Assembly: GCF_004359965.1 (NCBI RefSeq)
Contig: NZ_SMRQ01000009.1
Location: 1 to 64,000, forward strand
Reading direction: 5' to 3'
Source: Cognatilysobacter segetis
GTDB taxonomy: Bacteria; Pseudomonadota; Gammaproteobacteria; Xanthomonadales; Xanthomonadaceae
DNA: 64,000 bases
The position numbers and the translations under genes are program-made. The stretch's first letter is position 1; each line of letters begins with the position of its first letter. The notes under the pieces are model-generated. The model was not told the DNA's origin, made no database searches, and saw nothing but the letters and a program-made list of their open reading frames with translations. Of this stretch, positions 1 through 64,000 are shown piece after piece.

Positions 1-1147
1 TGCCGCGCGAGCGGAGGTAGAACAGCGAGGTCGGATCGAGCTGGCCGACGGTGGCGCCGTGCGCGGCCTGCACCTCGTCGGCATGGATGACGAGCACGGG
101 CTGGGAATCGATTTCCGCCGCGTCCGAGAGCAGCAGGTTCTTGTTCGACAGCGCGGCTTCGGTGCCGTCCGCGCCCTCGCGGATCAGGATGCCGCCGTGG
201 AAGGCGGCGCGTGCGCGGCCGCCCGCGAGCCCGCGCCAGGTCAGCTGGCAGCGACCGTCACGACCGACGTGGTCGATCCCCAGGCGTGTGTCGAGATGGC
301 GGCGGCCATCGGCGAGCAGAACGCCGTTGGCGTTCGCACAGGCGCGTTCGCCCTGCAGCGCGATGTCGAGTTCGTGGCGGGAGAGCGCGGCGCCCAGCTC
401 GAGATCCAGCCGATCGTAGGTGGCGTCGCGATCGAGCACCGCGTCGGTCCGCGCGAACAGCGTGGCGCCTGTAGCCTCGTCCTGAAGGCGGGCGTGCGCG
501 AGGCGCGCACCGGCCATCAACCGGACGTGTACGACGGTGGTCGCGAGGTTGGAATGCGTGGACGCCGCGACCACGTGTTCGACGAGCGACGCGCGCGCGC
601 CTTCGCCGAGTTCGATGCGATGGCGCAGGTGGGAGGCGATGTCCGTGCCGGTGGCGGCGCCGATCGACACGAGATGCAGCGGCCGCTCGACGACGGCGCC
701 CGGCGCGACGCGCACGACCGCACCGTCGGCGGCGAGCGCGGTATTGAGGCGCGCGAACGGGCGGTCGGCCCGATCGTCGGCGTCGGCGAAGATCGCGCTG
801 GCGTCACCGCGCTCGAGCAGGGCCGCCAGCGGCTCCACGTCGAGGCCCGCAGGTAGGTCCGAGAGCGCGCTCAATCGCGCGGAAACCCGGCCATTGACGA
901 ACACGATCCGCGGCGACGGGATGCCCGCGACCCAGGCCGTGTCCTCCGGTGCCGGCTGCGGCGCGGCGAACGCGCGTCGCTCGAGCGCGCGCAGGCTCGT
1001 GTATTTCCATGCTTCCACGCGCGGACCGGGCAGGCCGTCGCGGCGCAGCGCTTCGAAGGCCTCGCGACGCAGCGGCGAAAGTGCGCCGGCGTCGCGGGAG
1101 GGCAACGTGTCGAACGGCGCGGTCAGGCTGTCGAGCAATGCGCTCAT
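1..1147 (-). CDS. sufD: SufD, Fe-S cluster assembly scaffold subunit (3' end off window)
   Basis: Partner of SufB and SufC in the SufBCD complex, which builds Fe-S clusters in the cytoplasm under oxidative or iron stress. Read from the ATG at 1147 it gives an early WKYTSLR motif, typical of SufD N-termini, and a C-terminal beta-helix region with LSNKNLLLSD, EIDSQPVL and HGATVG, the conserved SufB/SufD core. About 382 codons are present and the frame is still open at the window edge, so the last few dozen residues are missing. The start follows the sufC stop by one base, so translation is probably coupled. It is the last visible gene of an Rrf2-sufB-sufC-sufD operon; sufS would be expected next, outside the window. 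Confidence 0.95.
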   Translation of the reverse strand, partial: MSALLDSLTAPFDTLPSRDAGALSPLRREAFEALRRDGLPGPRVEAWKYTSLRALERRAFAAPQPAPEDTAWVAGIPSPRIVFVNGRVSARLSALSDLPAGLDVEPLAALLERGDASAIFADADDRADRPFARLNTALAADGAVVRVAPGAVVERPLHLVSIGAATGTDIASHLRHRIELGEGARASLVEHVVAASTHSNLATTVVHVRLMAGARLAHARLQDEATGATLFARTDAVLDRDATYDRLDLELGAALSRHELDIALQGERACANANGVLLADGRRHLDTRLGIDHVGRDGRCQLTWRGLAGGRARAAFHGGILIREGADGTEAALSNKNLLLSDAAEIDSQPVLVIHADEVQAAHGATVGQLDPTSLFYLRSRG

Positions 1148-1148
1148 G

Positions 1149-1913
1149 TCAGGCGTCGACCCCGGGCGCCACGCGGTCCTTCAGCCACGCATAGCCGTGC
1201 TGCTCGAGCTCGAGCGCGAGTTCGGGGCCGCCGGTCTCCACGATGCGGCCCTCGGCGAGCACGTGCACCACGTCGGGCCGGATGTAGTCGAGCAGGCGCT
1301 GGTAGTGGGTGATCACGAGGAAGGCACGCTCGGGCGAGCGCAGCGCGTTGACGCCGTCGGCCACGGCCTTGAGCGCGTCGATGTCGAGGCCGGAATCGGT
1401 CTCGTCGAGGATCGCGAGCTTCGGCTCGAGCAGGGCGAGCTGGAAGATCTCGTTGCGCTTCTTCTCGCCACCGGAAAAGCCCTCGTTGACGCCCCGGTGC
1501 AGAAGCTCGTCCTTCAGGTGCAGCACGGCGAGCTTCTCGCGTACGAGCTTGAGAAACTGCATCGAGTCGAGCTCGGCCTCGCCACGCGCCTTGCGCTGCG
1601 CGTTGAGTGCCGAGCGCAGGAAGTAGGTGTTGTTAACGCCGGCGATCTCGACCGGGTACTGGAAGGCGAGGAATACGCCGGCGGCGGCGCGCTCCTCGGG
1701 TTCCAGCGCGAGCAGATCGCGGCCTTCGAACTCGATCGTGCCGTCGACGACCTCGTAGCCCTCGCGGCCGGCCAGCACGTTGCCCAGCGTGGACTTGCCC
1801 GCGCCGTTCGGGCCCATGATCGCGTGCACTTGGCCCGGCGCGAGCTCCAGCGTCAGGCCCTTAAGGATCTCCTTGCCGGCGACGCGGACGTGGAGGTTTT
1901 CGATCTTCAGCAT
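1149..1913 (-). CDS. sufC: SufC, ABC-type ATPase of the SUF complex
   Basis: Cytosolic ATPase that drives the SufBCD scaffold. The 254 residues carry a Walker A GPNGAGKST (about 34-42), a family-typical signature GFSGGEKKRNE, and a Walker B LAILDETDSGLD, where SufC has ETDSGLD in place of the usual DEPTSGLD of transporters. There are no membrane segments. Length and domain order are normal for SufC. It lies between sufB (55 bp upstream) and sufD (1 bp downstream) and should be co-transcribed with them. Identification rests on the complete set of ABC motifs and the sufB/sufD context. Confidence 0.97.
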   Translation of the reverse strand: MLKIENLHVRVAGKEILKGLTLELAPGQVHAIMGPNGAGKSTLGNVLAGREGYEVVDGTIEFEGRDLLALEPEERAAAGVFLAFQYPVEIAGVNNTYFLRSALNAQRKARGEAELDSMQFLKLVREKLAVLHLKDELLHRGVNEGFSGGEKKRNEIFQLALLEPKLAILDETDSGLDIDALKAVADGVNALRSPERAFLVITHYQRLLDYIRPDVVHVLAEGRIVETGGPELALELEQHGYAWLKDRVAPGVDA

Positions 1914-1968
1914 CGTTTCGATTCCGGTGAATTCATGCGGTGCGGCGCGTGGAACGTGCGTGCGCGGC

Positions 1969-3417
<1,449 letters not shown>

Positions 3418-3425
3418 GGGGTACC

Positions 3426-3878
3426 TCAGGCGCTCGCGAGGCGCACGTCGATGCGTCGCGCGGCGCGTGGATCGGGTTCCGGCTCGAGCATGTCCTGCAG
3501 CGTGATGCCGCGCAGGGACTGCACGATGACGTCGTTGATGCGGCGCCAGTTGCGGCGCATGCCGCAGGACGACTCCAGGCCGCAGTTGCCGTCGTGGACG
3601 CTGCAGTCGGTGACCGCGAGCGGGCCTTCCATCGCCTCGATCACGTCGATCAGCGCGACGTCGCGGGCCGGCCGGGCCAGCCGGTAGCCGCCGTGCGCGC
3701 CACGGAAGCCTTCGACCAGCGCGGCCTGCGCGAGCGGCTTGAGCACCTTGCTGACGGTGGTGGCCTCGAGCCCGGCGCGCTCGGCGATGTCCGAGGCGCT
3801 GAGCACCTCGCCGGGCGAGGCGGCAAGCACGCTCAGCACCACGGCGGCGTAGTCGGTGAGTCGGGTGATCCGCAGCAT
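3426..3878 (-). CDS. Rrf2-family regulator of the SUF operon
   Basis: Predicted Fe-S-sensing transcriptional regulator controlling its own suf operon. The 150 residues start with [15 protein letters not shown], a classic Rrf2 winged-helix N-terminus, followed by [16 protein letters not shown] (recognition helix) and [10 protein letters not shown] (wing). Three cysteines in the pattern C-x6-C-x5-C lie near residues 92-105, resembling the IscR cluster ligands though with a different first spacing. It belongs to the SUF-linked gammaproteobacterial Rrf2 subgroup rather than canonical IscR, because the partner genes are sufBCD and no iscS/iscU is present. A TACAAT -10-like hexamer sits at 3916-3921 on the minus strand, but no good -35 is visible. 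Autoregulation is an inference. Confidence 0.9.
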
Positions 3879-4038
3879 CGGAGGGGCCCGTCGCGGGAAT
3901 TGAATACGGACCGGAATTGTACGATTTAACCGCCCGGGCCGCCACGGCCGCTCCCGCGGCCGGTGGGCCAGGCGTGGCGTGGATGACCGCGGCGTGCAAG
4001 CGCGGCAGAATGCGGCTCCCCTCCAGCCGGTCCACCGC

Positions 4039-4602
4039 ATGCCCAGCAAGATCGTCGCCCGCCGCTCCGCCATCCACGGCACCGGCGTGTTCGCCACGGC
4101 GCCGATCGCCAAGGGCGAGCGCATCATCGAGTACAAGGGCGAGCGCCGCACGCACGAGGACGTCGATGCCGGTGACGAAGGCTCGGCCGAGTCGGGCCAC
4201 ACCTTCCTGTTCACGCTGAACGACGAGTACGTGATCGACGGCGCCCGCCGCGGCAACGTCGCCAAGTGGATCAACCACAGCTGCGCGCCGAACTGCGACT
4301 CGATCATCGAGGAAGCCGAGGGCGACGATCGCACCCGCGACCGCGTGTTCATCGAGGCGAAGAAGGCGATCAAGCCGGGCGAGGAGCTGACGTACAACTA
4401 CGGCATCACGCTGGGCGAACCGCATACCGCCCGCCTCAAGAAGATCTGGGGCTGCATGTGCGGGCAGAAGAACTGCACCGGCACGATGCTGCAGCCCAAG
4501 CGCAAGCCGGCGGCGAAGAAGGCCGCCGCGAAGAAGGCCGCGAAGCCGGCGTCGCCCGCGCGCGGCGACCGTGCGGGCAAGGCAACGCGCAAGCGCGCGT
4601 GA
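4039..4602 (+). CDS. SET-domain protein lysine methyltransferase with H1-like tail
   Basis: Predicted S-adenosylmethionine-dependent lysine methyltransferase of 187 residues. Recognisable SET elements in order: GTGVFA (14-19), the cofactor/active-site NHSCAPNC (79-86), EELTYNYG (115-122), and a post-SET cysteine cluster CMCGQKNC (139-146) that would bind zinc. The last 35 residues are almost only Lys, Ala, Pro and Arg (repeats of AAKKAA), like bacterial histone-H1-type tails. I chose the ATG at 4039 because the SET motif begins 13 residues later and the upstream extension is not protein-like. The gene is divergent from the Rrf2 regulator and appears monocistronic. The substrate is unknown; the tail suggests DNA or nucleoid association, which is inference. 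Confidence 0.85.
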
Positions 4603-4714
4603 CGGAACGGGGACGCGCGTCGTCCCCGGCCATGACCATCGACCCTCGGCCGCCCCCGCGCGGCCGGCTACGCTGCGGCGCCCAACGGCACCCGTGCCCG
4701 TCCGGATACGCCGC

Positions 4715-6982
4715 ATGCCCGTTACGTCCCGCGCGCTGCTCGCGCTCGCCATCTTCCTGCCGCTTCCGTCGCTGGCCGCGGCGATCAAGGTCGACGGCCG
4801 CATCGACCCGGCCGAGTGGGCCGACGCCCGCCGCATCACCGATTTCCGCCTGACGCAGCCGCTGTCCCGCGTCGCGGCGCCGTACCCGACCGAGGCCTGG
4901 ATCAAGGCGACGCCCGATGGCCTCGCCGTGGCGTTCCGCAGCGAGCAGCCGGCGGGCATCGAACGGCGCCGCCAGCGCTTCCAGCGCGACCAGGGCGGGC
5001 CGGTCGACCGGGTGAACCTGTACGTCGATTTCGACGGCGACGGCCGCGCCGGCTACAACTTCATGGTGTCGCTCTCGGACAGCATCGAGGACGGCACGAT
5101 CACCAACGAGAACCAGTTCAACCACGACTGGGATGGCGCATGGCGCCACGCGGTCACGGAAGACGACGCCGGCTGGTCGGCCGAGATCCTCGTTCCCTGG
5201 TACATCGCGCCGATGCAGCAGACCGCCTCGGACACGCGGCGGATCAAGGTGCAGCTCGACCGCGTGGTCGGCGTCACCGGCGAGCGCATGTCGTGGCCGG
5301 CCGTCAGCTACACCGAGCCGCGCTACCTCACGGCGTTCGAGCCGATCGACATTCCGAAGTACAGCCAGTCGTTGCTCGCGGTGACTCCGTACGTGGTGGG
5401 CGTGCTGGACAACGTGGCCGGTCGCACGGACTTCGATGCCGGCGCGGACGTGTTCTGGAAGCCGAACGGGCAGTTCCAGCTGTCGGCCACGCTCAATCCC
5501 GACTTCGGCCAGGTCGAGAGCGACCAGCTCGTCGTGAACTTCGGCGCGGTGGAGACGTTCTTCAGCGACAAGCGTCCGTTCTTCACCGAGAACCAGAGCT
5601 TCTTCGACGTGCCGTTCGGCTCGCTCGGCAACGCGAACCGGCTCATCTATACGCGCCGCGTCGGCGGCACGCGCGACGACGGCGAGGGCGCCGGCGACGT
5701 GACCGCGGCGGTGAAGCTCAACGGCAGCGCGGCAGGCATCAACTACGGGGTGTTCGCGGCCACGGAGGCCGACGAGGTCGGCCGCGACTTCTACGCGCTG
5801 CGCGCCACGCGCGATCTCGGCACGCAGGGCTTCGGCGCGATGCTCACGCGCGTCGACCGTCCGTACTTCGACCGGGTGGCGACCGTCGGCGAGTTCGACC
5901 ATCGCTGGGCCCCGGCGAACGGGCTCACCCTGCGTACGACGCTGGTGGCCTCCGACGTCGAGCAGGCCGGCCGCTCGATCCGCGACACCGGCGGCCAGCT
6001 GCGCATCGACCACGATTTCGGTGCCGGTCGCCGCCAGCAGCTCTACCTGCTGCATACCGGCGATCGCCTGCAGCTCAACGACTTCGGCTACCTCGACCGC
6101 AACAACTTCAACTACGCGCGCTACGAGATCTCCAAGCGCTTCACCGACCTGCCGGCCTCGTCGCCCTACGCGAGCCACCAGTGGCGCTTCGCGACGTCGC
6201 GGCGCATGAACGATCACGGGCTGCTGATTGCCGATGCGATCGCCGTCAACCGCTCCAGCGAGACTCGTGACGGCGGGAGCGAGTTCGTCGAAGTGGCCGG
6301 CTACAGCGCGGGGCACGACGACCTGGTGACGCGCGGCCATGGCGCCGTGCGCCTGCCCGCGCGGCCGTACGCGTTCTACGAGCGCGATTTCTCGCGCCGC
6401 GGTCGCTGGGGGTTCTACGCCAATGCGCAGTACGCGGCGGAAGGGCTGGGCGGCTGGAAGAAGGGCCGCATCGCCACGGAAGTATCGTCGCGCTACTACT
6501 TCAGCGACAGCGCCAACCTCGGGTTCTCGCTGTCGCTGCAGCACAACCCGGACTGGCTGCTGTGGCGCGGCGAGCGCGGCGGCGGTGCGCCGTCGCTGGC
6601 GACCTACCGCTCGAACCAGATCTTCGCGTCCGCCGCCGGCACCTGGCTGATCGGCCCGCGGCAGGAGCTGCGCGTCAAGCTGGAGTCGATCGGACTCGAT
6701 GCACGCGCGCTGCGGTCGTACACGTTGTCGCCGGACGGGCGCGCGATGCCGGTCGCGTTGCGCCATGACGATTTCGGACTCGGCAACCTCGGCTTCCAGG
6801 TGCGCTACCGCTACGAGCTCGCGCCGTTGTCCGACCTGTACATCGCCTACGTGCGCGGCGGCAGCCTGTTCGAGGAACGCCTCGATGGCGAGTTCCGCGC
6901 GGGCCGCCAGCTGCTCGACGCCTTCGAGCTTCGCGACAGCGAGCAGTTGCTGGTGAAGCTCGCCTACCGCTTCGACATCTGA
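4715..6982 (+). CDS. DUF5916-type protein with CBM9-like N-terminal domain
   Basis: Secreted or outer-membrane protein of 755 residues. A signal peptide ([14 protein letters not shown], cleavage after about LPSLAAA) is followed by [14 protein letters not shown], the hallmark start of family-9 carbohydrate-binding-like domains, and then by a long region rich in alternating hydrophobic/aromatic residues with many Tyr and Asp, consistent with a C-terminal beta barrel. The family is common in Xanthomonadaceae and Bacteroidota and its function is not established; it often sits near peptidases or TonB systems, which is not the case here. The start at 4715 was preferred because it begins the signal peptide. 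Its 3' end overlaps the convergent PIN gene by 19 bp. Confidence 0.82.
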
Positions 6983-7437
6983 TCGGTCGCGCGGGCGACG
7001 GACTTCGGTGCGGCGAGCGCATCGCGCCACGCGGACGGCGGCACGATGGCGAGCCCGTGCTCGCGCGCCATGCGACCGGCCATGCGCAGCAGCTCGGCAT
7101 CGCGCGTGAGCAGCGCGCGGGCCCGGGCGGCGACGGCGATCTCGAGGAAGGCCTGGTCGTCGGGGTCGCGGCAGCGCGGCAGCCGCATCGCTGGCACGTC
7201 GATCGTCGTCGCGAGCGACCGGGCCACGGCGAGATGCGCCGCGGCGGCCTCGCCATCGAGCGCGAGCGCGTCATAGCCGAGCACCCGCGAGAGTTCGTCG
7301 AGCGCCCGCGCGTCCACGGCGATGCGCACGCGCCCGGTGCGTACGTCGTCGGTCAGTCCGTTGAGCGATGGATCGCGGAACACCAGCAGATCGAGCCACG
7401 CGTTCGTGTCGAGCACGAGCGTGGGCGGTGCGCGCAT
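6964..7437 (-). CDS. PIN-domain protein (putative toxin/ribonuclease)
   Basis: Predicted metal-dependent ribonuclease of 157 residues. Acidic PIN residues are visible: VLDTNAWLDLL (first Asp near residue 10), an internal acidic ARALDELSRVLG, DPDDQAFLEIA and LLTRDAELL. This is the PilT-like putative-toxin group. No antitoxin-like small gene is adjacent: downstream is a convergent gene and upstream is a lipoprotein gene 8 bp away. It may therefore be an orphan, or a housekeeping PIN protein. The ATG at 7437 begins right at the first beta strand of the fold. Fold is well supported; the toxin role is inference. Confidence 0.8.
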   Translation of the reverse strand: MRAPPTLVLDTNAWLDLLVFRDPSLNGLTDDVRTGRVRIAVDARALDELSRVLGYDALALDGEAAAAHLAVARSLATTIDVPAMRLPRCRDPDDQAFLEIAVAARARALLTRDAELLRMAGRMAREHGLAIVPPSAWRDALAAPKSVARATDQMSKR

Positions 7438-7444
7438 CGCCGCC

Positions 7445-8149
7445 TCAGGGCGCCACGTCGCGCACGGCCGCCGACATGATCCGCCAGTTGCCCGCGGGGC
7501 CGCGCTGCACGGTGTAGGTGGCGATGACATGGCGATCGCTGCCGTCATCGGCCTTTCCTCGCACGTCCACCGGCACGGTGATGCGCCCGCCGGCGTCGGT
7601 GGAGGGCGCGCCGACGCCGGCGTCGAAGGGCGCATTGCGGGCGAGCTGCAGCACCGCGGAGTCGTTCGGCGTCGTCGACCACATCGTCTGCCCGCGTGCG
7701 AGCGCGCCCGACCCGAGCGCCGCCATGTATTGCGTGACCAGGTTCGCGGCCGCGGCCGCGTCGGCGGCCGACGGCGGGGGCGGCGCGGGCGAGGGCACCG
7801 GCGCGTCCGTGGCGTTGTCGACGGGCGTGTCGCCGGCGAGCGCGGTGTCGTCGACGGGTGCGGGCAGCGCGGGCGCATCGACGGGCGTCGTCGTGGCGAC
7901 GGCGTCGGCGGGCACCTCGCGCGGCGGAGGCGGCGAGGTCGGCATCCCGGTCACGCTGGTGCCGGGCGCCGCCTCGGGCGCCGGCAGGGTGCCGGCGGGC
8001 GCATCGTCGACGGCCGAGGGCACGCCCTTCGACGCGCCGCGGTCGTCCCCGCGGCACGCGGCAAGCGCGAGCGGCAATGCGAACGCGAGCAGCACGCCCG
8101 CGACGCGGCGATCAGTCGCCGAGCTTGACCACCACCTGCCCGTCCTCAA
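7445..8149 (-). CDS. Putative lipoprotein with Ala/Pro-rich linker and NTF2-like C-terminal domain
   Basis: A lipoprotein signal is clear: the hydrophobic stretch VLLAFALPLALAAC ends in a lipobox cysteine. A low-complexity region rich in Ala, Pro, Asp and Thr follows (roughly residues 35-130), then a compact C-terminal domain (VTQYMAALGSGALARGQ onward, ending GNWRIMSAAVRDVAP) that resembles SnoaL/NTF2-like folds. The start is uncertain: there is no ATG near the signal, and I used a TTG at 8149; a GTG at 8176 is the other candidate. Both overlap the end of the DUF1439 gene upstream, so translation is probably coupled. The role is unknown; an inner-leaflet or periplasmic envelope location is likely. 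Confidence 0.6.
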   Translation of the reverse strand: MRTGRWWSSSATDRRVAGVLLAFALPLALAACRGDDRGASKGVPSAVDDAPAGTLPAPEAAPGTSVTGMPTSPPPPREVPADAVATTTPVDAPALPAPVDDTALAGDTPVDNATDAPVPSPAPPPPSAADAAAAANLVTQYMAALGSGALARGQTMWSTTPNDSAVLQLARNAPFDAGVGAPSTDAGGRITVPVDVRGKADDGSDRHVIATYTVQRGPAGNWRIMSAAVRDVAP

Positions 8150-8672
8150 TTTTCGTCCCCTCGACGCGGCGCGCACCCAGGCGGCCGATCAGCGAATCGT
8201 CGAACTGGTAGATCGGTTCCTTCTGCGACCAGTCCGACAGCCAGTCGTTGAGCGCGGCGCGCAGCGTGTCGCCCATGCGACCGCCGAGCGAACCGACCTC
8301 CACGTTCTCGATGCGCGGCTCGAAAAGATGCAGGCCGCGCGTGGCCGGATCGTAGCGCAGCGCGCTGGTCAGCGTGAACGAACCGTCGGGGTTGCGCGAC
8401 GCGCGACCGAGCGCGCCGACGGCCATGTCGAAATCGACCTGCAGCCGTCGCTCACCGGGCGGAATGGAGAGGCGCGGGTTCATCAGCGTGAGCGTCACCA
8501 GGCCGCCGAGCTTCTGGTAATCGCGGGGAAAGCGCTTGACCAGCCGTTCCTGCAGCTGCGGTTGGCTGAACGTGATCGAGTCGCCGAGTAGCGCGGTGAC
8601 GGTCGAGCACGCGGTGGTGAGGAACAACGCCGCGGACGCGGCGAAGACGAGGGCGGGCAGGACTCGACGCAT
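8112..8672 (-). CDS. DUF1439 lipoprotein (YceB-like)
   Basis: A 186-residue lipoprotein. The N-terminus (MRRVLPALVF, then LFLTTAC) is a lipoprotein signal with cysteine near residue 22. The mature part holds the DUF1439 pattern: SITFSQPQLQERLVKRFP, LMNPRLSIPPGERRLQVDFD and GSFTLTSALRYD. YceB-type proteins are small lipid-anchored proteins with a tubular lipid-binding-like fold and no firm function. The start at 8672 has a GGAG seven bases upstream, which decides against the upstream in-frame ATG at 8684. The following lipoprotein gene overlaps its 3' end. Confidence 0.82.
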   Translation of the reverse strand: MRRVLPALVFAASAALFLTTACSTVTALLGDSITFSQPQLQERLVKRFPRDYQKLGGLVTLTLMNPRLSIPPGERRLQVDFDMAVGALGRASRNPDGSFTLTSALRYDPATRGLHLFEPRIENVEVGSLGGRMGDTLRAALNDWLSDWSQKEPIYQFDDSLIGRLGARRVEGTKIEDGQVVVKLGD

Positions 8673-8813
8673 GGGGATCTCCAAGCAATGCGCGCACGTT
8701 GCGGCGCCGAAAGTGAATGAGAAGTCAGCGTGCGACGGCCGCGACGCGCGTCTTCACGGAATCACGCCGCGTCGACCGGGAGGCTTGTCTGCGGACTGTT
8801 CCGGAGCGCCGCC

Positions 8814-9275
8814 ATGCACCGACTCGCGACGTCGATCGCCCTGCTGCTTCTGACCCTGCCGCTGTGCGTATCGGCGCAGGAAGTTCGCCTGCGCGGCATG
8901 TTCAGCCTGGTGCGTGCACCCGCCGCCGACACGCGCCCGCCGACGGGCGAGGCACGCGCCGTCGTCGACGAGGACGGCCGCGTGCGCGTCGACCTCGTGG
9001 TGGCGGGGCTGACCGAGCGCGCCACGTCAGCGACGCTGCACACGGGCGACGCCGGCGAGAACACGGAGCAGGTGGCGCGGCTGGATGTCGCGGCGGACGA
9101 CGGCGAAGCGCGCGTCATCGGCGGTCGCGTCGACCTGACGCCGCTGGTCGCGCAACAGGTGCGGGCGGGAAGCGCCTACATCGTGCTGCGCACGAGCGAG
9201 CATCCGGATGGCTTCCTGCGCGCGCAGCTCGCGCCGCAGGCGCGGACGTTGGGGTCGGTGTCGAACGGCCCGTGA
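8814..9275 (+). CDS. CHRD-domain secreted protein
   Basis: A 153-residue exported protein. The signal peptide MHRLATSIALLLLTLPLCVSA is followed by a region with the CHRD layout: LRGMFSLVRAPAADTRPPTGEARAVVDEDG-type strands, then ATLHTGDAGENTEQV, and the final AYIVLRTSEHPDGFLRAQL, where HPDGFLRAQL closely matches the conserved end of CHRD domains. CHRD is a beta-rich domain found in chordin and in many bacterial secreted proteins; its bacterial role is unknown. A GGAG lies eight bases before the ATG. No operon partner. Confidence 0.75.
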   Translation: MHRLATSIALLLLTLPLCVSAQEVRLRGMFSLVRAPAADTRPPTGEARAVVDEDGRVRVDLVVAGLTERATSATLHTGDAGENTEQVARLDVAADDGEARVIGGRVDLTPLVAQQVRAGSAYIVLRTSEHPDGFLRAQLAPQARTLGSVSNGP

Positions 9276-9393
9276 CTCTTCACTTCGCGTAAACGGCGGC
9301 TGAGCGGTTCCAGCGGATCGGGCCCAATTCAGGATGCGGTAATCGCGCCACCCCGACGATGCCCCTGCGCCATCCCGGCGTCAGGAGCCTTCA

Positions 9394-10074
9394 ATGAAGC
9401 ACGTCACCGCCAGCGTCCTCGCGCTCGCCCTGACCGCCACCGCGGGTACGGCGTCGGCACAGCAGTACTCGTCCTACCCGTCGAACGGCTACGGCTCGCA
9501 GGGCTCGTACTCCGATTACGCCCGCGTGGTGCGCGTGACGCCGGTCTACGACTCGCGCGGCGCCTATGCGGCCAGCACCGGCGGCCAGCGCTGCACCGAG
9601 AGCCGCACGTACTCGGGTTACGGCAACGACCGCTACTACGACCCGAACGACCGCAATGGGGACGGCTACCCGGACGACCGCTACTACGGCGATACCTACG
9701 GCCGCGACCCCTACGGCAACGTGCGCCAGCCGACGCAGGGCGGCAGCACGGCGGCGACGGTGATCGGCGGCATCGTGGGCGCGGTGGTCGGCAGCCAGGT
9801 CGGCGGCGGCAGCGCGCGCTACGCCACGTCCGCGATCGGCACGATGGTCGGCAGCCAGGTCGGCAAGCAGATCTACGACAACGCGCATCGCCAGCCGGCG
9901 CGCGTGGGCCGCGTGGTGACCTGCGACCCGATGTACGACCGCGACTACCAGACCGGCCGCAACGTCTCGATGTACGACGTGACGTACGAGTACGGCGGTC
10001 GTCAGTACACCACCCGCACGAGCTACGACCCGGGCAGCCGGATCCGCGTGCGCGTGGATGTGCATCCCGAGTAA
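9394..10074 (+). CDS. Glycine-zipper 2TM-domain exported protein
   Basis: A 226-residue protein with a signal peptide (MKHVTASVLALALT...TASA), a long Tyr/Gly/Asp-rich region including YYDPNDRNGDGYPDDRYY, then a glycine zipper (TVIGGIVGAVVGSQVGGG and IGTMVGSQVGKQI, about residues 123-163) typical of the Rick_17kDa/2TM surface-antigen families. Small C-terminal beta strands follow, with DVTYEYGGRQYTTRTSYDPG. The probable location is the outer membrane or periplasm. AGGAG sits eight bases before the ATG. The transcript ends at a strong hairpin at 10093-10118. Function unknown. Confidence 0.8.
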   Translation: MKHVTASVLALALTATAGTASAQQYSSYPSNGYGSQGSYSDYARVVRVTPVYDSRGAYAASTGGQRCTESRTYSGYGNDRYYDPNDRNGDGYPDDRYYGDTYGRDPYGNVRQPTQGGSTAATVIGGIVGAVVGSQVGGGSARYATSAIGTMVGSQVGKQIYDNAHRQPARVGRVVTCDPMYDRDYQTGRNVSMYDVTYEYGGRQYTTRTSYDPGSRIRVRVDVHPE

Positions 10075-10092
10075 TCGGGCGACGCGTGATCG

Positions 10093-10118
10093 AAAAGGCC
10101 GGCGGATGCCGGCCTTTT
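10093..10118. terminator. Bidirectional Rho-independent terminator
   Basis: An 11-bp perfect stem (AAAAGGCCGGC at 10093-10103 with GCCGGCCTTTT at 10108-10118) and a GGAT loop lie between two convergent genes. The A-run on one side and T-run on the other let it serve both the glycine-zipper gene and the EF-G-like gene. Confidence 0.9.
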
Positions 10119-10128
10119 CATTGGTGCC

Positions 10129-12162
10129 TCAGTCCTCTTCGACCTTCGGCCGGTAGCTTTCGACCAGCTTCTGCTGGACGTTCGCCGGCACCGGCTCGTA
10201 ATGGCTGAAGTCCATCGAGTAGCGCCCGCGACCGGCGGTGATCGACTTCAATTCCGCCGCGAAGCCTTCCAGTTCCGACAGCGGCACCTGCGCCTTCACC
10301 GACACCTCGCCGCGTGAACCGTCGGTGCCGAGGATGCGCGCGCGCTTGCCGGCGAGGTGGCCGCTGACATCGCCCATGTTCGCCTCGGGCGCGACCACCT
10401 CGAGGTCGACGATCGGCTCCAGCACCTGCGGCCGCGCCTTCAGCACGGCGTCGACGAACGCGCGCTTGCCCGCGGTGACGAACGCGACCTCCTTGCTGTC
10501 GACGGGGTGGTGCTTGCCGTCGTACACGGTCACGCGCACGTCCTGGAGCGGATAGCCGGCGACGGCGCCGCTCGACAGCGCCTGCCGCACGCCTTTCTCC
10601 ACCGCCGGGATGAACTGGCCGGGGATCGTGCCGCCCTTCACCTCGTCGGCGAACTCGAAGCCTCGGCCACGATCGAGCGGCTCGATGCGCAGGAACACTT
10701 CGCCGAACTGGCCCGCGCCCCCGGTCTGCTTCTTGTGCCGGTGATGGCCTTCGGCCCGGGTCGACACCGTCTCGCGATAGGCGATGCGCGGCGGGCGCGA
10801 CTTCACTTCGACGCCGTAGCGCTCCTTCAGTCGATCGAGGTTGATGCGCAGGTGCAGGTCCGACAGCCCGCGCACGATCGTCTCGTTGGTCTCGACGATG
10901 TGCTCGACCTGGAAGCAGGGATCCTCCTCGGCTAGCTTGTGCAGCGCGGTCGCGAGCTTCTGCTCCTGGCCCTTGCTGGCGGCGTCGACGGCGAGGCCGA
11001 ACATCGGCTTCGGGAACGCGAGCGGCGCGAGGTGGATCTGGTCCTCGTCGTGGCTGTCGTGCAGCACGGCGTCGAAATGCAGGTCCTCGACCTTCGCCAC
11101 CGCCGCGATGTCGCCCGGGATCGCCTGGTCGACCTCCACGTGCTCCTTGCCGCGCAGCTTGAACAGGTGGCCGACGCGGAAGGGCTTGCGGCCGTCGTCG
11201 ACGAACAGCTGCGTGTCCTTCTTCACCGTGCCCTGGTAGACGCGGAATACGCCGAGCTTGCCGACGAACGGGTCGTTGACGATCTTGAAGACGTCGGCGA
11301 TGACATGCGCCGAAGGATCGGGCTTCGCGTCGACCGGCTCGGCGTCGGCGCCGCGCACGAACGGCGGCGGGTTGGCCTCGCCGGGGTGCGGGAACAGGCG
11401 CTCGGTAACGTCGAGCAGTTCGCGCACGCCCACGCCGCTGCGGGCCGAGCAGAACAGCACGGGCACGAGGTGGCCCTCGCGCAGGCACTGTTCGAAGGCG
11501 TCGTGCAGCTCCTGCCCGGACAGGCCGCCCTCGCCGAGGTCGAGGTAGTGCTCCATCACCGTCTCGTTCACCTCGACCACCTGGTCGATGATCTTCTGGT
11601 GCCAGTCGGCGACCGGGCCGAAATCGCTGTCGCCGTCCGCGGTGCCGAAGCAGTCGACCACGGCGGTGCCGCCGCTCGCCGGGAGGTTCAGCGGCAGGCA
11701 TTCGTTGCCGAAGGTTTCGCGCAGCTCTTCCAGCAGCGCACGGCAGTCGCCGTGGTCGATCTTGTTGACGACGATGGCGCGGCACAGCCCGCGGTTCTTC
11801 GCGTAGTCCATCATCCGGCGCGTGCCGTATTCGATGCCCGCGTCGCAGGCGACGACCACCGCGACCGTCTCCACCGCCGCGAGCGCAGAGAGCGCCGGGC
11901 CGCGGAAATCGGGATAGCCGGGCGTGTCGATCAGGTTGACGTGGATGGACGCGTGGTCGGTGCTGGCGATGCCGACGTCGATCGAGTGGCCGCGCTGCTT
12001 CTCGATCGGGTCGAAGTCCGACACCGTGCTGCCGCGCTCGATGCTGCCTGCCGCCTGGATCGCGCCGCCGGCATGCAGCAGGGCTTCGAAGAGCGTGGTC
12101 TTGCCGGCGCCGGGGTGGCCCGCGAGGGCCACGTTTCGGATCTGTTCGGTGGTGTAAGCCAT
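10129..12162 (-). CDS. Elongation factor G-like GTPase
   Basis: Translational GTPase paralogue of EF-G, 677 residues. The start MAYTTEQIRNVALAG at 12162 is preceded by AAGGAG. GTPase motifs: GHPGAGKTT (15-23), DTPGYPDF (switch II), NKIDHGD. EF-G domains II-V follow, with the typical domain IV/V end EVSVKAQVPLSELEGFAAELKS and GRGRYSMDFSHYEPVP. The G1 motif reads GHPGAGKT rather than the AHIDAGKT of canonical EF-G, and the length is slightly short, which points to the EF-G-like group (EF-G2-type) found as a second copy, not the ribosomal operon fusA. No str-operon genes are adjacent. Its exact ribosomal role is unknown. Confidence 0.88.
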   Translation of the reverse strand: MAYTTEQIRNVALAGHPGAGKTTLFEALLHAGGAIQAAGSIERGSTVSDFDPIEKQRGHSIDVGIASTDHASIHVNLIDTPGYPDFRGPALSALAAVETVAVVVACDAGIEYGTRRMMDYAKNRGLCRAIVVNKIDHGDCRALLEELRETFGNECLPLNLPASGGTAVVDCFGTADGDSDFGPVADWHQKIIDQVVEVNETVMEHYLDLGEGGLSGQELHDAFEQCLREGHLVPVLFCSARSGVGVRELLDVTERLFPHPGEANPPPFVRGADAEPVDAKPDPSAHVIADVFKIVNDPFVGKLGVFRVYQGTVKKDTQLFVDDGRKPFRVGHLFKLRGKEHVEVDQAIPGDIAAVAKVEDLHFDAVLHDSHDEDQIHLAPLAFPKPMFGLAVDAASKGQEQKLATALHKLAEEDPCFQVEHIVETNETIVRGLSDLHLRINLDRLKERYGVEVKSRPPRIAYRETVSTRAEGHHRHKKQTGGAGQFGEVFLRIEPLDRGRGFEFADEVKGGTIPGQFIPAVEKGVRQALSSGAVAGYPLQDVRVTVYDGKHHPVDSKEVAFVTAGKRAFVDAVLKARPQVLEPIVDLEVVAPEANMGDVSGHLAGKRARILGTDGSRGEVSVKAQVPLSELEGFAAELKSITAGRGRYSMDFSHYEPVPANVQQKLVESYRPKVEED

Positions 12163-12451
12163 GTCCGGAGCTCCTTGTGGGGGAAGGGGAGCAGCCGTCC
12201 GGGGGCGTCTGAAGTCGGCGTCATGTCCGGCCGCATCGCGGGCCGAGGGAGCGGTCCGGGATGCGCCGTCATGGCTGTCCGCGAGCACGCCTGCGCGGTC
12301 GCGCGGCGGGCCGTCATGGCGGGGCTGTCGCGACGATAGCGCGTGCCCGTTCAGCCGTCGCGTTGCGCTGCACAAGCGCGCCGCCGCGCTCACGGGGACT
12401 TTCTGTCTGGCGCGTAGCCTGCGCCTCTCCCCTGTTCAGGAGACACGTCCG

Positions 12452-12880
12452 ATGGCCATCACCCGCCACGCCACCGCCCGCTGGGAGGGCGACCTCAAGT
12501 CCGGCAGCGGCCGCCTCAACACCTCGCAGAGCGGCCTGCTTCAGGACACCCGCTACGGCTTCAATTCGCGCTTCGGCGACGAGAAGGGCACGAACCCGGA
12601 AGAGCTGATCGCGGCGGCCCATGCCGGCTGCTTCGCCATGGCGCTCTCGGCGCTGCTGACCGAAGCCGGCCACCCGCCCACCTTCATCGAATCGCGGGCG
12701 AACGTGGAGCTGTCGATGGACGGCGGCCCGCACGTCGCGCAGATCCGCCTGGGCGTGCGCGGGGAGGCACCCGGCGTGTCGCCCGAGCAATTCCGGACCT
12801 ACGCGGAGCAGGCGAAGGCCAATTGCCCGATCTCCAAGGCGCTGGCCTCGGTGCCGATCTCGCTCGAGGTGGAGGGCTGA
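12452..12880 (+). CDS. osmC: OsmC-family peroxiredoxin-like protein
   Basis: Thiol-dependent organic hydroperoxide-detoxifying protein, 142 residues. Both redox cysteines are visible: HAGCFAMAL (C60) and ANCPISKAL (C125), the spacing expected for OsmC. The N-terminal AITRHATARWEGDLKSGSG and NPEELIAAAHAGC are OsmC-like rather than Ohr-like. CAGGAG occurs about 14 bases upstream of the ATG, a longer spacing than usual. It is transcribed divergently from the EF-G-like gene with 289 bp between them, in which I see no gene. Confidence 0.9.
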   Translation: MAITRHATARWEGDLKSGSGRLNTSQSGLLQDTRYGFNSRFGDEKGTNPEELIAAAHAGCFAMALSALLTEAGHPPTFIESRANVELSMDGGPHVAQIRLGVRGEAPGVSPEQFRTYAEQAKANCPISKALASVPISLEVEG

Positions 12881-12890
12881 GGCTGCGCGG

Positions 12891-13766
12891 CTACCAGTCG
12901 ATCGAACCGGTCACGACGGTGCGGACGTGGCCGCCCGACCACACGTCGCCGGCCGCGTCGACCTGCAGTTGCAGGCGCGCGTCGAAGCCGACCTCGCGGC
13001 CCTGGCTCACCGTGTAGCGTCCGTCGCGGCCGGGCAGGCGATCGTTCTGCGCGAGCCAGGCGGCCAGCGTCGCGTTCGCCGCGCCCGACGCGGCGTCCTC
13101 GAACTGCGCCGGCGCGCCGACGAATGCGCGCACGACGAGGTCGTAGTCGCCGCCCGCATCGGCCTTCGCGAAGGCGCAGACGCCCATGCTTTCGCTGCGG
13201 GTGGCGAGCTGGGAGATCGCACCCCATGCCGGTTCGAGCGCGCGCAGGCTCGCCTCGTCGGCCAGCTCGACCAGCCACCAGCGACGGCCGCCGTCCATCA
13301 GGGCGGGCGGCAGCGCGCCGAGCCGCATGCCGGCGATCGCGCGCGCGATGCGCGGATCGTCCGGCGTCGCGGTTTCCACCAGCCGCGCGCGTGGCGTGCG
13401 TACGGCGATCGTGCGCGCCGCGCCGACGCCGTCGACGCGCAGCGGCAACGTGCCGGCGAGGCCTTCCTGCATCAGCACGCCGTCGCGCGGTTGTGCCAGG
13501 CCGGCCTGGAGCACCACGTGCGCGGTGCCCACGCTCGGATGCCCGGCGAAGGGCACCTCGCGGCGCGGACTGAACATGCGGATGCGATAGCTCGCCTCCG
13601 CGCTCGTCGGCGGGAACACGAACGTGGTCTCGGGTAGGCGGGTCCAGCGCGCGATCGCCTGCATCGCATCGTCGTCGAGGCCCTCGGCATCGAGCACCAC
13701 GGCGAGCGGATTGCCGGCGCCGGGCCGGTCGGCGAAGACATCGAGCTGGATATAGCGACGGGTCAT
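12891..13766 (-). CDS. PhzF-family isomerase paralogue, downstream copy
   Basis: Diaminopimelate-epimerase-fold protein of the PhzF family, 291 residues. Family landmarks: QLDVFADRPGAGNPLAVV at the N-terminus, the catalytic-type glutamate in LPETTF (E46), FAGHPSVG (H76), and SQGREVG near the C-terminus. The usual EDPVTGSAN active-site loop reads EDAASGAAN here, so this copy has diverged at a substrate-contact loop. It lies 17 bp downstream of a second PhzF gene with the same layout, evidently a tandem duplication in one operon. An ATG at 13790 would extend it by eight residues into the upstream gene; the ATG at 13766 matches the family start. Substrate unknown. Confidence 0.85.
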   Translation of the reverse strand: MTRRYIQLDVFADRPGAGNPLAVVLDAEGLDDDAMQAIARWTRLPETTFVFPPTSAEASYRIRMFSPRREVPFAGHPSVGTAHVVLQAGLAQPRDGVLMQEGLAGTLPLRVDGVGAARTIAVRTPRARLVETATPDDPRIARAIAGMRLGALPPALMDGGRRWWLVELADEASLRALEPAWGAISQLATRSESMGVCAFAKADAGGDYDLVVRAFVGAPAQFEDAASGAANATLAAWLAQNDRLPGRDGRYTVSQGREVGFDARLQLQVDAAGDVWSGGHVRTVVTGSIDW

Positions 13767-13783
13767 GACGGCAGGAATAGCGC

Positions 13784-14644
13784 TCACCATGTGACGGTGC
13801 CGCGGACCACCGCCTGCACGCGGCCGCCGATCCAGGCCTCGCCGTCGCTGTCGACCCGCACGTCGACGCGGCCGTCGCGGCCCACTTCGCGGCCCTGGCT
13901 GGCCACGTAGCGCCCGCCCCGGGACAGGCGGCCGGCGTCGGCCAACGCGGCGGCGATCGTGGCGTTCGCGCTGCCGGTCACGGGATCCTCGGGAATGCCG
14001 TCCGCGGGGCAGAACGCACGCACCACGCGGTCGTAGCCCACGCCGCCGTCGGCCTCGGCGAATACCGCGAGGCCGACCGCCGAATCCGCGGTGAGTGCCG
14101 TGATCGCCGCGAGGTCGGGCCGCATCGTGCGCACCGCGGCCTCGTCGGCGAGTTCGACGACCCACCAGTGCGGGCCGTTGTCCCACAGCGCGGGTGCCAG
14201 CGGTCCGCGGCGCAGGCCGGCGAGCGCGGCGTCGAGCAACGGTCCGGCGCCCTCGGGACCGGCGATCCGCCGCGCGCGCGGTGCGCGCACGCGGATCGCG
14301 CGGCCTTCGCCGACGTCGACGGGCAACTGCCCGGCCGCGCAGTCCTGCACCAGCGACCGGCGATCCGCCGTTGCGACGCCCGCCTCGATCGCCGCCCACG
14401 CGGCACCCACGCTCGGGTGGCCCGCGAACGGCAGCTCCTGCCGCGGCGTGAAGATGCGCACGCGGTAGTCGGCGCCTTCGCCGGGCGGCAACAGGAAGAT
14501 CGTCTCGGACAGATTCGTCCAGTTCGCAAACGCCTGCATCGCGGCCGTGTCGAGGCCATCGGCATCGACCACCACCGCGAGCGGATTGCCCGCGCCGGGG
14601 CGATCGGCGAACACGTCGAGTTGGAGGAAACGGCGCTGCGTCAT
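13784..14644 (-). CDS. PhzF-family isomerase paralogue, upstream copy
   Basis: A 286-residue PhzF-type protein. It shares FLQLDVFADRPGAGNPLAVV, LSETIF, FAGHPSVG and SQGREVG with the downstream gene, but keeps the canonical EDPVTGSAN loop, so it is more likely to have a standard PhzF active site. PhzF proper isomerises dihydro-hydroxyanthranilate in phenazine synthesis, but no phenazine genes are nearby, so this is one of the many PhzF-like proteins of unknown substrate. It is first of the two-gene operon and divergent from lysC-lysA; the shared upstream region is about 157 bp. Confidence 0.87.
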   Translation of the reverse strand: MTQRRFLQLDVFADRPGAGNPLAVVVDADGLDTAAMQAFANWTNLSETIFLLPPGEGADYRVRIFTPRQELPFAGHPSVGAAWAAIEAGVATADRRSLVQDCAAGQLPVDVGEGRAIRVRAPRARRIAGPEGAGPLLDAALAGLRRGPLAPALWDNGPHWWVVELADEAAVRTMRPDLAAITALTADSAVGLAVFAEADGGVGYDRVVRAFCPADGIPEDPVTGSANATIAAALADAGRLSRGGRYVASQGREVGRDGRVDVRVDSDGEAWIGGRVQAVVRGTVTW

Positions 14645-14801
14645 GGAATCGGCGTCCGGATCGGGGGCGCGCATTGTCGCCGGCCACGGGCGGGCCCGTC
14701 ATCGAATAAAATCGCGCGTTCCCATGAGCGCGCGAGCCCGGCCGGGCCGCGCGCTTCCACGTCCGCCCGCGGCGTCGCCGCACGGCTCTCCAGGAAACCT
14801 C

Positions 14802-17396
14802 GTGACCGCTTCGACGCGCTGGGTGGTACTCAAGTTCGGTGGCACTTCCGTGTCCCGCCGGACCCGTTGGGACACCATCGGGCGACTCGCGGCCAAACGC
14901 GCCACGGACGAAGGGCTGCGGGTGCTCGTGGTGGTGTCCGCGCTGTCGGGCGTGACCAACGAGTTGCAGGCGATCGCGAACACCGGCGCCGGTGCCACCA
15001 CCGCGTCGAGGATCGACGCGCTCATCGCGCGCCATCGTGAGTTCTGCGCGGAACTGGGTCTGGACGCCGACGTCGTGCTGGGCGAACGGCTCGCGGCCCT
15101 GCGCGCGCTCGCGGCGGATCCCCGTGCCGTCGATCGCGGCCTCGACTGGCAGGCCGAGGTGCTGGGGCAGGGCGAGTTGCTGTCGTCGACGCTCGGCGTC
15201 GCCTACCTGCGCTCGCAGGGGCTCGACATCGGCTGGTGCGACGCGCGCGAGTGGTTGAACGCCGTGGCGCTGCCGAACGCGAGCGACTGGGCCGGGCGCC
15301 TGTCGGTGAACTGCCAGCACCGCACCGATCGCGACTTCGCCGAGCGCTTCACCGCGCAGCCGACGTCCATCGTGCTGACGCAGGGCTTCATCGCGCGGCA
15401 TGGCGACGGCGGCACCGCGATCCTCGGCCGCGGCGGTTCCGACACCTCGGCCGCGTATTTCGGCGCGCTGCTCGGCGCCGCGCGCGTCGAGATCTGGACC
15501 GACGTGCCGGGCATGTTCACCGCCAATCCGCGCGAAGTGCCGGACGCGCGCCTTCTGGCCCGCCTCGATTACGCCGAAGCGCAGGAAATCGCGACCACCG
15601 GCGCGAAGGTGCTGCATCCGCGCTCGATCGGACCGTGCCGCGACGCCAACGTGCCGATGGCGATCCTCGACACCGAGCGCCCCGAGCTGCCCGGCACGCG
15701 CATCGACGCGTCCGCGGCGACGGTGCCGGGCGTCAAGGCGATCAGCCGGCGCAACGGCATCGTGCTGGTGTCGATGGAATCGGTGGGCATGTGGCAGCAG
15801 GTCGGCTTCCTCGCCGACGTGTTCGAGCGCTTCAAGAAGCACGGCCTGTCGATCGACCTGATCGGCTCGTCGGAAACCAACGTCACCGTGTCGCTCGACC
15901 CGAGCGAGAACCTCGTCACCACCAACGTGCTGGCCGCGCTGAGCGAGGACCTCGCGCAGGTCTGCCGCGTCAAGGTGATCGCGCCCTGCGCGGCGATCAC
16001 GCTGGTGGGCCGCGGCATGCGCTCGCTGCTGCACAAGCTGTCCGACGTGTGGGCCACGTTCGGGCGCGAGCGCGTGCACCTGATCTCGCAGTCGTCGAAC
16101 GACCTCAACCTCACCTTCGTCGTCGACGAAGCGGACGCCGAAGGCCTGCTGCCCACGCTGCACGCCGAACTCGTGCGCGGCGGCGCAATGCCGGTGCTGG
16201 ACGAGAGCGTGTTCGGCCCGGCCTGGCGCGACGTCGTGCACCGCAGTCCCGAGCGCGCGACGCCGTGGTGGATCACGCATCGCGACGCGCTGCTGCGCAA
16301 GGCGGGCGAGGGCACGCCGCGCTACCTCTACCACCTGCCGACCGTGCGCGAGCGCGCGCGCGCGCTGCTCGGCGCGGGCCCCGTCGACTGCGGCTTCTAC
16401 GCGCTCAAGGCGAACGCGCATCCGGCGATTCTGCAGGCGCTGGAGGCCGAAGGCTACGGTTTCGAGTGCGTTTCGCTGGCGGAAGTCGAGCATGTGCGGC
16501 ACGTGCTGCCGGGGCTCGATGCGTCGCGCATCCTGTTCACGCCGAGCTTCGCGCCGCGCCGCGAGTACGAGGCGGCGTTCCAGGCGGGCGTCAACGTCAC
16601 GCTCGACAACCTGGAGATGCTCGAGCGCTGGCCGGACGTCGTGCGCGGCCGCAGTGCGTGGCTGCGTCTCGACCTCGGCCATGGCGAGGGCCACCACGAG
16701 AAGGTGAAGACCGGCGGTGCCGAGGCGAAGTTCGGCCTGCCGATCGCGCGGTTCGACGCGTTCATGGCGAAGGCGCGCACGCTCGGGCTGCGCATCACCG
16801 GCCTGCATGCGCACCTCGGCAGCGGCATCGACGATCCCGCGCACTGGCGCGAGGTCTACGGCACGCTCGCTGCACTGGCCGATTCGAGCGACGGCATCGA
16901 CACCATCGACATCGGCGGCGGTTTCCCGGTGCCTTACACGCCGGATGCACGCCCGTTCGACCTCGACGCCTGGCGCGAGGGCGTGCGCGCGATCAAGTCC
17001 GCCTACCCACGCTGCCGCCTGGCGATCGAGCCGGGCCGCTACCTCGTCGCCGAGTCGGGCGCGCTGCTGCTGCGGGCGACGCAGGTGGTGGAGAAGGACG
17101 GCATCACGCGGCTCGGCCTCGATGCGGGCATGAACGCGCTGGTGCGGCCCGCGATGTACGACGCCTACCACGGCATCCACAACCTCACGCGCCTCGACGA
17201 TGCGGTGCTGGCGACCTTCGACGTCGTCGGCCCGATCTGCGAGAGCGGCGACGTGCTCGGTCGCCACCGCCGCCTGCCGGCCGCCACGTGCGAGGGCGAC
17301 GTCGTGCTCATCGCCGATGCCGGTGCCTACGGCATGGCGATGGCGAATACCTACAACCTGCGGCCGCTGCCGGCCGAGGACATCCTCGATGACTGA
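14802..17396 (+). CDS. Bifunctional aspartate kinase / diaminopimelate decarboxylase
   Basis: A LysC-LysA fusion of 864 residues covering the first and last steps of lysine synthesis. N-terminal half: kinase motif VLKFGGTSVS (9-18), GRGGSDTSAAY, IWTDVPGMFTANPREV, TTGAKVLHPRS, then ACT-type regulatory sequence. C-terminal half: PLP-dependent decarboxylase with FYALKANAHPAIL (PLP lysine), HLGSGID, DIGGGFPVPY, EPGRYLVAESG and CESGDVLG. The GTG at 14802 is preceded by AGGA and starts at the usual kinase N-terminus; an ATG at 14724 would add 26 low-complexity residues. This fusion is characteristic of Xanthomonadaceae. It overlaps murL by 8 bp, so meso-DAP/lysine synthesis is coupled to a peptidoglycan gene. 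Confidence 0.97.
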   Translation: MTASTRWVVLKFGGTSVSRRTRWDTIGRLAAKRATDEGLRVLVVVSALSGVTNELQAIANTGAGATTASRIDALIARHREFCAELGLDADVVLGERLAALRALAADPRAVDRGLDWQAEVLGQGELLSSTLGVAYLRSQGLDIGWCDAREWLNAVALPNASDWAGRLSVNCQHRTDRDFAERFTAQPTSIVLTQGFIARHGDGGTAILGRGGSDTSAAYFGALLGAARVEIWTDVPGMFTANPREVPDARLLARLDYAEAQEIATTGAKVLHPRSIGPCRDANVPMAILDTERPELPGTRIDASAATVPGVKAISRRNGIVLVSMESVGMWQQVGFLADVFERFKKHGLSIDLIGSSETNVTVSLDPSENLVTTNVLAALSEDLAQVCRVKVIAPCAAITLVGRGMRSLLHKLSDVWATFGRERVHLISQSSNDLNLTFVVDEADAEGLLPTLHAELVRGGAMPVLDESVFGPAWRDVVHRSPERATPWWITHRDALLRKAGEGTPRYLYHLPTVRERARALLGAGPVDCGFYALKANAHPAILQALEAEGYGFECVSLAEVEHVRHVLPGLDASRILFTPSFAPRREYEAAFQAGVNVTLDNLEMLERWPDVVRGRSAWLRLDLGHGEGHHEKVKTGGAEAKFGLPIARFDAFMAKARTLGLRITGLHAHLGSGIDDPAHWREVYGTLAALADSSDGIDTIDIGGGFPVPYTPDARPFDLDAWREGVRAIKSAYPRCRLAIEPGRYLVAESGALLLRATQVVEKDGITRLGLDAGMNALVRPAMYDAYHGIHNLTRLDDAVLATFDVVGPICESGDVLGRHRRLPAATCEGDVVLIADAGAYGMAMANTYNLRPLPAEDILDD

Positions 17397-18747
17397 CTGG
17401 CGCTTCTCGCGCGACTCCATCCGGAGCTTCCGCTTCGTACGCTGCGATTTCGACGCTGGAACGGGCGTCGCGCGGCTCGTCTATGCGTTCGACGACGGCC
17501 CGGAGCTGATCGAAACGATCACCATTCCCGGCGCGCCGTTCGCGCTCGACGCACCGCGTGCCCGTGCCGTCGAACAGGCATTGCGGCTGCTGCACCTGAT
17601 CGCCGGCGTGAGCTACTACAAGGCAGCGGTGCCGCGCGATATCCGCATCGAGGGCTATGCGGTCGACGCCGCGACGGCCGCGCTGCTGACCGAGGTCTAC
17701 GAGAACGGCCTCGGCGAGTTCGCGTACCGCAACGGCCTGCGGCTGCGCGGCACGATCCGCTTTCCGGCGATCGGCGATGCGGCGAATCCGGCCGCCCCGG
17801 TCGGGCTGCGCGAGCATGCGCTCACCGCGATCGGCGGCGGCAAGGATTCGCTGGTCAGCATCGAGGCGCTGCGCAGCGCGGGCATCGAACAGACGGTGAC
17901 GTGGATCGGCGGCTCGCAGCTGATCCAGGCCTGCGCCGAACGCACCGGCCTTCCGACGCTCAACATCGGCCGCCAGCTCGCGCCGCAGCTGTTCGAGTAC
18001 AACCGCAGCGGCGCGTGGAACGGCCATATCCCCGTGACGGCGGTGAATTCCGCGATCCTCGCGCTCGCCGCGCTGCTGCATGGCGTCGACCAGGTGGTGT
18101 TCTCCAACGAGCGTTCGGCCAGCTACGGCTCGATGATCGAAGGCACCGGCGAGGTCAACCACCAGTGGTCGAAGGGCTGGGCCTTCGAGCAGGCGTTCGC
18201 GTCGCACCTGCGCTCGCACGTCGCTTCGGACCTCCGCTATTACTCGCTGCTGCGTCCGCTCAGCGAACTCGCGGTGGCGCGCCAGTTTGCGAAATCCGAC
18301 CGCTACGACCAGCACTTCTCGAGCTGCAACCGCAACTTCCACATCCTCGGCGAACGTCCTGCGCAGCGCTGGTGCGGCATCTGCCCGAAGTGCCATTTCG
18401 TCTTCCTCGCGCTCGCGCCGTTCATGAGCAAGCCGCGACTGGTCGGCATCTTCGGGCGCAATCTGCTCGACGATCCGGCGCAGACGCCCGGCTTCGACGC
18501 GCTGCTGGAATACCGCGACCACAAGCCCTTCGAGTGCGTCGGTGAAGGGCAGGAATCGCGCGCGGCAATGGCGACGCTCGCGCAGCGTCCGGAATGGCGC
18601 GAGGACGCGATCGTGGAACGGTTCGCGCGCGAGGTGCTGCCGCAGCTCGGCGAGGTGCCGTCGATTCCGCCGCTGCTCGTGCTGTCGGACGAGCACGGCA
18701 TCCCCGATCCGGTCTGGTCCCGCCTGCATGCGCATTTCGCAGCTTGA
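17389..18747 (+). CDS. murL: MurL, UDP-MurNAc-L-Ala-L-Glu epimerase
   Basis: In Xanthomonas this enzyme epimerises the terminal L-Glu of UDP-MurNAc-L-Ala-L-Glu to D-Glu, an alternative to MurI plus MurD. The 452-residue protein has an ATP-pyrophosphatase-like P-loop [11 protein letters not shown] (about 146-156), consistent with adenylating chemistry, and a cysteine cluster [10 protein letters not shown] (about 327-336). Identification rests on length, these motifs and the immediate neighbours: it is followed, with a 20-bp overlap, by a MurD-like ligase, the same order as the characterised murL/murD2 pair. The start ATG overlaps the end of lysC-lysA by 8 bp. Confidence 0.85.
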
Positions 18748-20137
18748 CGGACAGCGCGTCGCGCTCTGGGGCTGGGGCCGCGAAGGCCGCGCCGCCTATC
18801 GCGCGATCCGCTCGCGCCTGCCGTCGCTTCCGCTGACGCTGTTCTGCAGCGCCGACGAAGCCGCCGACGCCCGCGCGCTCGGCGATGCCGCGCTCGCGAT
18901 CGAGACGCATGTCGACGGCGCGGCGCTATCGCGCTTCGCCATCGTCGTGAAGTCGCCGGGCATCAGCCCGTACGGGCATGCCGCGACCGCCGCGCGCGAA
19001 CGGGGCACGCGCTTCATCGGCGGCACCGCGCTGTGGTTCGGGGAACACGCCGGCCACGATGGCGTCGTGACGAACGCGGTCTGCGTCACCGGCACGAAGG
19101 GCAAGAGCACCACGACGTCGCTGCTCGCGCACCTGCTGCGCAGCGGCGGGCATCGCACCGCGCTCGCCGGCAACATCGGCCTGCCATTGCTCGAGCTGCC
19201 GGACGCCACACCGCCGCCGGCGTACTGGGCCATCGAGCTGTCGAGCTACCAGACCGGGGATGTCGCCGCGGGTGGCGCGCGGCCCGACGTCGCGGTCGTG
19301 CTGAATCTGTTTCCCGAGCATCTGGACTGGCACGGCTCGCAGGCGCGCTACGTCGAGGACAAGCTCGCCCTGGTGACGCAGGCACGGCCGCGCATCGCCG
19401 TGTTGAATGCCGCCGATCCCGTGCTGTCGGGCCTGCAATTGCCGGGCGTCGATATCCGCTGGTTCGGCGATGAGCGCGGCTGGCACCTGCGCGGCGACGT
19501 GCTGCACCGTGGCGACGAGCGGGTGCTCGACACGCTCGGCCTGCCGCTGCCCGGCCGCCACAACCGCGGCAACCTGGCGGCGGTGCTCACCGCGATCGAA
19601 GCGCTCGGTCTGGACGCGCGACCGCTGGCCGCCGCGGCCTTCGACTTCCGCCCGCTGCCGCACCGCCTGCAGACGCTCGGCGAGCGCGACGGCGTCACCT
19701 ATGTCAACGATTCGATCAGCACCACGCCACATGCCACGCTGGCGGCGCTCGAGTGCTTCGCCGGGCGCGGCGTCGCGCTGCTCGTGGGCGGGCACGACCG
19801 CGGGCTCGACTGGTCCGGGTTCGCGGACGCGATGAAGTCGCGTGCGCCGCGCGCGATCGTGACGATGGGCGCGAACGGGCCGCGCATCTTCGAGCTGCTG
19901 CGGCCGGTGGCCGACGCCGGGGGCTGGTCGCTGTCGCAGGCGGCGGACCTCGGCGACGCCATGGCGCGGGCGACTAACGCGCTCCGGGGCGCGCCGTCGC
20001 CGGTGGTGCTGCTGTCGCCGGGTGCGCCGAGCTTCGGTGCCTACCGCGACTACGTCGACCGCGGCCGAGATTTCGCCCGGCGTGCCGGCTTCGACCCGGA
20101 CCTGATCAGCACCATCCCCGGCCTCGGGATCGGCTGA
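18728..20137 (+). CDS. murD2: MurD2, UDP-MurNAc-L-Ala:L-glutamate ligase
   Basis: Mur ligase of 469 residues. Motifs: [13 protein letters not shown] (N-terminal nucleotide-like domain), [12 protein letters not shown] (ATP site, about 121-132), [32 protein letters not shown] and [12 protein letters not shown], all in MurD order. Coupling by a 20-bp overlap with murL indicates the MurD2 version, which adds L-Glu (not D-Glu) to UDP-MurNAc-L-Ala before MurL epimerises it. Cytoplasmic peptidoglycan precursor synthesis. Whether the genome also has classical murD and murI cannot be seen here. Confidence 0.88.
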
Positions 20138-20201
20138 GCCTCCACGCCGACGGGGTCCGGCCGGCGCTACGCTCCGGCCTTCCCACCGTGTGGAGTCGAC
20201 C

Positions 20202-21026
20202 ATGAACCTCCGATACCGACTGCGCATCGCACTCGCCGCCGGCTGCGTGCTGGTCGCTGCCCAGGCGCCGGCCGCCGTGCGCACGCGCGACATCGCCTGG
20301 ACCGTCGGCGGCCAGGCGTTCCAGGGCGTGCTCGTCTACGACGACGCGGGCGCGGCCCGCCGCCCGGGACTGGTGATGGTGCCGAACTGGATGGGCGTCA
20401 ACGCTTCCGCCGTCGAGAAGGCCAAGCGGGTCGCGGGCCGCGACTACGTGGTGCTCGTCGCGGATGTCTACGGACGCGGTCTCCGGCCCCGCAATGCGCA
20501 GGAGGCGGGCGCGGCCGCGGGTGCACTGAAGGCGGATCGACCGAAGCTGCGCGCCCGCATGCTCAAGGCGGTGGACGTGCTGCGCGCGCAGTCCGGGAAT
20601 GCGCCGATCGATGCGAGGCACGTGGGCGTGTTCGGTTTCTGCTTCGGCGGCACCGCGGCGCTCGAGCTCGTGCGCGGGGGCGCAGCGGTCGACGGCGTGG
20701 TCACACTGCATGCGGGCCTCGATGCGCCAACGCGCGCGCCGGCGCGTGGCGCGAAGTCGCCCGTGCTCGTGCTGAACGGCGCGGCCGACAAGTCCGTCAG
20801 CCGCGACGACGTGGCGCGCCTGCAGGCGGAGCTGACCGCGGCGGGCGCCGATTGGCAGTTCGTCGATTTCGGTGGCGCCGCGCACTGCTTCGCCGAAGCC
20901 GATGCCGGCAACGACCCGAACAGCAATTGCCGCTACGACCCGCGCCAGGCGCCGCGCGCGTACCGCATGATGGGCGACTTCTTCCGCGAGCGCTTCGCGG
21001 CGGCGCGTGGCGCGCCGGCGAAGTAA
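20202..21026 (+). CDS. Dienelactone hydrolase family protein, exported
   Basis: Alpha/beta hydrolase of 274 residues with a signal peptide (LRIALAAGCVLVAAQAPAAV). The dienelactone-hydrolase nucleophile elbow GFCFGG (Cys near residue 146), followed by an Asp in LNGAADKSV and a His in GAAHCF, gives the Cys-Asp-His triad of the family. Upstream GPNWMGVNASAVEKAKRVA-like sequence (PNWMGVN) matches periplasmic DLH-like proteins. GGAG lies eight bases before the ATG. It is not overlapped with murD2 (64 bp gap) and is convergent with ispB. The natural substrate is unknown. Confidence 0.88.
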   Translation: MNLRYRLRIALAAGCVLVAAQAPAAVRTRDIAWTVGGQAFQGVLVYDDAGAARRPGLVMVPNWMGVNASAVEKAKRVAGRDYVVLVADVYGRGLRPRNAQEAGAAAGALKADRPKLRARMLKAVDVLRAQSGNAPIDARHVGVFGFCFGGTAALELVRGGAAVDGVVTLHAGLDAPTRAPARGAKSPVLVLNGAADKSVSRDDVARLQAELTAAGADWQFVDFGGAAHCFAEADAGNDPNSNCRYDPRQAPRAYRMMGDFFRERFAAARGAPAK

Positions 21027-21035
21027 ACCGGGCGA

Positions 21036-22022
21036 TCAGGCGTCGCGGTTGACCGCGTAACGCGCAAGGCCACGCAGCGCGTCGGTGTACGGGTTGGCGG
21101 GCAGGCCCTTCAGGCTCGCCTCGGCCCTGTCGGCATACGCTTCGGCCCGGGCGCGGCTGTAGTCGAGCCCGCCGGTGCCGCGGATGGCCGCGACGACCTC
21201 GGGCAGGGCGTCGACGTCGCCCGCGCTGACGATGTCGCGCAACCGCGCGGAGGTAGCCGCGTCGCTGTGTGCGATCGCGTGGATGAGTGGCAGCGTCGCC
21301 TTGCCCTCGGCGAGATCGTCGCCCAGGTTCTTGCCGAGCACATCCGCGTCGGCCGCGTAGTCGAGCACGTCGTCGGCGATCTGGAACGCGTAGCCGAGGT
21401 CGAGCCCGAACGCCTCGAGCGCGTCGCAGTCCGCTTCCGACGCATCCGCCAGCAGCCCGCCCAGCCGGGTCGCGGCGGCGAACAGCACGGCGGTCTTGCG
21501 CTCGATGACCCGTAGGTAGGCGGCCTCGTCGGTGTCGGGGTTACGGATGTGCAGCAGTTGCAGCACCTCGCCCTCCGCGATGCGGTTGGTGGTGTCGGCG
21601 AGGATCTGCATCACCTCCATCCGCTGCAGTTCGACCATCAGCTGGAAGCTGCGCGAATACAGGAAGTCGCCGACCAGCACGCTGGCCGCGTTGCCCCAGA
21701 CCGAATTGGCCGTGCGGCGGCCTCGGCGCATGTCCGACTCGTCGACGACATCGTCGTGCAGCAGCGTGGCGGTGTGGATGAACTCCACGACCGCGGCCAG
21801 CTGGTGCGCGCGCGGATCGAGGGCGGCGGGGCCGCCGGCCGCGCCTGCCGCGAGCAGGAGCAGCATCGGGCGCAGGCGCTTGCCGCCCGCTCCCACGATG
21901 TATTCCGCGACCTGGTTGATCAGCACCACGTCCGAGGCGAGGCGGTCCCGGATCAGGCGGTCGACCGCGCCCATCGGCTCGCGGGCCAGCGCCTGGATCT
22001 CGGACAGGGACGGGGAGGGCAT
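21036..22022 (-). CDS. ispB: Octaprenyl diphosphate synthase
   Basis: Trans-polyprenyl synthase making the ubiquinone side chain by condensing IPP onto farnesyl-PP. The 328 residues include GGKRLRPML (47-55), the first aspartate-rich motif HDDVVDESDMRRGRRT (DDxxD at 90-94) and the second ADDVLDY (217-222). Length is normal. I start at the ATG at 22022 (MPSPSLSEIQ), because the longer open frame upstream is GC-rich noncoding sequence. It is divergent from the native ssb start at 22182; the 159-bp gap contains both promoters. Confidence 0.95.
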   Translation of the reverse strand: MPSPSLSEIQALAREPMGAVDRLIRDRLASDVVLINQVAEYIVGAGGKRLRPMLLLLAAGAAGGPAALDPRAHQLAAVVEFIHTATLLHDDVVDESDMRRGRRTANSVWGNAASVLVGDFLYSRSFQLMVELQRMEVMQILADTTNRIAEGEVLQLLHIRNPDTDEAAYLRVIERKTAVLFAAATRLGGLLADASEADCDALEAFGLDLGYAFQIADDVLDYAADADVLGKNLGDDLAEGKATLPLIHAIAHSDAATSARLRDIVSAGDVDALPEVVAAIRGTGGLDYSRARAEAYADRAEASLKGLPANPYTDALRGLARYAVNRDA

Positions 22023-22181
22023 CGACTCGTCTCGCTCGGTGGGAACGCGGCGGGCGAGTATAGGTGGCCCCCGCGGGGCCCCGGAGAATTCCGACGCCCC
22101 CCGGCGGCGTCGGCCGACCCACGCCGGCCGGCGGGTATACTTCAATGTCGGTCGTCACCACGACCCGGAAAGGACATTCAC

Positions 22182-22223
22182 ATGGCACGCGGCGTCAACA
22201 AGGTCATTTTTATTCACCTTTGA
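22182..22223 (+). pseudogene. Relic 5' end of ssb cut off by island insertion
   Basis: ATG plus the codons for ARGVNKVI, the native start of ssb, then an early stop after FIHL once the reading frame enters island DNA (13 codons in all). The matching GVNKVI sequence followed by the rest of SSB is found at 44277. An AAAGGA ribosome binding site precedes the ATG, and a TATACT -10-like hexamer is at 22136-22141, so this is the original ssb expression signal now disconnected from the gene. The tiny peptide is probably made but meaningless. Confidence 0.9.
22194..22217 (+). other. attL, left island junction in ssb
   Basis: Host arm GTCAACAAG (22194-22202), 6-bp spacer GTCATT, island arm TTTATTCAC (22209-22217). 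The island arm is the exact reverse complement of the island arm at the right junction. The spacer differs from the right one (GTGATC) at bases 3 and 6, which places strand exchange between those positions. Confidence 0.85.
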
Positions 22224-22637
22224 CGTTTTCTCGGGCTAGCGAGCTTAGAGGCTATGTGGTAAGCGCCGTCTGAGGTCCGGAATTGCTCTCGCAGTCCCTC
22301 CAACACTTGTCCAGTGCGGCTCTCTGCATGGCACCGGGTTTCGTACGGACGGACTCTCGTATTCACTGCTTCCAGCCGGTCGATTGTTAGGTGGGCACCA
22401 GGGTTTCCGAGATTGGACGCCGCTGCGATTCGTCGCGACATAGCGCCTTCAGTCAGGCTTCCACCTTGTTGCGACTGCCAAATCGAGTGCTTGCCGGAAT
22501 CTGGCTCGAGGGCAGCGAAGGCACACCTCATTTTCTGATCTGCGCGTCTCCCCACGCGAGCCGCCTTCGCGGACAATCAGCGAATGAGGCCACTCGGGCC
22601 GGTGTACGAGCACCGAGGTGCTCGCCGGGGGACGTAA
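22224..22637. other. Left-end noncoding region of the island
   Basis: About 410 bp without a convincing gene. It starts T-rich right after the junction and then becomes of average composition. The only long frame is a 120-codon antisense one (22214-22576) with no recognisable domain. This may be the non-recombinase terminal segment of the GInt, holding arm-type sites or the mod promoter. I see no clear hairpin or repeat. Confidence 0.4.
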
Positions 22638-24161
22638 ATGCCATCGCTTAGCTGGTTCAATCGAGACGAAGATCTCACCAAAGCCGCGCTCGCGCCTTAC
22701 AGGCTGCTAGAGCCGGTCAAGTCGCTTTCCTACGGGGACGAAGACGCGCCCAATCTCCTCATCGAAGGAGACAACTTGGATGCGCTGAAGGCCCTTCAGC
22801 CCTATTTCGGCGGGGAGGTGAAGTGCATCTTCATAGACCCTCCTTACAACACTAAAAGCGCCTTTGAGCACTACGACGACAATCTTGAGCACTCCAAGTG
22901 GCTCTCTATGATGTATCCGCGCCTGGAGCTTCTGAAGGAGCTCTTGGCTGAGGACGGGTCCATCTGGATCACCTTAGACGACAACGAGGCGCACTACTTC
23001 AAGGTCATCGCTGACGAGGTGTTTCAGCGGAAGAACTTCATTGCCAATGTGATCTGGCGAAAGAATTACTCGCCCAAATCTTCCGCGCGGCATTTCTCGG
23101 TCGATCACGACCATATGTTTGTTTACGCCAAAAATGCTGAGCTGTGGCAGCCGAACCTAGTGGCGCGCTCAGAAGCCCAGGACAAGGCGTATAAGAACCC
23201 CGATAACGATCCCCGCGGCCCTTGGAAGTCGAGCGATCTGTCTGCGCGAAACTTCTACAGCCTGGGCACGTATCCCGTTACGACCCCGAGCGGGCGAGTG
23301 ATCGCGGGCCCGCCTTCGGGGCGCTATTGGTCGATCAGCGAAGCCAAGCTAAAGATCCTCGATGCGGACAACCGCATCTGGTGGGGCAAGGATGGCAATA
23401 GCGCGCCATCCCTAAAGCGCTTCCTGACCGACGTAAAGCAAGGACGCGTGCCTCAGACCTACTGGCACTACGACGAAGCCGGGCACACCCAGGACGCAAA
23501 AAAAGAAGTCGTTGCGCTCTTTGGCGAGGACGTATTTGGCACGCCTAAGCCTGAAAAACTGATGCAGCGGGTGCTGGAGATTGCGACCGAACCGGGCGAC
23601 CTTGTTTTAGACAGCTTTCTCGGCTCGGGCACCACAGCCGCAGTGGCCCACAAGATGCACCGCCAGTGGATCGGCATTGAGGTGGGCGAACATGCACGCA
23701 CTCATTGCCAGCCGCGCCTCAAGCGAGTGATCGACGGCGAACAAGGTGGGGTCTCTGCAGCCGTAGGCTGGCCAGAGGAGGGTGGCGGCGGCTTTCGCTT
23801 CATGAAGCTTGGCTGGCCGATCTTCACGGAGAACGGCGCGGTCCGCGACGGGATCAAGTTTGAGCACTTGGCCGCGCACGTGTGGTTTGCCGAAACCCGC
23901 TCGCCGAGGGCCAGTAAGGCGCTCAAGCAGGCCTTCCTAGGCGAGCACGAGGGAACAGCCTATTACCTCCTCTACAACGGCATTCTGGGCGACACCGCGC
24001 CAGCAGGTGGCAACGTCCTGACGCGCAAGCTCCTGCGTCAACTTCCTGCATTTGATGGGCCAAAAGTGATCTACGGCGAGGCTTGCGAGCTCTCAGAGGA
24101 GCAGCTCGCGGAGCGCAAAATTACATTCAAGCAGACGCCCTACGATCTGAAGGCCCGTTAA
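22638..24161 (+). CDS. mod: Type III restriction-modification DNA methyltransferase (Mod)
   Basis: Adenine-N6 methyltransferase giving sequence specificity to a type III system. The 507 residues carry the catalytic FIDPPYNT (66-73) ahead of the SAM-binding DSFLGSGTTAAVAH (about 324-337), the beta-class order. The specificity region lies between them and includes WRKNYSPKSSARHFSVDHDH and TPSGRVIAGPPSGRYW. It is a little short for Mod proteins. GGGGGA is six bases upstream of the ATG. Its stop overlaps the res start (TAATG), so the pair is translationally coupled. It is the first cargo gene, downstream of both the orphaned ssb promoter and the island left end. Confidence 0.93.
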   Translation: MPSLSWFNRDEDLTKAALAPYRLLEPVKSLSYGDEDAPNLLIEGDNLDALKALQPYFGGEVKCIFIDPPYNTKSAFEHYDDNLEHSKWLSMMYPRLELLKELLAEDGSIWITLDDNEAHYFKVIADEVFQRKNFIANVIWRKNYSPKSSARHFSVDHDHMFVYAKNAELWQPNLVARSEAQDKAYKNPDNDPRGPWKSSDLSARNFYSLGTYPVTTPSGRVIAGPPSGRYWSISEAKLKILDADNRIWWGKDGNSAPSLKRFLTDVKQGRVPQTYWHYDEAGHTQDAKKEVVALFGEDVFGTPKPEKLMQRVLEIATEPGDLVLDSFLGSGTTAAVAHKMHRQWIGIEVGEHARTHCQPRLKRVIDGEQGGVSAAVGWPEEGGGGFRFMKLGWPIFTENGAVRDGIKFEHLAAHVWFAETRSPRASKALKQAFLGEHEGTAYYLLYNGILGDTAPAGGNVLTRKLLRQLPAFDGPKVIYGEACELSEEQLAERKITFKQTPYDLKAR

Positions 24162-26791
24162 TGATCACGCCAAAGATTTACCAGCAGCGCGCCTTGGGCT
24201 CGCTTGAGAACTTCCTGGAAGCCACCACGCGTAAGAGCGTTGAGACGGCCTTTGCAGAGAACGTAGATAAGGGCCTGCGCACCGAGTATTCGCCTATCCC
24301 TTCGCTTTTGAATGTGCCCTATGTATGCCTGCGCATCCCCACCGGGGGCGGCAAGACCATCATGGGCGCGAGCATCATCCAGATTGCTGCGCGCACTGTC
24401 ATGGGAAAGCCCTATCCCCTGACGCTTTGGCTTGTGCCAACCACGGCAATTAAGACGCAAACGCTCGACGCGCTAAAGGATAGGAAGCATCCCTATCGGC
24501 AGGAGCTGGACGAGGCGTTTAAGGGGCAGGTCGCGGTGTTTGATATCGCGGATTTCAGCGCCATCCGGCCTGCGGACCTTGGCACGCGCGCCTGCATCGT
24601 GGTCGCTACGGTGCAGTCGCTGCGCGTATCCGATACGGAAGGGCGAAAGGTCTACGCGCATCATGAAAACTTGGAGGCGCATTTTGCTGGGTCTGTTTCT
24701 GACCTTCCCTACCTGACCAAGGGCGAGAACGGAAAAGCCCTAGCGTCGTTTGAGAACCTGCTGCGCCTGCATAGTCCGCTGATCATTACGGATGAGGCTC
24801 ATAACGCGACTACCGAGCTCTCCTACGAGGTCTACGAGCGCCTAGCGCCCAAGGCCATCATTGAGCTGACCGCAACGCCGGACGGGGCTGCGTCCAACAT
24901 TCTTGTTTCGGTAGCGGCCTTTGAGCTCAAGAACGAGAACATGATCAAGTTCCCACTCGTGCTCAAAGAGCACAGCGGCGAGTGGCAGAAGGCGGTATCG
25001 GCGGCGGTTGCCAGGCGTAACGAGCTCGCCAAGATCGCCACTGTCGAGCCGGACTACATTCGCCCCATCGTGCTCATCCAAGCGGAGAACAAACGCGGCG
25101 AGGCTAACGTCGAGGCGGTAGAAGCATTTCTGCTAAGCCCGGCCGTCGGACTTAAGGAAGAGGCCGTTCGCCGCGCGACCGGAACCGATCGCGGCCTTGA
25201 GGGCGAGGATCTATTCGCCAAAGACTGCAAGGTGGAAGTGATCGTCACGGTCCAGGCCCTTAAGGAGGGCTGGGACTGCAGCTTTGCCTACATCTTCTGC
25301 TCGACTGCCCAGGTCAAAAGCGACAAGGACATTCAGCAGCTGCTTGGCCGTGTGCTCCGCATGCCTTATGCCATGCCGCGCAAGCAAGAAGCGATGAGCA
25401 AGGCTTATGCCCATGTAGTTACTGATACCTTTGGCCGGGCAGCAGGCGAGCTCACGCAGTCACTGATCAACATTGGCTTTAACCCGCTTGAGGCGGCCGC
25501 TGCGGTGCGCAAAGAACGCCCGCTGCCGCTAACTGGCGGGGAGACTGCGCCGCCTCCTGAGCTGCCCAAGACGGTTATCGACGTAGCTAAAGCGCCGGAC
25601 TTCTCCGATATCCCCGAACGGGACAAGGATCGGGTGCGCTTTACCCCTGCACCCAGCGGCAAGGGCGGCACGTTAGAGCTTTTAGACGAGCTCGACACCT
25701 CTACGATCCAAGCCATCGCAGAGGCAGTGCCGGAAGGCGAGAAGCGCGACGCCGTTCAGCACAAAGTGGCGCTTCACCAGATGGCCACTCAGGCAGTCAA
25801 AGCGCCGAGCGAGCGCGGCGAAGTCTTTACCGTGCCTCGGCTCTATCTACGCGACCACGAGCAGCTTGAGCTCTTGGAGCAGGGGCAGCGGCTCCCGTCT
25901 TTTACCTGGGATCTCCTTTCGACCCCGCCGGATATGTCGTCGCTGTCCATCGCCGACGACGCCATGACCTTTGAGGTCTACCTGGAAGGGGACAAGGTGC
26001 AGTTTCATGCGGTCAAAGACGATGCCGCCACCTACCTGCCAGGCTTTGCCCAGGACCGCACGCTGACCGATCTGATCGGCTGGCTCGACCAAGAAATTCG
26101 CGATAAAGCCCTCAAGCAGCCGGTCATTCGCGAGTGGATCCGCCGCTGCATCACGACCCTTCACGAGGAACGCGGTTTTTCGGAGGCTCAGCTTCTAAGG
26201 GCGCAGTTCGTGCTGCGGCGTAAACTCCGCGAGCAGCTGCAGCTGGAAAAGGAGAAGGCCTACAAGGCGGGCTTCAACCAGCTTCTGATCGACGGCGATA
26301 TCACGGTGCCGCCGGAGGAGGGCTGCAACTATACCTTTGCGCCCGACATGACCAAGTATCCAGCGCTCAGCTACTACGACGGCCCGTACCGCTTCAAGAA
26401 GCACTACTACCCGCGGCCGGGCGATCTGCGCTGGAAGACGCCGGGCGGGGCGGACGGCGAGGAGTATCAGTGCGCCCAGCAGATTGATCTTCTGGACGAC
26501 GTGCAATTTTGGGTGCGCAACTTGGTGCACCCCACGCAGTTTTGGATGCCGACGAGCAAGCAGCGGACCTACCCAGACTTTGTGCTGCGCCTCAGTGACG
26601 GGCGGCTTTTCGTCGTGGAATACAAGGGCGGCGACCGCTTTTCTGCCGACCAGGAAAAAGAAAAGCGCATGGTCGGCGAGCTGTGGGAAAAGCGGTCAGG
26701 CGGGCGAGGGCTCTACCTGATGGCCCAAAAGCGCGACGACAAGGGCAGGGACGTGCGCCAACAGCTGCTGGACAAGCTCAACGACCGTTGA
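24161..26791 (+). CDS. res: Type III restriction endonuclease subunit (Res)
   Basis: ATP-dependent translocase/nuclease that cuts unmodified DNA together with Mod. The 876 residues contain SF2 helicase motifs IPTGGGKTIMG (59-69), IITDEAHNAT (about 208-217), ELTATPDG, LKEGWDCSFAYIFCS and QLLGRVLRMPYA. The C-terminal nuclease is visible as YPDFVLRLSDGRLFVVEYKGGD, a PD-(D/E)xK site near residues 804-825. All catalytic motifs appear intact. Start is the ATG sharing one base with the mod stop. The system should be functional. Confidence 0.93.
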   Translation: MITPKIYQQRALGSLENFLEATTRKSVETAFAENVDKGLRTEYSPIPSLLNVPYVCLRIPTGGGKTIMGASIIQIAARTVMGKPYPLTLWLVPTTAIKTQTLDALKDRKHPYRQELDEAFKGQVAVFDIADFSAIRPADLGTRACIVVATVQSLRVSDTEGRKVYAHHENLEAHFAGSVSDLPYLTKGENGKALASFENLLRLHSPLIITDEAHNATTELSYEVYERLAPKAIIELTATPDGAASNILVSVAAFELKNENMIKFPLVLKEHSGEWQKAVSAAVARRNELAKIATVEPDYIRPIVLIQAENKRGEANVEAVEAFLLSPAVGLKEEAVRRATGTDRGLEGEDLFAKDCKVEVIVTVQALKEGWDCSFAYIFCSTAQVKSDKDIQQLLGRVLRMPYAMPRKQEAMSKAYAHVVTDTFGRAAGELTQSLINIGFNPLEAAAAVRKERPLPLTGGETAPPPELPKTVIDVAKAPDFSDIPERDKDRVRFTPAPSGKGGTLELLDELDTSTIQAIAEAVPEGEKRDAVQHKVALHQMATQAVKAPSERGEVFTVPRLYLRDHEQLELLEQGQRLPSFTWDLLSTPPDMSSLSIADDAMTFEVYLEGDKVQFHAVKDDAATYLPGFAQDRTLTDLIGWLDQEIRDKALKQPVIREWIRRCITTLHEERGFSEAQLLRAQFVLRRKLREQLQLEKEKAYKAGFNQLLIDGDITVPPEEGCNYTFAPDMTKYPALSYYDGPYRFKKHYYPRPGDLRWKTPGGADGEEYQCAQQIDLLDDVQFWVRNLVHPTQFWMPTSKQRTYPDFVLRLSDGRLFVVEYKGGDRFSADQEKEKRMVGELWEKRSGGRGLYLMAQKRDDKGRDVRQQLLDKLNDR

Positions 26792-26861
26792 AAGCGGCAG
26801 GAGAAAGCACCTGCAAAGGGCCGAAGTTGTTCAAGGCGTTCGCGCTGGGCTGGCCGCTCCG

Positions 26862-26987
26862 ATGACAGTCAACGCGGACGAGCTCAACAAGCTTCTCAGC
26901 GAAGGTTGGCACTCCGTTTCTGCGACGAGGTACCGCGTGGGCGGAGAGGTCCACGCAAGCGCGCTGTTGGTGATTGTCGAGAAGTGA
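26862..26987 (+). CDS. Small protein of 41 residues, DUF4177-like pattern
   Basis: A short frame starting MTVNADELNKLLSEGW and ending ALLVIVEK. The layout, a helix with LNKLL-EGW followed by a strand, some variable residues and a final LVIVEK strand, resembles the many small bacterial proteins related to DUF4177. It lies 70 bp after res on the same strand. There is a weak upstream ribosome site only. Low-complexity chance reading is unlikely because of the regular hydrophobic pattern, but the length makes this tentative. Confidence 0.45.
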   Translation: MTVNADELNKLLSEGWHSVSATRYRVGGEVHASALLVIVEK

Positions 26988-26991
26988 CGAC

Positions 26992-27099
26992 GTGAGCAGC
27001 TCAATGGAAGAGACGTTGGCGGCGACTCGCGCTGAGGTACAAGAGTAAGTGGATGAGTTCCTGGCGCGCCTGCTCTCTCGCGGCCGTCGCATCTTCTGA
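26992..27099 (+). pseudogene. Possible small gene interrupted by an in-frame stop
   Basis: GTG at 26992 (or ATG at 27004) opens a frame reading MEETLAATRAEVQE, hits TAA at 27046-27048, and continues in the same frame as VDEFLARLLSRGRRIF to a TGA at 27097. Both halves read like one amphipathic helical peptide of about 35 residues. It begins 4 bp after the 41-residue gene. This may be a decayed gene or chance; the evidence is only the continuous helical character across the stop. Confidence 0.25.
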
Positions 27100-27147
27100 G
27101 ACGAAAGAGCGCAAGAGTGTCCTGAACAGTTCAGTGAAAGTTGGCGG

Positions 27148-27696
27148 ATGCCGCTAATGACAAGTGATCAAGGGTTTGTTCGAATGTCCATGGCCAGCTT
27201 TGCGCCCGGCTGGGCCTTTGAGCTGATCCCTGAGGCGCACGAGAAGGTGCGCCTTGGCTACGAAGCCGAGAACCGACGCCTCCGCGGAAGTCGCTTCATC
27301 GCCGTCGTGCTGCGTCACGAATTCGACTACGACGGGCTGAGCGAGGACATTCTTCAGCTGAGCGGGTTTGCCGAGCTAGAAGAAGCGCAGCGCTACGCAG
27401 ACTGGCTAGTAGAGCGCCGAATCAGCACTGAGCATTTGCGGCCCGGTCGAGAGAAGTGGCTGCTGGCTGGCGGGAGGAGCGGCCTGCACCAGGCGCTCCA
27501 CCAGCCCTCGCGTCGTATCTCGGACGGCACCGGTTTCAATAGCTGCTACATCACGGTGGGCGTTTTCGCCGCGGGAGAGCACGTTCCTTTGGACGGCGGC
27601 ATGCTGACCGCCATCGATCACAGCTGGGAGCTATCCCGCTACTTCCAGTACGTCGCGAAGGCCGCGGCTTCAGCGGAGGTAGCCAGTCGTGTCTGA
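27148..27696 (+). CDS. Hypothetical protein, 182 residues, defence-island neighbour
   Basis: I do not recognise this protein. It is soluble, with no signal or membrane segment. A charged N-terminal part (HEKVRLGYEAENRRLRG, HEFDYDGLSEDILQLSGF, ADWLVERRIS) is followed by a Gly/Ser-rich part (GGRSGLHQALHQPSRR) and a hydrophobic YITVGVFAAGEHVPLDGG segment. Its stop overlaps the GTG start of the Abi_C gene by 8 bp, so the two are almost certainly co-translated and may act together. The start is uncertain: ATG codons occur at 27148, 27157 and further in, and the ribosome site is weak. Confidence 0.7.
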   Translation: MPLMTSDQGFVRMSMASFAPGWAFELIPEAHEKVRLGYEAENRRLRGSRFIAVVLRHEFDYDGLSEDILQLSGFAELEEAQRYADWLVERRISTEHLRPGREKWLLAGGRSGLHQALHQPSRRISDGTGFNSCYITVGVFAAGEHVPLDGGMLTAIDHSWELSRYFQYVAKAAASAEVASRV

Positions 27697-28498
27697 CCTC
27701 ACTTCCCGAGAGCGCCGGAAGCTGGAGGAGCTGCTTGGAATGGACAGTGGCTACGTCCTGAATTTCTCTGACCGCACTTACACGGACTTCTTTGATGAGT
27801 TCGTAGGCAGGAACATCGATGACGAGCGCTACCGCTTTAATGGGGGTTCCAAGGCCAAGCGGATGCGCGCCTTTTGGCAAGTTGAGCCCAACGGCGTAGT
27901 TGCAAAGTGTCTGGTAGAGCTCTTAGAGCATGCTCGCTCTGCCGGCATTGTCACGAGGGATGAAGCGCTTGTTGGAGAGTGCCGGGCAATCATTACCCGG
28001 CTGTCTCTGGATAAGCCGGTAGCCGATATCGAGGCAATCTCCGCCGCCGAAGACGAGCGCGACTTTGATTTGGTAGCCAAGGAAGCGCGCGAGAGCATCG
28101 AGCGCAACCAGCCCGAAGCGGGGCTCGATCGCCTGCATACCTTCCTGGTCAAGTTCGTGCGCTATCTGTGCGAGCAGCACGGGCTACAGGTCACACGCGA
28201 CATGCCGCTCAACGGGATCTTCGGTGCCTATGTAAAGCGCCTGAAGGACGAAGGAAGCCTTGGCTCAGACATGGCCGAGCGCATCCTCAAGTCGTCTATT
28301 TCCAACCTCGAATACTTCAACCACGTCCGCAACAATCACACGCTCGCGCACGACAACCCTGTGCTTGGCTACGACGAAGCTCTGCTGATCTTTAGCCACG
28401 TCGCAAGCACTGTGCGCTTTATCAAGGCGCTGGAAGAGCGCATCCGGCTCACGAAGGCGCCTGAGAAGGAGCCTTGGGAAATCGACATTCCTTTCTGA
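27689..28498 (+). CDS. Abortive-infection family protein (Abi_C-type C-terminus)
   Basis: A 269-residue soluble protein starting with GTG. The C-terminal 90 residues (HTFLVKFVRYLCEQHG, then ILKSSISNLEYFNHVRN with NHTLAHDNPVLGYDEA, and an end helix STVRFIKALEERI) match the Abi_C pattern: a helical domain with a central RN-x-H...AHD motif, seen in abortive-infection proteins and HEPN-like folds. The RNNHTLAH segment (near residue 220) could be an RNase active site, which is inference. The N-terminal part is helical and unrecognised. It is coupled upstream to the 182-residue protein and followed after 9 bp by the CoiA-like gene. Confidence 0.78.
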   Translation: MSDLTSRERRKLEELLGMDSGYVLNFSDRTYTDFFDEFVGRNIDDERYRFNGGSKAKRMRAFWQVEPNGVVAKCLVELLEHARSAGIVTRDEALVGECRAIITRLSLDKPVADIEAISAAEDERDFDLVAKEARESIERNQPEAGLDRLHTFLVKFVRYLCEQHGLQVTRDMPLNGIFGAYVKRLKDEGSLGSDMAERILKSSISNLEYFNHVRNNHTLAHDNPVLGYDEALLIFSHVASTVRFIKALEERIRLTKAPEKEPWEIDIPF

Positions 28499-28507
28499 GG
28501 CCGCGCC

Positions 28508-30226
28508 GTGCTGGAAGGGACGCTGCCGATATCGCCTCATTGCGTGCCCTTTGGCCTCAGGGACGGCCAGATGCATGGTGTGGAAGACGTGCCCACCGGA
28601 AAGGCCTGCGGGTGCATCTGTCCTGAGTGCAACAGCCCGCTTATCGCGAAGAACGCGGGCCTTAAGCAGCAGCACCATTTCTCGCACCAGGCCGGCTACG
28701 GGAGCGACGCCTGCCGGGAGACGGCCATCCACCTCATTGCCAAGCAGATCCTGGTGCGCGCTCGCCAGCTCCTCCTCCCCGAGTGGAAGCGACGCTGCGA
28801 GCTTCGCGATGTTTCCGGCACGCCACACTTCTTGAATCACGAGCGGCCCGCCAAGCCCTGGGGCTACGCGGAGGCGACCGAAGAGGTCTGGCAGGACGGA
28901 ATCCGCCCCGACGTTTTTCTTTCCGATCGCGGGGCCGCAGCAACGCTGCCCCTTCTGGTTGAGGTCAAGGTCTCCCATGCCGTGGATGACGCCAAGGCGC
29001 ACCTGGTGCGCCACCGCGGTTGGGCGATGGTCGAAATTGACCTCTCCAAGACTCCGGACGATGCGCTAGCCCCATGTGCGTTTGAGCGCTACGTGCTCGA
29101 GGGCGCGCCCCGGAAGTGGATCCACGCGCCAAAGGCCGAGCAGAGGTTCGCGGAAGCGCGCCTAGTGCTACGGGCCAAGGTGGACGCGATCAACGCCGAG
29201 CTGCGCAGGCAAGGCGTGGAAGAGCGCGACGCCTTCGGCCGCACTGCCAAGGAGAGGCAGAAGCAGCAGGACATTGATCGGCTGCGCGACTCACGGCGTC
29301 GGGAATACATGCGTGATCTCGATGCTCTTGAGCGCAAGGTGCTGCCAGAAGCGCTGCGGCAGAGGGAAGAAGAGCTGCAGGCCAAAGAAGCCGAGCAGAT
29401 CGCCGCGCTTCTTCGCAACTTCGGCGGTCAGGTGCCGCCATTTGCCCGCACCGCCCACCGCCACGCATGGGCGCTGAATACCTCGAGCATGCGCTGGCAC
29501 CTCGCGGCGGCGGACCACTTCGTGCTCTCGGCCAAAGAGGGCGCCCGCGTCACGGCCGGGGCTGTCTCCCGTTGGCTAGAACACTCGTTCGGCGTCGATG
29601 AAGTAGCGGCGCGTCTCATCGAGGCGCAGAAAATCGACCGGGACCGGAAGCGAAAGCGCGGGGACGCGAACGTGGCCCGGACTGCTTGGTTCTTCGATGA
29701 CTGGGAAAATGGAGCTATCCCGAGCGTTTTTCATGCGGCAGACCACCTTCTTGATCGCTTGGCGATAGCTGGGCACCTATTGCGGGCCGAAAAGTGGACG
29801 TATCTCGTAGATGGCCCGGTCGGCCGCCACGCGCGCCTGGAAGAGAGCAAGCGCCGGCAGGCTGCGGAGGCTGAGGCACGGCGCAAGGGGCGCGAAGAGG
29901 ACGAACGGCGCCTTGCCAAGGCGATTGCAGAGGCCGAGGACCAGCAGCGCCTGGCAGCCATCGAGCGCGAAGCGACTGACGAGCTGAGGCGAAAGCGTGT
30001 TGAGCAGCTGACGGCCGTATATCACGCGCTCGCCGAGCGAAGCGGCGAATGTCTGGACTGCCAAAACTGCCGCTGGCCCAGCCCGCCGGGCGTTGCTGCG
30101 TGCCCCAACTGCGGCTCTCCAAGCCTTCTGCTGATCAAGCTTGATGCCAGCCGCCTACGGGAGGTGCCGCACCGCCTGCGCAGCGACTACTGCATAGTGC
30201 GCTGCCGTTCGTACCCGTTTGAATAG
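28508..30226 (+). CDS. CoiA-like nuclease with coiled coil and zinc ribbon
   Basis: A 572-residue protein starting with GTG. N-terminal zinc-finger-like CICPECNSPLIAKN with HHFSHQAG and CRETAIHLIAKQIL is the competence-CoiA pattern. A nuclease-fold motif follows, RPDVFL (about 131-136) and LLVEVKVSHA (about 149-158), a PD-(D/E)xK arrangement. A long Arg/Glu/Lys/Ala-rich stretch in the middle and another near 430-500 are probable coiled coils. The C-terminus holds CLDCQNC and CPNCGSP, a zinc ribbon (about 514-540). It closes the block behind the type III system. Not a real competence gene by context; a DNA-targeting defence nuclease is the likelier reading. Confidence 0.72.
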   Translation: MLEGTLPISPHCVPFGLRDGQMHGVEDVPTGKACGCICPECNSPLIAKNAGLKQQHHFSHQAGYGSDACRETAIHLIAKQILVRARQLLLPEWKRRCELRDVSGTPHFLNHERPAKPWGYAEATEEVWQDGIRPDVFLSDRGAAATLPLLVEVKVSHAVDDAKAHLVRHRGWAMVEIDLSKTPDDALAPCAFERYVLEGAPRKWIHAPKAEQRFAEARLVLRAKVDAINAELRRQGVEERDAFGRTAKERQKQQDIDRLRDSRRREYMRDLDALERKVLPEALRQREEELQAKEAEQIAALLRNFGGQVPPFARTAHRHAWALNTSSMRWHLAAADHFVLSAKEGARVTAGAVSRWLEHSFGVDEVAARLIEAQKIDRDRKRKRGDANVARTAWFFDDWENGAIPSVFHAADHLLDRLAIAGHLLRAEKWTYLVDGPVGRHARLEESKRRQAAEAEARRKGREEDERRLAKAIAEAEDQQRLAAIEREATDELRRKRVEQLTAVYHALAERSGECLDCQNCRWPSPPGVAACPNCGSPSLLLIKLDASRLREVPHRLRSDYCIVRCRSYPFE

Positions 30227-30229
30227 TGG

Positions 30230-30257
30230 TTGCCGCCCCAAACGAGCTGGCTACTAT
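30230..30257 (+). promoter_or_regulatory. Candidate sigma70-type promoter of the nuclease trio
   Basis: TTGCCG (30230-30235) and TACTAT (30252-30257) are separated by 16 bp, each four of six matches to consensus. They lie in the only sizeable gap (57 bp) between the CoiA-like gene and the next cargo operon, 26 bases before its GTG. Confidence 0.35.
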
Positions 30258-30283
30258 GGCTCGACCACTTGAGGTAACTGACC

Positions 30284-31036
30284 GTGCCGGAAGCCGAGGC
30301 TACACCTACGATACGAAAGCAGGTTGCCGACCTGGCCGCCGAGCTTATCCGAAAGCAGCCCACTGGCATTCGCTGGAGTGAGCTTCATCAGGCTATTCGC
30401 GAGAAATTGAACGTAAATCCCAATACCGCGACGGGCTCGCTGCGTTACTTCGCCAACCATCTGCCCGGCGATATCTACAAGGCTGATCGGGGGGTCTACG
30501 CGGTCGTCGACCCTGCCGAGCAGAAGGAAGAAGCGCCGCAGCCAACGCCGGCCTCGGTGAAAGTGCGCGAGCAGCACTTCTATGAGCCTTTCGCGGCTTG
30601 GCTGGTAGGTGAGCTGGAAGAAGCCACTAAGGCCGTTGCGATTGGCGGGAATGGGGCGGGCGGCAAGTGGGGCACCCCAGACGTAATCGGGCTCTATAGC
30701 CCGCGCAAAACCGATCCGATCCAGTTCACCGAAGAAGTAGTTGCGGTCGAAATCAAGATCGACACCCAAAGCCTCATCACCGCCTTTGGACAAGCCTGCG
30801 CCTACCGGCTGTTCGCGCACCGGGTCTACATTGCCGTGCCCCAAGACGCCAACCCCAGAGACCTGAAGCGACTCGATGCGCTCGCGGTGCTTATGGGCAT
30901 CGGGCTCGTGAAGTTCAATGCCGACAAACCGGAGGCGCCTGACTTCAGCGTAATGGTGCGCGCGTCGAAACACGAGCCCGACTACTACTACACCAACGAA
31001 ATTCTGAGCACCTTTAGGGATGAGCTGGGGCTATGA
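30284..31036 (+). CDS. Winged-helix plus PD-(D/E)xK nuclease-fold protein
   Basis: A 250-residue soluble protein starting with GTG. Residues 10-75 form a winged-helix/HARE-HTH-like domain (VADLAAELIRKQPTGIRWSE, then DIYKADRGVYAVVD). The rest is a restriction-endonuclease-like fold: GTPDVIG (Asp133), AVEIKID (Glu156, Lys158) and a helix with GQACAYRLFAHRVYIAVP (Gln170). All the catalytic residues of the PD-(D/E)xK fold appear present. Its stop overlaps the start of the Mrr-like gene by 4 bp. First gene of a tight three-gene operon upstream of Gabija. No match to a named system comes to mind. Confidence 0.72.
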   Translation: MPEAEATPTIRKQVADLAAELIRKQPTGIRWSELHQAIREKLNVNPNTATGSLRYFANHLPGDIYKADRGVYAVVDPAEQKEEAPQPTPASVKVREQHFYEPFAAWLVGELEEATKAVAIGGNGAGGKWGTPDVIGLYSPRKTDPIQFTEEVVAVEIKIDTQSLITAFGQACAYRLFAHRVYIAVPQDANPRDLKRLDALAVLMGIGLVKFNADKPEAPDFSVMVRASKHEPDYYYTNEILSTFRDELGL

Positions 31037-32022
31037 GCGACAAGCAAGGGGCCTTCATTCTTCGGATTGCCCCTGGTGGGGAGGATATGGTGGGCGCAGC
31101 GCTCGCGCGGGATGAAATCCTCATCGGGTGGCCTGATGCAAAAGGACTCACTGCCATCGCAACGGAGTGGGCGCCGTTTCGCCAAACGGTTTCTGATGCG
31201 TATTACCCAAACGAGCCCAATCAGCGAAAGGCCGGGGGCGCGGCCGGACAGCTGTGGCGCTTTATTCGGCAGATGCAGGTTGGAGACTTGGTGGTCGTCC
31301 CGCACCCTGGTGTTTTCTACGTTGCTCAAGTAATTAGCGACGCGCAAAAAGGCAGCAGCGAGCATGACTTTTACCGGCGAGAAGTGAAGTGGCTTAACAA
31401 CAAGCAGCCGATCCCAAGAAAGTTTGCCCGTGCTGCGCTTCAATCGCGCATGAAGGTTTACAACAGCTGCGCGGACGCCAGTGATCTTGTAGACGCCATC
31501 GCTGAGTGCCTTCAGCTGGCGGGAGAGGACAAGCAGCCGGAATTCCATAGCGACCTGCACTCTCGCTTGGTGGGCCAGACAATCGATGAGATCCGTGGTG
31601 GTCGCATGGATTCATATGGGTTTGAGGCGCTTATCCGAAGCCTTATGCTCTCAATGGGCGCGAGGCAGTGCTCAATCGTCGCGAGGTCCAAAGACTTTGG
31701 CGCGGATCTTGTCGCCACGTTCCTGCTCGCCGGTGTATTCGAGCTCCGCATTGCGATCCAGGCGAAGCACTACTACGACGCTAGGCGCCCCATGGGCGCT
31801 GGAGTAGTCGGAGAGGTGATCCGAGGCATCGAGCGTGAGAACGCGAATCTCGGAATGATTATTACGGCAGGCAGTATTTCTGAAAGCGCTTCCGCTGCCG
31901 CGCAGGCCTATTTCGACGAAAAGGGGATCAAGATCGAGCTGGTGGACGGCGAGCAGTTTGCTGCCCTTATTGTGGAGCGCGGCGTTGGGGCTTACCACGC
32001 GGCGCCCGGAGGCCACTCATGA
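31033..32022 (+). CDS. Mrr-like restriction endonuclease with PUA/EVE-like N-terminus
   Basis: A 329-residue protein. The N-terminal 115 residues (ILIGWPDAKG, RFIRQMQVGDLVVVPHPG, FYVAQVISD) look like a PUA/EVE-type domain that senses modified bases. The C-terminal 140 residues are an Mrr catalytic domain: YGFEALIRSLMLSMGA, DFGADLVA (Asp225), AIQAKHYY (QAK at 243-245), MIITAGSISESA and IKIELVDGEQ. Mrr-type enzymes cut DNA containing foreign modifications. Here the domain pair predicts a modification-dependent nuclease. Overlaps its neighbours by 4 bp on each side. Confidence 0.82.
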   Translation: MSDKQGAFILRIAPGGEDMVGAALARDEILIGWPDAKGLTAIATEWAPFRQTVSDAYYPNEPNQRKAGGAAGQLWRFIRQMQVGDLVVVPHPGVFYVAQVISDAQKGSSEHDFYRREVKWLNNKQPIPRKFARAALQSRMKVYNSCADASDLVDAIAECLQLAGEDKQPEFHSDLHSRLVGQTIDEIRGGRMDSYGFEALIRSLMLSMGARQCSIVARSKDFGADLVATFLLAGVFELRIAIQAKHYYDARRPMGAGVVGEVIRGIERENANLGMIITAGSISESASAAAQAYFDEKGIKIELVDGEQFAALIVERGVGAYHAAPGGHS

Positions 32023-32546
32023 CCATTCGATGCGCTATGACTGGCAGGCCAATGGACGTAGGCGACGGCATCTATGACGACGGTGAATGGATTTCATGGG
32101 AATACATCAACCAGCACCTGTATGAGCGTGAACTTCGAGAAGAGTTCCCGCAAGCTGATCTTCAGCTCATCAAAGTATTTGAGACCTTGGTAGAGGCGGC
32201 AGCTGACTATAAAGATCTCACCGGGCGATCCCTGCAGGTATGGGGAGAGCTCGGCGAGCTTTACGCGGAGCTCAAATTCGGGATTAAACGGCACAAGGCA
32301 CATGCGCCAGGCAGTGACGGGCGTATGGGCAACGACTTCGTCGAAGTGAAAACTATTTCGCCCGAAAAGACTGGCGAACAGGTAAGCGTTAAGCGCGCTG
32401 GTAATTTTAACAAGCTGTGCGTAGTGCGAATTACCGAAAAGTGGGAATTTACCTCGCACATGATCGATCGCAAGCGACTCTCAAAGGGAAATGGGGGGAG
32501 AGTCGCCAAGGTCCGTTGGAAAGACATCAGCAATACGCCGGAATAG
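32019..32546 (+). CDS. Small nuclease-fold protein, third gene of the trio
   Basis: A 175-residue protein. An N-terminal acidic region is followed by a helix WGELGELYAELKFGIK (75-90) and then GNDFVEVKTI (Asp106, Glu109, Lys111), a compact PD-(D/E)xK-like active site, plus strands LCVVRITEKWEF and a basic C-terminus. This resembles small restriction-like domains attached to DNA-recognition partners (DUF6998-like layout, tentative). It overlaps the Mrr-like gene by 4 bp (ATGA). It may be a third nuclease or a structural, catalytically tuned partner. Confidence 0.65.
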   Translation: MTIRCAMTGRPMDVGDGIYDDGEWISWEYINQHLYERELREEFPQADLQLIKVFETLVEAAADYKDLTGRSLQVWGELGELYAELKFGIKRHKAHAPGSDGRMGNDFVEVKTISPEKTGEQVSVKRAGNFNKLCVVRITEKWEFTSHMIDRKRLSKGNGGRVAKVRWKDISNTPE

Positions 32547-32645
32547 GTTGGCGCGTGGCCAGCTACGACCGCGGTAGAAGGCGGCTGCGAAGCTTGGCTT
32601 TGAGGCCAACCGACGGATTGCTAGAGATGCGCGCAATACAATGCA

Positions 32646-32682
32646 ATTGGCCACAACCCTGCGGCACATATTCAAATTGGCC
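32646..32682 (+). repeat. Direct repeat ATTGGCC upstream of gajA
   Basis: The heptamer ATTGGCC occurs at 32646-32652 and again at 32676-32682, exactly 30 bp apart (about three helical turns), in the 182-bp gap before gajA. The spacing suits a dimeric or repeated regulator site, but no partner is known. The rest of the gap contains no gene. Confidence 0.35.
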
Positions 32683-32728
32683 GCGGTGACACTATCCACC
32701 CAGTCATCCGCAACGGGTCCTAGCTGCC

Positions 32729-34531
32729 GTGAAAATCACACGGATTCGCATCGAAAACTTTCGGAACTTCCGCACGATCGATGTGCCGGTGGACGGCAAC
32801 GTCGTCCTTGTAGGCGAGAACAGCGTAGGGAAGAGCAACTTTCTCTATGCGCTGCGCCTAATCTTCGATCCTACGCTGCCTGACAGCGCGCGCCACCTTA
32901 CCGTTGGCGATTTCTGGGACGGCTTGGGCGAGCCATTGGAAGATGAAAGAATCGTCGTATCGGTCGAGTTGCAAGATTTTGAACGAACGATGGGGGTCTT
33001 GGCTCTACTTACCGACTTCCGCCTTGATGATGACGAAAAGACGGTCCGACTAACGTACGAGTTTCGACCAATCAGCGGTCTCGACGGGCCTCCCCGGACG
33101 AGCGACGACTACGAGTTCGTTTGTTACGGTGGACAATCCGACACCAAACGGGTCACGCACGATCTTCGCCGCAGAATTGCCTTAGACCTTTTACCGGCGC
33201 TGCGTGATGCGGAGGGCGATCTGAGTGCGTGGCGTAGGTCGCCCCTCCGCCCGCTACTTGAGCGAGCCTTCGCAAAGGTGCCGGGCGACGACCAAAAAGA
33301 AGTTCGAGATGCGGTGCATTCGGCAACGACGCAGTTGACCGACTTTCCTACCGTGCGGGACTTAGAAGCAGCGATCCGCGACTTGTACGCATCGATGAGT
33401 GGTCCCAAGCAGGACATCAACGTGGGATTGGGTTTCGGCGTAACTGAAGTTTCCCAGCTGTACAGAAATATTCGGCTTCTTATCGATGGGGGGCTGCGGA
33501 CCATTGGCGACGCCAGCTTGGGGTCGGCGAACGTGACGTTCCTAACGCTTAAAACCCTCGAGCTGCGTCAGCTGCTGGGTGAGAACAGGCGTGATCACAC
33601 CCTGCTTGCTATAGAAGAACCTGAAGCCCATCTGCATCCCCATCTGCAGCGTTCGGTCTACCGACACCTTTTCGACGCATACGCAGGGCGCGACGATGAA
33701 GAGCCGCTTTCTTTGCTGCTGACCACTCATTCGCCACACATAGCTAGCGTCGCCCCCCTCAGATCGCTGGTGCTGCTGCGAGACAGCGGAGCGAATGGCA
33801 CGGTAGCGACGTCTGCCGCGGGGATTTCGTTGTCGGGTGCGGAGGAGGAAGACCTCCAGCGCTATATGGACGTAACCAGAGCTGAAATGCTGTTTTCGCG
33901 CGGAATTATCCTCGTAGAAGGCGACGCAGAGAAGTTTCTGATGCCCGTGTTCGCAACCTCCATGGGCTATGACCTCGATCACCTCGGGATCACCGTCTGC
34001 TCGGTTGCGGGAACAAACTTCGCTCCATATGCAAAGTTCCTGGCCGGCATGCAGATTCCGTTTTCGATTGTGACGGACTGGGACCCGTTGGGCGCTGACA
34101 AGACACCGCTCGGGTTCAATCGTACTTGGCGGCTAGCGGCGGTGATCGAGCAGGCGCGCACAGGCGAGAGTCAAGATGAACTCGCGGCGGAGCTAAGGGA
34201 AATGGACGATGTCGACGCATTCTGTCGGGAGTGCGAACGATACGGAGTTTTCTCAAACAGCCACACGCTCGAGGTCGACCTTTTCGAGTTGAGGAGGTTT
34301 CGTGGATCTATCGCAGAGACGCTGAACGAGCAGAAGCTGAGTGCTGAGCGTCGTGATCTCATAGACGCGTGGGTAGGCCGCCCCAATACGCTCGACCATA
34401 AGATCTATTTGGCTATGATCGAGCGCATAGGTAAAGGGCGTTTTGCTCAGCGGCTGGCTTCGCGGGTCGACGACGTCGCGCCGCCGCCCTACATCCAGCG
34501 CGCGATAGATCACGTGGTAGCGCGTGTCTAA
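32729..34531 (+). CDS. gajA: GajA, Gabija ATPase/TOPRIM nuclease (OLD family)
   Basis: Nicking endonuclease of the Gabija anti-phage system, 600 residues, GTG start. The N-terminal ABC-type ATPase has Walker A GENSVGKSNF (29-38), Walker B LLAIEEPEAHLHPHLQ (about 293-308) and TTHSPHIASV. The C-terminal TOPRIM domain shows ILVEGDAEKFLMP (about 392-404) and VTDWDPLGADKTP with the metal-binding Asp-x-Asp. Domain order and length fit GajA. Its stop is overlapped by the gajB start (8 bp), the standard two-gene arrangement. Confidence 0.9.
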   Translation: MKITRIRIENFRNFRTIDVPVDGNVVLVGENSVGKSNFLYALRLIFDPTLPDSARHLTVGDFWDGLGEPLEDERIVVSVELQDFERTMGVLALLTDFRLDDDEKTVRLTYEFRPISGLDGPPRTSDDYEFVCYGGQSDTKRVTHDLRRRIALDLLPALRDAEGDLSAWRRSPLRPLLERAFAKVPGDDQKEVRDAVHSATTQLTDFPTVRDLEAAIRDLYASMSGPKQDINVGLGFGVTEVSQLYRNIRLLIDGGLRTIGDASLGSANVTFLTLKTLELRQLLGENRRDHTLLAIEEPEAHLHPHLQRSVYRHLFDAYAGRDDEEPLSLLLTTHSPHIASVAPLRSLVLLRDSGANGTVATSAAGISLSGAEEEDLQRYMDVTRAEMLFSRGIILVEGDAEKFLMPVFATSMGYDLDHLGITVCSVAGTNFAPYAKFLAGMQIPFSIVTDWDPLGADKTPLGFNRTWRLAAVIEQARTGESQDELAAELREMDDVDAFCRECERYGVFSNSHTLEVDLFELRRFRGSIAETLNEQKLSAERRDLIDAWVGRPNTLDHKIYLAMIERIGKGRFAQRLASRVDDVAPPPYIQRAIDHVVARV

Positions 34532-36296
34532 TCGGGCGGCATACCTTCGAGCGGCCGAGCATCTGCGCGGCAACTCTGGCCAGTGGCAGGCGTATGAGTC
34601 CGTAGGCCACTGTGTCGTGCTAGCTGGGCCGGGGAGCGGCAAGACCCGCACGCTGACAACAAAAATGGCGCGAATGCTAGCCGAGGATGTGCCCGAGCCA
34701 CGAGGAATCGCGTGCATCACCTACAACAACGAATGTGCCCGCGAGCTAGAAGACCGCCTCGCTGCACTTGGAGTTGAACCAGGCCGAAGAGCATTCGTTG
34801 GGACCATTCACTCTTTCTCGCTGACGCAAATCATTCTTCCCTACGCGAAGGTTTCTGGCATGGACCTGCCGGATGAATTTCGTGTTGCGTCTCGGACAGA
34901 GCGCGCCGAGGTCATGAAAGCGACTCTCACTGGGCTTTCTAACCAACGTGAGTGGGAATCACGCTTGTCAGCTTACCGGCGATCTCACCTTGATCGTGCG
35001 AGCGACGCTTGGCGAGAGAACGATCCGACCGTAGCTTCGCTGGTTGAAGATTTCGAGAGTCGGTTGAGACGTAGGGGCTTGATTGACTTTGAAGACATGC
35101 CGCTGCTCGCTGTGCGGGCGCTTCGTGCACATCCTTGGCTACAGAGCGCTTTGCTCGCTAAGTACCCCGTGTTGGTGGTAGATGAATATCAAGACCTTGG
35201 TGTCGCATTGCATCAAATGGTAATGGGCTTGTGCTTCAGCACCGGCATGCGACTGTTCGCTGTCGGCGACGTGGACCAATCTATTTATAGCTTCACGGGT
35301 GCCCGTCCAGACTTGCTTGAGAAATTGGCAGGCCGAGATGACGTTGAGACAGTCGCGCTGCGGCTCAACTACCGATGCGGCAACCGCATCGTGGTCGCAT
35401 CTCGAGCTGCCCTAGGCGAGAGCCGGGAGTACGAAGCTATAGCCGGAGCGGCGCAGGGGGCTGTGCATATACACAGCTTGTCCGGGGACTACGCACGCCA
35501 CGCGGACGAGCTAATGGCGGCGCTCTTACCAGCGGCGCTGGCGCGCAACTCGGAGCTCAATTACGGGGATGTCGCTGTGCTTTACCCGTTCGCTTGGATG
35601 GGAGACGCTGTGGCAGAAAAGGCCAAAGCGCTCGGCATTGGGTTCTTGAGAACGGACAGCAAAGCCTTGTATCCGCGCAGTAGCCGTTTGATGCAATGGA
35701 TAGAGCTTTGTGCGCAGTGGTGTTGTGGTGGATGGCGTACGGGCGCCCCTCGGTTCTCAAAAATCGCGGATCAAGGCCGTCGCACATTCTCAGAAGTGTT
35801 GAACTCTGAGGAGACCTGCGTTGACTTCCAAAAGAGATTGATTGGCTACTTATGGGCACGGCGCAGCCCTGGGCTACGGCTGCATGACTGGCTGAACGAT
35901 TTGGTTGCGGAGGTTATTGAGCCCTTAGCGGACGAATGCATGTCCCTTCACGACGAGCTCGAAATCCTTGCAATGTTCATGGCCCGTGTGGCGCCCGACG
36001 GCGATTCCTGCGAAATGGAGCTCGGAAGCTTGGCGGGTGATGGGGGACAGCTGAACCGCCTCACCCTGTCCTCGCTTCATAGCGCAAAAGGCCGAGAGTT
36101 CGGCTTGGTGTTCATGTTCGGCTTAGATGCGCGGTACTTTCCGCATCCGCGCGCGGATGCGTCAGAGATGCTAGAGGCTCGCCGCTTGTTCTACGTGGGA
36201 TTCACTAGGGCGAAGTCGGAGGTTCATTTGATCCATCCGCGCGAAGCGGCATCTCGCTTCGTCGGCCATATTCGTAGCCACTTAGAACAAGCGTAG
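34524..36296 (+). CDS. gajB: GajB, Gabija UvrD-like helicase
   Basis: Superfamily 1 helicase partner of GajA, 590 residues, GTG start. Motifs: AGPGSGKTRTLT (34-45), CITYNNECARELEDRL, GTIHSFS, VVDEYQDLG (about 217-225), GDVDQSIYSFTGARP, SSLHSAKGREFGLVF and RRLFYVGFTRAKSEVHL, the full UvrD/Rep set. It is longer than some GajB proteins (about 490-520 residues) but of the same design. Translation is coupled to gajA. After it comes an 87-bp gap with a GC-rich inverted repeat but no convincing terminator. Confidence 0.9.
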   Translation: MSNRAAYLRAAEHLRGNSGQWQAYESVGHCVVLAGPGSGKTRTLTTKMARMLAEDVPEPRGIACITYNNECARELEDRLAALGVEPGRRAFVGTIHSFSLTQIILPYAKVSGMDLPDEFRVASRTERAEVMKATLTGLSNQREWESRLSAYRRSHLDRASDAWRENDPTVASLVEDFESRLRRRGLIDFEDMPLLAVRALRAHPWLQSALLAKYPVLVVDEYQDLGVALHQMVMGLCFSTGMRLFAVGDVDQSIYSFTGARPDLLEKLAGRDDVETVALRLNYRCGNRIVVASRAALGESREYEAIAGAAQGAVHIHSLSGDYARHADELMAALLPAALARNSELNYGDVAVLYPFAWMGDAVAEKAKALGIGFLRTDSKALYPRSSRLMQWIELCAQWCCGGWRTGAPRFSKIADQGRRTFSEVLNSEETCVDFQKRLIGYLWARRSPGLRLHDWLNDLVAEVIEPLADECMSLHDELEILAMFMARVAPDGDSCEMELGSLAGDGGQLNRLTLSSLHSAKGREFGLVFMFGLDARYFPHPRADASEMLEARRLFYVGFTRAKSEVHLIHPREAASRFVGHIRSHLEQA

Positions 36297-36383
36297 CCCC
36301 CGAAAAAAAGTGACTTGGATGAGCCCCGGCGGCTCTCTAGTTGGTTTCGGCTAGAGGCGTGCCGGCATGCTGCGGCAACTGGA

Positions 36384-37106
36384 TCATGGGTCGCGAGTCC
36401 AGATCGCCTCGACACCGTCGCCCTGAAGCCATTCGGGGAACGTCTCATCGGGTCCGAAGGTGACTAGGTCGACGGGCCTTGAGATGCGCACTGCGACTTC
36501 AGCCAGGACTAGCGCGATGGCACGTGCGATTCGTTCACTTGCGGCCTGTGGCGCCCCGACTGCCACGATGTAATGAGTGGGCTGCCCTTGCCACTCCCCC
36601 CGCCAGCCCGACAGCAAGTACACGGCGAACACCCCCGGCACGGCTCGGGCTTGAGCTGCTATGTGATCAGCGAGCCAAGAATCTGCAGGGTCAGCGGGAA
36701 TGACTTGCATGTCATTGACGTGACCGTGCATTGGCGCAATTTGCGCAATGCCTTGGTCGAGCAGCAATGAAATTTCCTCCGGATACAGCATGGTCGATAG
36801 GTCGTTCGGGTTGAGCATCAGTGTCGCTCCGCGTGTGCACTCGAGCAGCTCGCGGCCCTGGACGCAAGCTACCCGGACCGCACCTTGAGCAGCGGTTGTG
36901 GCCTTGTCGACCGCGGTGAAGACGGGGATAACAGCAATCCCATCTGGGCGAGTGAACTGAACGATGCGCACGCGGCCGGAATCGTCGGAGAGCGGGAGGT
37001 GCACGTAGAGCGGAGCATCTAGCAAGGCTCGAAGGAATACTGGTTCAAGCGCTGGATCTTGAGCGGCGCGTTCAATGATCTGTTCGAGACGGGGCTTGCT
37101 TTCCAT
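36384..37106 (-). CDS. SseB-family protein
   Basis: A 240-residue soluble protein. The N-terminal half (PALEPVFLRALLDAPLYVHL, IVQFTRPDGIAVIPVFT, LECTRGATLMLNPNDLS) matches the SseB N-terminal domain; the C-terminal half (VPGVFAVYLLSGWRGEWQ) matches the SseB C-terminal domain. SseB proteins were named for enhanced serine sensitivity in E. coli; the molecular function is unknown. It is antisense to the defence genes. The start at 37106 is preferred; the longer frame is not conserved-looking. Its presence as cargo is unusual. Confidence 0.78.
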   Translation of the reverse strand: MESKPRLEQIIERAAQDPALEPVFLRALLDAPLYVHLPLSDDSGRVRIVQFTRPDGIAVIPVFTAVDKATTAAQGAVRVACVQGRELLECTRGATLMLNPNDLSTMLYPEEISLLLDQGIAQIAPMHGHVNDMQVIPADPADSWLADHIAAQARAVPGVFAVYLLSGWRGEWQGQPTHYIVAVGAPQAASERIARAIALVLAEVAVRISRPVDLVTFGPDETFPEWLQGDGVEAIWTRDP

Positions 37107-37163
37107 ACCAGAGAGTAAGAGATGCTTATGTCTGATGGTAGTCCAACACCGGCCCCTCGACGC

Positions 37164-37185
37164 AAAAAAACCCCGCATAGCGGGG
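37164..37185 (-). terminator. Rho-independent terminator of the XRE gene
   Basis: On the minus strand CCCCGC (37185-37180), loop TAT, GCGGGG, then seven T. It lies 25 bp downstream of the XRE stop and upstream of the SseB start, so the two minus-strand genes have separate transcripts. Confidence 0.9.
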
Positions 37186-37209
37186 CTCTGATAGTCCGGG
37201 TTGTCGGAA

Positions 37210-37608
37210 CTACTTAGGTTTGGCCCGGCGCGGCGATAGCTTCTTCACCGCTTCCGGCCGCGTAGTCCGGCCGCTCGGCCGCGGCACCTTCACTGCGTCC
37301 GCCTCAGCGCGTTCCGCGTATTTCCGGCGCTGTTCCGCCGTTAGGTTCGGCCACGCAAGTAGGAGCCGCGCCAATAACTCATCCTTTGTGGATAGGTACG
37401 CGGCAGGCACGCCGAGGGCATTGGCGAGCTCGAGCACCATCTCCTGCCGGGGCTGGTGGACGCCGTTCTCATACTGATTGATGCGGGGGCCGGCCACGCT
37501 TTCGTCCACCCCGACGCGTACGCCGAGCTCTTGTTGGGTGATCCCCGCACGCTCGCGCGCCTGTCTCAAACGCATCGAAAAAAGCGAGGGCTGCCCCGGC
37601 CTAGCCAC
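37210..37608 (-). CDS. XRE-family transcriptional regulator
   Basis: Helix-turn-helix DNA-binding protein of 132 residues. The HTH is MRLRQARERAGITQQELGVRVGVDES, followed by INQYENGVHQPRQEMVLELANALGV (Cro/C1 type). The C-terminus is basic (GRTTRPEAVKKLSPRRAKPK). Start: GTG at 37608 with AGGAG eight bases upstream; this decides against the longer frame from 37698, which would run through the promoter region. Divergent from the unknown gene at 37708 and probably autoregulated through the palindrome at 37667-37679. Confidence 0.82.
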   Translation of the reverse strand: MARPGQPSLFSMRLRQARERAGITQQELGVRVGVDESVAGPRINQYENGVHQPRQEMVLELANALGVPAAYLSTKDELLARLLLAWPNLTAEQRRKYAERAEADAVKVPRPSGRTTRPEAVKKLSPRRAKPK

Positions 37609-37666
37609 CAATCCGACTCCTGTATACCCGGCAGATAGGGTGAACAAGATCGGGGCGTATTCATAG

Positions 37667-37679
37667 TAAGATATCCTTA
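37667..37679. promoter_or_regulatory. Operator-like inverted repeat between divergent genes
   Basis: TAAG-ATATC-CTTA, a 4-bp inverted repeat around a 5-bp centre, in the 99-bp gap between the XRE gene and the 37708 gene. It abuts a TACTAT -10-like hexamer read on the minus strand (37668-37663). Suggestive of autoregulation, nothing more. Confidence 0.3.
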
Positions 37680-37707
37680 TGTTTCCGGCCACAGGCACCG
37701 GTCGTCG

Positions 37708-38484
37708 ATGGCCGTGATCGCTCCTCCTACACTTGATGACTTGGGCGTACAGGGCTGCTTCGGCCTCGCGGCCCTGTTGACAGCGCAGGCGCGGAGGATT
37801 GCCGTGTCGCCCACGCGGCGTCTAACGCTTGCCTACCTGCACCCATTGCGCCAGCTAGGCGTCATCGATGCGCCTTGGCCGGAGGCCCGATGGGAACTGG
37901 AGCCGGCTGCCGAAGAAACGCCTATCGAGCAGATGCAATGGCGCTACCGATGGCCTGACTACCAACGCGACGGCCTTCTGCAGACGCTCGAAGAGTTCCT
38001 ACAGTCGATTCCCATGGACGAGTACGGCATTGCGTGCCGACTCCGCCTGTGGCAGGACCTTGTGATCGCTGAAGCGGAACAGTTTTTCGAGTCCCAGCTT
38101 CTTAAGTATCATTTGGAGGGATCCTGGGCTCACGATCTGACGTTTGCAGTTCGCGAGCATCGACTCGAGCTACCAATTGCGCAATGGCGTTACTGCTGCT
38201 GGGCGGCGACTCGATTCGCCGCTGCCCAAGCACAGCGCTTACGAGGAGATACCTCTGCCCCAGGGCTGCGTGAGGAAATGTATGCCGAGCTAAAACGCCG
38301 CGCCCAGCGCCTCGTGAGCGGAGACTGGTCGAATTGCGCCTTTATGCCTTTTCACCTTCGCCCCGAAAGCGCTGCAGGTCGGCTCCTTACGACAACGCTG
38401 AGTCCGCTGGGCGCGCTGTACTGGCAGTGTGTGCCCAGCGCTGAGGTCCTCCTGATCCCCAGGCAGAAGACATCCGCGAACTGA
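37708..38484 (+). CDS. Hypothetical protein, 258 residues
   Basis: I do not recognise it. Soluble, no signal peptide or membrane segment, rich in Leu, Arg and Trp, mostly helical (LAALLTAQARRIAV, DGLLQTLEEFLQSIP, YAELKRRAQRLVSGDW). Several aromatic residues cluster in MQWRYRWPDYQRDG and AQWRYCCWAATRFAAAQ. It starts 99 bp from the divergent XRE gene, so the two probably form a regulator-effector pair. It could be a phage-responsive effector, but there is no sequence support for a mechanism. Confidence 0.65.
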   Translation: MAVIAPPTLDDLGVQGCFGLAALLTAQARRIAVSPTRRLTLAYLHPLRQLGVIDAPWPEARWELEPAAEETPIEQMQWRYRWPDYQRDGLLQTLEEFLQSIPMDEYGIACRLRLWQDLVIAEAEQFFESQLLKYHLEGSWAHDLTFAVREHRLELPIAQWRYCCWAATRFAAAQAQRLRGDTSAPGLREEMYAELKRRAQRLVSGDWSNCAFMPFHLRPESAAGRLLTTTLSPLGALYWQCVPSAEVLLIPRQKTSAN

Positions 38485-38870
38485 GAGATGCGTGCGCGGC
38501 GCACCCTCTAATGTTCGAAGCCATTTGGCCTGGACGGCGGCTACCACGCTGGAATCTGCAACGTCGAGTGGTTACCGCTCGAGTTGGTCACTTGGACTGC
38601 CGAAATATAGCAACTCTTATGTGGCCGAACGGACACTCTTAAGTCCAGTAGTTGGCGCTGCAACCACCGCTCTGACAGGTCGGCGACCACGCGTCAAGGA
38701 GTGCCCGGGGGGCGGGCAGCTCCGTCCCTCGCTATGATTCGCAGTGCGGCGGCTATCTCGGTGACATCAGCCCCGATAAGCCAACGGCCGCGTACGAGAC
38801 CGCCACGATGCATGACGTAGTACGTCAGGGTGGATGGCGGTAAACACGCCTTCAAGGCTTCGTCTTTCTA
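38485..38870. other. Intergenic region upstream of the gin operon
   Basis: About 386 bp with no convincing gene; an 81-codon frame at 38492-38737 has no domain character. It contains a TATGAT -10-like hexamer (38733-38738) without a clear -35, and the palindrome at 38813-38827. This is the expected location of the recombinase operon promoter and control sites. Confidence 0.5.
38813..38827. promoter_or_regulatory. Perfect palindrome TGACGTA-G-TACGTCA upstream of ginA
   Basis: Seven-bp perfect arms around one central base, 43 bp before the ginA start codon. A related TGACGTCA occurs just inside ginA (near 38899). The position suits a repressor site controlling recombinase expression; candidate binders are GinD or the XRE protein. 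Confidence 0.45.
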
Positions 38871-39965
38871 ATGAATTACTACGGCACAACGGTAGTGCGT
38901 GACGTCAACATACGTGGCCGCACCTGCAAGCGCTTTCCCATTGTTGCTACCGCTGGCGGGGAGGTATTGCTTGAGGTCATGCGGTATCTCATTAGCTGCG
39001 TGGCGCAAGGTTCGGCCGAATCAGGGCTGATCACCTATGCTGCCCATCTCAGGGATTTTCATGAGCAGCTGCGTGTTGATCAGATGCACGTAAGGGGCGT
39101 GACACTCGATTTTCTGAACCGTTACAAGGCTGCGATCAAGGAGAGGGCGTCCGCGCCGTACGCAGGCCAGGTCCTGCGCACCGTGCTTGCCTACCTCCAT
39201 TACCTCGAGGGTCGCGGTGCGATCTGTGGAGTCATCGGCGAGACCGACGAGTACCAGGTCACGATCACGCGCACTAGGTCCGGCGGTATCTCTCATAACT
39301 TGGCGGCCGACAGTGCGTCTCCCAAGTCAAACTACGTACCCAGTGATAAGTCTGTGCAGACGATCAAGCGGTTCGGCCCGGCAGGTCCTGTGCATAGGGA
39401 ACGGTTCGAGCTAATGCTTGACTGGGCGCACGTTAAGGGGCTGCGGGCGATGGAACTCTGCGGGCTGACGTGCGCGCAGATTCCCTCGTGGCCGGCGATC
39501 AATGCTGCCCTCAGCGATGACCGAACGCTTGAGCTGCGTCTCCTGGTAACCAAGGGCCAAAGAGAGCGCAATGTCGACGTCCATCCCCTCTTGCTTTCGC
39601 GAACGCGTAAGTGGATCGAGGCTGATCGCCCGAAGGTTAATAGGGCTGCCAGACGTAGAGCGGAAAAAGCGGGTAGGCCTTACGCAACAACCGATGCGCT
39701 GTTCCAGTCATCTACGACAGGCGAAGCGATCACGCCGAAGGCGCTGTCGAACATGGTGCGATCAGCTTTCAAGGCAGCGGTTGCCTCAGGAGAGCTCATG
39801 GAGGACCAGCGCGTGTGGACTCACGGACTGCGAAAGGTGATGGTTAATCGCGAGGTCAAGAGCCGTCCGCGATCGGAACGCCGTCCGCCAGAGCGTGCGG
39901 TCATGCAGCAGACCGGACACGGCTCACTCGCAAGTCTCGGCCACTACGTCGTTGACTCGCAATGA
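38871..39965 (+). CDS. ginA: GinA-like tyrosine recombinase
   Basis: First of three integrases, 364 residues. Catalytic set: Arg in GLRAMELCGLTC (about 189-200), Lys in VTKGQRERNVDVHP, HGLR in VWTHGLRKVMV (about 316-326), His in QQTGHGSLASLGHYV and the likely nucleophile Tyr in GHYVVDSQ at the extreme C-terminus. All active-site residues appear present. The N-terminus has an SAM-like core-binding region (LITYAAHLRDFHEQL). Its stop overlaps the ginB start by 4 bp. The operon layout and location at an island end identify it as GinA; a Tn554 TnpA-like origin is the alternative description. Confidence 0.82.
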   Translation: MNYYGTTVVRDVNIRGRTCKRFPIVATAGGEVLLEVMRYLISCVAQGSAESGLITYAAHLRDFHEQLRVDQMHVRGVTLDFLNRYKAAIKERASAPYAGQVLRTVLAYLHYLEGRGAICGVIGETDEYQVTITRTRSGGISHNLAADSASPKSNYVPSDKSVQTIKRFGPAGPVHRERFELMLDWAHVKGLRAMELCGLTCAQIPSWPAINAALSDDRTLELRLLVTKGQRERNVDVHPLLLSRTRKWIEADRPKVNRAARRRAEKAGRPYATTDALFQSSTTGEAITPKALSNMVRSAFKAAVASGELMEDQRVWTHGLRKVMVNREVKSRPRSERRPPERAVMQQTGHGSLASLGHYVVDSQ

Positions 39966-41791
39966 AGCGTTCGCCGCTGCTTAAGACAGGTGAAACCACC
40001 AGGCCGTGTGCACCCGAAGTGTCGCCAACGGCGCCTGCGCAATCTGTTGTGCAGCTTCCGTCATTCACTCCTGAACTCTTCGGACGTCGGCTAGACCTCG
40101 AGATATTGCGCTCCTTCCCCTCGGGGCATCAGCTGGTGCATGCGCTTGTCGATTGGCAGGGAGCGAAGCGCGGCGGGTACACGGTTGGTCTGGATGTTCG
40201 TCGATACGCGCGTCACGTCGTCTCTACCGGTGCGCAGTTCGGAACACATTCGCTACAGACCTTTCGCGACTCTCTTGGCTCAGACGCCTCGCTATCTGAC
40301 GGAACACGACGGTCGTATTACTCCAACGCTGCGGCATATGTAACCGTCCTGGCGAAGAGAGGTCTGGTGCCCGACGACGACTTGCCTGCGGGATTCCACA
40401 GCGTTCGCACGCTTCCGAAGGCGACTTTTGCGGAGTCAGCGAACAACTGGGAGCGTGTTAAAGAGACTGCGGAATTTAGCCAGTGGCTGGGGTCCGTCGC
40501 TCATATCCCGAACCTCGACAAAACTCAAAGAGAGGTACTGGCTGTTTCGCAGGGGTGGATGGGGCTTCTCGAGGACTCAGCTGAGAGGGTCGTTCGGCAA
40601 CACGTCGCGGATTGGGAGTTCGCGGATGCTGCCATTAGGAAATATCAGGCTGGCGATGCAGAGCGAGGCTGGCTACAAGGCCGCTCTATAGAAGCTGCCA
40701 TTGCGCACCTATACGCAATGTTTGGCTATGTCCTGCCGGGCTCGCCCGAATGGCCAGCCGGGGTCGCAGACTACTGCAAGAAACGCGGTTGGAATGCCGA
40801 TCGCGTGCGTGCCGCGCTATTCCCTACGGCGAAGTCGTTAGATGCATTCCTCGTTCTGGCGTTAGCGAATCCCGAATTGGCGCCAAATGTCGATTCTGTG
40901 CTGTTTTATTCGTTCAAAGGGTGCGTCACACCCACCGAGGACGCGAGCAAGTTCCGTGTCGTCTTCGGCAAGTTTCGCGGAAGTGGCGCCGATGCTTCTC
41001 TCGAGAGGCATCATGCGCTCGTTATAGGGCTGCAAGCCCTCGAACGCGTGGTCACGCGCGTAGTGGGCCCTCGGTTCAGCAGTTATAGGGAGCTAACGCG
41101 GGATGGCGGTGTGCCGCTCTTCCTGCACGCATGTACGCGAACGAGGCCGGTGCAGGTCAAGACGCTGGATCCAGGCATGGGCGCCTACATGGTGCGGCGG
41201 TTTATCCGAAAGGCAGCCAAGGGTCATCTAGCGCTATCTCCTTTGGTCGAAACCGTAACCGGCGAGCAGTTTCGGACCACGCATTTCCTAACGCGCAGTC
41301 TGCGGGGCGAATCGATTTTCGCGGTGCAGCGCATTGCAAAGCACTCTGATCCCGAAACGACCCTTGGCTATTTGAATCGTGTCGAGGTCGAAGCCAGCAA
41401 TCGAATTAGACACAGGGACTACCAAAACTACCTAATTACTGAGGCGCGCGCACGCCGAGCGAAGCGACTTGGCAACGGCTTTCACTGCGACCCAGATAAT
41501 GCGAAGCAGGAACAGTGTGCTCGCCTCGATGCGTGTGGTGCGGGCGAGGATGGCTGTCAAGCCCGCCGAATTGTCCTCGAATCTCCAAAGATCGTTGCGG
41601 AGTGGCTCGCTTGGTCAACACACATTGAAGAGAAGGCGGCGTACTTGCAGGAGCACCGGCCAGAGCGTTGGACGGCAGTGTGGGGGCCTCGACTGATCGA
41701 GTATCAGGTACTTCTCGAATCCACGTCCGCGACGGTACGAGCCGAGGCGCAGGTGTATGTCGCTCAAGTAGCGCTCCTGCCGCTGGAGTAA
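39962..41791 (+). CDS. ginB: GinB-like large tyrosine recombinase
   Basis: A 609-residue integrase-family protein. The recognisable C-terminal core is EQFRTTHFLTRSLRG followed by QRIAKHSDPETTLGYLNRV (about 435-468): the box-II arginine, the KHS histidine and the GYL tyrosine are present, but the usual HxxR histidine position reads Glu (EQFR). The first catalytic arginine is not obvious. Downstream there is a cysteine cluster (HCDPDN, QEQCARLDACGAGEDGC) suggesting zinc binding. This matches the large TnpB-like members of three-recombinase elements. Coupled to ginA by overlap and 2 bp from ginC. Confidence 0.78.
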   Translation: MKRSPLLKTGETTRPCAPEVSPTAPAQSVVQLPSFTPELFGRRLDLEILRSFPSGHQLVHALVDWQGAKRGGYTVGLDVRRYARHVVSTGAQFGTHSLQTFRDSLGSDASLSDGTRRSYYSNAAAYVTVLAKRGLVPDDDLPAGFHSVRTLPKATFAESANNWERVKETAEFSQWLGSVAHIPNLDKTQREVLAVSQGWMGLLEDSAERVVRQHVADWEFADAAIRKYQAGDAERGWLQGRSIEAAIAHLYAMFGYVLPGSPEWPAGVADYCKKRGWNADRVRAALFPTAKSLDAFLVLALANPELAPNVDSVLFYSFKGCVTPTEDASKFRVVFGKFRGSGADASLERHHALVIGLQALERVVTRVVGPRFSSYRELTRDGGVPLFLHACTRTRPVQVKTLDPGMGAYMVRRFIRKAAKGHLALSPLVETVTGEQFRTTHFLTRSLRGESIFAVQRIAKHSDPETTLGYLNRVEVEASNRIRHRDYQNYLITEARARRAKRLGNGFHCDPDNAKQEQCARLDACGAGEDGCQARRIVLESPKIVAEWLAWSTHIEEKAAYLQEHRPERWTAVWGPRLIEYQVLLESTSATVRAEAQVYVAQVALLPLE

Positions 41792-41793
41792 TA

Positions 41794-43545
41794 ATGAGTC
41801 CTGCGATCACTCAGGCTGTTAGCCCGGCCGAAAGTAAGCGTATGCAACCGCATCTCGACATTAGTGGTTGTACGTGGCTTTTGCCTGCGTCTAACGTCGA
41901 TTGCTGGTTCTTTCGTCAAGACACGGCGGGGTATGCCTCAAGTCACTACACTGTGACGTGGCAGCTGGCACACGACGCGAACGTCAGCCATGCAAGGCGG
42001 GAGTATTGGATCGATGTTGCCCAACGTGCCGTACTGAAGTACGCAACGGATGCGCGCAGGCCTAGACGGGTGACATCGACGATCGGCTTTGCTCGTAGCG
42101 TGCGGTCATTCGCTCAGTGGGCCTGCTGCGTCCGATACTGCGAGTCACTAGCGGCAGTATCAAAGGACGACGTAAATGCATACGAGCGCTACATCGAAGG
42201 TCTAGGGCTCACCCAGTCAACTGTCGAGAATCGCTTGAGTGCGGTGCGGACGCTTGGCGAATGCCTAGACGCGCATGGGCGGAAGTTGGCATGGCGGCCG
42301 TACAGATATCGAGGCGACTTGCGTAAGGCGGTGAAGCGCGTAGGGCGGGCGGACGGGCGGACACGTACGCTGGAGCCAGAGGCCTTTTTTAGTCTCCTCG
42401 ACTACTGCCTGTCACTGATTGAAGATGCTGATGGAGCGGTGGCCAGGGCGGAGGCGTACTTGGCCTACCGCGATCTGCCGCGACGTAGCCCGTGGCCGGA
42501 AGTTCTGAACGGGTGGTCGGCAAAGCAGATCATCACAGAGGCGCGTCTTACCTACGGTGCATGCATCGTCTTAGCATTTTCGCTGCTCGGTTCTCGAAAG
42601 CACCAACTTGCCCTGCTGGACGTTTGCGACCTTCCTAGCCGAGGAGCGTCGGAGGATTCCATCCTCGCGGGCCGAGTGAGTAAGACATCTAATGGCCCGG
42701 GTGGGACCGCTACGGCGCAGCCTGTCATCGGGGAATTGGAGCGCGCGCTTAGGATCGTGGTGCGGCTGACAGGGGTCGATCTGAACATCGGCACTGGTCC
42801 ACTGTTCCGGTGTCTCAAGTTGGACGAAGGCCTGAACTCGAAGGTTGAGCGAGCGTTAGATACTAATCAGGTCTATCGGCTAATCACCAATGTAGCGAAG
42901 GCTGCCGACATTAAGATCGTAGTCCGTCCCCACATGTTTCGGCGTGCATTCTCCATGCTTTACGTGTGGAGATATGAACTGGGTGATCTTCAGCATCTGA
43001 GCCGATTCCTCCATCACAATAGTTTGAGTCACACGATTGTGTATGCCCAGGGCGATGACGTTTCGGTCTTTATGGGGGATGCGCAGCGCGAACTGGCCAA
43101 GTCCATCATGGAACGCGCCATCACCGGTCAGGAGCCGGTAGGCGGTTCGCTCAGTGCTCTACTGCGACGCTTGGCTACTCGATTGAGATCACAAATATCT
43201 CTGCTCCGGTCCGATCAGATTGATGACTGGATCGAATCCAAGTTAACAGAAGGCCAATTCACGCTTAAAGCTGCGCCGCATGGTTACTGCTTGATTCTCG
43301 GCAGCCGGGGTAGGCGCAGTATGTGCTCAACGGATGGACGAACGCCGGACTATGGGAACCGAACGGACGAGCATTGCGCCGCCTGCGGAAACTTTGTCTT
43401 TACCGAGCGTTCGAGGCAGTACTGGGAACAACGTGTGGCTGCGCACGAACAGGTGGCAAAGACAACCCGTTTGCCCGTACTACGGAAGGCGGCGCAGGAC
43501 GCAATTGCGGCGGCACGCCATGCCCTCTCTACCTTAGGGCTGTAA
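41794..43545 (+). CDS. ginC: GinC-like tyrosine recombinase
   Basis: A 583-residue recombinase. Catalytic residues visible: Arg in LLGSRKHQLALLDV, a Lys in RVSKTSNGPGG, HMFR in VRPHMFRRAFSMLYVW (about 377-392), His in SRFLHHNSLSH and Tyr in TIVYAQ. The N-terminal half has a core-binding-like helical domain (YERYIEGLGLTQSTVENRLSAV-type). The C-terminus has CSTDGRTPDYGN and HCAACGNF, a probable zinc knuckle as in GinB. Start ATG at 41794 lies two bases after the ginB stop. Its stop shares a base with the ginD start. Confidence 0.8.
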   Translation: MSPAITQAVSPAESKRMQPHLDISGCTWLLPASNVDCWFFRQDTAGYASSHYTVTWQLAHDANVSHARREYWIDVAQRAVLKYATDARRPRRVTSTIGFARSVRSFAQWACCVRYCESLAAVSKDDVNAYERYIEGLGLTQSTVENRLSAVRTLGECLDAHGRKLAWRPYRYRGDLRKAVKRVGRADGRTRTLEPEAFFSLLDYCLSLIEDADGAVARAEAYLAYRDLPRRSPWPEVLNGWSAKQIITEARLTYGACIVLAFSLLGSRKHQLALLDVCDLPSRGASEDSILAGRVSKTSNGPGGTATAQPVIGELERALRIVVRLTGVDLNIGTGPLFRCLKLDEGLNSKVERALDTNQVYRLITNVAKAADIKIVVRPHMFRRAFSMLYVWRYELGDLQHLSRFLHHNSLSHTIVYAQGDDVSVFMGDAQRELAKSIMERAITGQEPVGGSLSALLRRLATRLRSQISLLRSDQIDDWIESKLTEGQFTLKAAPHGYCLILGSRGRRSMCSTDGRTPDYGNRTDEHCAACGNFVFTERSRQYWEQRVAAHEQVAKTTRLPVLRKAAQDAIAAARHALSTLGL

Positions 43546-44117
43546 TGAACAAAAAACACGTTTCTGAGGTGGCATCCGCACGCTTCGAGGCTGCCGTAAG
43601 AGCTTCGCTGAAGCAGCATATTGAGCTACGGCAACCATTCAGCGTTAGTGATGTGATCTCAAACGCGAAGTACGAGGATGGGGCGAAGGTAGGCGCCACC
43701 ACCATCTATGCGCGGAGCTCTAAAGGCGTGCCAGTGCATGCGAAGCTTTTGGCAGAGCTGAAGGCAGCTGCGGTTGCATCCAGAAGCCGACGGCCTCGTT
43801 TCGAGCCTGGCGTGCCTCCCGGTGCAGTAGTCGACGCAAAATTGGGCGTCTTCAAGCAACTAGTAGAGCAGGAGGCTCGCCTACAAGAGGCGGAGGCCGC
43901 AACTGCAGGCCTCAGGCACGAGCTCGGTAGTGCGCAGGAGGGGTGGTACGTAGCGTTGGCGTGCTTGAACGTATTGAGTAAAGGTGCGGTATTGGAGGTA
44001 GTTCGCCCGATGAGGGAGCTCGAGACGATCTTCGCAGACGAAGACCTCGTGGCCCGGCTGAGAGATCAAGCTCAGGCGTTGGCGGCTACGTGTGGTCGTT
44101 TGGTGCGCACAAAATGA
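43545..44117 (+). CDS. ginD: GinD-like small recombination accessory protein
   Basis: A 190-residue, mostly helical basic protein (ARFEAAVRASLKQHIELRQ, LLAELKAAAVASRSRRP, a Glu/Ala-rich helix LVEQEARLQEAEAATAGLRH). The N-terminal 70 residues, with FSVSDVISNAKYEDGAKVG and TTIYARS, resemble a small helix-rich DNA-binding domain of the kind found in TnpC-like proteins. The start codon overlaps the ginC stop (TAATG). In GInts the fourth gene is essential for integration and excision; the assignment here is by position and size. Confidence 0.72.
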   Translation: MNKKHVSEVASARFEAAVRASLKQHIELRQPFSVSDVISNAKYEDGAKVGATTIYARSSKGVPVHAKLLAELKAAAVASRSRRPRFEPGVPPGAVVDAKLGVFKQLVEQEARLQEAEAATAGLRHELGSAQEGWYVALACLNVLSKGAVLEVVRPMRELETIFADEDLVARLRDQAQALAATCGRLVRTK

Positions 44118-44209
44118 GACGAGCACGTGGTCCAATGAGTGTCGATGCGTCCGGCAGCCGTTAAAATTGCCGAGTTCACTGCGAGTTCTACCCATAAGTC
44201 TATGGATAG

Positions 44210-44237
44210 TTAAGAACTCTCCGCCCCGTGATAAACT
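44210..44237 (+). promoter_or_regulatory. Candidate island-borne promoter driving ssb
   Basis: TTAAGA (44210-44215) and TAAACT (44232-44237), 16-bp spacing, each four of six consensus matches, in an AT-rich stretch at the island right end. A purine-rich ribosome site (AAGGAAAAGGA, 44250-44260) follows just before the ssb ATG at 44265. These are the only expression signals left for ssb apart from read-through from the gin operon. Confidence 0.5.
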
Positions 44238-44264
44238 ATTGAAAAGTATAAGGAAAAGGAACAT

Positions 44265-44759
44265 ATGGCTAGCAGGGGCGTGAATAAAGTGATCCTCGTC
44301 GGCAACCTCGGCAACGATCCCGAGGTGAAGTACACCCAGGGCGGCATGGCGATCACCTCGCTGAGCCTGGCCACGACGAGCGTGCGCAAGGACCGCGACG
44401 GCAACCAGCAGGAAAAGACCGAGTGGCATCGCGTCAAGCTGTTCGGCAAGCTCGGCGAGATCGCCGGCGAGTACCTGAAGAAGGGCCGCCAGGTCTATAT
44501 CGAGGGCCGCATCGAGTACGGCTCGTACGAGAAGGACGGCGTCAAGCACTACACCACCGACATCATCGCCGACGAGATGCAGATGCTCGGCGGCGGCGAG
44601 GGCGGCGGCATGGGCGGCGGGCGCGGTGAGTTCCGCGGCGGCGGCGATCGTCCGCAGCGCGCGCCGCAGTCGTCGGCACCGCCCGCGCGTCGCGAAGCGC
44701 CTGCCGCGCGCGGCAACGATTTCGGCGGCGATTTCGCGGACGACGACATCCCGTTCTGA
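44265..44759 (+). CDS. ssb: Single-stranded DNA-binding protein, start supplied by the island
   Basis: Essential ssDNA-binding protein of replication and repair, 164 residues. OB fold begins [17 protein letters not shown] and includes [14 protein letters not shown] and [19 protein letters not shown]; a Gly-rich linker (about 110-140) and the acidic tip DDDIPF that binds partner proteins follow. The first ten residues ([10 protein letters not shown]) are encoded mostly by island DNA: codons AGC AGG replace the native CGC, giving one extra residue relative to the relic at 22182. Promoter and ribosome site are also from the island. The protein should be fully functional. Confidence 0.97.
44280..44303 (+). 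other. attR, right island junction in ssb
   Basis: Island arm GTGAATAAA (44280-44288), 6-bp spacer GTGATC, host arm CTCGTCGGC (44295-44303). The island arm is the perfect reverse complement of TTTATTCAC at the left junction, so the closed circle would carry a 9-6-9 inverted-repeat core site. Confidence 0.85.
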
Positions 44760-44803
44760 TCCACGTTCCGCGTCCCGTTATTCCCCACAGCAGGGAGCTG
44801 CGT

Positions 44804-45856
44804 TTGACCACTTGGCTCGTGACCGGCGGCGCCGGCTTCATCGGCGGCAACTTCGTGCTGGACGCCGTCCGGCGCGGCATCCGCATCATCAACCTCGATG
44901 CGCTGACGTACGCGGGCAACCTGGACACGCTGTCCTCGCTCGACGGTGACGCGAACCACGTCTTCGTCCACGGGGACATCGGGGACGCCGGGCTCGTCGA
45001 ACGCCTGCTCGCGGAGTACCGGCCCGACGCCGTGGTGAACTTCGCGGCCGAAAGCCACGTCGACCGCTCGATCGACGGTCCCGCCGCGTTCGTGCAGACC
45101 AACGTCGTCGGTACGCTCTCGCTGCTGGAAAAGGTTCGCGACTACTGGCGTGCGCTGGATCCGGTCAAGCGCGACGCGTTCCGCTTCCTGCACGTGTCGA
45201 CCGACGAGGTGTACGGCTCGCTCGGAGAGACGGGCAAGTTCACCGAGACGACGCCCTACGCGCCCAATTCGCCGTACTCGGCCTCGAAGGCCGCGTCCGA
45301 CCACCTGGTCCGGGCGTTTCACCATACGTACGGGCTTCCGGTCCTCACGACTAACTGCTCGAACAACTACGGTCCGTACCAGTTCCCTGAAAAGCTGATC
45401 CCGCTGATCGTCGCCCGTGCGCTTCGCGGCGAGCCGCTGCCGGTCTATGGCGACGGCCGCAACGTGCGCGACTGGCTGTTCGTCGGCGACCACTGCAGCG
45501 CGATCGCCCGCGTGCTCGAGGCGGGCAGGGTCGGCGAGACGTACAACGTGGGCGGCAATGCCGAGCGCGAGAACATCGAGGTGGTGCGCACGATCTGCGC
45601 GCTGCTCGACATGAAGCGCCCGCTGGCCGACGGCCGTGCGCGCGAGTCGCTGATCACCTTCGTCAAGGACCGCCCGGGCCACGACCGCCGCTATGCGATC
45701 GATGCTTCCAAGATCGAGCGCGAACTCGGCTGGTCGCCGACCGTGACCTTCGAGCAGGGCATCGAGGCGACGGTCGACTGGTATCTGGCGAACCAGCCCT
45801 GGGTGGACCGCGTGCTCGATGGGAGCTATCGCCTCGAACGGATCGGCCAGTCATGA
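44804..45856 (+). CDS. rmlB: dTDP-glucose 4,6-dehydratase
   Basis: Second enzyme of dTDP-L-rhamnose synthesis, an extended short-chain dehydrogenase of 350 residues. [14 protein letters not shown] (NAD site, 4-17), the catalytic VSTDEVYG (Thr-Asp-Glu) and [13 protein letters not shown] (Tyr-x3-Lys), and [18 protein letters not shown] are all present. Start is TTG at 44804 with AGGGAG seven bases upstream. First gene of rmlBACD, each gene overlapping the next by 4 bp. The product feeds LPS/O-antigen or other surface glycans. Confidence 0.97.
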
Positions 45857-46746
45857 GCACGACCGGGCGCAAGGGCATCATCCTCGCCGGCGGCTCCGGC
45901 ACGCGGCTCTACCCGATCACGCAGGCCATCAGCAAGCAGCTCCTGCCGGTCTACGACAAGCCGATGATCTACTACCCGCTGAGCGTGCTCATGCTCGCGG
46001 GAATCCGCGACGTGCTGGTAATCAACACGCCGCACGAGCAGGCGCTGTTCAAGGCGCTGCTGGGCGATGGCTCGCAGTGGGGCATGCGCATCGAATACGC
46101 GGTGCAGCCGAGTCCCGACGGCCTCGCGCAGGCGTTCCTGATCGGCGAGGCGTTCCTGGCGGGCGCGCCCAGCTGCCTCGTCCTCGGCGACAACATCTTC
46201 CACGGCCCCGGCCTGACGGCGATGCTGACCGAGGCCGATGCGCGCACGCACGGCGCCACCGTGTTCGGTTACTGGGTCAACGATCCGGAGCGCTACGGCG
46301 TGGCCGAGTTCGACGGGTCCGGTCGCGTGGTCGGGCTGGAGGAGAAGCCGGCCAAGCCGCGCTCGAACTACGCTGTCACGGGCCTGTACTTCTACGACGG
46401 TCGCGCCAGCGAGTTGGCCTCGAAGCTCAAGCCGTCGCCCCGGGGCGAGCTCGAGATCACCGACCTCAACCGCGCCTACCTCGACGAGGGCGCGCTGCAC
46501 CTGCAGCGACTCGGGCGCGGGTATGCCTGGCTCGACACCGGTACCCACCAGTCGCTGCTCGAGGCGTCGAACTACATCGAGACCATCGAGGCGCGCCAGG
46601 GGCTGCGGGTGTGCTGCCCTGAGGAAATCGCCTGGAACAACGGCTGGATCGGCGACGACGACCTGGCCCGGCTGGCGGCGCCGCTGTCGAAGAACGGCTA
46701 CGGCAAATATCTGCTGGCGCTGCCGGAGCGCGGGGTGGTGCCATGA
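45853..46746 (+). CDS. rmlA: Glucose-1-phosphate thymidylyltransferase
   Basis: First enzyme of the pathway, forming dTDP-glucose, 297 residues. [20 protein letters not shown] (nucleotide-binding signature), [19 protein letters not shown] and [12 protein letters not shown] are the RmlA hallmarks. Start overlaps the rmlB stop by 4 bp. It is normally feedback-inhibited by dTDP-rhamnose. Intact and of standard length. Confidence 0.97.
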
Positions 46747-47297
46747 AGGTCACCGAAACCGACCTGCCCGGCTGCGTCGTCATGGAGCCGAAGGTGTTCG
46801 GCGACGACCGTGGCTATTTCTACGAATCGTTCAATCGCGACCGTCTTGCCGAGCACGGCCTCACGCCGAACTTCGTGCAGGGCAACGTTTCGTTCTCGCA
46901 GCGCGACGTGCTCCGCGGCCTGCACTACCAGTGGCCCCGCCCGCAGGGCAAGTACGTGACCGTGCTGCAGGGCGAGGTATGGGACGTGGCGGCCGACATC
47001 CGCCCGGACTCGCCGACGTTCGGCCGGTGGACCGCCGTCGTGCTCAATGCGGAGAACCGTCGGCACTTCTGGATTCCGCCGGGCTTCGCGCACGGGTTCG
47101 TGGTGCTGAGTGACACCGCGCTGTTCTCCTACCTGTGCACCGAAACGTATGACGCGGCGGCCGACGCCGCGGTGCGTTGGGACGACCCCGATCTCGCGAT
47201 CGACTGGCCCGTGTCGACACCGTCGCTGTCGCCCAAGGATGCGGCCGCGCCGTTCCTGGCCCAGATCGCGGCCGACCGCCTGCCGACCGCGCGATGA
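46743..47297 (+). CDS. rmlC: dTDP-4-dehydrorhamnose 3,5-epimerase
   Basis: Third pathway enzyme, a cupin of 184 residues. [30 protein letters not shown] (catalytic His region), [11 protein letters not shown] and [16 protein letters not shown] are diagnostic. Overlaps rmlA and rmlD by 4 bp each. Confidence 0.97.
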
Positions 47298-48202
47298 AGA
47301 CGCTGGTGATCGGCGCGACCGGTCAGGTCGGGCATGAGCTCGCGCGCCAGATCCCGTCCGGCCTCATCGCGACCACGCGGTCCGGTGAGTCCCCGTTCGC
47401 CGGGGTGAGCTGCCTTGCGCTCGACGTCACCGACCTCGACGCGATCTCGGCGCTCATCGCGCGGGTCGAGCCCGGGCTGGTCGTCAATGCGAGCGCGTAC
47501 ACGGCGGTCGATCGCGCCGAATCCGAGGCTGAACTCGCATTTCGCGTGAACGCGCAGGCACCCGAGTCGATGGCGCGGGCGTGCGCGGACGTCGGTGCGC
47601 GCTTCGTGCATTACTCCACCGACTACGTGTTCGACGGCGACGGACGCGAGCCCTATCGCCCCGACGACCCGACCGCGCCGATCGGGGTCTACGGTCGCAG
47701 CAAGCGGGAGGGCGAAGAGCGCGTGCTGGCATCGGGCGCCGACGCGATGATCCTCCGCACCGCGTGGGTCTACGGCCTCCGGGGCCAGAACTTCCTCCGC
47801 ACCATGCTCCGGCTGGGCGGCGAGCGCGACGAACTGCGCGTGGTCGACGACCAGATCGGCAGCCCCACGCCGGCGTGGCTGGTGGCGGCGCTGACGCGCG
47901 AACTCGTCGCTCGCGGCGCGCCGGCGGGCATCCAGCATGTGATCGCGCGCGGCGCGGTCAGCTGGTGCGGCTTCGCGCGCGCGATCTTCGACGAAGCGAC
48001 GGCACGCGGCCTGCTGGCGCGCGCTCCGCGCGTCGAGGCGATCCCGTCCTCGGAATATCCGACGCCGGCGAAGCGGCCGTCGTATTCGGTCCTCGACACC
48101 TCGGGCCTGGCCGCGCTCGGAATCGACGTTCCCGCCTGGCGGGACGCGCTCGCTGAAACGTTCATGCGCGACGTGGGTGCAGGGGCGTCCGCCCTCGGAT
48201 AG
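47294..48202 (+). CDS. rmlD: dTDP-4-dehydrorhamnose reductase
   Basis: Last pathway enzyme, 302 residues, NAD(P)H-dependent short-chain reductase. VIGATGQVGHELARQ (cofactor site), NASAYTAVDRAES, STDYVFDGDGREPY and YGRSKREGEERV (Tyr-x3-Lys) are present. The first ATG in frame after the rmlC stop overlap was chosen. Ends the operon; 72 bp separate it from the S9 peptidase gene. Confidence 0.96.
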   Translation: MKTLVIGATGQVGHELARQIPSGLIATTRSGESPFAGVSCLALDVTDLDAISALIARVEPGLVVNASAYTAVDRAESEAELAFRVNAQAPESMARACADVGARFVHYSTDYVFDGDGREPYRPDDPTAPIGVYGRSKREGEERVLASGADAMILRTAWVYGLRGQNFLRTMLRLGGERDELRVVDDQIGSPTPAWLVAALTRELVARGAPAGIQHVIARGAVSWCGFARAIFDEATARGLLARAPRVEAIPSSEYPTPAKRPSYSVLDTSGLAALGIDVPAWRDALAETFMRDVGAGASALG

Positions 48203-48274
48203 CCTGTGGGCGGCTGTGGCGTGGATGCCGGCAGGGGGCCGGCGCGTGCAGTCGCAAACTCCGCAGGACGGGAC

Positions 48275-50254
48275 ATGAAAGGACTGAAGATCGCCATGCT
48301 CGCGGCCGCCATGGCCGCGGCGCCGCTCGCACACGCGCTGGACATCGAGCCGTACATCCGCAAGGACAAGTTCGACGCCATCAAGATCTCGCCCAAGGGC
48401 GACTATTTCGCGGCCACCGTGCCGCTCGAGGACCGGACGATCCTCGCGATCATCCGCCGCAGCGACAACAAGATGACGGGCAGCTTCTCGCTCGGAAAGA
48501 ACACCGTCGTCTCCGACTTCACCTGGGTGAATCCGACGCGGGTGCTGGTATCGCCGGGCGAGAAGTTCGGCGCGCTGGACCGCCCGTCCCTGACCGGCGA
48601 ACTGTTCGCCGTGAATGCCGAGGGGGGCGATCCCGAGGCCCTCGTCGGATTTCGGGTCCGCGGCGACCTGGGCACGCACATCCGCGGCAAGAAGGCCGAG
48701 GACGTCGCGGCGTTCCTCGTGGACGACCTGCCCGCCGACGACAAGGCGGTGATCATCACGGTGTCGCCGTTCGCGGCCGACGCCTATTCGCGTGCGGAGA
48801 AGCTCGACATCTACACGGGGCGCCGCGTGCGCGTGGCGACGGCGCCGATCCGGAACGCCTCGTTCGCCACGGACAACGCCGGCGTCGTGCGCTTCGCCCA
48901 CGGGTCCGACATCGACCTGACCAACCGCCTCTACTACCGCAAGGGCGACGGCGAAAACTGGCAGCTCATCAACGACGACAGCGTCACCGGTCACGACGAG
49001 TCGCCGGTGGGTTTCTCCGCCGACAACCGCATCGCCTACCTCAACGTCGAAAGCGAGAAGGGGCCGGACCGCATCGTCGCCTTCGACACGGCCACCGGCA
49101 CGCGCACGGACGTCCTGCGCGACGACGTGGCCGACCCGCTGCGGATGATCTACAAGCCCGGCACGGGCGTCCCGGTCGGTGCGTACTTCATGGCCGGCAA
49201 GCCGGTCACGCGGTTCTTCGACCCCCAGAGCCCCGAAGCACGTTTGCAGCGTCAGCTGGAAGAGGCCTTCGCCGGTTCCACGGTGTCGGTCACGTCGCAA
49301 ACATCGGACGGCTCGGTCGCACTGGTCCGCGTCTCCAGCGACCGCAGTGCCGGCGACTACTACCTGTTCGACACGGTCAAGCGCAAGGCCGACTACGCGC
49401 TCGGCAGCCGCGACTGGTTCGATCCGGATGCCATGAACCCGATGATGCCGATCGAGTTCAAGGCGCGCGACGGCCTCGCCATCCATGGCTACGTCACGCG
49501 GCCGAAGGGCAGCGAAGGCAAGCGCGTGCCGATGGTGGTCATGCCGCACGGCGGCCCGTTCGGCATTCGCGACTACTGGGGCTTCGACGAAGACGCGCAG
49601 CTGCTGGCCAGCGCGGGCTACGCAGTGCTGCAGGTCAACTTCCGCGGCTCGGGCGGGTACGGTCGCGCGTTCCACCATGCCGGCGCCCGCCAATGGGGCG
49701 GCACGATGCAGGACGACCTGACCGATGCCACGCGGTGGGCCGTGGAGCAGGGCATTGCGGACGGTTCGCGGATCTGCCTCTACGGCGCCAGCTATGGCGG
49801 CTACGCCTCGCTCATGGGCGTCGCCAAGGAGCCGACGCTGTACAAGTGCGCCGCCGGTTACGTCGGCGTATACGACCTGCCGACGATGCACACCGAAGGC
49901 GACATCAGCGAGCGCAAGTCGGGACGCAATTTCGTGTCCGAATGGATCGGCCCGCGCGACAAGGTCGTCGCGGTGTCGCCCACGCGGCTGGCCGACCGGA
50001 TCAAGGTGCCGGTGTTCCTGGCCGCGGGCGGCGAGGACGAGCGCGCGCCGATCGAGCACAGCCGGATGATGGAGAGTGCGCTGCGCAGGGCGGGCGTGCC
50101 GGTGGAGACGCTGTACTTCGACACCGAAGGTCATGGCTTCTACGTGCCGGCGCACCGCCGCGAGTTCTACACGCGGCTGCTCGCGTTCCTGTCGCGCAAC
50201 ATCGGAGGCGACACCGCTTCGCCGCCGAAGTCGGCGTCGACCACCGCGCGATAA
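48275..50254 (+). CDS. Secreted prolyl-oligopeptidase-family S9 peptidase
   Basis: Exported serine peptidase, 659 residues. Signal peptide MKGLKIAMLAAAMAAAPLAHA. The N-terminal two-thirds form a beta-propeller-like domain; the C-terminal alpha/beta-hydrolase domain carries VMPHGGPFGIRDYWGF, nucleophile GASYGGYAS (about 505-513), Asp in GGEDERAP and His in TEGHGF. This is the S9C/acylaminoacyl-peptidase-like group typical of Lysobacter and Xanthomonas. It likely works in the periplasm or outside, releasing di/tripeptides for the neighbouring POT transporter, which is inference. Ends in a strong terminator. Confidence 0.93.
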   Translation: MKGLKIAMLAAAMAAAPLAHALDIEPYIRKDKFDAIKISPKGDYFAATVPLEDRTILAIIRRSDNKMTGSFSLGKNTVVSDFTWVNPTRVLVSPGEKFGALDRPSLTGELFAVNAEGGDPEALVGFRVRGDLGTHIRGKKAEDVAAFLVDDLPADDKAVIITVSPFAADAYSRAEKLDIYTGRRVRVATAPIRNASFATDNAGVVRFAHGSDIDLTNRLYYRKGDGENWQLINDDSVTGHDESPVGFSADNRIAYLNVESEKGPDRIVAFDTATGTRTDVLRDDVADPLRMIYKPGTGVPVGAYFMAGKPVTRFFDPQSPEARLQRQLEEAFAGSTVSVTSQTSDGSVALVRVSSDRSAGDYYLFDTVKRKADYALGSRDWFDPDAMNPMMPIEFKARDGLAIHGYVTRPKGSEGKRVPMVVMPHGGPFGIRDYWGFDEDAQLLASAGYAVLQVNFRGSGGYGRAFHHAGARQWGGTMQDDLTDATRWAVEQGIADGSRICLYGASYGGYASLMGVAKEPTLYKCAAGYVGVYDLPTMHTEGDISERKSGRNFVSEWIGPRDKVVAVSPTRLADRIKVPVFLAAGGEDERAPIEHSRMMESALRRAGVPVETLYFDTEGHGFYVPAHRREFYTRLLAFLSRNIGGDTASPPKSASTTAR

Positions 50255-50268
50255 CGAACCGTTGCAAG

Positions 50269-50296
50269 AAAAAAGGCGCCGGGAGGCGCCTTTTTT
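50269..50296. terminator. Bidirectional Rho-independent terminator
   Basis: Stem AAAAAAGGCGCC (50269-50280) with GGCGCCTTTTTT (50285-50296), loop GGGA. It lies between the convergent S9 peptidase and POT transporter genes and can terminate both. Confidence 0.92.
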
Positions 50297-50315
50297 TGTT
50301 GCAGAAAACCCCGTA

Positions 50316-52136
50316 TCACTTCACGCCGTGCATCCACCGGCGCAGCAGCGGCGACGCGATGAAGGCGAGGACCGCGAACCCGATGCCGATCCACATCATC
50401 AGCCAGAAGAGGTGGGCGTATTTCGCGCCGGCCTCGGCCATGTCGATCGCCGTGCCCTCCGGGATGTCCAGCGAGGCGAGCTTGCCGAATTTGGCCGCGA
50501 GCGTTTCCGAGAACGCCGTGGCGAGGAACCACGTGCCCATCATGAGGCTGACGACGCTGCGCACCGACAGCTGCGTCACTGCCGACAGCCCGACCGGCGC
50601 GAGGCACATCTCACCGACTTCGAGTGCGAAGTAGGCGAGTACCAGCCACCAGACGCTGGCCAGTTGTCCGGTCGCACCGGCGTGCTCCGCTGCCCAGGCG
50701 AGCGGAATGAAGCTCAGCCCGGCGAACAGCAGGCCCAGCGCCGACTTCGTCGGCTTGGATGGGTCCATGCCGCGCCGGCCCAGCCACGCCCACAGCGCGC
50801 CGAACGTCGGCGCCAGCAGCACGATGAACATCGCGCCGAGGTAGGTGAGCGAGCTTGCCGTCTGCGGAAGCACCAGCGCGTCGCGCACGAGGAACACCAG
50901 CATGGCGACCACCGCCGCGCCGAACAGCACGCGCGGCGCGGCCGAGGTCGGCTTGCGGTCCGACGACGTCGCCGACACCACGAATGCGAGCGGCGCCAGC
51001 AGCAGCGAGGCGATCGACCACGGCGCCGAGCGCACGAACGCGGCGAAATCGACGTGGGCCGCCGTCGAGGCCGCCTGCGCCGCCGGGTTCACCATCGACG
51101 GCACGATGTCCTTGGTCAGCATGCGATCGGTGAACGTCACCCACGAGCCATAGGTCTGCTCGTAGAGAGTGAAGAACACCAGGCACATGAAGATCAGCGT
51201 GATCAGCGCGATCATCTGCTGACGCTGCACGGCATTGCATCGTGCGATCACGAACCAGACGAACCACACCAGCACGCCGACCATCACCAGGATCATCAGG
51301 CCGAGTGCCAGCGACACGTCACCCGGGAGTCGGAACGCGCCGTTCGCGACCGCCCACATGAGCCAGGCGACGGGAAACAATCCGACGACCGCACCGACGT
51401 AGATCGCCAGTTCCCGTGGCAACCCGAGCACGCGTTCACGCAGGCGCGCCGGCTCCGGAGGCTCCGCGTGTCCGTGCAGGTATTTCTGGCCCCAGATGAA
51501 CTGCGCGAGACCGAGCAGCATGCCGATGCCGGCGGCGCCGAAGCCGTAGTTCCAGCCCAGCGTCTGGCCGAGGTAGCCGCATACGATCGAGGCGAACAGC
51601 GCGCCGAGGTTGATGCCGGCGTAGAACAGCGAGAAGCCTGAATCGCGGCGCGGGTCGTCCTCGGCGTAGAGCTTGCCGACGATCGTCGAGATGTTCGGCT
51701 TGAGGAAGCCGACGCCCATGATGATCAGCGCGAGGGAGAAGTAGAACGCGCGCAGCGCGCCTTCGTCGCGCACGACCTGGCCGCCGACGACGTGTGCCGC
51801 GCTGCCTTCGATCGCCATGCCCGCGTGGCCCAGAACGAGCAGCAGGCCGCCGAAGATCACGGCCTTGCGCATGCCGAGGTAGCGGTCGGCGAGCATGCCG
51901 CCGAACACGGGGATGCAGTAGACGAGGCCGCCGTACGCGCCCAGCACGTCGTAGCCCGCGTTGTCGGTGAACAGGTGGTGCTTCAGCAGGTACAGCAGCA
52001 GCAGCGCCTTCATCCCGTAGAACGAGAAGCGCTCCCACATCTCGGTGAAGAAGCAGACGTAGACGCCCTTGGGATGCCCGAACAGGTCGCGGCGCGGATC
52101 CGCGGCGAGCGCGGCGGTATTCGGGATCGACGACAC
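50316..52136 (-). CDS. POT-family proton-dependent oligopeptide transporter
   Basis: Inner-membrane di/tripeptide:H+ symporter, 606 residues, at least 12 hydrophobic segments. The POT signature EMWERFSFYGMKALLLLYL (near residue 30, the ExxERF proton site) and GFLKPNISTIVGKLY, FYAGINLGA and LEVGEMCLAPVGL are present. Start is GTG at 52136 with GGAG six bases upstream; the upstream extension is noncoding. It sits between two secreted S9 peptidases, fitting a peptide-scavenging lifestyle. Confidence 0.93.
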   Translation of the reverse strand: MSSIPNTAALAADPRRDLFGHPKGVYVCFFTEMWERFSFYGMKALLLLYLLKHHLFTDNAGYDVLGAYGGLVYCIPVFGGMLADRYLGMRKAVIFGGLLLVLGHAGMAIEGSAAHVVGGQVVRDEGALRAFYFSLALIIMGVGFLKPNISTIVGKLYAEDDPRRDSGFSLFYAGINLGALFASIVCGYLGQTLGWNYGFGAAGIGMLLGLAQFIWGQKYLHGHAEPPEPARLRERVLGLPRELAIYVGAVVGLFPVAWLMWAVANGAFRLPGDVSLALGLMILVMVGVLVWFVWFVIARCNAVQRQQMIALITLIFMCLVFFTLYEQTYGSWVTFTDRMLTKDIVPSMVNPAAQAASTAAHVDFAAFVRSAPWSIASLLLAPLAFVVSATSSDRKPTSAAPRVLFGAAVVAMLVFLVRDALVLPQTASSLTYLGAMFIVLLAPTFGALWAWLGRRGMDPSKPTKSALGLLFAGLSFIPLAWAAEHAGATGQLASVWWLVLAYFALEVGEMCLAPVGLSAVTQLSVRSVVSLMMGTWFLATAFSETLAAKFGKLASLDIPEGTAIDMAEAGAKYAHLFWLMMWIGIGFAVLAFIASPLLRRWMHGVK

Positions 52137-52397
52137 GCAGCACTCCGGCGTGTGAAAGGTGGCCGGAGTATAGCCACGGCCTGCGTGAGGCCGTCCGGGG
52201 CAGGGCGGCGCAGGCGTTGCGACGCGCGTTGGCGTGCTGCAGCGCACGACGCATGCCCGTTGCCGACGCCTCGTCGCCGCGCCCGGCCGCGCTCGCGCGC
52301 ACCTGCGCGGCGCCGGGCGCCTCCACGCGCACCTTCGCTTTGCCGCCACTGCCGCCGGCCCTACCATCGGCGGTCAACCCCCGATCGCGGAGCTCCG

Positions 52398-54464
52398 ATG
52401 TCCCTTCGCCACGCCCTGCTGCCCCTGATGGTCGCCGCCGTGCTTCCGCTCGCGGCATCCGCCGCGCCCCACGGTCTCCAACCGCGCGAGCTCGCCACGC
52501 TCGACCGGTTCTCGTCTCCCACGCTCACGCCCGACGGCAGGACGCTCGTCTTCGCGCGGCGCGTGGTGGATTTCGATGCGAACAAGGCGTCGACCGCGCT
52601 GTGGGCGCAGGACGCCTCGAGTCCGTCGGCGAAGGCGCGTCGCCTCACGCCCGAGGGCTGGAACGTCAATTCGCCGGAGGTGTCCCACGACGGCAAGCGC
52701 GTCTATTTCCTCAGCTCGAAGGGCGGCTCGTCGCAGCTCTATTCGGTGCCGCTGGCCGGCGGCGCGCCCGCGCAGGTCACGGCACTCCCGCTCGACGTCG
52801 GCAACTACGCGGTGTCGCCCGACGGCGAACGCGTCGTGGTGTCGATGGAAGCGTTCCCCGAGTGCGCGGGGGACCTCGCCTGCAATGCCAAGCACGGCCA
52901 GCGCACCGACCTGAAGAAGACGAGTGGCGTCGTGTTCGACCGGCTGTTCATCCGCCACTGGGATGCGTGGAACGAGGGCAAGCTCAATCGCCTGTTCGTC
53001 GTCGACCTGCCCGGCGCGGGCAAGACCGCGGCCACGGCCAGGCTGGTCGGCGGCAACGTCGTCGGCGACGCGCCGTCGCGCCCGTTCGGCGACGCCAGCG
53101 AGTTCGGCTGGTCGCCGGATTCGAAGTCGATCTTGTTCAGCGCGCGCGACGCCAACCGCGAGGAGCCGTGGTCGACCAACTTCGACCTCTATCTGGTGCC
53201 GGCCGACGGAAGCGCGGACGCACGCAACCTCACCGCCGACAACAAGGCATGGGACACGGGCGGCGTGTTCAGCCCCGACGGCCGCACGCTGTACTACCGC
53301 GCGATGAAGCGCCCCGGCTTCGAGGCCGACCGCTTCGCGCTGATGGCGATGGACCTCGCCAGCGGCGAGAAGCGCGAGATCGACCCGAAGTGGGATCGCT
53401 CGGCCGACGGCATCACGCTCTCCGACGACGGCAGGACGATCTACACGACCGCCGAGGACATGGGCCAGCACCCGCTGTGGGCGGTCGACATCGCGTCCGG
53501 CGGCGTCACCCGGCTGATCGGCGACGGCACCGTGTCGTCGTTCGACATCGAGAACGGCGTGCTCGCGTTCTCGCGCAACTCCCTCAAGTCGGGCGACCAG
53601 CTCTTCGCCGGTGGCCTCAACGGCAAGCCCGTGCGCGCCCTGTCGCCGGGCGCCGCCGAGCTGCTGAAGGACGTCCGCTTCGGCGACTACGAGCAGTTCA
53701 GCTTCAAGGGCTGGAACAACGACACGGTGCACGGCTACGTGGTCAAGCCGTGGAACTACGAGAAGGGCAAGCGCTATCCGGTCGCGTTCCTCGTGCATGG
53801 CGGCCCGCAGGGCAGCTTCGGCAACGGATGGAGCTATCGCTGGAACCCGCAGACGTACGCGGGGCAGGGCTATGCGGTCGTCATGATCGACTTCCACGGC
53901 TCGACCGGTTACGGCCAGGCGTTCACCGACGCCATCAGCCAGCACTGGGGCGATCGACCGCTGGAAGACCTGCAGAAGGGCTGGGCCGCGGCGCTCAAGC
54001 AGTACCCGTTCCTCGACGGCGACAAGGCCTGCGCGCTGGGCGCGAGCTACGGCGGCTACATGGTCTACTGGATGGCCGGCAACTGGAACCAGCCGTGGAA
54101 GTGCCTGGTCGACCATGACGGCGTGTTCGACGCGCGCATGATGGGCTACAGCACCGAGGAGCTGTGGTTCAGCGAGTGGGAGAACGGCGGCACGCCGTGG
54201 GCGAATCCGAAGGCCTACGAGAAGTTCAATCCGATCAACCACGTCGAGAACTGGCGAGTGCCGATGCTGGTCATCCACAGTCAGCAGGACTTCCGGATCC
54301 CGGTCGAGCAGGGCATCGCCGCGTTCACCGCGCTGCAGCGCAAGGGCATCGAGTCCAAGTTCCTGTATTTCCCGGACGAGAACCACTGGGTGCTGAAGCC
54401 GCAGAACAGCGTGCTCTGGCACGACACCGTGAACGGCTGGCTGAAGCAGCACATCGGCCAGTAA
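52398..54464 (+). CDS. Secreted S9 dipeptidyl-peptidase-like enzyme
   Basis: Exported serine peptidase of 688 residues. The signal peptide (MSLRHALLPLMVAAVLPLAASA) is followed by a propeller-like region with repeated SPDGRTLYY/SDDGRTIYT-type blades and a catalytic domain: FLVHGGPQGSFGNGW, GASYGGYMVYW (Ser near 549), Asp in HSQQDFRIP and His in PDENHWVLKPQ. This belongs to the acylaminoacyl-peptidase/DPP group. It is divergent from the POT gene with about 260 bp between them and no gene in that gap. GGAG precedes the ATG by six bases. Confidence 0.93.
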   Translation: MSLRHALLPLMVAAVLPLAASAAPHGLQPRELATLDRFSSPTLTPDGRTLVFARRVVDFDANKASTALWAQDASSPSAKARRLTPEGWNVNSPEVSHDGKRVYFLSSKGGSSQLYSVPLAGGAPAQVTALPLDVGNYAVSPDGERVVVSMEAFPECAGDLACNAKHGQRTDLKKTSGVVFDRLFIRHWDAWNEGKLNRLFVVDLPGAGKTAATARLVGGNVVGDAPSRPFGDASEFGWSPDSKSILFSARDANREEPWSTNFDLYLVPADGSADARNLTADNKAWDTGGVFSPDGRTLYYRAMKRPGFEADRFALMAMDLASGEKREIDPKWDRSADGITLSDDGRTIYTTAEDMGQHPLWAVDIASGGVTRLIGDGTVSSFDIENGVLAFSRNSLKSGDQLFAGGLNGKPVRALSPGAAELLKDVRFGDYEQFSFKGWNNDTVHGYVVKPWNYEKGKRYPVAFLVHGGPQGSFGNGWSYRWNPQTYAGQGYAVVMIDFHGSTGYGQAFTDAISQHWGDRPLEDLQKGWAAALKQYPFLDGDKACALGASYGGYMVYWMAGNWNQPWKCLVDHDGVFDARMMGYSTEELWFSEWENGGTPWANPKAYEKFNPINHVENWRVPMLVIHSQQDFRIPVEQGIAAFTALQRKGIESKFLYFPDENHWVLKPQNSVLWHDTVNGWLKQHIGQ

Positions 54465-54482
54465 GCCGAGCAACTGGAACAC

Positions 54483-54514
54483 CGACGCCCGTCCTCTAGC
54501 GAGGGCGGGCGTCG
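54483..54514 (+). terminator. Hairpin terminator after the S9 gene
   Basis: A 14-bp stem with one G-U pair (54483-54496 against 54501-54514), loop TAGC, then TCGTTT. Position right after the stop codon supports termination, though the T-run is short. Confidence 0.7.
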
Positions 54515-54569
54515 TCGTTTCCGGGCGGCGTTGACGGGACGTAGCCGGTGCGCGCGGCAGGCTGCGGCC

Positions 54570-55334
54570 ATGAGCGAGACGCAGAAATGGCCCGATCGCC
54601 TGTGGATCGTCCGGCACGGCGAGTCCGCCGGCAACGTCGCGCGCGACCGTGCGCGCGTGGAAAACGCGATCACCTACGACTTCGGCACGCGTGACGCGGA
54701 CGTGCCGCTGTCCTGCCTGGGCGAGCAGCAGGCTGATGCGCTGGGCCGCTGGTTCGCGGCCTTGCCCGAGCACGAGCGCCCCGACGTCTTCCTGTGCTCG
54801 CCATATGTTCGCGCGCGGCAGACGATGCAGCGCGTGCTGCAGCAGTGCGGCATCGACTGCGACCGCATCCGCTATGACGAACGCCTGCGCGAGCGCGAGT
54901 TCGGCATCTTCGACGGCCTCACGCGCCTCGGCGTGGAGCAGCACTTCCCGGACCAGGCACGCGCCCTGACCCTGATCGGCAAGTTCTACCACCGCCCGCC
55001 GGGCGGCGAGAGCTGGTGCGACGTGATCCTGCGGCTGCGCAGCGTCATCGACACGATCACGCGCGAGTACCGCTGTGACCGCGTGCTGATCGTCGCTCAC
55101 CAGGTGACGGTGCTCTGCTTCCGTTACCTGTTCGAGCGCATGTCGGAGGCACAGATCCTCGAAATCGACCGCCAGAAGGACGTGGCCAACTGCGCGATCA
55201 CGGGCTATGCGTTCGATCCGAACGTCGGGCACATCGGCAAGCTGGTGCTTGAGCGCTACAACTTCGTCGCGCCGCTGGTCGAGGCCGGCGCACCGGTCAC
55301 CACCGAGCCCGACGTGCCGGCGGGGCCGAAATGA
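54570..55334 (+). CDS. Histidine phosphatase family protein
   Basis: Phosphoglycerate-mutase-like phosphatase, 254 residues. WIVRHGESAGNVARD (RHG catalytic His, 13-18), CSPYVRARQTMQ, DERLREREFGIFDGLT and the second histidine in IVAHQVTVLCF are in the family order. No signal peptide, so cytoplasmic. Substrate unknown. The next gene overlaps its stop by 4 bp. Confidence 0.87.
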   Translation: MSETQKWPDRLWIVRHGESAGNVARDRARVENAITYDFGTRDADVPLSCLGEQQADALGRWFAALPEHERPDVFLCSPYVRARQTMQRVLQQCGIDCDRIRYDERLREREFGIFDGLTRLGVEQHFPDQARALTLIGKFYHRPPGGESWCDVILRLRSVIDTITREYRCDRVLIVAHQVTVLCFRYLFERMSEAQILEIDRQKDVANCAITGYAFDPNVGHIGKLVLERYNFVAPLVEAGAPVTTEPDVPAGPK

Positions 55335-56257
55335 TGCTGCCGACGCCCATTGCGATCACGCCGGCGCAGCTGCGCCGATGGCCGTTGCCGCAGCCGTCCC
55401 ACGAGGGCGACAAGGACGCGCGCGGCCGGATCCTCGTGGTCGCCGGCGCGGGCGAAATGCCGGGCGCGGCGCTGCTCAGTGCGGTTGCCGCGCTGCGCGC
55501 CGGCGCGGGGAAGCTGCAGGTGGCGACCTGCACGAGCGCGGCGCCCCTGGTGGCCGCCGCGGTGCCCGAAGCGCGCGTGGTCGCGTTGCCGGAGACCCGG
55601 GGCGGCGCGTTGGCGACGGCCGCGCGCGAGCGCCTGACCGTCATGGCGTCGCATGCGGATGCCATCGTGGTCGGCCCGGGCCTGCTCGAGTCGACAACGA
55701 CCGCGCGCATGCTCGCCGCGTGGCTCGCGCAATTGCACGCGGTTCCGGTGGTGATCGACGCCGCGGCCCTGTGCGCGTTCGACGACGATGGCGACCGCGT
55801 GGCTGCCGGTGAGGCCCTGCGGATCATCACGCCGCATGCCGGCGAGGCGGCGCGCCTGCTTGGCTGCGGGCGCGACGAGATCGTCGCGCGGCCGCTCGAA
55901 CTCGGGATCGAGATGGCGCGGCGTTTCGACGCGGTCTGCGTCATGAAGGGCGCGACCAGCTACATCATCGACGGCCCGACGTTGGGGCGCGGCGAACGCG
56001 AGGCGGTCGCGTCGAACGACTATGGCAACGTGGGGCTCGCCACGTCCGGTTCGGGCGACACGCTGTCGGGCATCATCGGCGGGCTCGCGGCGCGCGGCGC
56101 CACGCCGTTCCAGGCGGCCGCATGGGGCGTCTACCTGCACGCCGCCGCGGGCGACGCGCTCGCCGAGCGACAGGGCGGGCCGCTCGGTTTTCTCGCACGC
56201 GAGCTGCTGGACGAGGTGCCACGCCTCATGCAGGCGGGCGCGACGCGAGGCAGCTAG
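55331..56257 (+). CDS. nnrD: ADP-dependent NAD(P)H-hydrate dehydratase
   Basis: Repairs damaged NADHX/NADPHX, 308 residues, the YjeF C-terminal/ribokinase-like domain alone without the epimerase domain. Motifs: DARGRILVVAGAGEMPGAALLSA-type N-terminus (RILVVAGAGEMPGA), GPGLLES, ITPHAGEAARLLG and SGSGDTLSGIIGGL, the nucleotide/catalytic loop. Translationally coupled to the histidine phosphatase gene. An ATG at 55334 is equally possible. Confidence 0.9.
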   Translation: MMLPTPIAITPAQLRRWPLPQPSHEGDKDARGRILVVAGAGEMPGAALLSAVAALRAGAGKLQVATCTSAAPLVAAAVPEARVVALPETRGGALATAARERLTVMASHADAIVVGPGLLESTTTARMLAAWLAQLHAVPVVIDAAALCAFDDDGDRVAAGEALRIITPHAGEAARLLGCGRDEIVARPLELGIEMARRFDAVCVMKGATSYIIDGPTLGRGEREAVASNDYGNVGLATSGSGDTLSGIIGGLAARGATPFQAAAWGVYLHAAAGDALAERQGGPLGFLARELLDEVPRLMQAGATRGS

Positions 56258-56302
56258 ACCGCGACGCCGGACGGGATTCGGGAACGTTGCAGGTCGCCTG
56301 TT

Positions 56303-56518
56303 TCAGCAGCAGCGCGAGCGCCCGCGGCCGTAGCGCGCCTCGACGCGTTCGCGGAAGAACGTCGTGCGATCCATCGGCAAGCGGTCCGGGTGCGCGCGCC
56401 GCACGTGCTCGCAGTAGGCCGCGTAGTCGGGAATGCCGACGGCGAGGCGCGCGGCCTGCGCCAGCGTCGCGGCGATGCGCCGCGCCGCCGCCCGCCATCG
56501 CTCAGCCCAGCGCCGCAT
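56303..56518 (-). CDS. YbdD/YjiX-family small protein, CstA partner
   Basis: A 71-residue basic protein. IPDYAAYCEHVRRAHPD and MDRTTFFRERVEARYG ending in RCC match the small protein that accompanies CstA transporters. It overlaps the end of cstA by 17 bp. Probably needed for pyruvate/peptide transport with CstA, by analogy. Confidence 0.88.
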   Translation of the reverse strand: MRRWAERWRAAARRIAATLAQAARLAVGIPDYAAYCEHVRRAHPDRLPMDRTTFFRERVEARYGRGRSRCC

Positions 56519-58547
56519 GCGGCATCTCCCGTGACGTCGGTGCCGCGTCGCGGCGCGCGTTGCGCATCGCGCGCAGACCGAAGCCGACAGTGGCGAGCAG
56601 GACGCCGATGAAGAGCACGCAGAGCGCCGCGTCGACGGTGTTGTTCAGTACGACGCGCTGCATGTCGCCCAAGGACTTCGCCGGCGCGAGCACTTCGCCG
56701 CGCGCGGCGGCGTCCGAGAATTTCCGCGCGGCGGCGAGGAAGCCGATCTTCGGATCGGGATGCAGGAGCTTTTCCAGCCCGGCCGTCAGCGTGCACGCCA
56801 GCAACCAGAACGTCGCGATGCCGGGGATCCACAGCAGCCGCTCGCGCTTCATGCGCACCAGCACGACGCAGCAGAACACGAGCGCGATGCCCGCCAGCAT
56901 CTGGTTGGCGATGCCGAACAACGGCCACAGCGTGTTGATGCCGCCCAGCGGATCGACGACGCCCTGGTACAGGAACCAGCCCCAACCGCCGACCGCGAGC
57001 GCGGTGCCGAGCACGTTGCCGGCCCAGCTGTGCGTTTCCCGCAGCGGCGGATAGGCGAGGCCCGCCATCTCCTGGAACATGAAGCGCGCCACGCGCGTGC
57101 CGGCGTCGATCGTCGTCAGGATGAAGAGCGCTTCGAACAGGATGGCGTAGTGGTACCAGAACGCCATCATCGTGCTGCCGCCGCCGAGGCCCGCGAGGAT
57201 GTGCGCCATGCCGACGGCGAGTGTCGGCGCGCCGCCGGTGCGCGACAGCACGGTCTCCTCGCCGATCTGCCGCGCCGTCGCCGCGAGCAGCTCCGGCGTG
57301 ATCGCGAAGCCCCAGCCGTTGATCGCCGTCGCCGCCGAGTCCAGCGTGCTGCCGAGCGCGGCGGCCGGCGCGTTCATCGCGAAGTACAGGCCCGGCTGCA
57401 GCACGCAGGCGGCGATGAGCGCCATCACGGCGACGAACGCCTCCATCAGCATCGCGCCGTAGCCGATCACCGGGATATCGGCTTCGCTGGCGAGCATCTT
57501 GGGCGTGGTGCCCGAGCTGATCAGCGCGTGGAAGCCCGAGACCGCGCCGCAGGCGATCGTGATGAACAGGAACGGGAACAGCGCGCCGCTGAAGACCGGT
57601 CCGCTGCCGTCGACGAAACGCGTGATCGCGGGCATGCGCAGGTCGGGCATCGAGACGAGGATCGCGATGGCGAGCCCGACGATCGTGCCGATCTTCAGGA
57701 ACGTCGAGAGGTAATCGCGCGGCGCGAGCAGCAGCCACACCGGCAGCACGGACGCGATGAAGCCGTAGCCCATCAGCCACCAGGCGAGCGTGGTGCCCTC
57801 GAGGCGGAACACGCCGCTCCAGTACGGATCGGCGGCGACGTGGCCGCCGGCCCAGAGCGAGGCGAGCAGCAGCACCAGGCCGAGGAGCGAAGCCTCGAGG
57901 ATCCGGCCGGGGCGCAGCCACCGCAGCCATGCGCCCATCAGGAGCGCGATCGGAATCGTCATCGCCACCGTGAAGGTGCCCCACGGGCTCTGCGCGAGCG
58001 CCTTGACCACGACCAGCGCCAGCACCGCCAGCAGGATGATCATGATCGCGGCGATGCCGAGCATCGAAACGACGCCCGCGGCATTGCCCATCTCGCTGCG
58101 GATCATCTCGCCCAGCGAGCGACCGTCGCGGCGCGTGGAGAAGAACAGCACCAGCATGTCCTGCACCGCGCCGGCGAACACGACGCCGAACAGGATCCAC
58201 AGCGTGCCGGGGAGGTAACCCATCTGCGCGGCGAGCACCGGGCCCACCAGCGGTCCCGCGCCCGCGATCGCGGCGAAGTGATGGCCGAACAGCACGCCGC
58301 GCGTGGTGGGCACGTAGTCCAGCCCGTCGTTGCGGCGGTGCGCCGGCGTGGCGCGCGCGGGATCGAGGCCCAGCGCGCGGGCGACGTAACGTGCGTAGAA
58401 GCGGTAGGCGACGAAGAACGTGCTGGCCGATGCCGCCACGAGCCACATCGCGCTCACGGTCTCGCCGCGATGCAGCGCGAGAACGCCCAGCGACACGACG
58501 GCGATCGCCGCGAGCGCCACCCAGAAAAGCCCTGCCAGTCCCCGCAT
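56502..58547 (-). CDS. cstA: CstA carbon-starvation (pyruvate/peptide) transporter
   Basis: Polytopic inner-membrane protein of 681 residues with roughly 16-18 hydrophobic segments. RNDGLDYVPTTRGVLFGHHF and AAIAGAGPLVGPVLAAQ are diagnostic of the CstA/BtsT family, as are GTTPKMLASEADIPVIGYG and MAHILAGLGGGSTMMAFWYHY. Imports pyruvate or peptides during starvation. Start ATG at 58547. Upstream GC-rich 78-bp gap to the corA stop. Confidence 0.95.
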   Translation of the reverse strand: MRGLAGLFWVALAAIAVVSLGVLALHRGETVSAMWLVAASASTFFVAYRFYARYVARALGLDPARATPAHRRNDGLDYVPTTRGVLFGHHFAAIAGAGPLVGPVLAAQMGYLPGTLWILFGVVFAGAVQDMLVLFFSTRRDGRSLGEMIRSEMGNAAGVVSMLGIAAIMIILLAVLALVVVKALAQSPWGTFTVAMTIPIALLMGAWLRWLRPGRILEASLLGLVLLLASLWAGGHVAADPYWSGVFRLEGTTLAWWLMGYGFIASVLPVWLLLAPRDYLSTFLKIGTIVGLAIAILVSMPDLRMPAITRFVDGSGPVFSGALFPFLFITIACGAVSGFHALISSGTTPKMLASEADIPVIGYGAMLMEAFVAVMALIAACVLQPGLYFAMNAPAAALGSTLDSAATAINGWGFAITPELLAATARQIGEETVLSRTGGAPTLAVGMAHILAGLGGGSTMMAFWYHYAILFEALFILTTIDAGTRVARFMFQEMAGLAYPPLRETHSWAGNVLGTALAVGGWGWFLYQGVVDPLGGINTLWPLFGIANQMLAGIALVFCCVVLVRMKRERLLWIPGIATFWLLACTLTAGLEKLLHPDPKIGFLAAARKFSDAAARGEVLAPAKSLGDMQRVVLNNTVDAALCVLFIGVLLATVGFGLRAMRNARRDAAPTSREMPHAALG

Positions 58548-58625
58548 CGCGCGCCCTCCCGTGAGTACGCGAGCGTCGCGCAGGCCGGTGGCGGGGTCAA
58601 TCTGCGATGCGCAACGGCGGAAGCG

Positions 58626-59618
58626 CTAGAGCCAGCGCGCCTTCTTGAACTTCCAGTAGAGCAGCAGGCACACCGCCGCCATCGCCGCGATCAGGACGTA
58701 ATAGCTCCAGCGGCCGTGCAGTTCGGGCATGTGCTCGAAGTTCATGCCGTACCAGCTTGCGACCAGCGTGGGCGCGGCCAGCAGCGACGCCCACGCGCCC
58801 AGGCGCTTGACGATCTCGCCCTGCTGCACCGTCACCAGCGAGAGGTTGACGCCCACCGCCGCGGTCAGCATTTCGCGCAGCGTCTCCGTGCTCGACTGGA
58901 TGCGGATCGCGTGGTCGAGCACGTCGCGCAGGTACGGCTGGATCACATCGTCGATCAACGGGCCCGGCATGCGCGTGAGGTGGCTCACGATGTCCTGCAG
59001 CGGCTCAACCGCCATGCGCAGCTGGGTGAGGTCGCGCTTGAGCCAGTACAGGCGCTGCACCGTCTCGCGCCGGAAGTCCTCGGCGAACACGTCCTTTTCC
59101 AGCTCGCCGAGCAGCCGGTCGTACTCGTCGACGATCGGCAGGAAGTTGTCGACGATCAGGTCGAGCACCGCGTACAGCGCGGCGCCGGGGCCATGCACCA
59201 GCAGCGGCTTCTCGCGCTCCAGGCGCGCGCGCGCCGGCGCGTAGCTGGTCGACGCGCCGTGGCGCACCGTCACGATGTAGCGCGGGCCGACGAAGATATG
59301 CGTCTCGCCGAAGCGGATGCTGCCTTCGCTCGACTGCGCGGTGTGCACGGCGATGAACAGCGAATCGCCATAGGCCTCGAACTTCGGGCGCTGGTGCGCG
59401 TTGCGGGCGTCCTCCACCGCGAGCGGATGCAGGCCGAACTCCTCCTGCAGCGTCGCCAGCACCGCCTCGCCGGGTTCGTACAACCCGACCCAGACGAAGC
59501 TGCCGTCGTCGACGGCAAGCACGTCGCTGATCTGCTCGATGTCGATGTCGCGGCGCTCGCCGCGCGTGTCGTACGCGGCGCAGTTGACGACGCAGGCGGC
59601 GTAGGCGGGCTCGGTCAT
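58626..59618 (-). CDS. corA: CorA-type magnesium/cobalt transporter
   Basis: Divalent-cation channel, 330 residues. A large cytoplasmic N-terminal domain (FVWVGLYEPGEAVLATLQEEFGLHPLAVEDA-type; HPLAVEDARNAHQRPK) is followed by two C-terminal membrane helices with the signature YGMNFEHMPEL between them and a basic C-terminal tail KFKKARWL. The start overlaps the end of the DUF4105 gene by 4 bp, so corA is translated in an operon corC-DUF4105-corA. Confidence 0.95.
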   Translation of the reverse strand: MTEPAYAACVVNCAAYDTRGERRDIDIEQISDVLAVDDGSFVWVGLYEPGEAVLATLQEEFGLHPLAVEDARNAHQRPKFEAYGDSLFIAVHTAQSSEGSIRFGETHIFVGPRYIVTVRHGASTSYAPARARLEREKPLLVHGPGAALYAVLDLIVDNFLPIVDEYDRLLGELEKDVFAEDFRRETVQRLYWLKRDLTQLRMAVEPLQDIVSHLTRMPGPLIDDVIQPYLRDVLDHAIRIQSSTETLREMLTAAVGVNLSLVTVQQGEIVKRLGAWASLLAAPTLVASWYGMNFEHMPELHGRWSYYVLIAAMAAVCLLLYWKFKKARWL

Positions 59619-60817
59619 GCGCCGATGCTAGCGGCCGCCGGGCGGTGCGTGCCGCGAAGGCCGGCCCAGAGGCCGACATGGATCGGCAGCATCAGCGCGA
59701 TCCAGCGCGCATTGTCCTGCGCCGCGAAGTCCAGCCACAGCGCGAATACGGCAATCAGCGCGAGTGCCGCGAGCACCGGCAGCAGGCGGGGCATCAGGGG
59801 TCCCGGCGCGCGGCCGCGCAGGATGCGCGCCGCGCCGACGAGGCCGAGCAGGGCGAGCGGGTCGAACAGCAGCAGGTTGCGGTTCGCCCAGCCGAACTCG
59901 TGCGCCGTGCCGAGCCAGAGATAGAGCATGAGCAGCCCGAGCAGGCCGCCGACGGACCAGAACACCAGCGCGAACGCGGCGACCGGTCGTGGCCGGCGCT
60001 GGCCCAGCAGCGCCAGTCCGAGCGCAAGCAGGAGGCCGGCACTGAGCCAGGGCCACATCGCGCGCGGCCCCTCGGCGGGTTCCGGCGCGATGCGATGCGG
60101 CAGCAGCGGCACCTCGGCGCCGACCAGCGGATGCCCGTCGACCTGGACCTCGCGCAGGGCGGCGGCCAGCCGCATCGGCACGAAGGCCTCCTCCCACAGC
60201 GAGAGCGGACGATCGGCCGCCGGCCCCAGGCCGACGTCGAAGCCGAGCCACATCCACGCCGCGGGCGAGGCCAGCCGCACCGCTTCGCTGCGGTAGGTGC
60301 TGCCGTGCGAGCGCCCCGACAGCTGGCGCCTCAGCTCGCCGCCGACGGCGCGGTCGATCGCGTCGCGCACGCGCGTGCTGCAGTTGTCGCGGAAATAGTC
60401 GTAGCTGTAGACCGCGTTCTCGGGCCGCGCGTTCTCGGCGAGCGCGTTCGCCAGCGCGTCGGCCTGCGCGTCGCTCAGCCGCAGCCACTGGATCGACACG
60501 CCGCGGCCCTCGTCGCGATAGGTCGACATGTCGACCTCGAGTGGCAGCGCGGCGAGCCGGTAGCGCATCATCCCGCGCACGAAATTGCCGACGAAGCCGG
60601 GCTCGGACGGATCGAAGAAGCCGAAGTTGTACGACGTCGCCGCGCCCGTGGCCGGGTCGACCACCACCAGCGCATCGTGGCCGAAGCGTTCCCAGAAGAT
60701 CTCGCCCGGCTGCATGGTCGCCACGCCGATGCGCGGCGCCGCCGACGCGAACGGCGCCAGCAACAGCAGGAGGAACGCGAGGAGCGCGGCGACGCCGCGG
60801 CGGTCAGGCCTCGCCAT
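59615..60817 (-). CDS. DUF4105 membrane protein
   Basis: A 400-residue envelope protein: signal peptide (VAALLAFLLLLLAPFASAAP), a periplasmic domain with PGEIFWERFGHDALVV, YNFGFFDPSEPGF, YDYFRDNCSTRVRDAID (conserved Cys and Asn-Cys-Ser) and then about five to six membrane helices from residue 240 on. The NCST motif suggests a cysteine-hydrolase-like active site, which is inference. ATG at 60817 begins the signal and overlaps the corC stop by 14 bp. Confidence 0.82.
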   Translation of the reverse strand: MARPDRRGVAALLAFLLLLLAPFASAAPRIGVATMQPGEIFWERFGHDALVVVDPATGAATSYNFGFFDPSEPGFVGNFVRGMMRYRLAALPLEVDMSTYRDEGRGVSIQWLRLSDAQADALANALAENARPENAVYSYDYFRDNCSTRVRDAIDRAVGGELRRQLSGRSHGSTYRSEAVRLASPAAWMWLGFDVGLGPAADRPLSLWEEAFVPMRLAAALREVQVDGHPLVGAEVPLLPHRIAPEPAEGPRAMWPWLSAGLLLALGLALLGQRRPRPVAAFALVFWSVGGLLGLLMLYLWLGTAHEFGWANRNLLLFDPLALLGLVGAARILRGRAPGPLMPRLLPVLAALALIAVFALWLDFAAQDNARWIALMLPIHVGLWAGLRGTHRPAAASIGA

Positions 60818-61667
60818 GCACGCCGACGTGGAAGGCGTGCACGCGACGCGCGTCGGCACCGGCGACGCGGAAGACGAAACGGCCGAGCGAGAGCTCCTCG
60901 CCGGCTTCCGGCAGATGGCCGATCGCCGCCGTCACCAGGCCGCCGATGGTGTCGTACTCGTCGTCGTCGAAATCGGCGCCGAAGCGTTCGTTGAAATCCT
61001 CGATTGGCGTCAGCGCGTCGACGACGAACTGGCCGTCGGTCTGCGCGGCGATCAGCGCGTTCGGATCGTGGGCGTCGTCGTGCTCGTCGTCTATCTCGCC
61101 GACGATCTGCTCCAGCACGTCCTCGATGGTGATCAGGCCCGCGACGCCGCCGTGCTCGTCGATCACGATCGCCATGTGGTTGCGCGACTGGCGGAATTCG
61201 CGCAGCAGCACGTCCAGCGGCTTGGACGCCGGGATCAGCAGGGCGGGGCGCAGCAGCTCGTGGATGCTGGCCGGGCCGTTGTCGCTGACAACGCCGCGCA
61301 GCAGGTCCTTGGCGAGCAGCACGCCGAGCACCTCGTCGCGGTCCTCGCCGTGCACCGGGAAACGGGAGTGGCCGGACTCGACCACCATCTTCATGAGGTC
61401 GAGGAAGCGCGTGTCGGCGGGCAGCGAGACCATCTGCGAGCGCGGGATCATCACGTCGCCGACGGTCATGTCGGAGACGGCGATCGCGCCCTCCATCATC
61501 CGCAGCGTGTCGGCCTCGATCAGGCCGTCGTTCTGCGCGTCGCGCAGCAGCTCGACGAGGTCCTCGCGGGTCGACGGCTCCCCGGACAGCGCGGAGCTGA
61601 TCCGGTCGAACCAGGAGCGGCGCTCGTGGCCGCGGTCGAGATGGGTACTACTGTCGTCCTCGGACAT
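60804..61667 (-). CDS. corC: CorC/HlyC-type CBS-domain protein
   Basis: A 287-residue soluble protein linked to magnesium/cobalt efflux. Conserved VGDVMIPRSQMVSL, two CBS repeats with HSRFPVHGEDRDEVLGVLLAKDLL and MAIVIDEHGGVAGLITIEDVLEQIVGEI-type motif, and a C-terminal CorC_HlyC domain (YDTIGGLVTAAIGHLPEAGE). Operon with the DUF4105 gene and corA, and located downstream of phoH-ybeY as in many proteobacteria. Confidence 0.94.
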   Translation of the reverse strand: MSEDDSSTHLDRGHERRSWFDRISSALSGEPSTREDLVELLRDAQNDGLIEADTLRMMEGAIAVSDMTVGDVMIPRSQMVSLPADTRFLDLMKMVVESGHSRFPVHGEDRDEVLGVLLAKDLLRGVVSDNGPASIHELLRPALLIPASKPLDVLLREFRQSRNHMAIVIDEHGGVAGLITIEDVLEQIVGEIDDEHDDAHDPNALIAAQTDGQFVVDALTPIEDFNERFGADFDDDEYDTIGGLVTAAIGHLPEAGEELSLGRFVFRVAGADARRVHAFHVGVHGEA

Positions 61668-61765
61668 GTCTTCTTCGGTGCGCCGGGGGAGGCGCCGCCA
61701 GTCTATCCGGTCCAGGCGACCGGCCCGTGGAGATGGGGTCCGGCCGGGCGGGTCTCAAGCCCGCG

Positions 61766-62224
61766 TCAGTACGGATCGGCGATGCCGAGCCCGGCCAGGA
61801 TCTGCCGCTCGCGGGCTTCCATAGCCTCGGCCTCGGCGTCCTCGAGGTGGTCCCAGCCGAGCAGGTGCAGCACGCCGTGGACCGTCAGGTGCGCGTAGTG
61901 CGCCAGCGGCCGCTTCGACTGCTCGGCGGCCTCGCGAGCCACCACGTCGGCGCAGACCACCAGGTCGCCGAGGTACGGCAGCTCGACCTCCTCCGGCAGC
62001 CCTTCGGGCCGCTCGGCCGGAAAGCTGAGCACGTTGGTCGCGTAGTCGCGGCCGCGGTACTGCCGGTTGAGCTCGCGTCCCTCTTCGCTGCCGACGATGC
62101 GGATCGCGACCTCCGCCGGCGCGTCCCGATCCGCCAGTGCGGCGGCCACCCATTTACGGAAGCTCGCCGCCGACGGCACGCCCGTGCGCGCCGTCGCGTA
62201 GCTCACGCTGACCTCGGGTTCCAT
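61766..62224 (-). CDS. ybeY: YbeY endoribonuclease
   Basis: Zinc-dependent RNase for 16S rRNA 3' end maturation, 152 residues. HLTVHGVLHLLGWDH is the metal site (HGxLHLxGxDH), and NRQYRGRDYATNVLSFP is also diagnostic. The ATG at 62224 is 14 bp after the phoH stop, the classical phoH-ybeY-corC order. Intact. Confidence 0.95.
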   Translation of the reverse strand: MEPEVSVSYATARTGVPSAASFRKWVAAALADRDAPAEVAIRIVGSEEGRELNRQYRGRDYATNVLSFPAERPEGLPEEVELPYLGDLVVCADVVAREAAEQSKRPLAHYAHLTVHGVLHLLGWDHLEDAEAEAMEARERQILAGLGIADPY

Positions 62225-62238
62225 CGCCGCCTCCGCGC

Positions 62239-63220
62239 TCACGCGCGGCCGGTGGCCGCGTCCGTGGCGTCGCGCGCATCGTAGGCATTGACGATCCGCG
62301 CGACCAGCGGGTGGCGCACCACGTCGCGCGATTCGAAGAACGTGAAGCTGATGCCCTCGACGCCGCGGAGCACGTCGAGCGCATCGCGCAGGCCGGACTT
62401 CTGTGATTTCGGCAGGTCGATCTGCGACAGGTCGCCCGTGACCACCGCGGTGCTGCCGAAGCCGATGCGGGTCAGGAACATCTTCATCTGCTCGACGGTG
62501 GTGTTCTGCGCCTCGTCGAGGATCACGTAGGCATCGTTGAGCGTGCGGCCGCGCATGTAGGCGAGCGGCGCGATCTCGATGACGTTGCGCTCCAGCAGCT
62601 TCGCCACCTTCTCCACGCCGAGCATCTCGTAGAGCGCGTCGTACAGCGGGCGCAGGTACGGGTCGACCTTCTGCGACAGGTCGCCCGGCAGGAAGCCGAG
62701 CTTCTCGCCGGCTTCCACCGCCGGGCGCACCAGCACGATGCGCTGCACACGCGCCGTGTTCAGCGCCTCGACCGCGCTCGCGACCGCGAGGAAGGTCTTG
62801 CCGGTGCCGGCCGGGCCGATGCCGAAGTTGATGTCGTGCGTGGCGATCGCGTGCAGGTAGCGCGCCTGGTTCTCGCCGCGCGCGCAGCGTGCCGCGCTTG
62901 ACGCGGATCACCACGTCCTGCGGCTCGATCGCGTCGTCCATGCGCTGCTCGACGCCCGACTGGCTCAGCCGCAGGTGGATGCCCGGCTCGGTCAGGATCT
63001 CGTCCAGCGTGTCCGCCCAGAGCTCGTGGATCAGGCGCTCCGCGTGCAGCGCGGCCGGCGGCGAGCCGGTCACGCGGAACACGTTCCCACGGTTGGCGAT
63101 CTGCACGGCGAGCCGCAGCTCGATCATGCGCAGGTGCGCATCGAAGGGACCGGCGAGGTTGGCGAGGCGCTCGGGATCGGGCGGGTCGAGTACGAAGTCG
63201 CGGTGGATGAGTTCGGCCAT
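62239..63220 (-). pseudogene. PhoH-like ATPase with a frameshift
   Basis: PhoH/YbeZ-family ATPase. From ATG 63220 the frame reads MAELIHRDFVLDPPD, LRMIELRLAVQIANRG and [22 protein letters not shown], then loses sense after position about 62,882. From about 62,880 the correct protein continues in another frame as [15 protein letters not shown], the P-loop [27 protein letters not shown] and [14 protein letters not shown] to the stop at 62239. The coding interval is 982 bp, two short of a multiple of three, so a CG pair seems missing from a GCGCGC tract (62876-62886). Either a real mutation or a sequencing slip. Confidence 0.85.
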
Positions 63221-63340
63221 TCGGATCGGATCGTGGGGCGTGGATGTCGGCGGACGATGCACCCGGCGGGGGCAGGGGCGCGTGAGCTTGCGCGCGCCCG
63301 TCGCTTTGCGCAGAGTCGGCCGCGACGACGGGAGATCATG

Positions 63341-64000
63341 ATGCGGATGGCACGCGCGGTGCGGACGATGCGGGGACTAAGCATTCTCGCAGGCCTTTGG
63401 ACGACGGTGGCGGCGGGGCAGGTCACCGTCGTCACGGCCTCGAAGGTGCACACGATGGACGCGGCGCACCCGGTCGCGGACGCGTTCGCCTTCGACGCGA
63501 CGGGCCGCATCGTCGACATCGGGGAGCGCGATCGCGTGCTCGCCGCGCATCGCGACGCGCGCCGCATCGACCTCGCGGGCGCGACGGTAGTGCCGGGCCT
63601 GATCGACGCGCACGGTCACGTCGGCAACCTCGGCTACACGTTCCTGCGCGCGGACCTCGTCGGTACGACCTCGAAGGTGGAGGTGATCGAGCGCCTGCGC
63701 GCCTCGGCACGTGACCTCGCACCGGGCGCCTGGCTGCTCGGGCGGGGCTGGGACCAGAACGACTGGACGGACACCGCGTTTCCCACGGCCGCCGACCTCG
63801 ATGCCGCGTTTCCGGATCGCCCGGTCTGGCTGGAGCGCATCGACGGCCACGCCGGCTGGGCGAACACCGCGGCCATGCGTGCGGTGAAGCGCGACCTGGG
63901 CGGCGACTGGCAGCCCGACGGCGGCCGCATCGAACGTGCCGGCGGGCGCGCCACCGGCGTGTTCGTCGACGGCGCGATGGCGCTCGTCGACGCGGTGGTG
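63341..64000 (+). CDS. Exported amidohydrolase (YtcJ-like), 3' end off window
   Basis: N-terminal part (220 codons) of a secreted amidohydrolase. A signal peptide (MRGLSILAGLWTTVAAG) is followed by TVVTASKVHTMDAAHP and the metal-binding VVPGLIDAHGHVGNLGY, then LLGRGWDQNDWTD, FPDRPVWLERIDGHAGWANT, which match the YtcJ/PF07969 subgroup (imidazolonepropionase-like). Frame open at the window edge. ATG at 63341 or 63338; GGGAG precedes. Divergent from phoH. Confidence 0.88.
   Translation, partial: MRMARAVRTMRGLSILAGLWTTVAAGQVTVVTASKVHTMDAAHPVADAFAFDATGRIVDIGERDRVLAAHRDARRIDLAGATVVPGLIDAHGHVGNLGYTFLRADLVGTTSKVEVIERLRASARDLAPGAWLLGRGWDQNDWTDTAFPTAADLDAAFPDRPVWLERIDGHAGWANTAAMRAVKRDLGGDWQPDGGRIERAGGRATGVFVDGAMALVDAVV

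Follow-up and report, generated by a model that had tools for sequence, protein, structure and literature searches.

How does a cell go on making SSB when a mobile element has entered the first codons of its ssb gene? The window, by which we mean the whole 64-kb stretch of DNA analysed, contains an island of 22.1 kb (approximately 22209-44288) that splits ssb at codons 8-9 and carries phage-defence genes together with four ginABCD-like recombination genes (38871-44117). The stretch at which ssb now begins is very probably the right end of a three-recombinase, site-specific island of the GInt/SE type, which supplies the gene with its start; this reading was made from the sequence and rests on the following parts of the two junctions.

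22114-22181, plus strand: displaced native ssb upstream region, with a likely -10 element (TATACT) and a ribosome site (AAAGGA)
22182-22208, plus strand: orphaned native ssb head, MARGVNKVI, which enters island DNA and meets a stop after 13 codons
22203-22208, unstranded: attL 6-nt spacer GTCATT (Val-Ile), placed by the 6-nt staggered cuts of GInts (main text of PMC5385486)
22209-22217, unstranded: left island core arm TTTATTCAC, a perfect inverted match to 44280-44288
44118-44264, plus strand: island-supplied ssb upstream region, 147 nt, AT-rich, with ribosome site AAGGAAAAGG and a putative promoter
44265-44288, plus strand: island-supplied start codon and first codons, MASRGVNK, read from the sequence
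44280-44288, unstranded: right island core arm GTGAATAAA, found by inverted-repeat analysis, which is also the codons Val-Asn-Lys
44289-44294, unstranded: attR 6-nt spacer GTGATC (Val-Ile), from comparison of repeat and core
44295-44759, plus strand: native ssb remainder, collinear with same-genus genomes and matching SSB families

An earlier, sequence-only reading of this DNA had stated that the native start at 22182 is cut off, that the right end of the island replaces the codons for MARGVNKVI, and that a purine-rich ribosome site precedes the new start. All three statements held: translation from ATG 22182 runs into the island as MARGVNKVIFIHL and then stops, while ATG 44265, preceded by AAGGAAAAGG, opens an intact reading frame for a 164-aa SSB (Pfam SSB 1.3e-35) and would be the point at which translation starts. 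The same reading had named a second intact ssb elsewhere as the evidence that would speak against it; the host genome (2.94 Mb, 133 contigs, 99.65% complete) gave one ssb match, that of the window. Together these data support the conclusion that the only ssb found now has an upstream region, a ribosome site and first codons that come from the island in place of its own, and with such a replacement the cell would keep making full-length SSB from its only copy. The native upstream region now lies to the left of the island and is directed into the cargo, of which the first gene, mod (22638), is on the same strand; in a related island (G1260, below) the first large ORF is likewise co-oriented.

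The empty site was read in genomes of the same genus. An uninterrupted ssb head was present in 5/5 readable genomes among seven looked at, the count leaving out G001, which gave no match, and G007, in which ssb is split across contig ends. The two flanks of the window overlapped by exactly an 18-nt repeat in three of the five; at L037 the overlap was longer than 18 nt, and at L038 the left alignment ended approximately 200 nt short. All five empty sites had a -10-like TATAAT or TATACT at the native upstream place; in the window's native upstream region (22114-22181) a consensus promoter scan listed no site, and the best two-box score was equalled by 54/500 shuffles.

Between its two ends the island carries the following genes.

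22638-26791, plus strand: type III restriction-modification cargo, mod 22638-24161 and res 24083-26791 (PADLOC MTase_III 1.7e-191, REase_III 5e-174)
32729-36296, plus strand: Gabija cargo, gajA 32729-34531 and gajB 34524-36296 (PADLOC GajA 8.5e-240, GajB 6.3e-226)
38871-39965, plus strand: ginA-like tyrosine recombinase, 364 aa (Pfam Phage_integrase 3.3e-4, below gathering score; H..R..H..Y motif)
39962-41791, plus strand: ginB-like protein, 609 aa (without a Pfam match; simple scan negative for H..R..H..Y)
41794-43545, plus strand: ginC-like tyrosine recombinase (Pfam Phage_integrase 1.4e-5, below gathering score; H..R..H..Y motif)
43545-44117, plus strand: ginD-like small protein, 190 aa (AlphaFold mean pLDDT 80.7, pTM 0.40)

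The cargo from 22638 to 36296 is a defence island, or cluster, within which PADLOC also listed a PDC-S02 candidate (31033-32022). On the minus strand at 36384-37698, between this cargo and the gin operon, an SseB-domain protein is encoded next to an HTH regulator. The four genes at 38871-44117 abut one another; an integrase domain was weakly detected in the first and third, below gathering score, and was not found in the second. The ginC-like ORF was listed from 41668, ATG 41794 being taken from the translation, and its product had a profile match to the XerA structure (3.9e-6). For the ginB-like protein a profile search against the PDB returned no match and the predicted structure was unusable (pLDDT 51.9); a relationship to the ginC-like protein was considered and rejected, comparison of the GinB and GinC profiles giving it no support. 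The motif scan was a simple one that left out the first Arg, and it failed to detect the motif published for SE IntB, so the negative result for the ginB-like protein is weak; for the same reason a proposal that the motif-bearing proteins are arranged as in SEs and not as in GInts was dropped. The ginD-like protein was predicted to have a compact N-terminal part and long helices, and a search of the PDB with this fold returned no significant match.

Relatives of the island were sought with GinD in 299 genomes of the order (3 matched, the host included) and with GinC in overlapping samples: 369 genomes of the class (3 matches, two weak), 197 of the Dyella family (7 matches, one strong), 297 of the host's own family (14 matches, the one strong match being the host), 33 of the family of G102 (1 match), 398 of the phylum (2 matches at E 1e-10) and 332 of the family of G1260 (13 at E 1e-10, two strong). 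Strong relatives were found in Dyella solisilvae (G078), G102, G1260 and G1589, GinC being 45% identical between the window and Dyella islands. Wherever the right end could be read (4/4, the window included, in three bacterial families) ssb starts right beside it and ginD lies immediately upstream of the gene; the Dyella, G1260 and G1589 islands share the order ginABCD, short gap, ssb start, with the operon directed at ssb, and the gaps in the four islands are 147, 153, 72 and 81 nt. The right end of the G102 island is cut, its contig stopping 16 nt past the ginD stop. Orphaned native ssb heads were found for the window, Dyella, G102 and G1260 islands; in Dyella and G102 the head lies on a different contig from the gin operon, so that there its link to the island is only inferred. 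G1260 is a single-contig genome with the same layout and both island ends on the one contig. A search of the 5.9 kb before the contig end in G1589 did not reveal the left end of the island, and in the same genome the ginB relative (L122, 11537-13365, minus strand) is split over two reading frames. Dyella had one ssb match and G102 two, on contigs C15 and C23; the C15 match (L088), close to a contig end, starts MRNCILVGNLG without the RGVNKV head and is preceded by an AT-rich stretch in which an inverted repeat was seen by eye, perhaps another altered ssb start.

A search of genome contigs for further members yielded one locus, that of Dyella; IMG/VR scans confirmed no relative, and there was no match to GinD in plasmids or to GinC in phages. 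Plasmids gave seven GinC records at 24-27% identity, and no ssb was annotated in the three plasmid regions viewed. At its ends the Methylomonas operon has shared 9-nt words, and the Methylocella operon has none of 9 nt or more. The window profiles matched the first and third genes of two plasmid four-gene operons. On plasmid pUP202 (L093, 1489-7183) a four-gene recombinase operon, directed at the next gene, sits between traU and traN with no other annotated gene between them. None of 18 distant GinC-like stretches (G288 and G693 left out) had ssb within the stretch. Two of 12 further GinC-like stretches had an adjoining ssb: G1589, a full case, and G1401, which was rejected as a member, having only a 58-aa ginC-like scrap (E 8e-4) near a possibly native ssb. 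That scrap (L133, 2524-2697), about 300 nt before ssb, may mark a decayed island.

What the recombinases read at ssb can be proposed from the island ends, which were defined by assuming the staggered cut of 6 nt that the main text of PMC5385486 gives for GInts. Joined, the ends of the window island read GTGAATAAA-6 nt-TTTATTCAC, a perfect 9-nt inverted repeat resembling a recombinase core, the two arms lying 22 kb apart in the window. At one given place a 9/9 match has a chance of approximately 4e-6 (4 to the power -9), and simulation gave 1 and 3 such matches in 400,000 draws at 50% and 30% GC; elsewhere in the 64-kb window there are two more perfect 9-6-9 inverted repeats, so the shape alone is not unique. 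The Dyella ends, GTGAACAAA and TTTGTTCAC, also match at 9/9, and the arm difference between the two islands is compensated on both sides (GTGAATAAA/TTTATTCAC versus GTGAACAAA/TTTGTTCAC); the arms of the G1260 island match at 7/9 only. Native target sites have little inverted symmetry (6, 4 and 4 of 9, with 2.25 expected by chance). The attL/attR spacers are GTCATT/GTGATC in the window and GTCATC/GTCATC and GTAATC/GTCATC in the others, encoding Val-Ile in 6/6; all junctions read fit GTNATY, and attL and attR differ synonymously only. Nine bases of the repeat at the right end are thus likely to be one arm of a recombination core site.

We propose that the most likely target of the recombinases is the run of codons specifying V-N-K-V-I-L-V-G, the conserved start of SSB, and that they exchange strands at the 6-nt spacer encoding Val-Ile. 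Integration would cut ssb at codons 8-9, leaving the native promoter, start and first codons behind to read into the cargo, and the right end would bring the replacement: an upstream region, a ribosome site, a start codon and the codons up to Lys, of which the last three would double as one arm of the island core site. Precise excision would restore the native head. Since the spacer differences are synonymous, strand exchange resolved either way would leave SSB intact.

The imperfect repeat that flanks the island, GGCGTCAACAAGGTCATT (22191-22208) and GGCGTGAATAAAGTGATC (44277-44294), is identical at 13/18 positions, and its five differences are all synonymous and all at third codon positions, for which the chance, calculated post hoc, is 1/243 if differences were evenly spread. 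It had been claimed that the differences in the repeat are all at third positions. This is correct, but the rule is confined to the 18 nt: just 5' of them the Arg codon (CGC/AGG) differs at positions 1 and 3 and one Ser codon has been added. It had further been argued that the pattern reflects shaping of the end to encode SSB, and this explanation is sound and incomplete: all four readable right ends are kept coding for SSB and their heads follow the island lineage, which argues for a coding constraint, but nine of the bases also form a core arm. An inverted core arm overlapping SSB codons gives the third-position rule two likely causes, the SSB codons and a recombination arm obliged to mirror the other end.

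The expression of the rebuilt gene is the point at which an alternative has most weight. The earlier claim of an AT-rich, promoter-like region stands as to composition: the 147-nt gap between ginD and ssb is 46% GC, against 59% in the island and 70-72% in the flanks. As to promoter consensus it does not stand, the gap scoring no better than shuffled sequence: a consensus scan of 44118-44264 found 0 sites, the best extended -10 (4/6) was reached by 366/1000 shuffles and the best two-box score by 397/500. Promoter signals in the right ends of three relatives are weak too, an extended -10 of 5/6 being reached by 61-120 of 1000 shuffles. An operator was also looked for and rejected; the best inverted repeat upstream in the window is 7 nt, matched by 21/100 plain shuffles, with 7 nt in G1260 (11/100), 9 nt in G1589 (1/100) and none of at least 6 nt in the Dyella upstream region. 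It is conceivable, then, that ssb owes most of its expression to read-through from the gin genes, the 147 nt being an att site or 3' island end with no promoter of its own. The absence of any terminator-like site between ginD and ssb in the window and the short gap (72-153 nt over the four islands) leave room for this, as do the fact that in 4/4 readable right ends ginD is the gene immediately before ssb and shares its strand, the lack of a promoter above chance in the window gap, and, in G102, a ribosome-site-like AGGAG immediately after the ginD stop, 16 nt before the contig end. However, the window and Dyella gaps are kept at 147 and 153 nt with conserved blocks, TATACT follows TG at the same aligned place in G1260 and G1589 (a weak hint), and a recombinase operon would need constant expression to feed an essential gene. 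Read-through as the main source is accordingly a possibility that we hold to be the less probable one, and ssb may be served by its own island promoter or by gin read-through. In a small sample, predicted folding of the start region was weaker in island heads than in native heads in 3/3 pairs (island/native -7.2/-11.5, -10.3/-12.9 and -3.0/-10.0 kcal/mol).

A second alternative concerns the origin of the head, which an imprecise excision might have taken from the ssb of a previous host, with no history of selection on the island. The spacer GTGATC does occur in the native ssb of 3/12 pattern-fitting loci (29 own-family loci looked at), and SE elements are reported, in the main text of PMC10214605, to carry 6 bp from their former site. 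Yet the window and Dyella islands encode M(A/S)SRGVNK where the native heads are MARG(V/I)NK, and the G1260 and G1589 islands encode MNRGINK where the G1260 native head is MASRGVNK. Heads that go with the island lineage in hosts of different families, and that are unlike the native head of the host they sit in, indicate that the head travels with the element, a conclusion supported by these four heads; AGC-AGG-GGC-GTG-AA(T/C)-AAA is common to islands whose GinC are 45% identical, and one core arm lies inside the head. We regard capture as unlikely. An assembly chimera joining two ssb loci, for which the draft state of the genome (133 contigs) might speak, is next to negligible, because a single contig holds both junctions, the flanks align collinearly with the genomes of the genus, and the layout recurs in G1260, a genome of one contig that carries both island ends.

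If the island does supply the start of ssb, a mobile element can use a highly conserved protein-coding site without killing its host. The target would be read as DNA by the recombinases and as codons by the ribosome, with the end of the element built for both, and a sole, presumably essential replication gene would be placed under the signals of a defence-gene island. This raises the question of whether SSB supply follows recombinase expression. A bolder version, which we put forward tentatively and consider rather unlikely, is that the recombinase transcription unit ends with ssb, whose only start is on the island, imprecise loss of the end being lethal and precise excision silent. The island would then be held in place without a toxin, SSB supply would be tied to recombinase expression, and the hold would sit at a core site written in the codons of a conserved protein. 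What appears to be new here, as read from the sequence, is a conserved subtype with an operon directed at ssb and a dual-coded att core. In the literature searched, which comprised main texts and few subscription papers, we did not meet an ssb head provided by an island, the use of such a head as a core arm as well, or an operon that faces outward; part of these novelties may have been anticipated elsewhere.

Among known systems the nearest are GInts, the ginABCD genomic islands of Bardaji et al. 2017 (PMC5385486), whose main text describes targeting of the end of ssb and, in one named genome, of its beginning; outward promoters of GInts are already in print, and so is their role as defence carriers in E. 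coli (PMC10121019). Like GInts, the window element has a four-gene layout, with three putative recombinase-like genes and one small gene, a 6-nt spacer, site-specific insertion and an AT-rich end; the imperfect direct repeats of approximately 10-17 nt that mark GInts have their counterpart in the 18-nt repeat of the window (13 identical), and the insertion site is the same in 4 islands. By the published criteria GinA and GinB carry an RHRHY motif that in GinC is incomplete. Unlike GInts, in which the operon is at the 5' end and cargo directly follows ginD, the window has its cargo ahead of the operon, and ssb comes 147 nt after ginD. In the main text of PMC5385486 we met no replacement ssb head, and neither a core of inverted repeats nor spacers that differ synonymously.

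SEs (PMC10214605, main text, which does not mention ssb) resemble the element in that their joined ends are inverted repeats around a 6-bp spacer, here matching at 9/9, 9/9 and 7/9, with published repeats of 13-19 bp; SE IntA and IntB are published with the recombinase motif, which our simple scan found in the first and third window proteins. They differ in that the window operon is oriented the other way relative to the island end. The four pAQU1 proteins (IntA, Tfp, IntB, Srap), taken as SE genes by order and cargo, had no phmmer match at E 10, and the ginC-like profile matched SE IntB weakly (0.0014, in a set of 12 proteins).

Provision of a new promoter and N-terminus by an island is already in print for dusA and prfC. 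The dusA-specific islands insert in the 5' end of dusA and supply promoter, start and N-terminus (PMC8409611, PMC4482086), the new N-terminus being 61% identical over the first 35 residues; they are like the window element in hitting the 5' end of a housekeeping gene whose start the island supplies, with expression from the island promoter shown, by reporter, for dusA only (PMC8409611), and they differ in having a single integrase of another family and dusA, not ssb, as target. SXT/R391 ICEs at prfC likewise insert at a 5' end (as described in PMC8409611 and PMC2791158), and differ in being conjugative, with one Int plus Xis, at another gene. Compared by layout and ends, the element in the window is most aptly described as a separate subtype of GInt/SE-type island.
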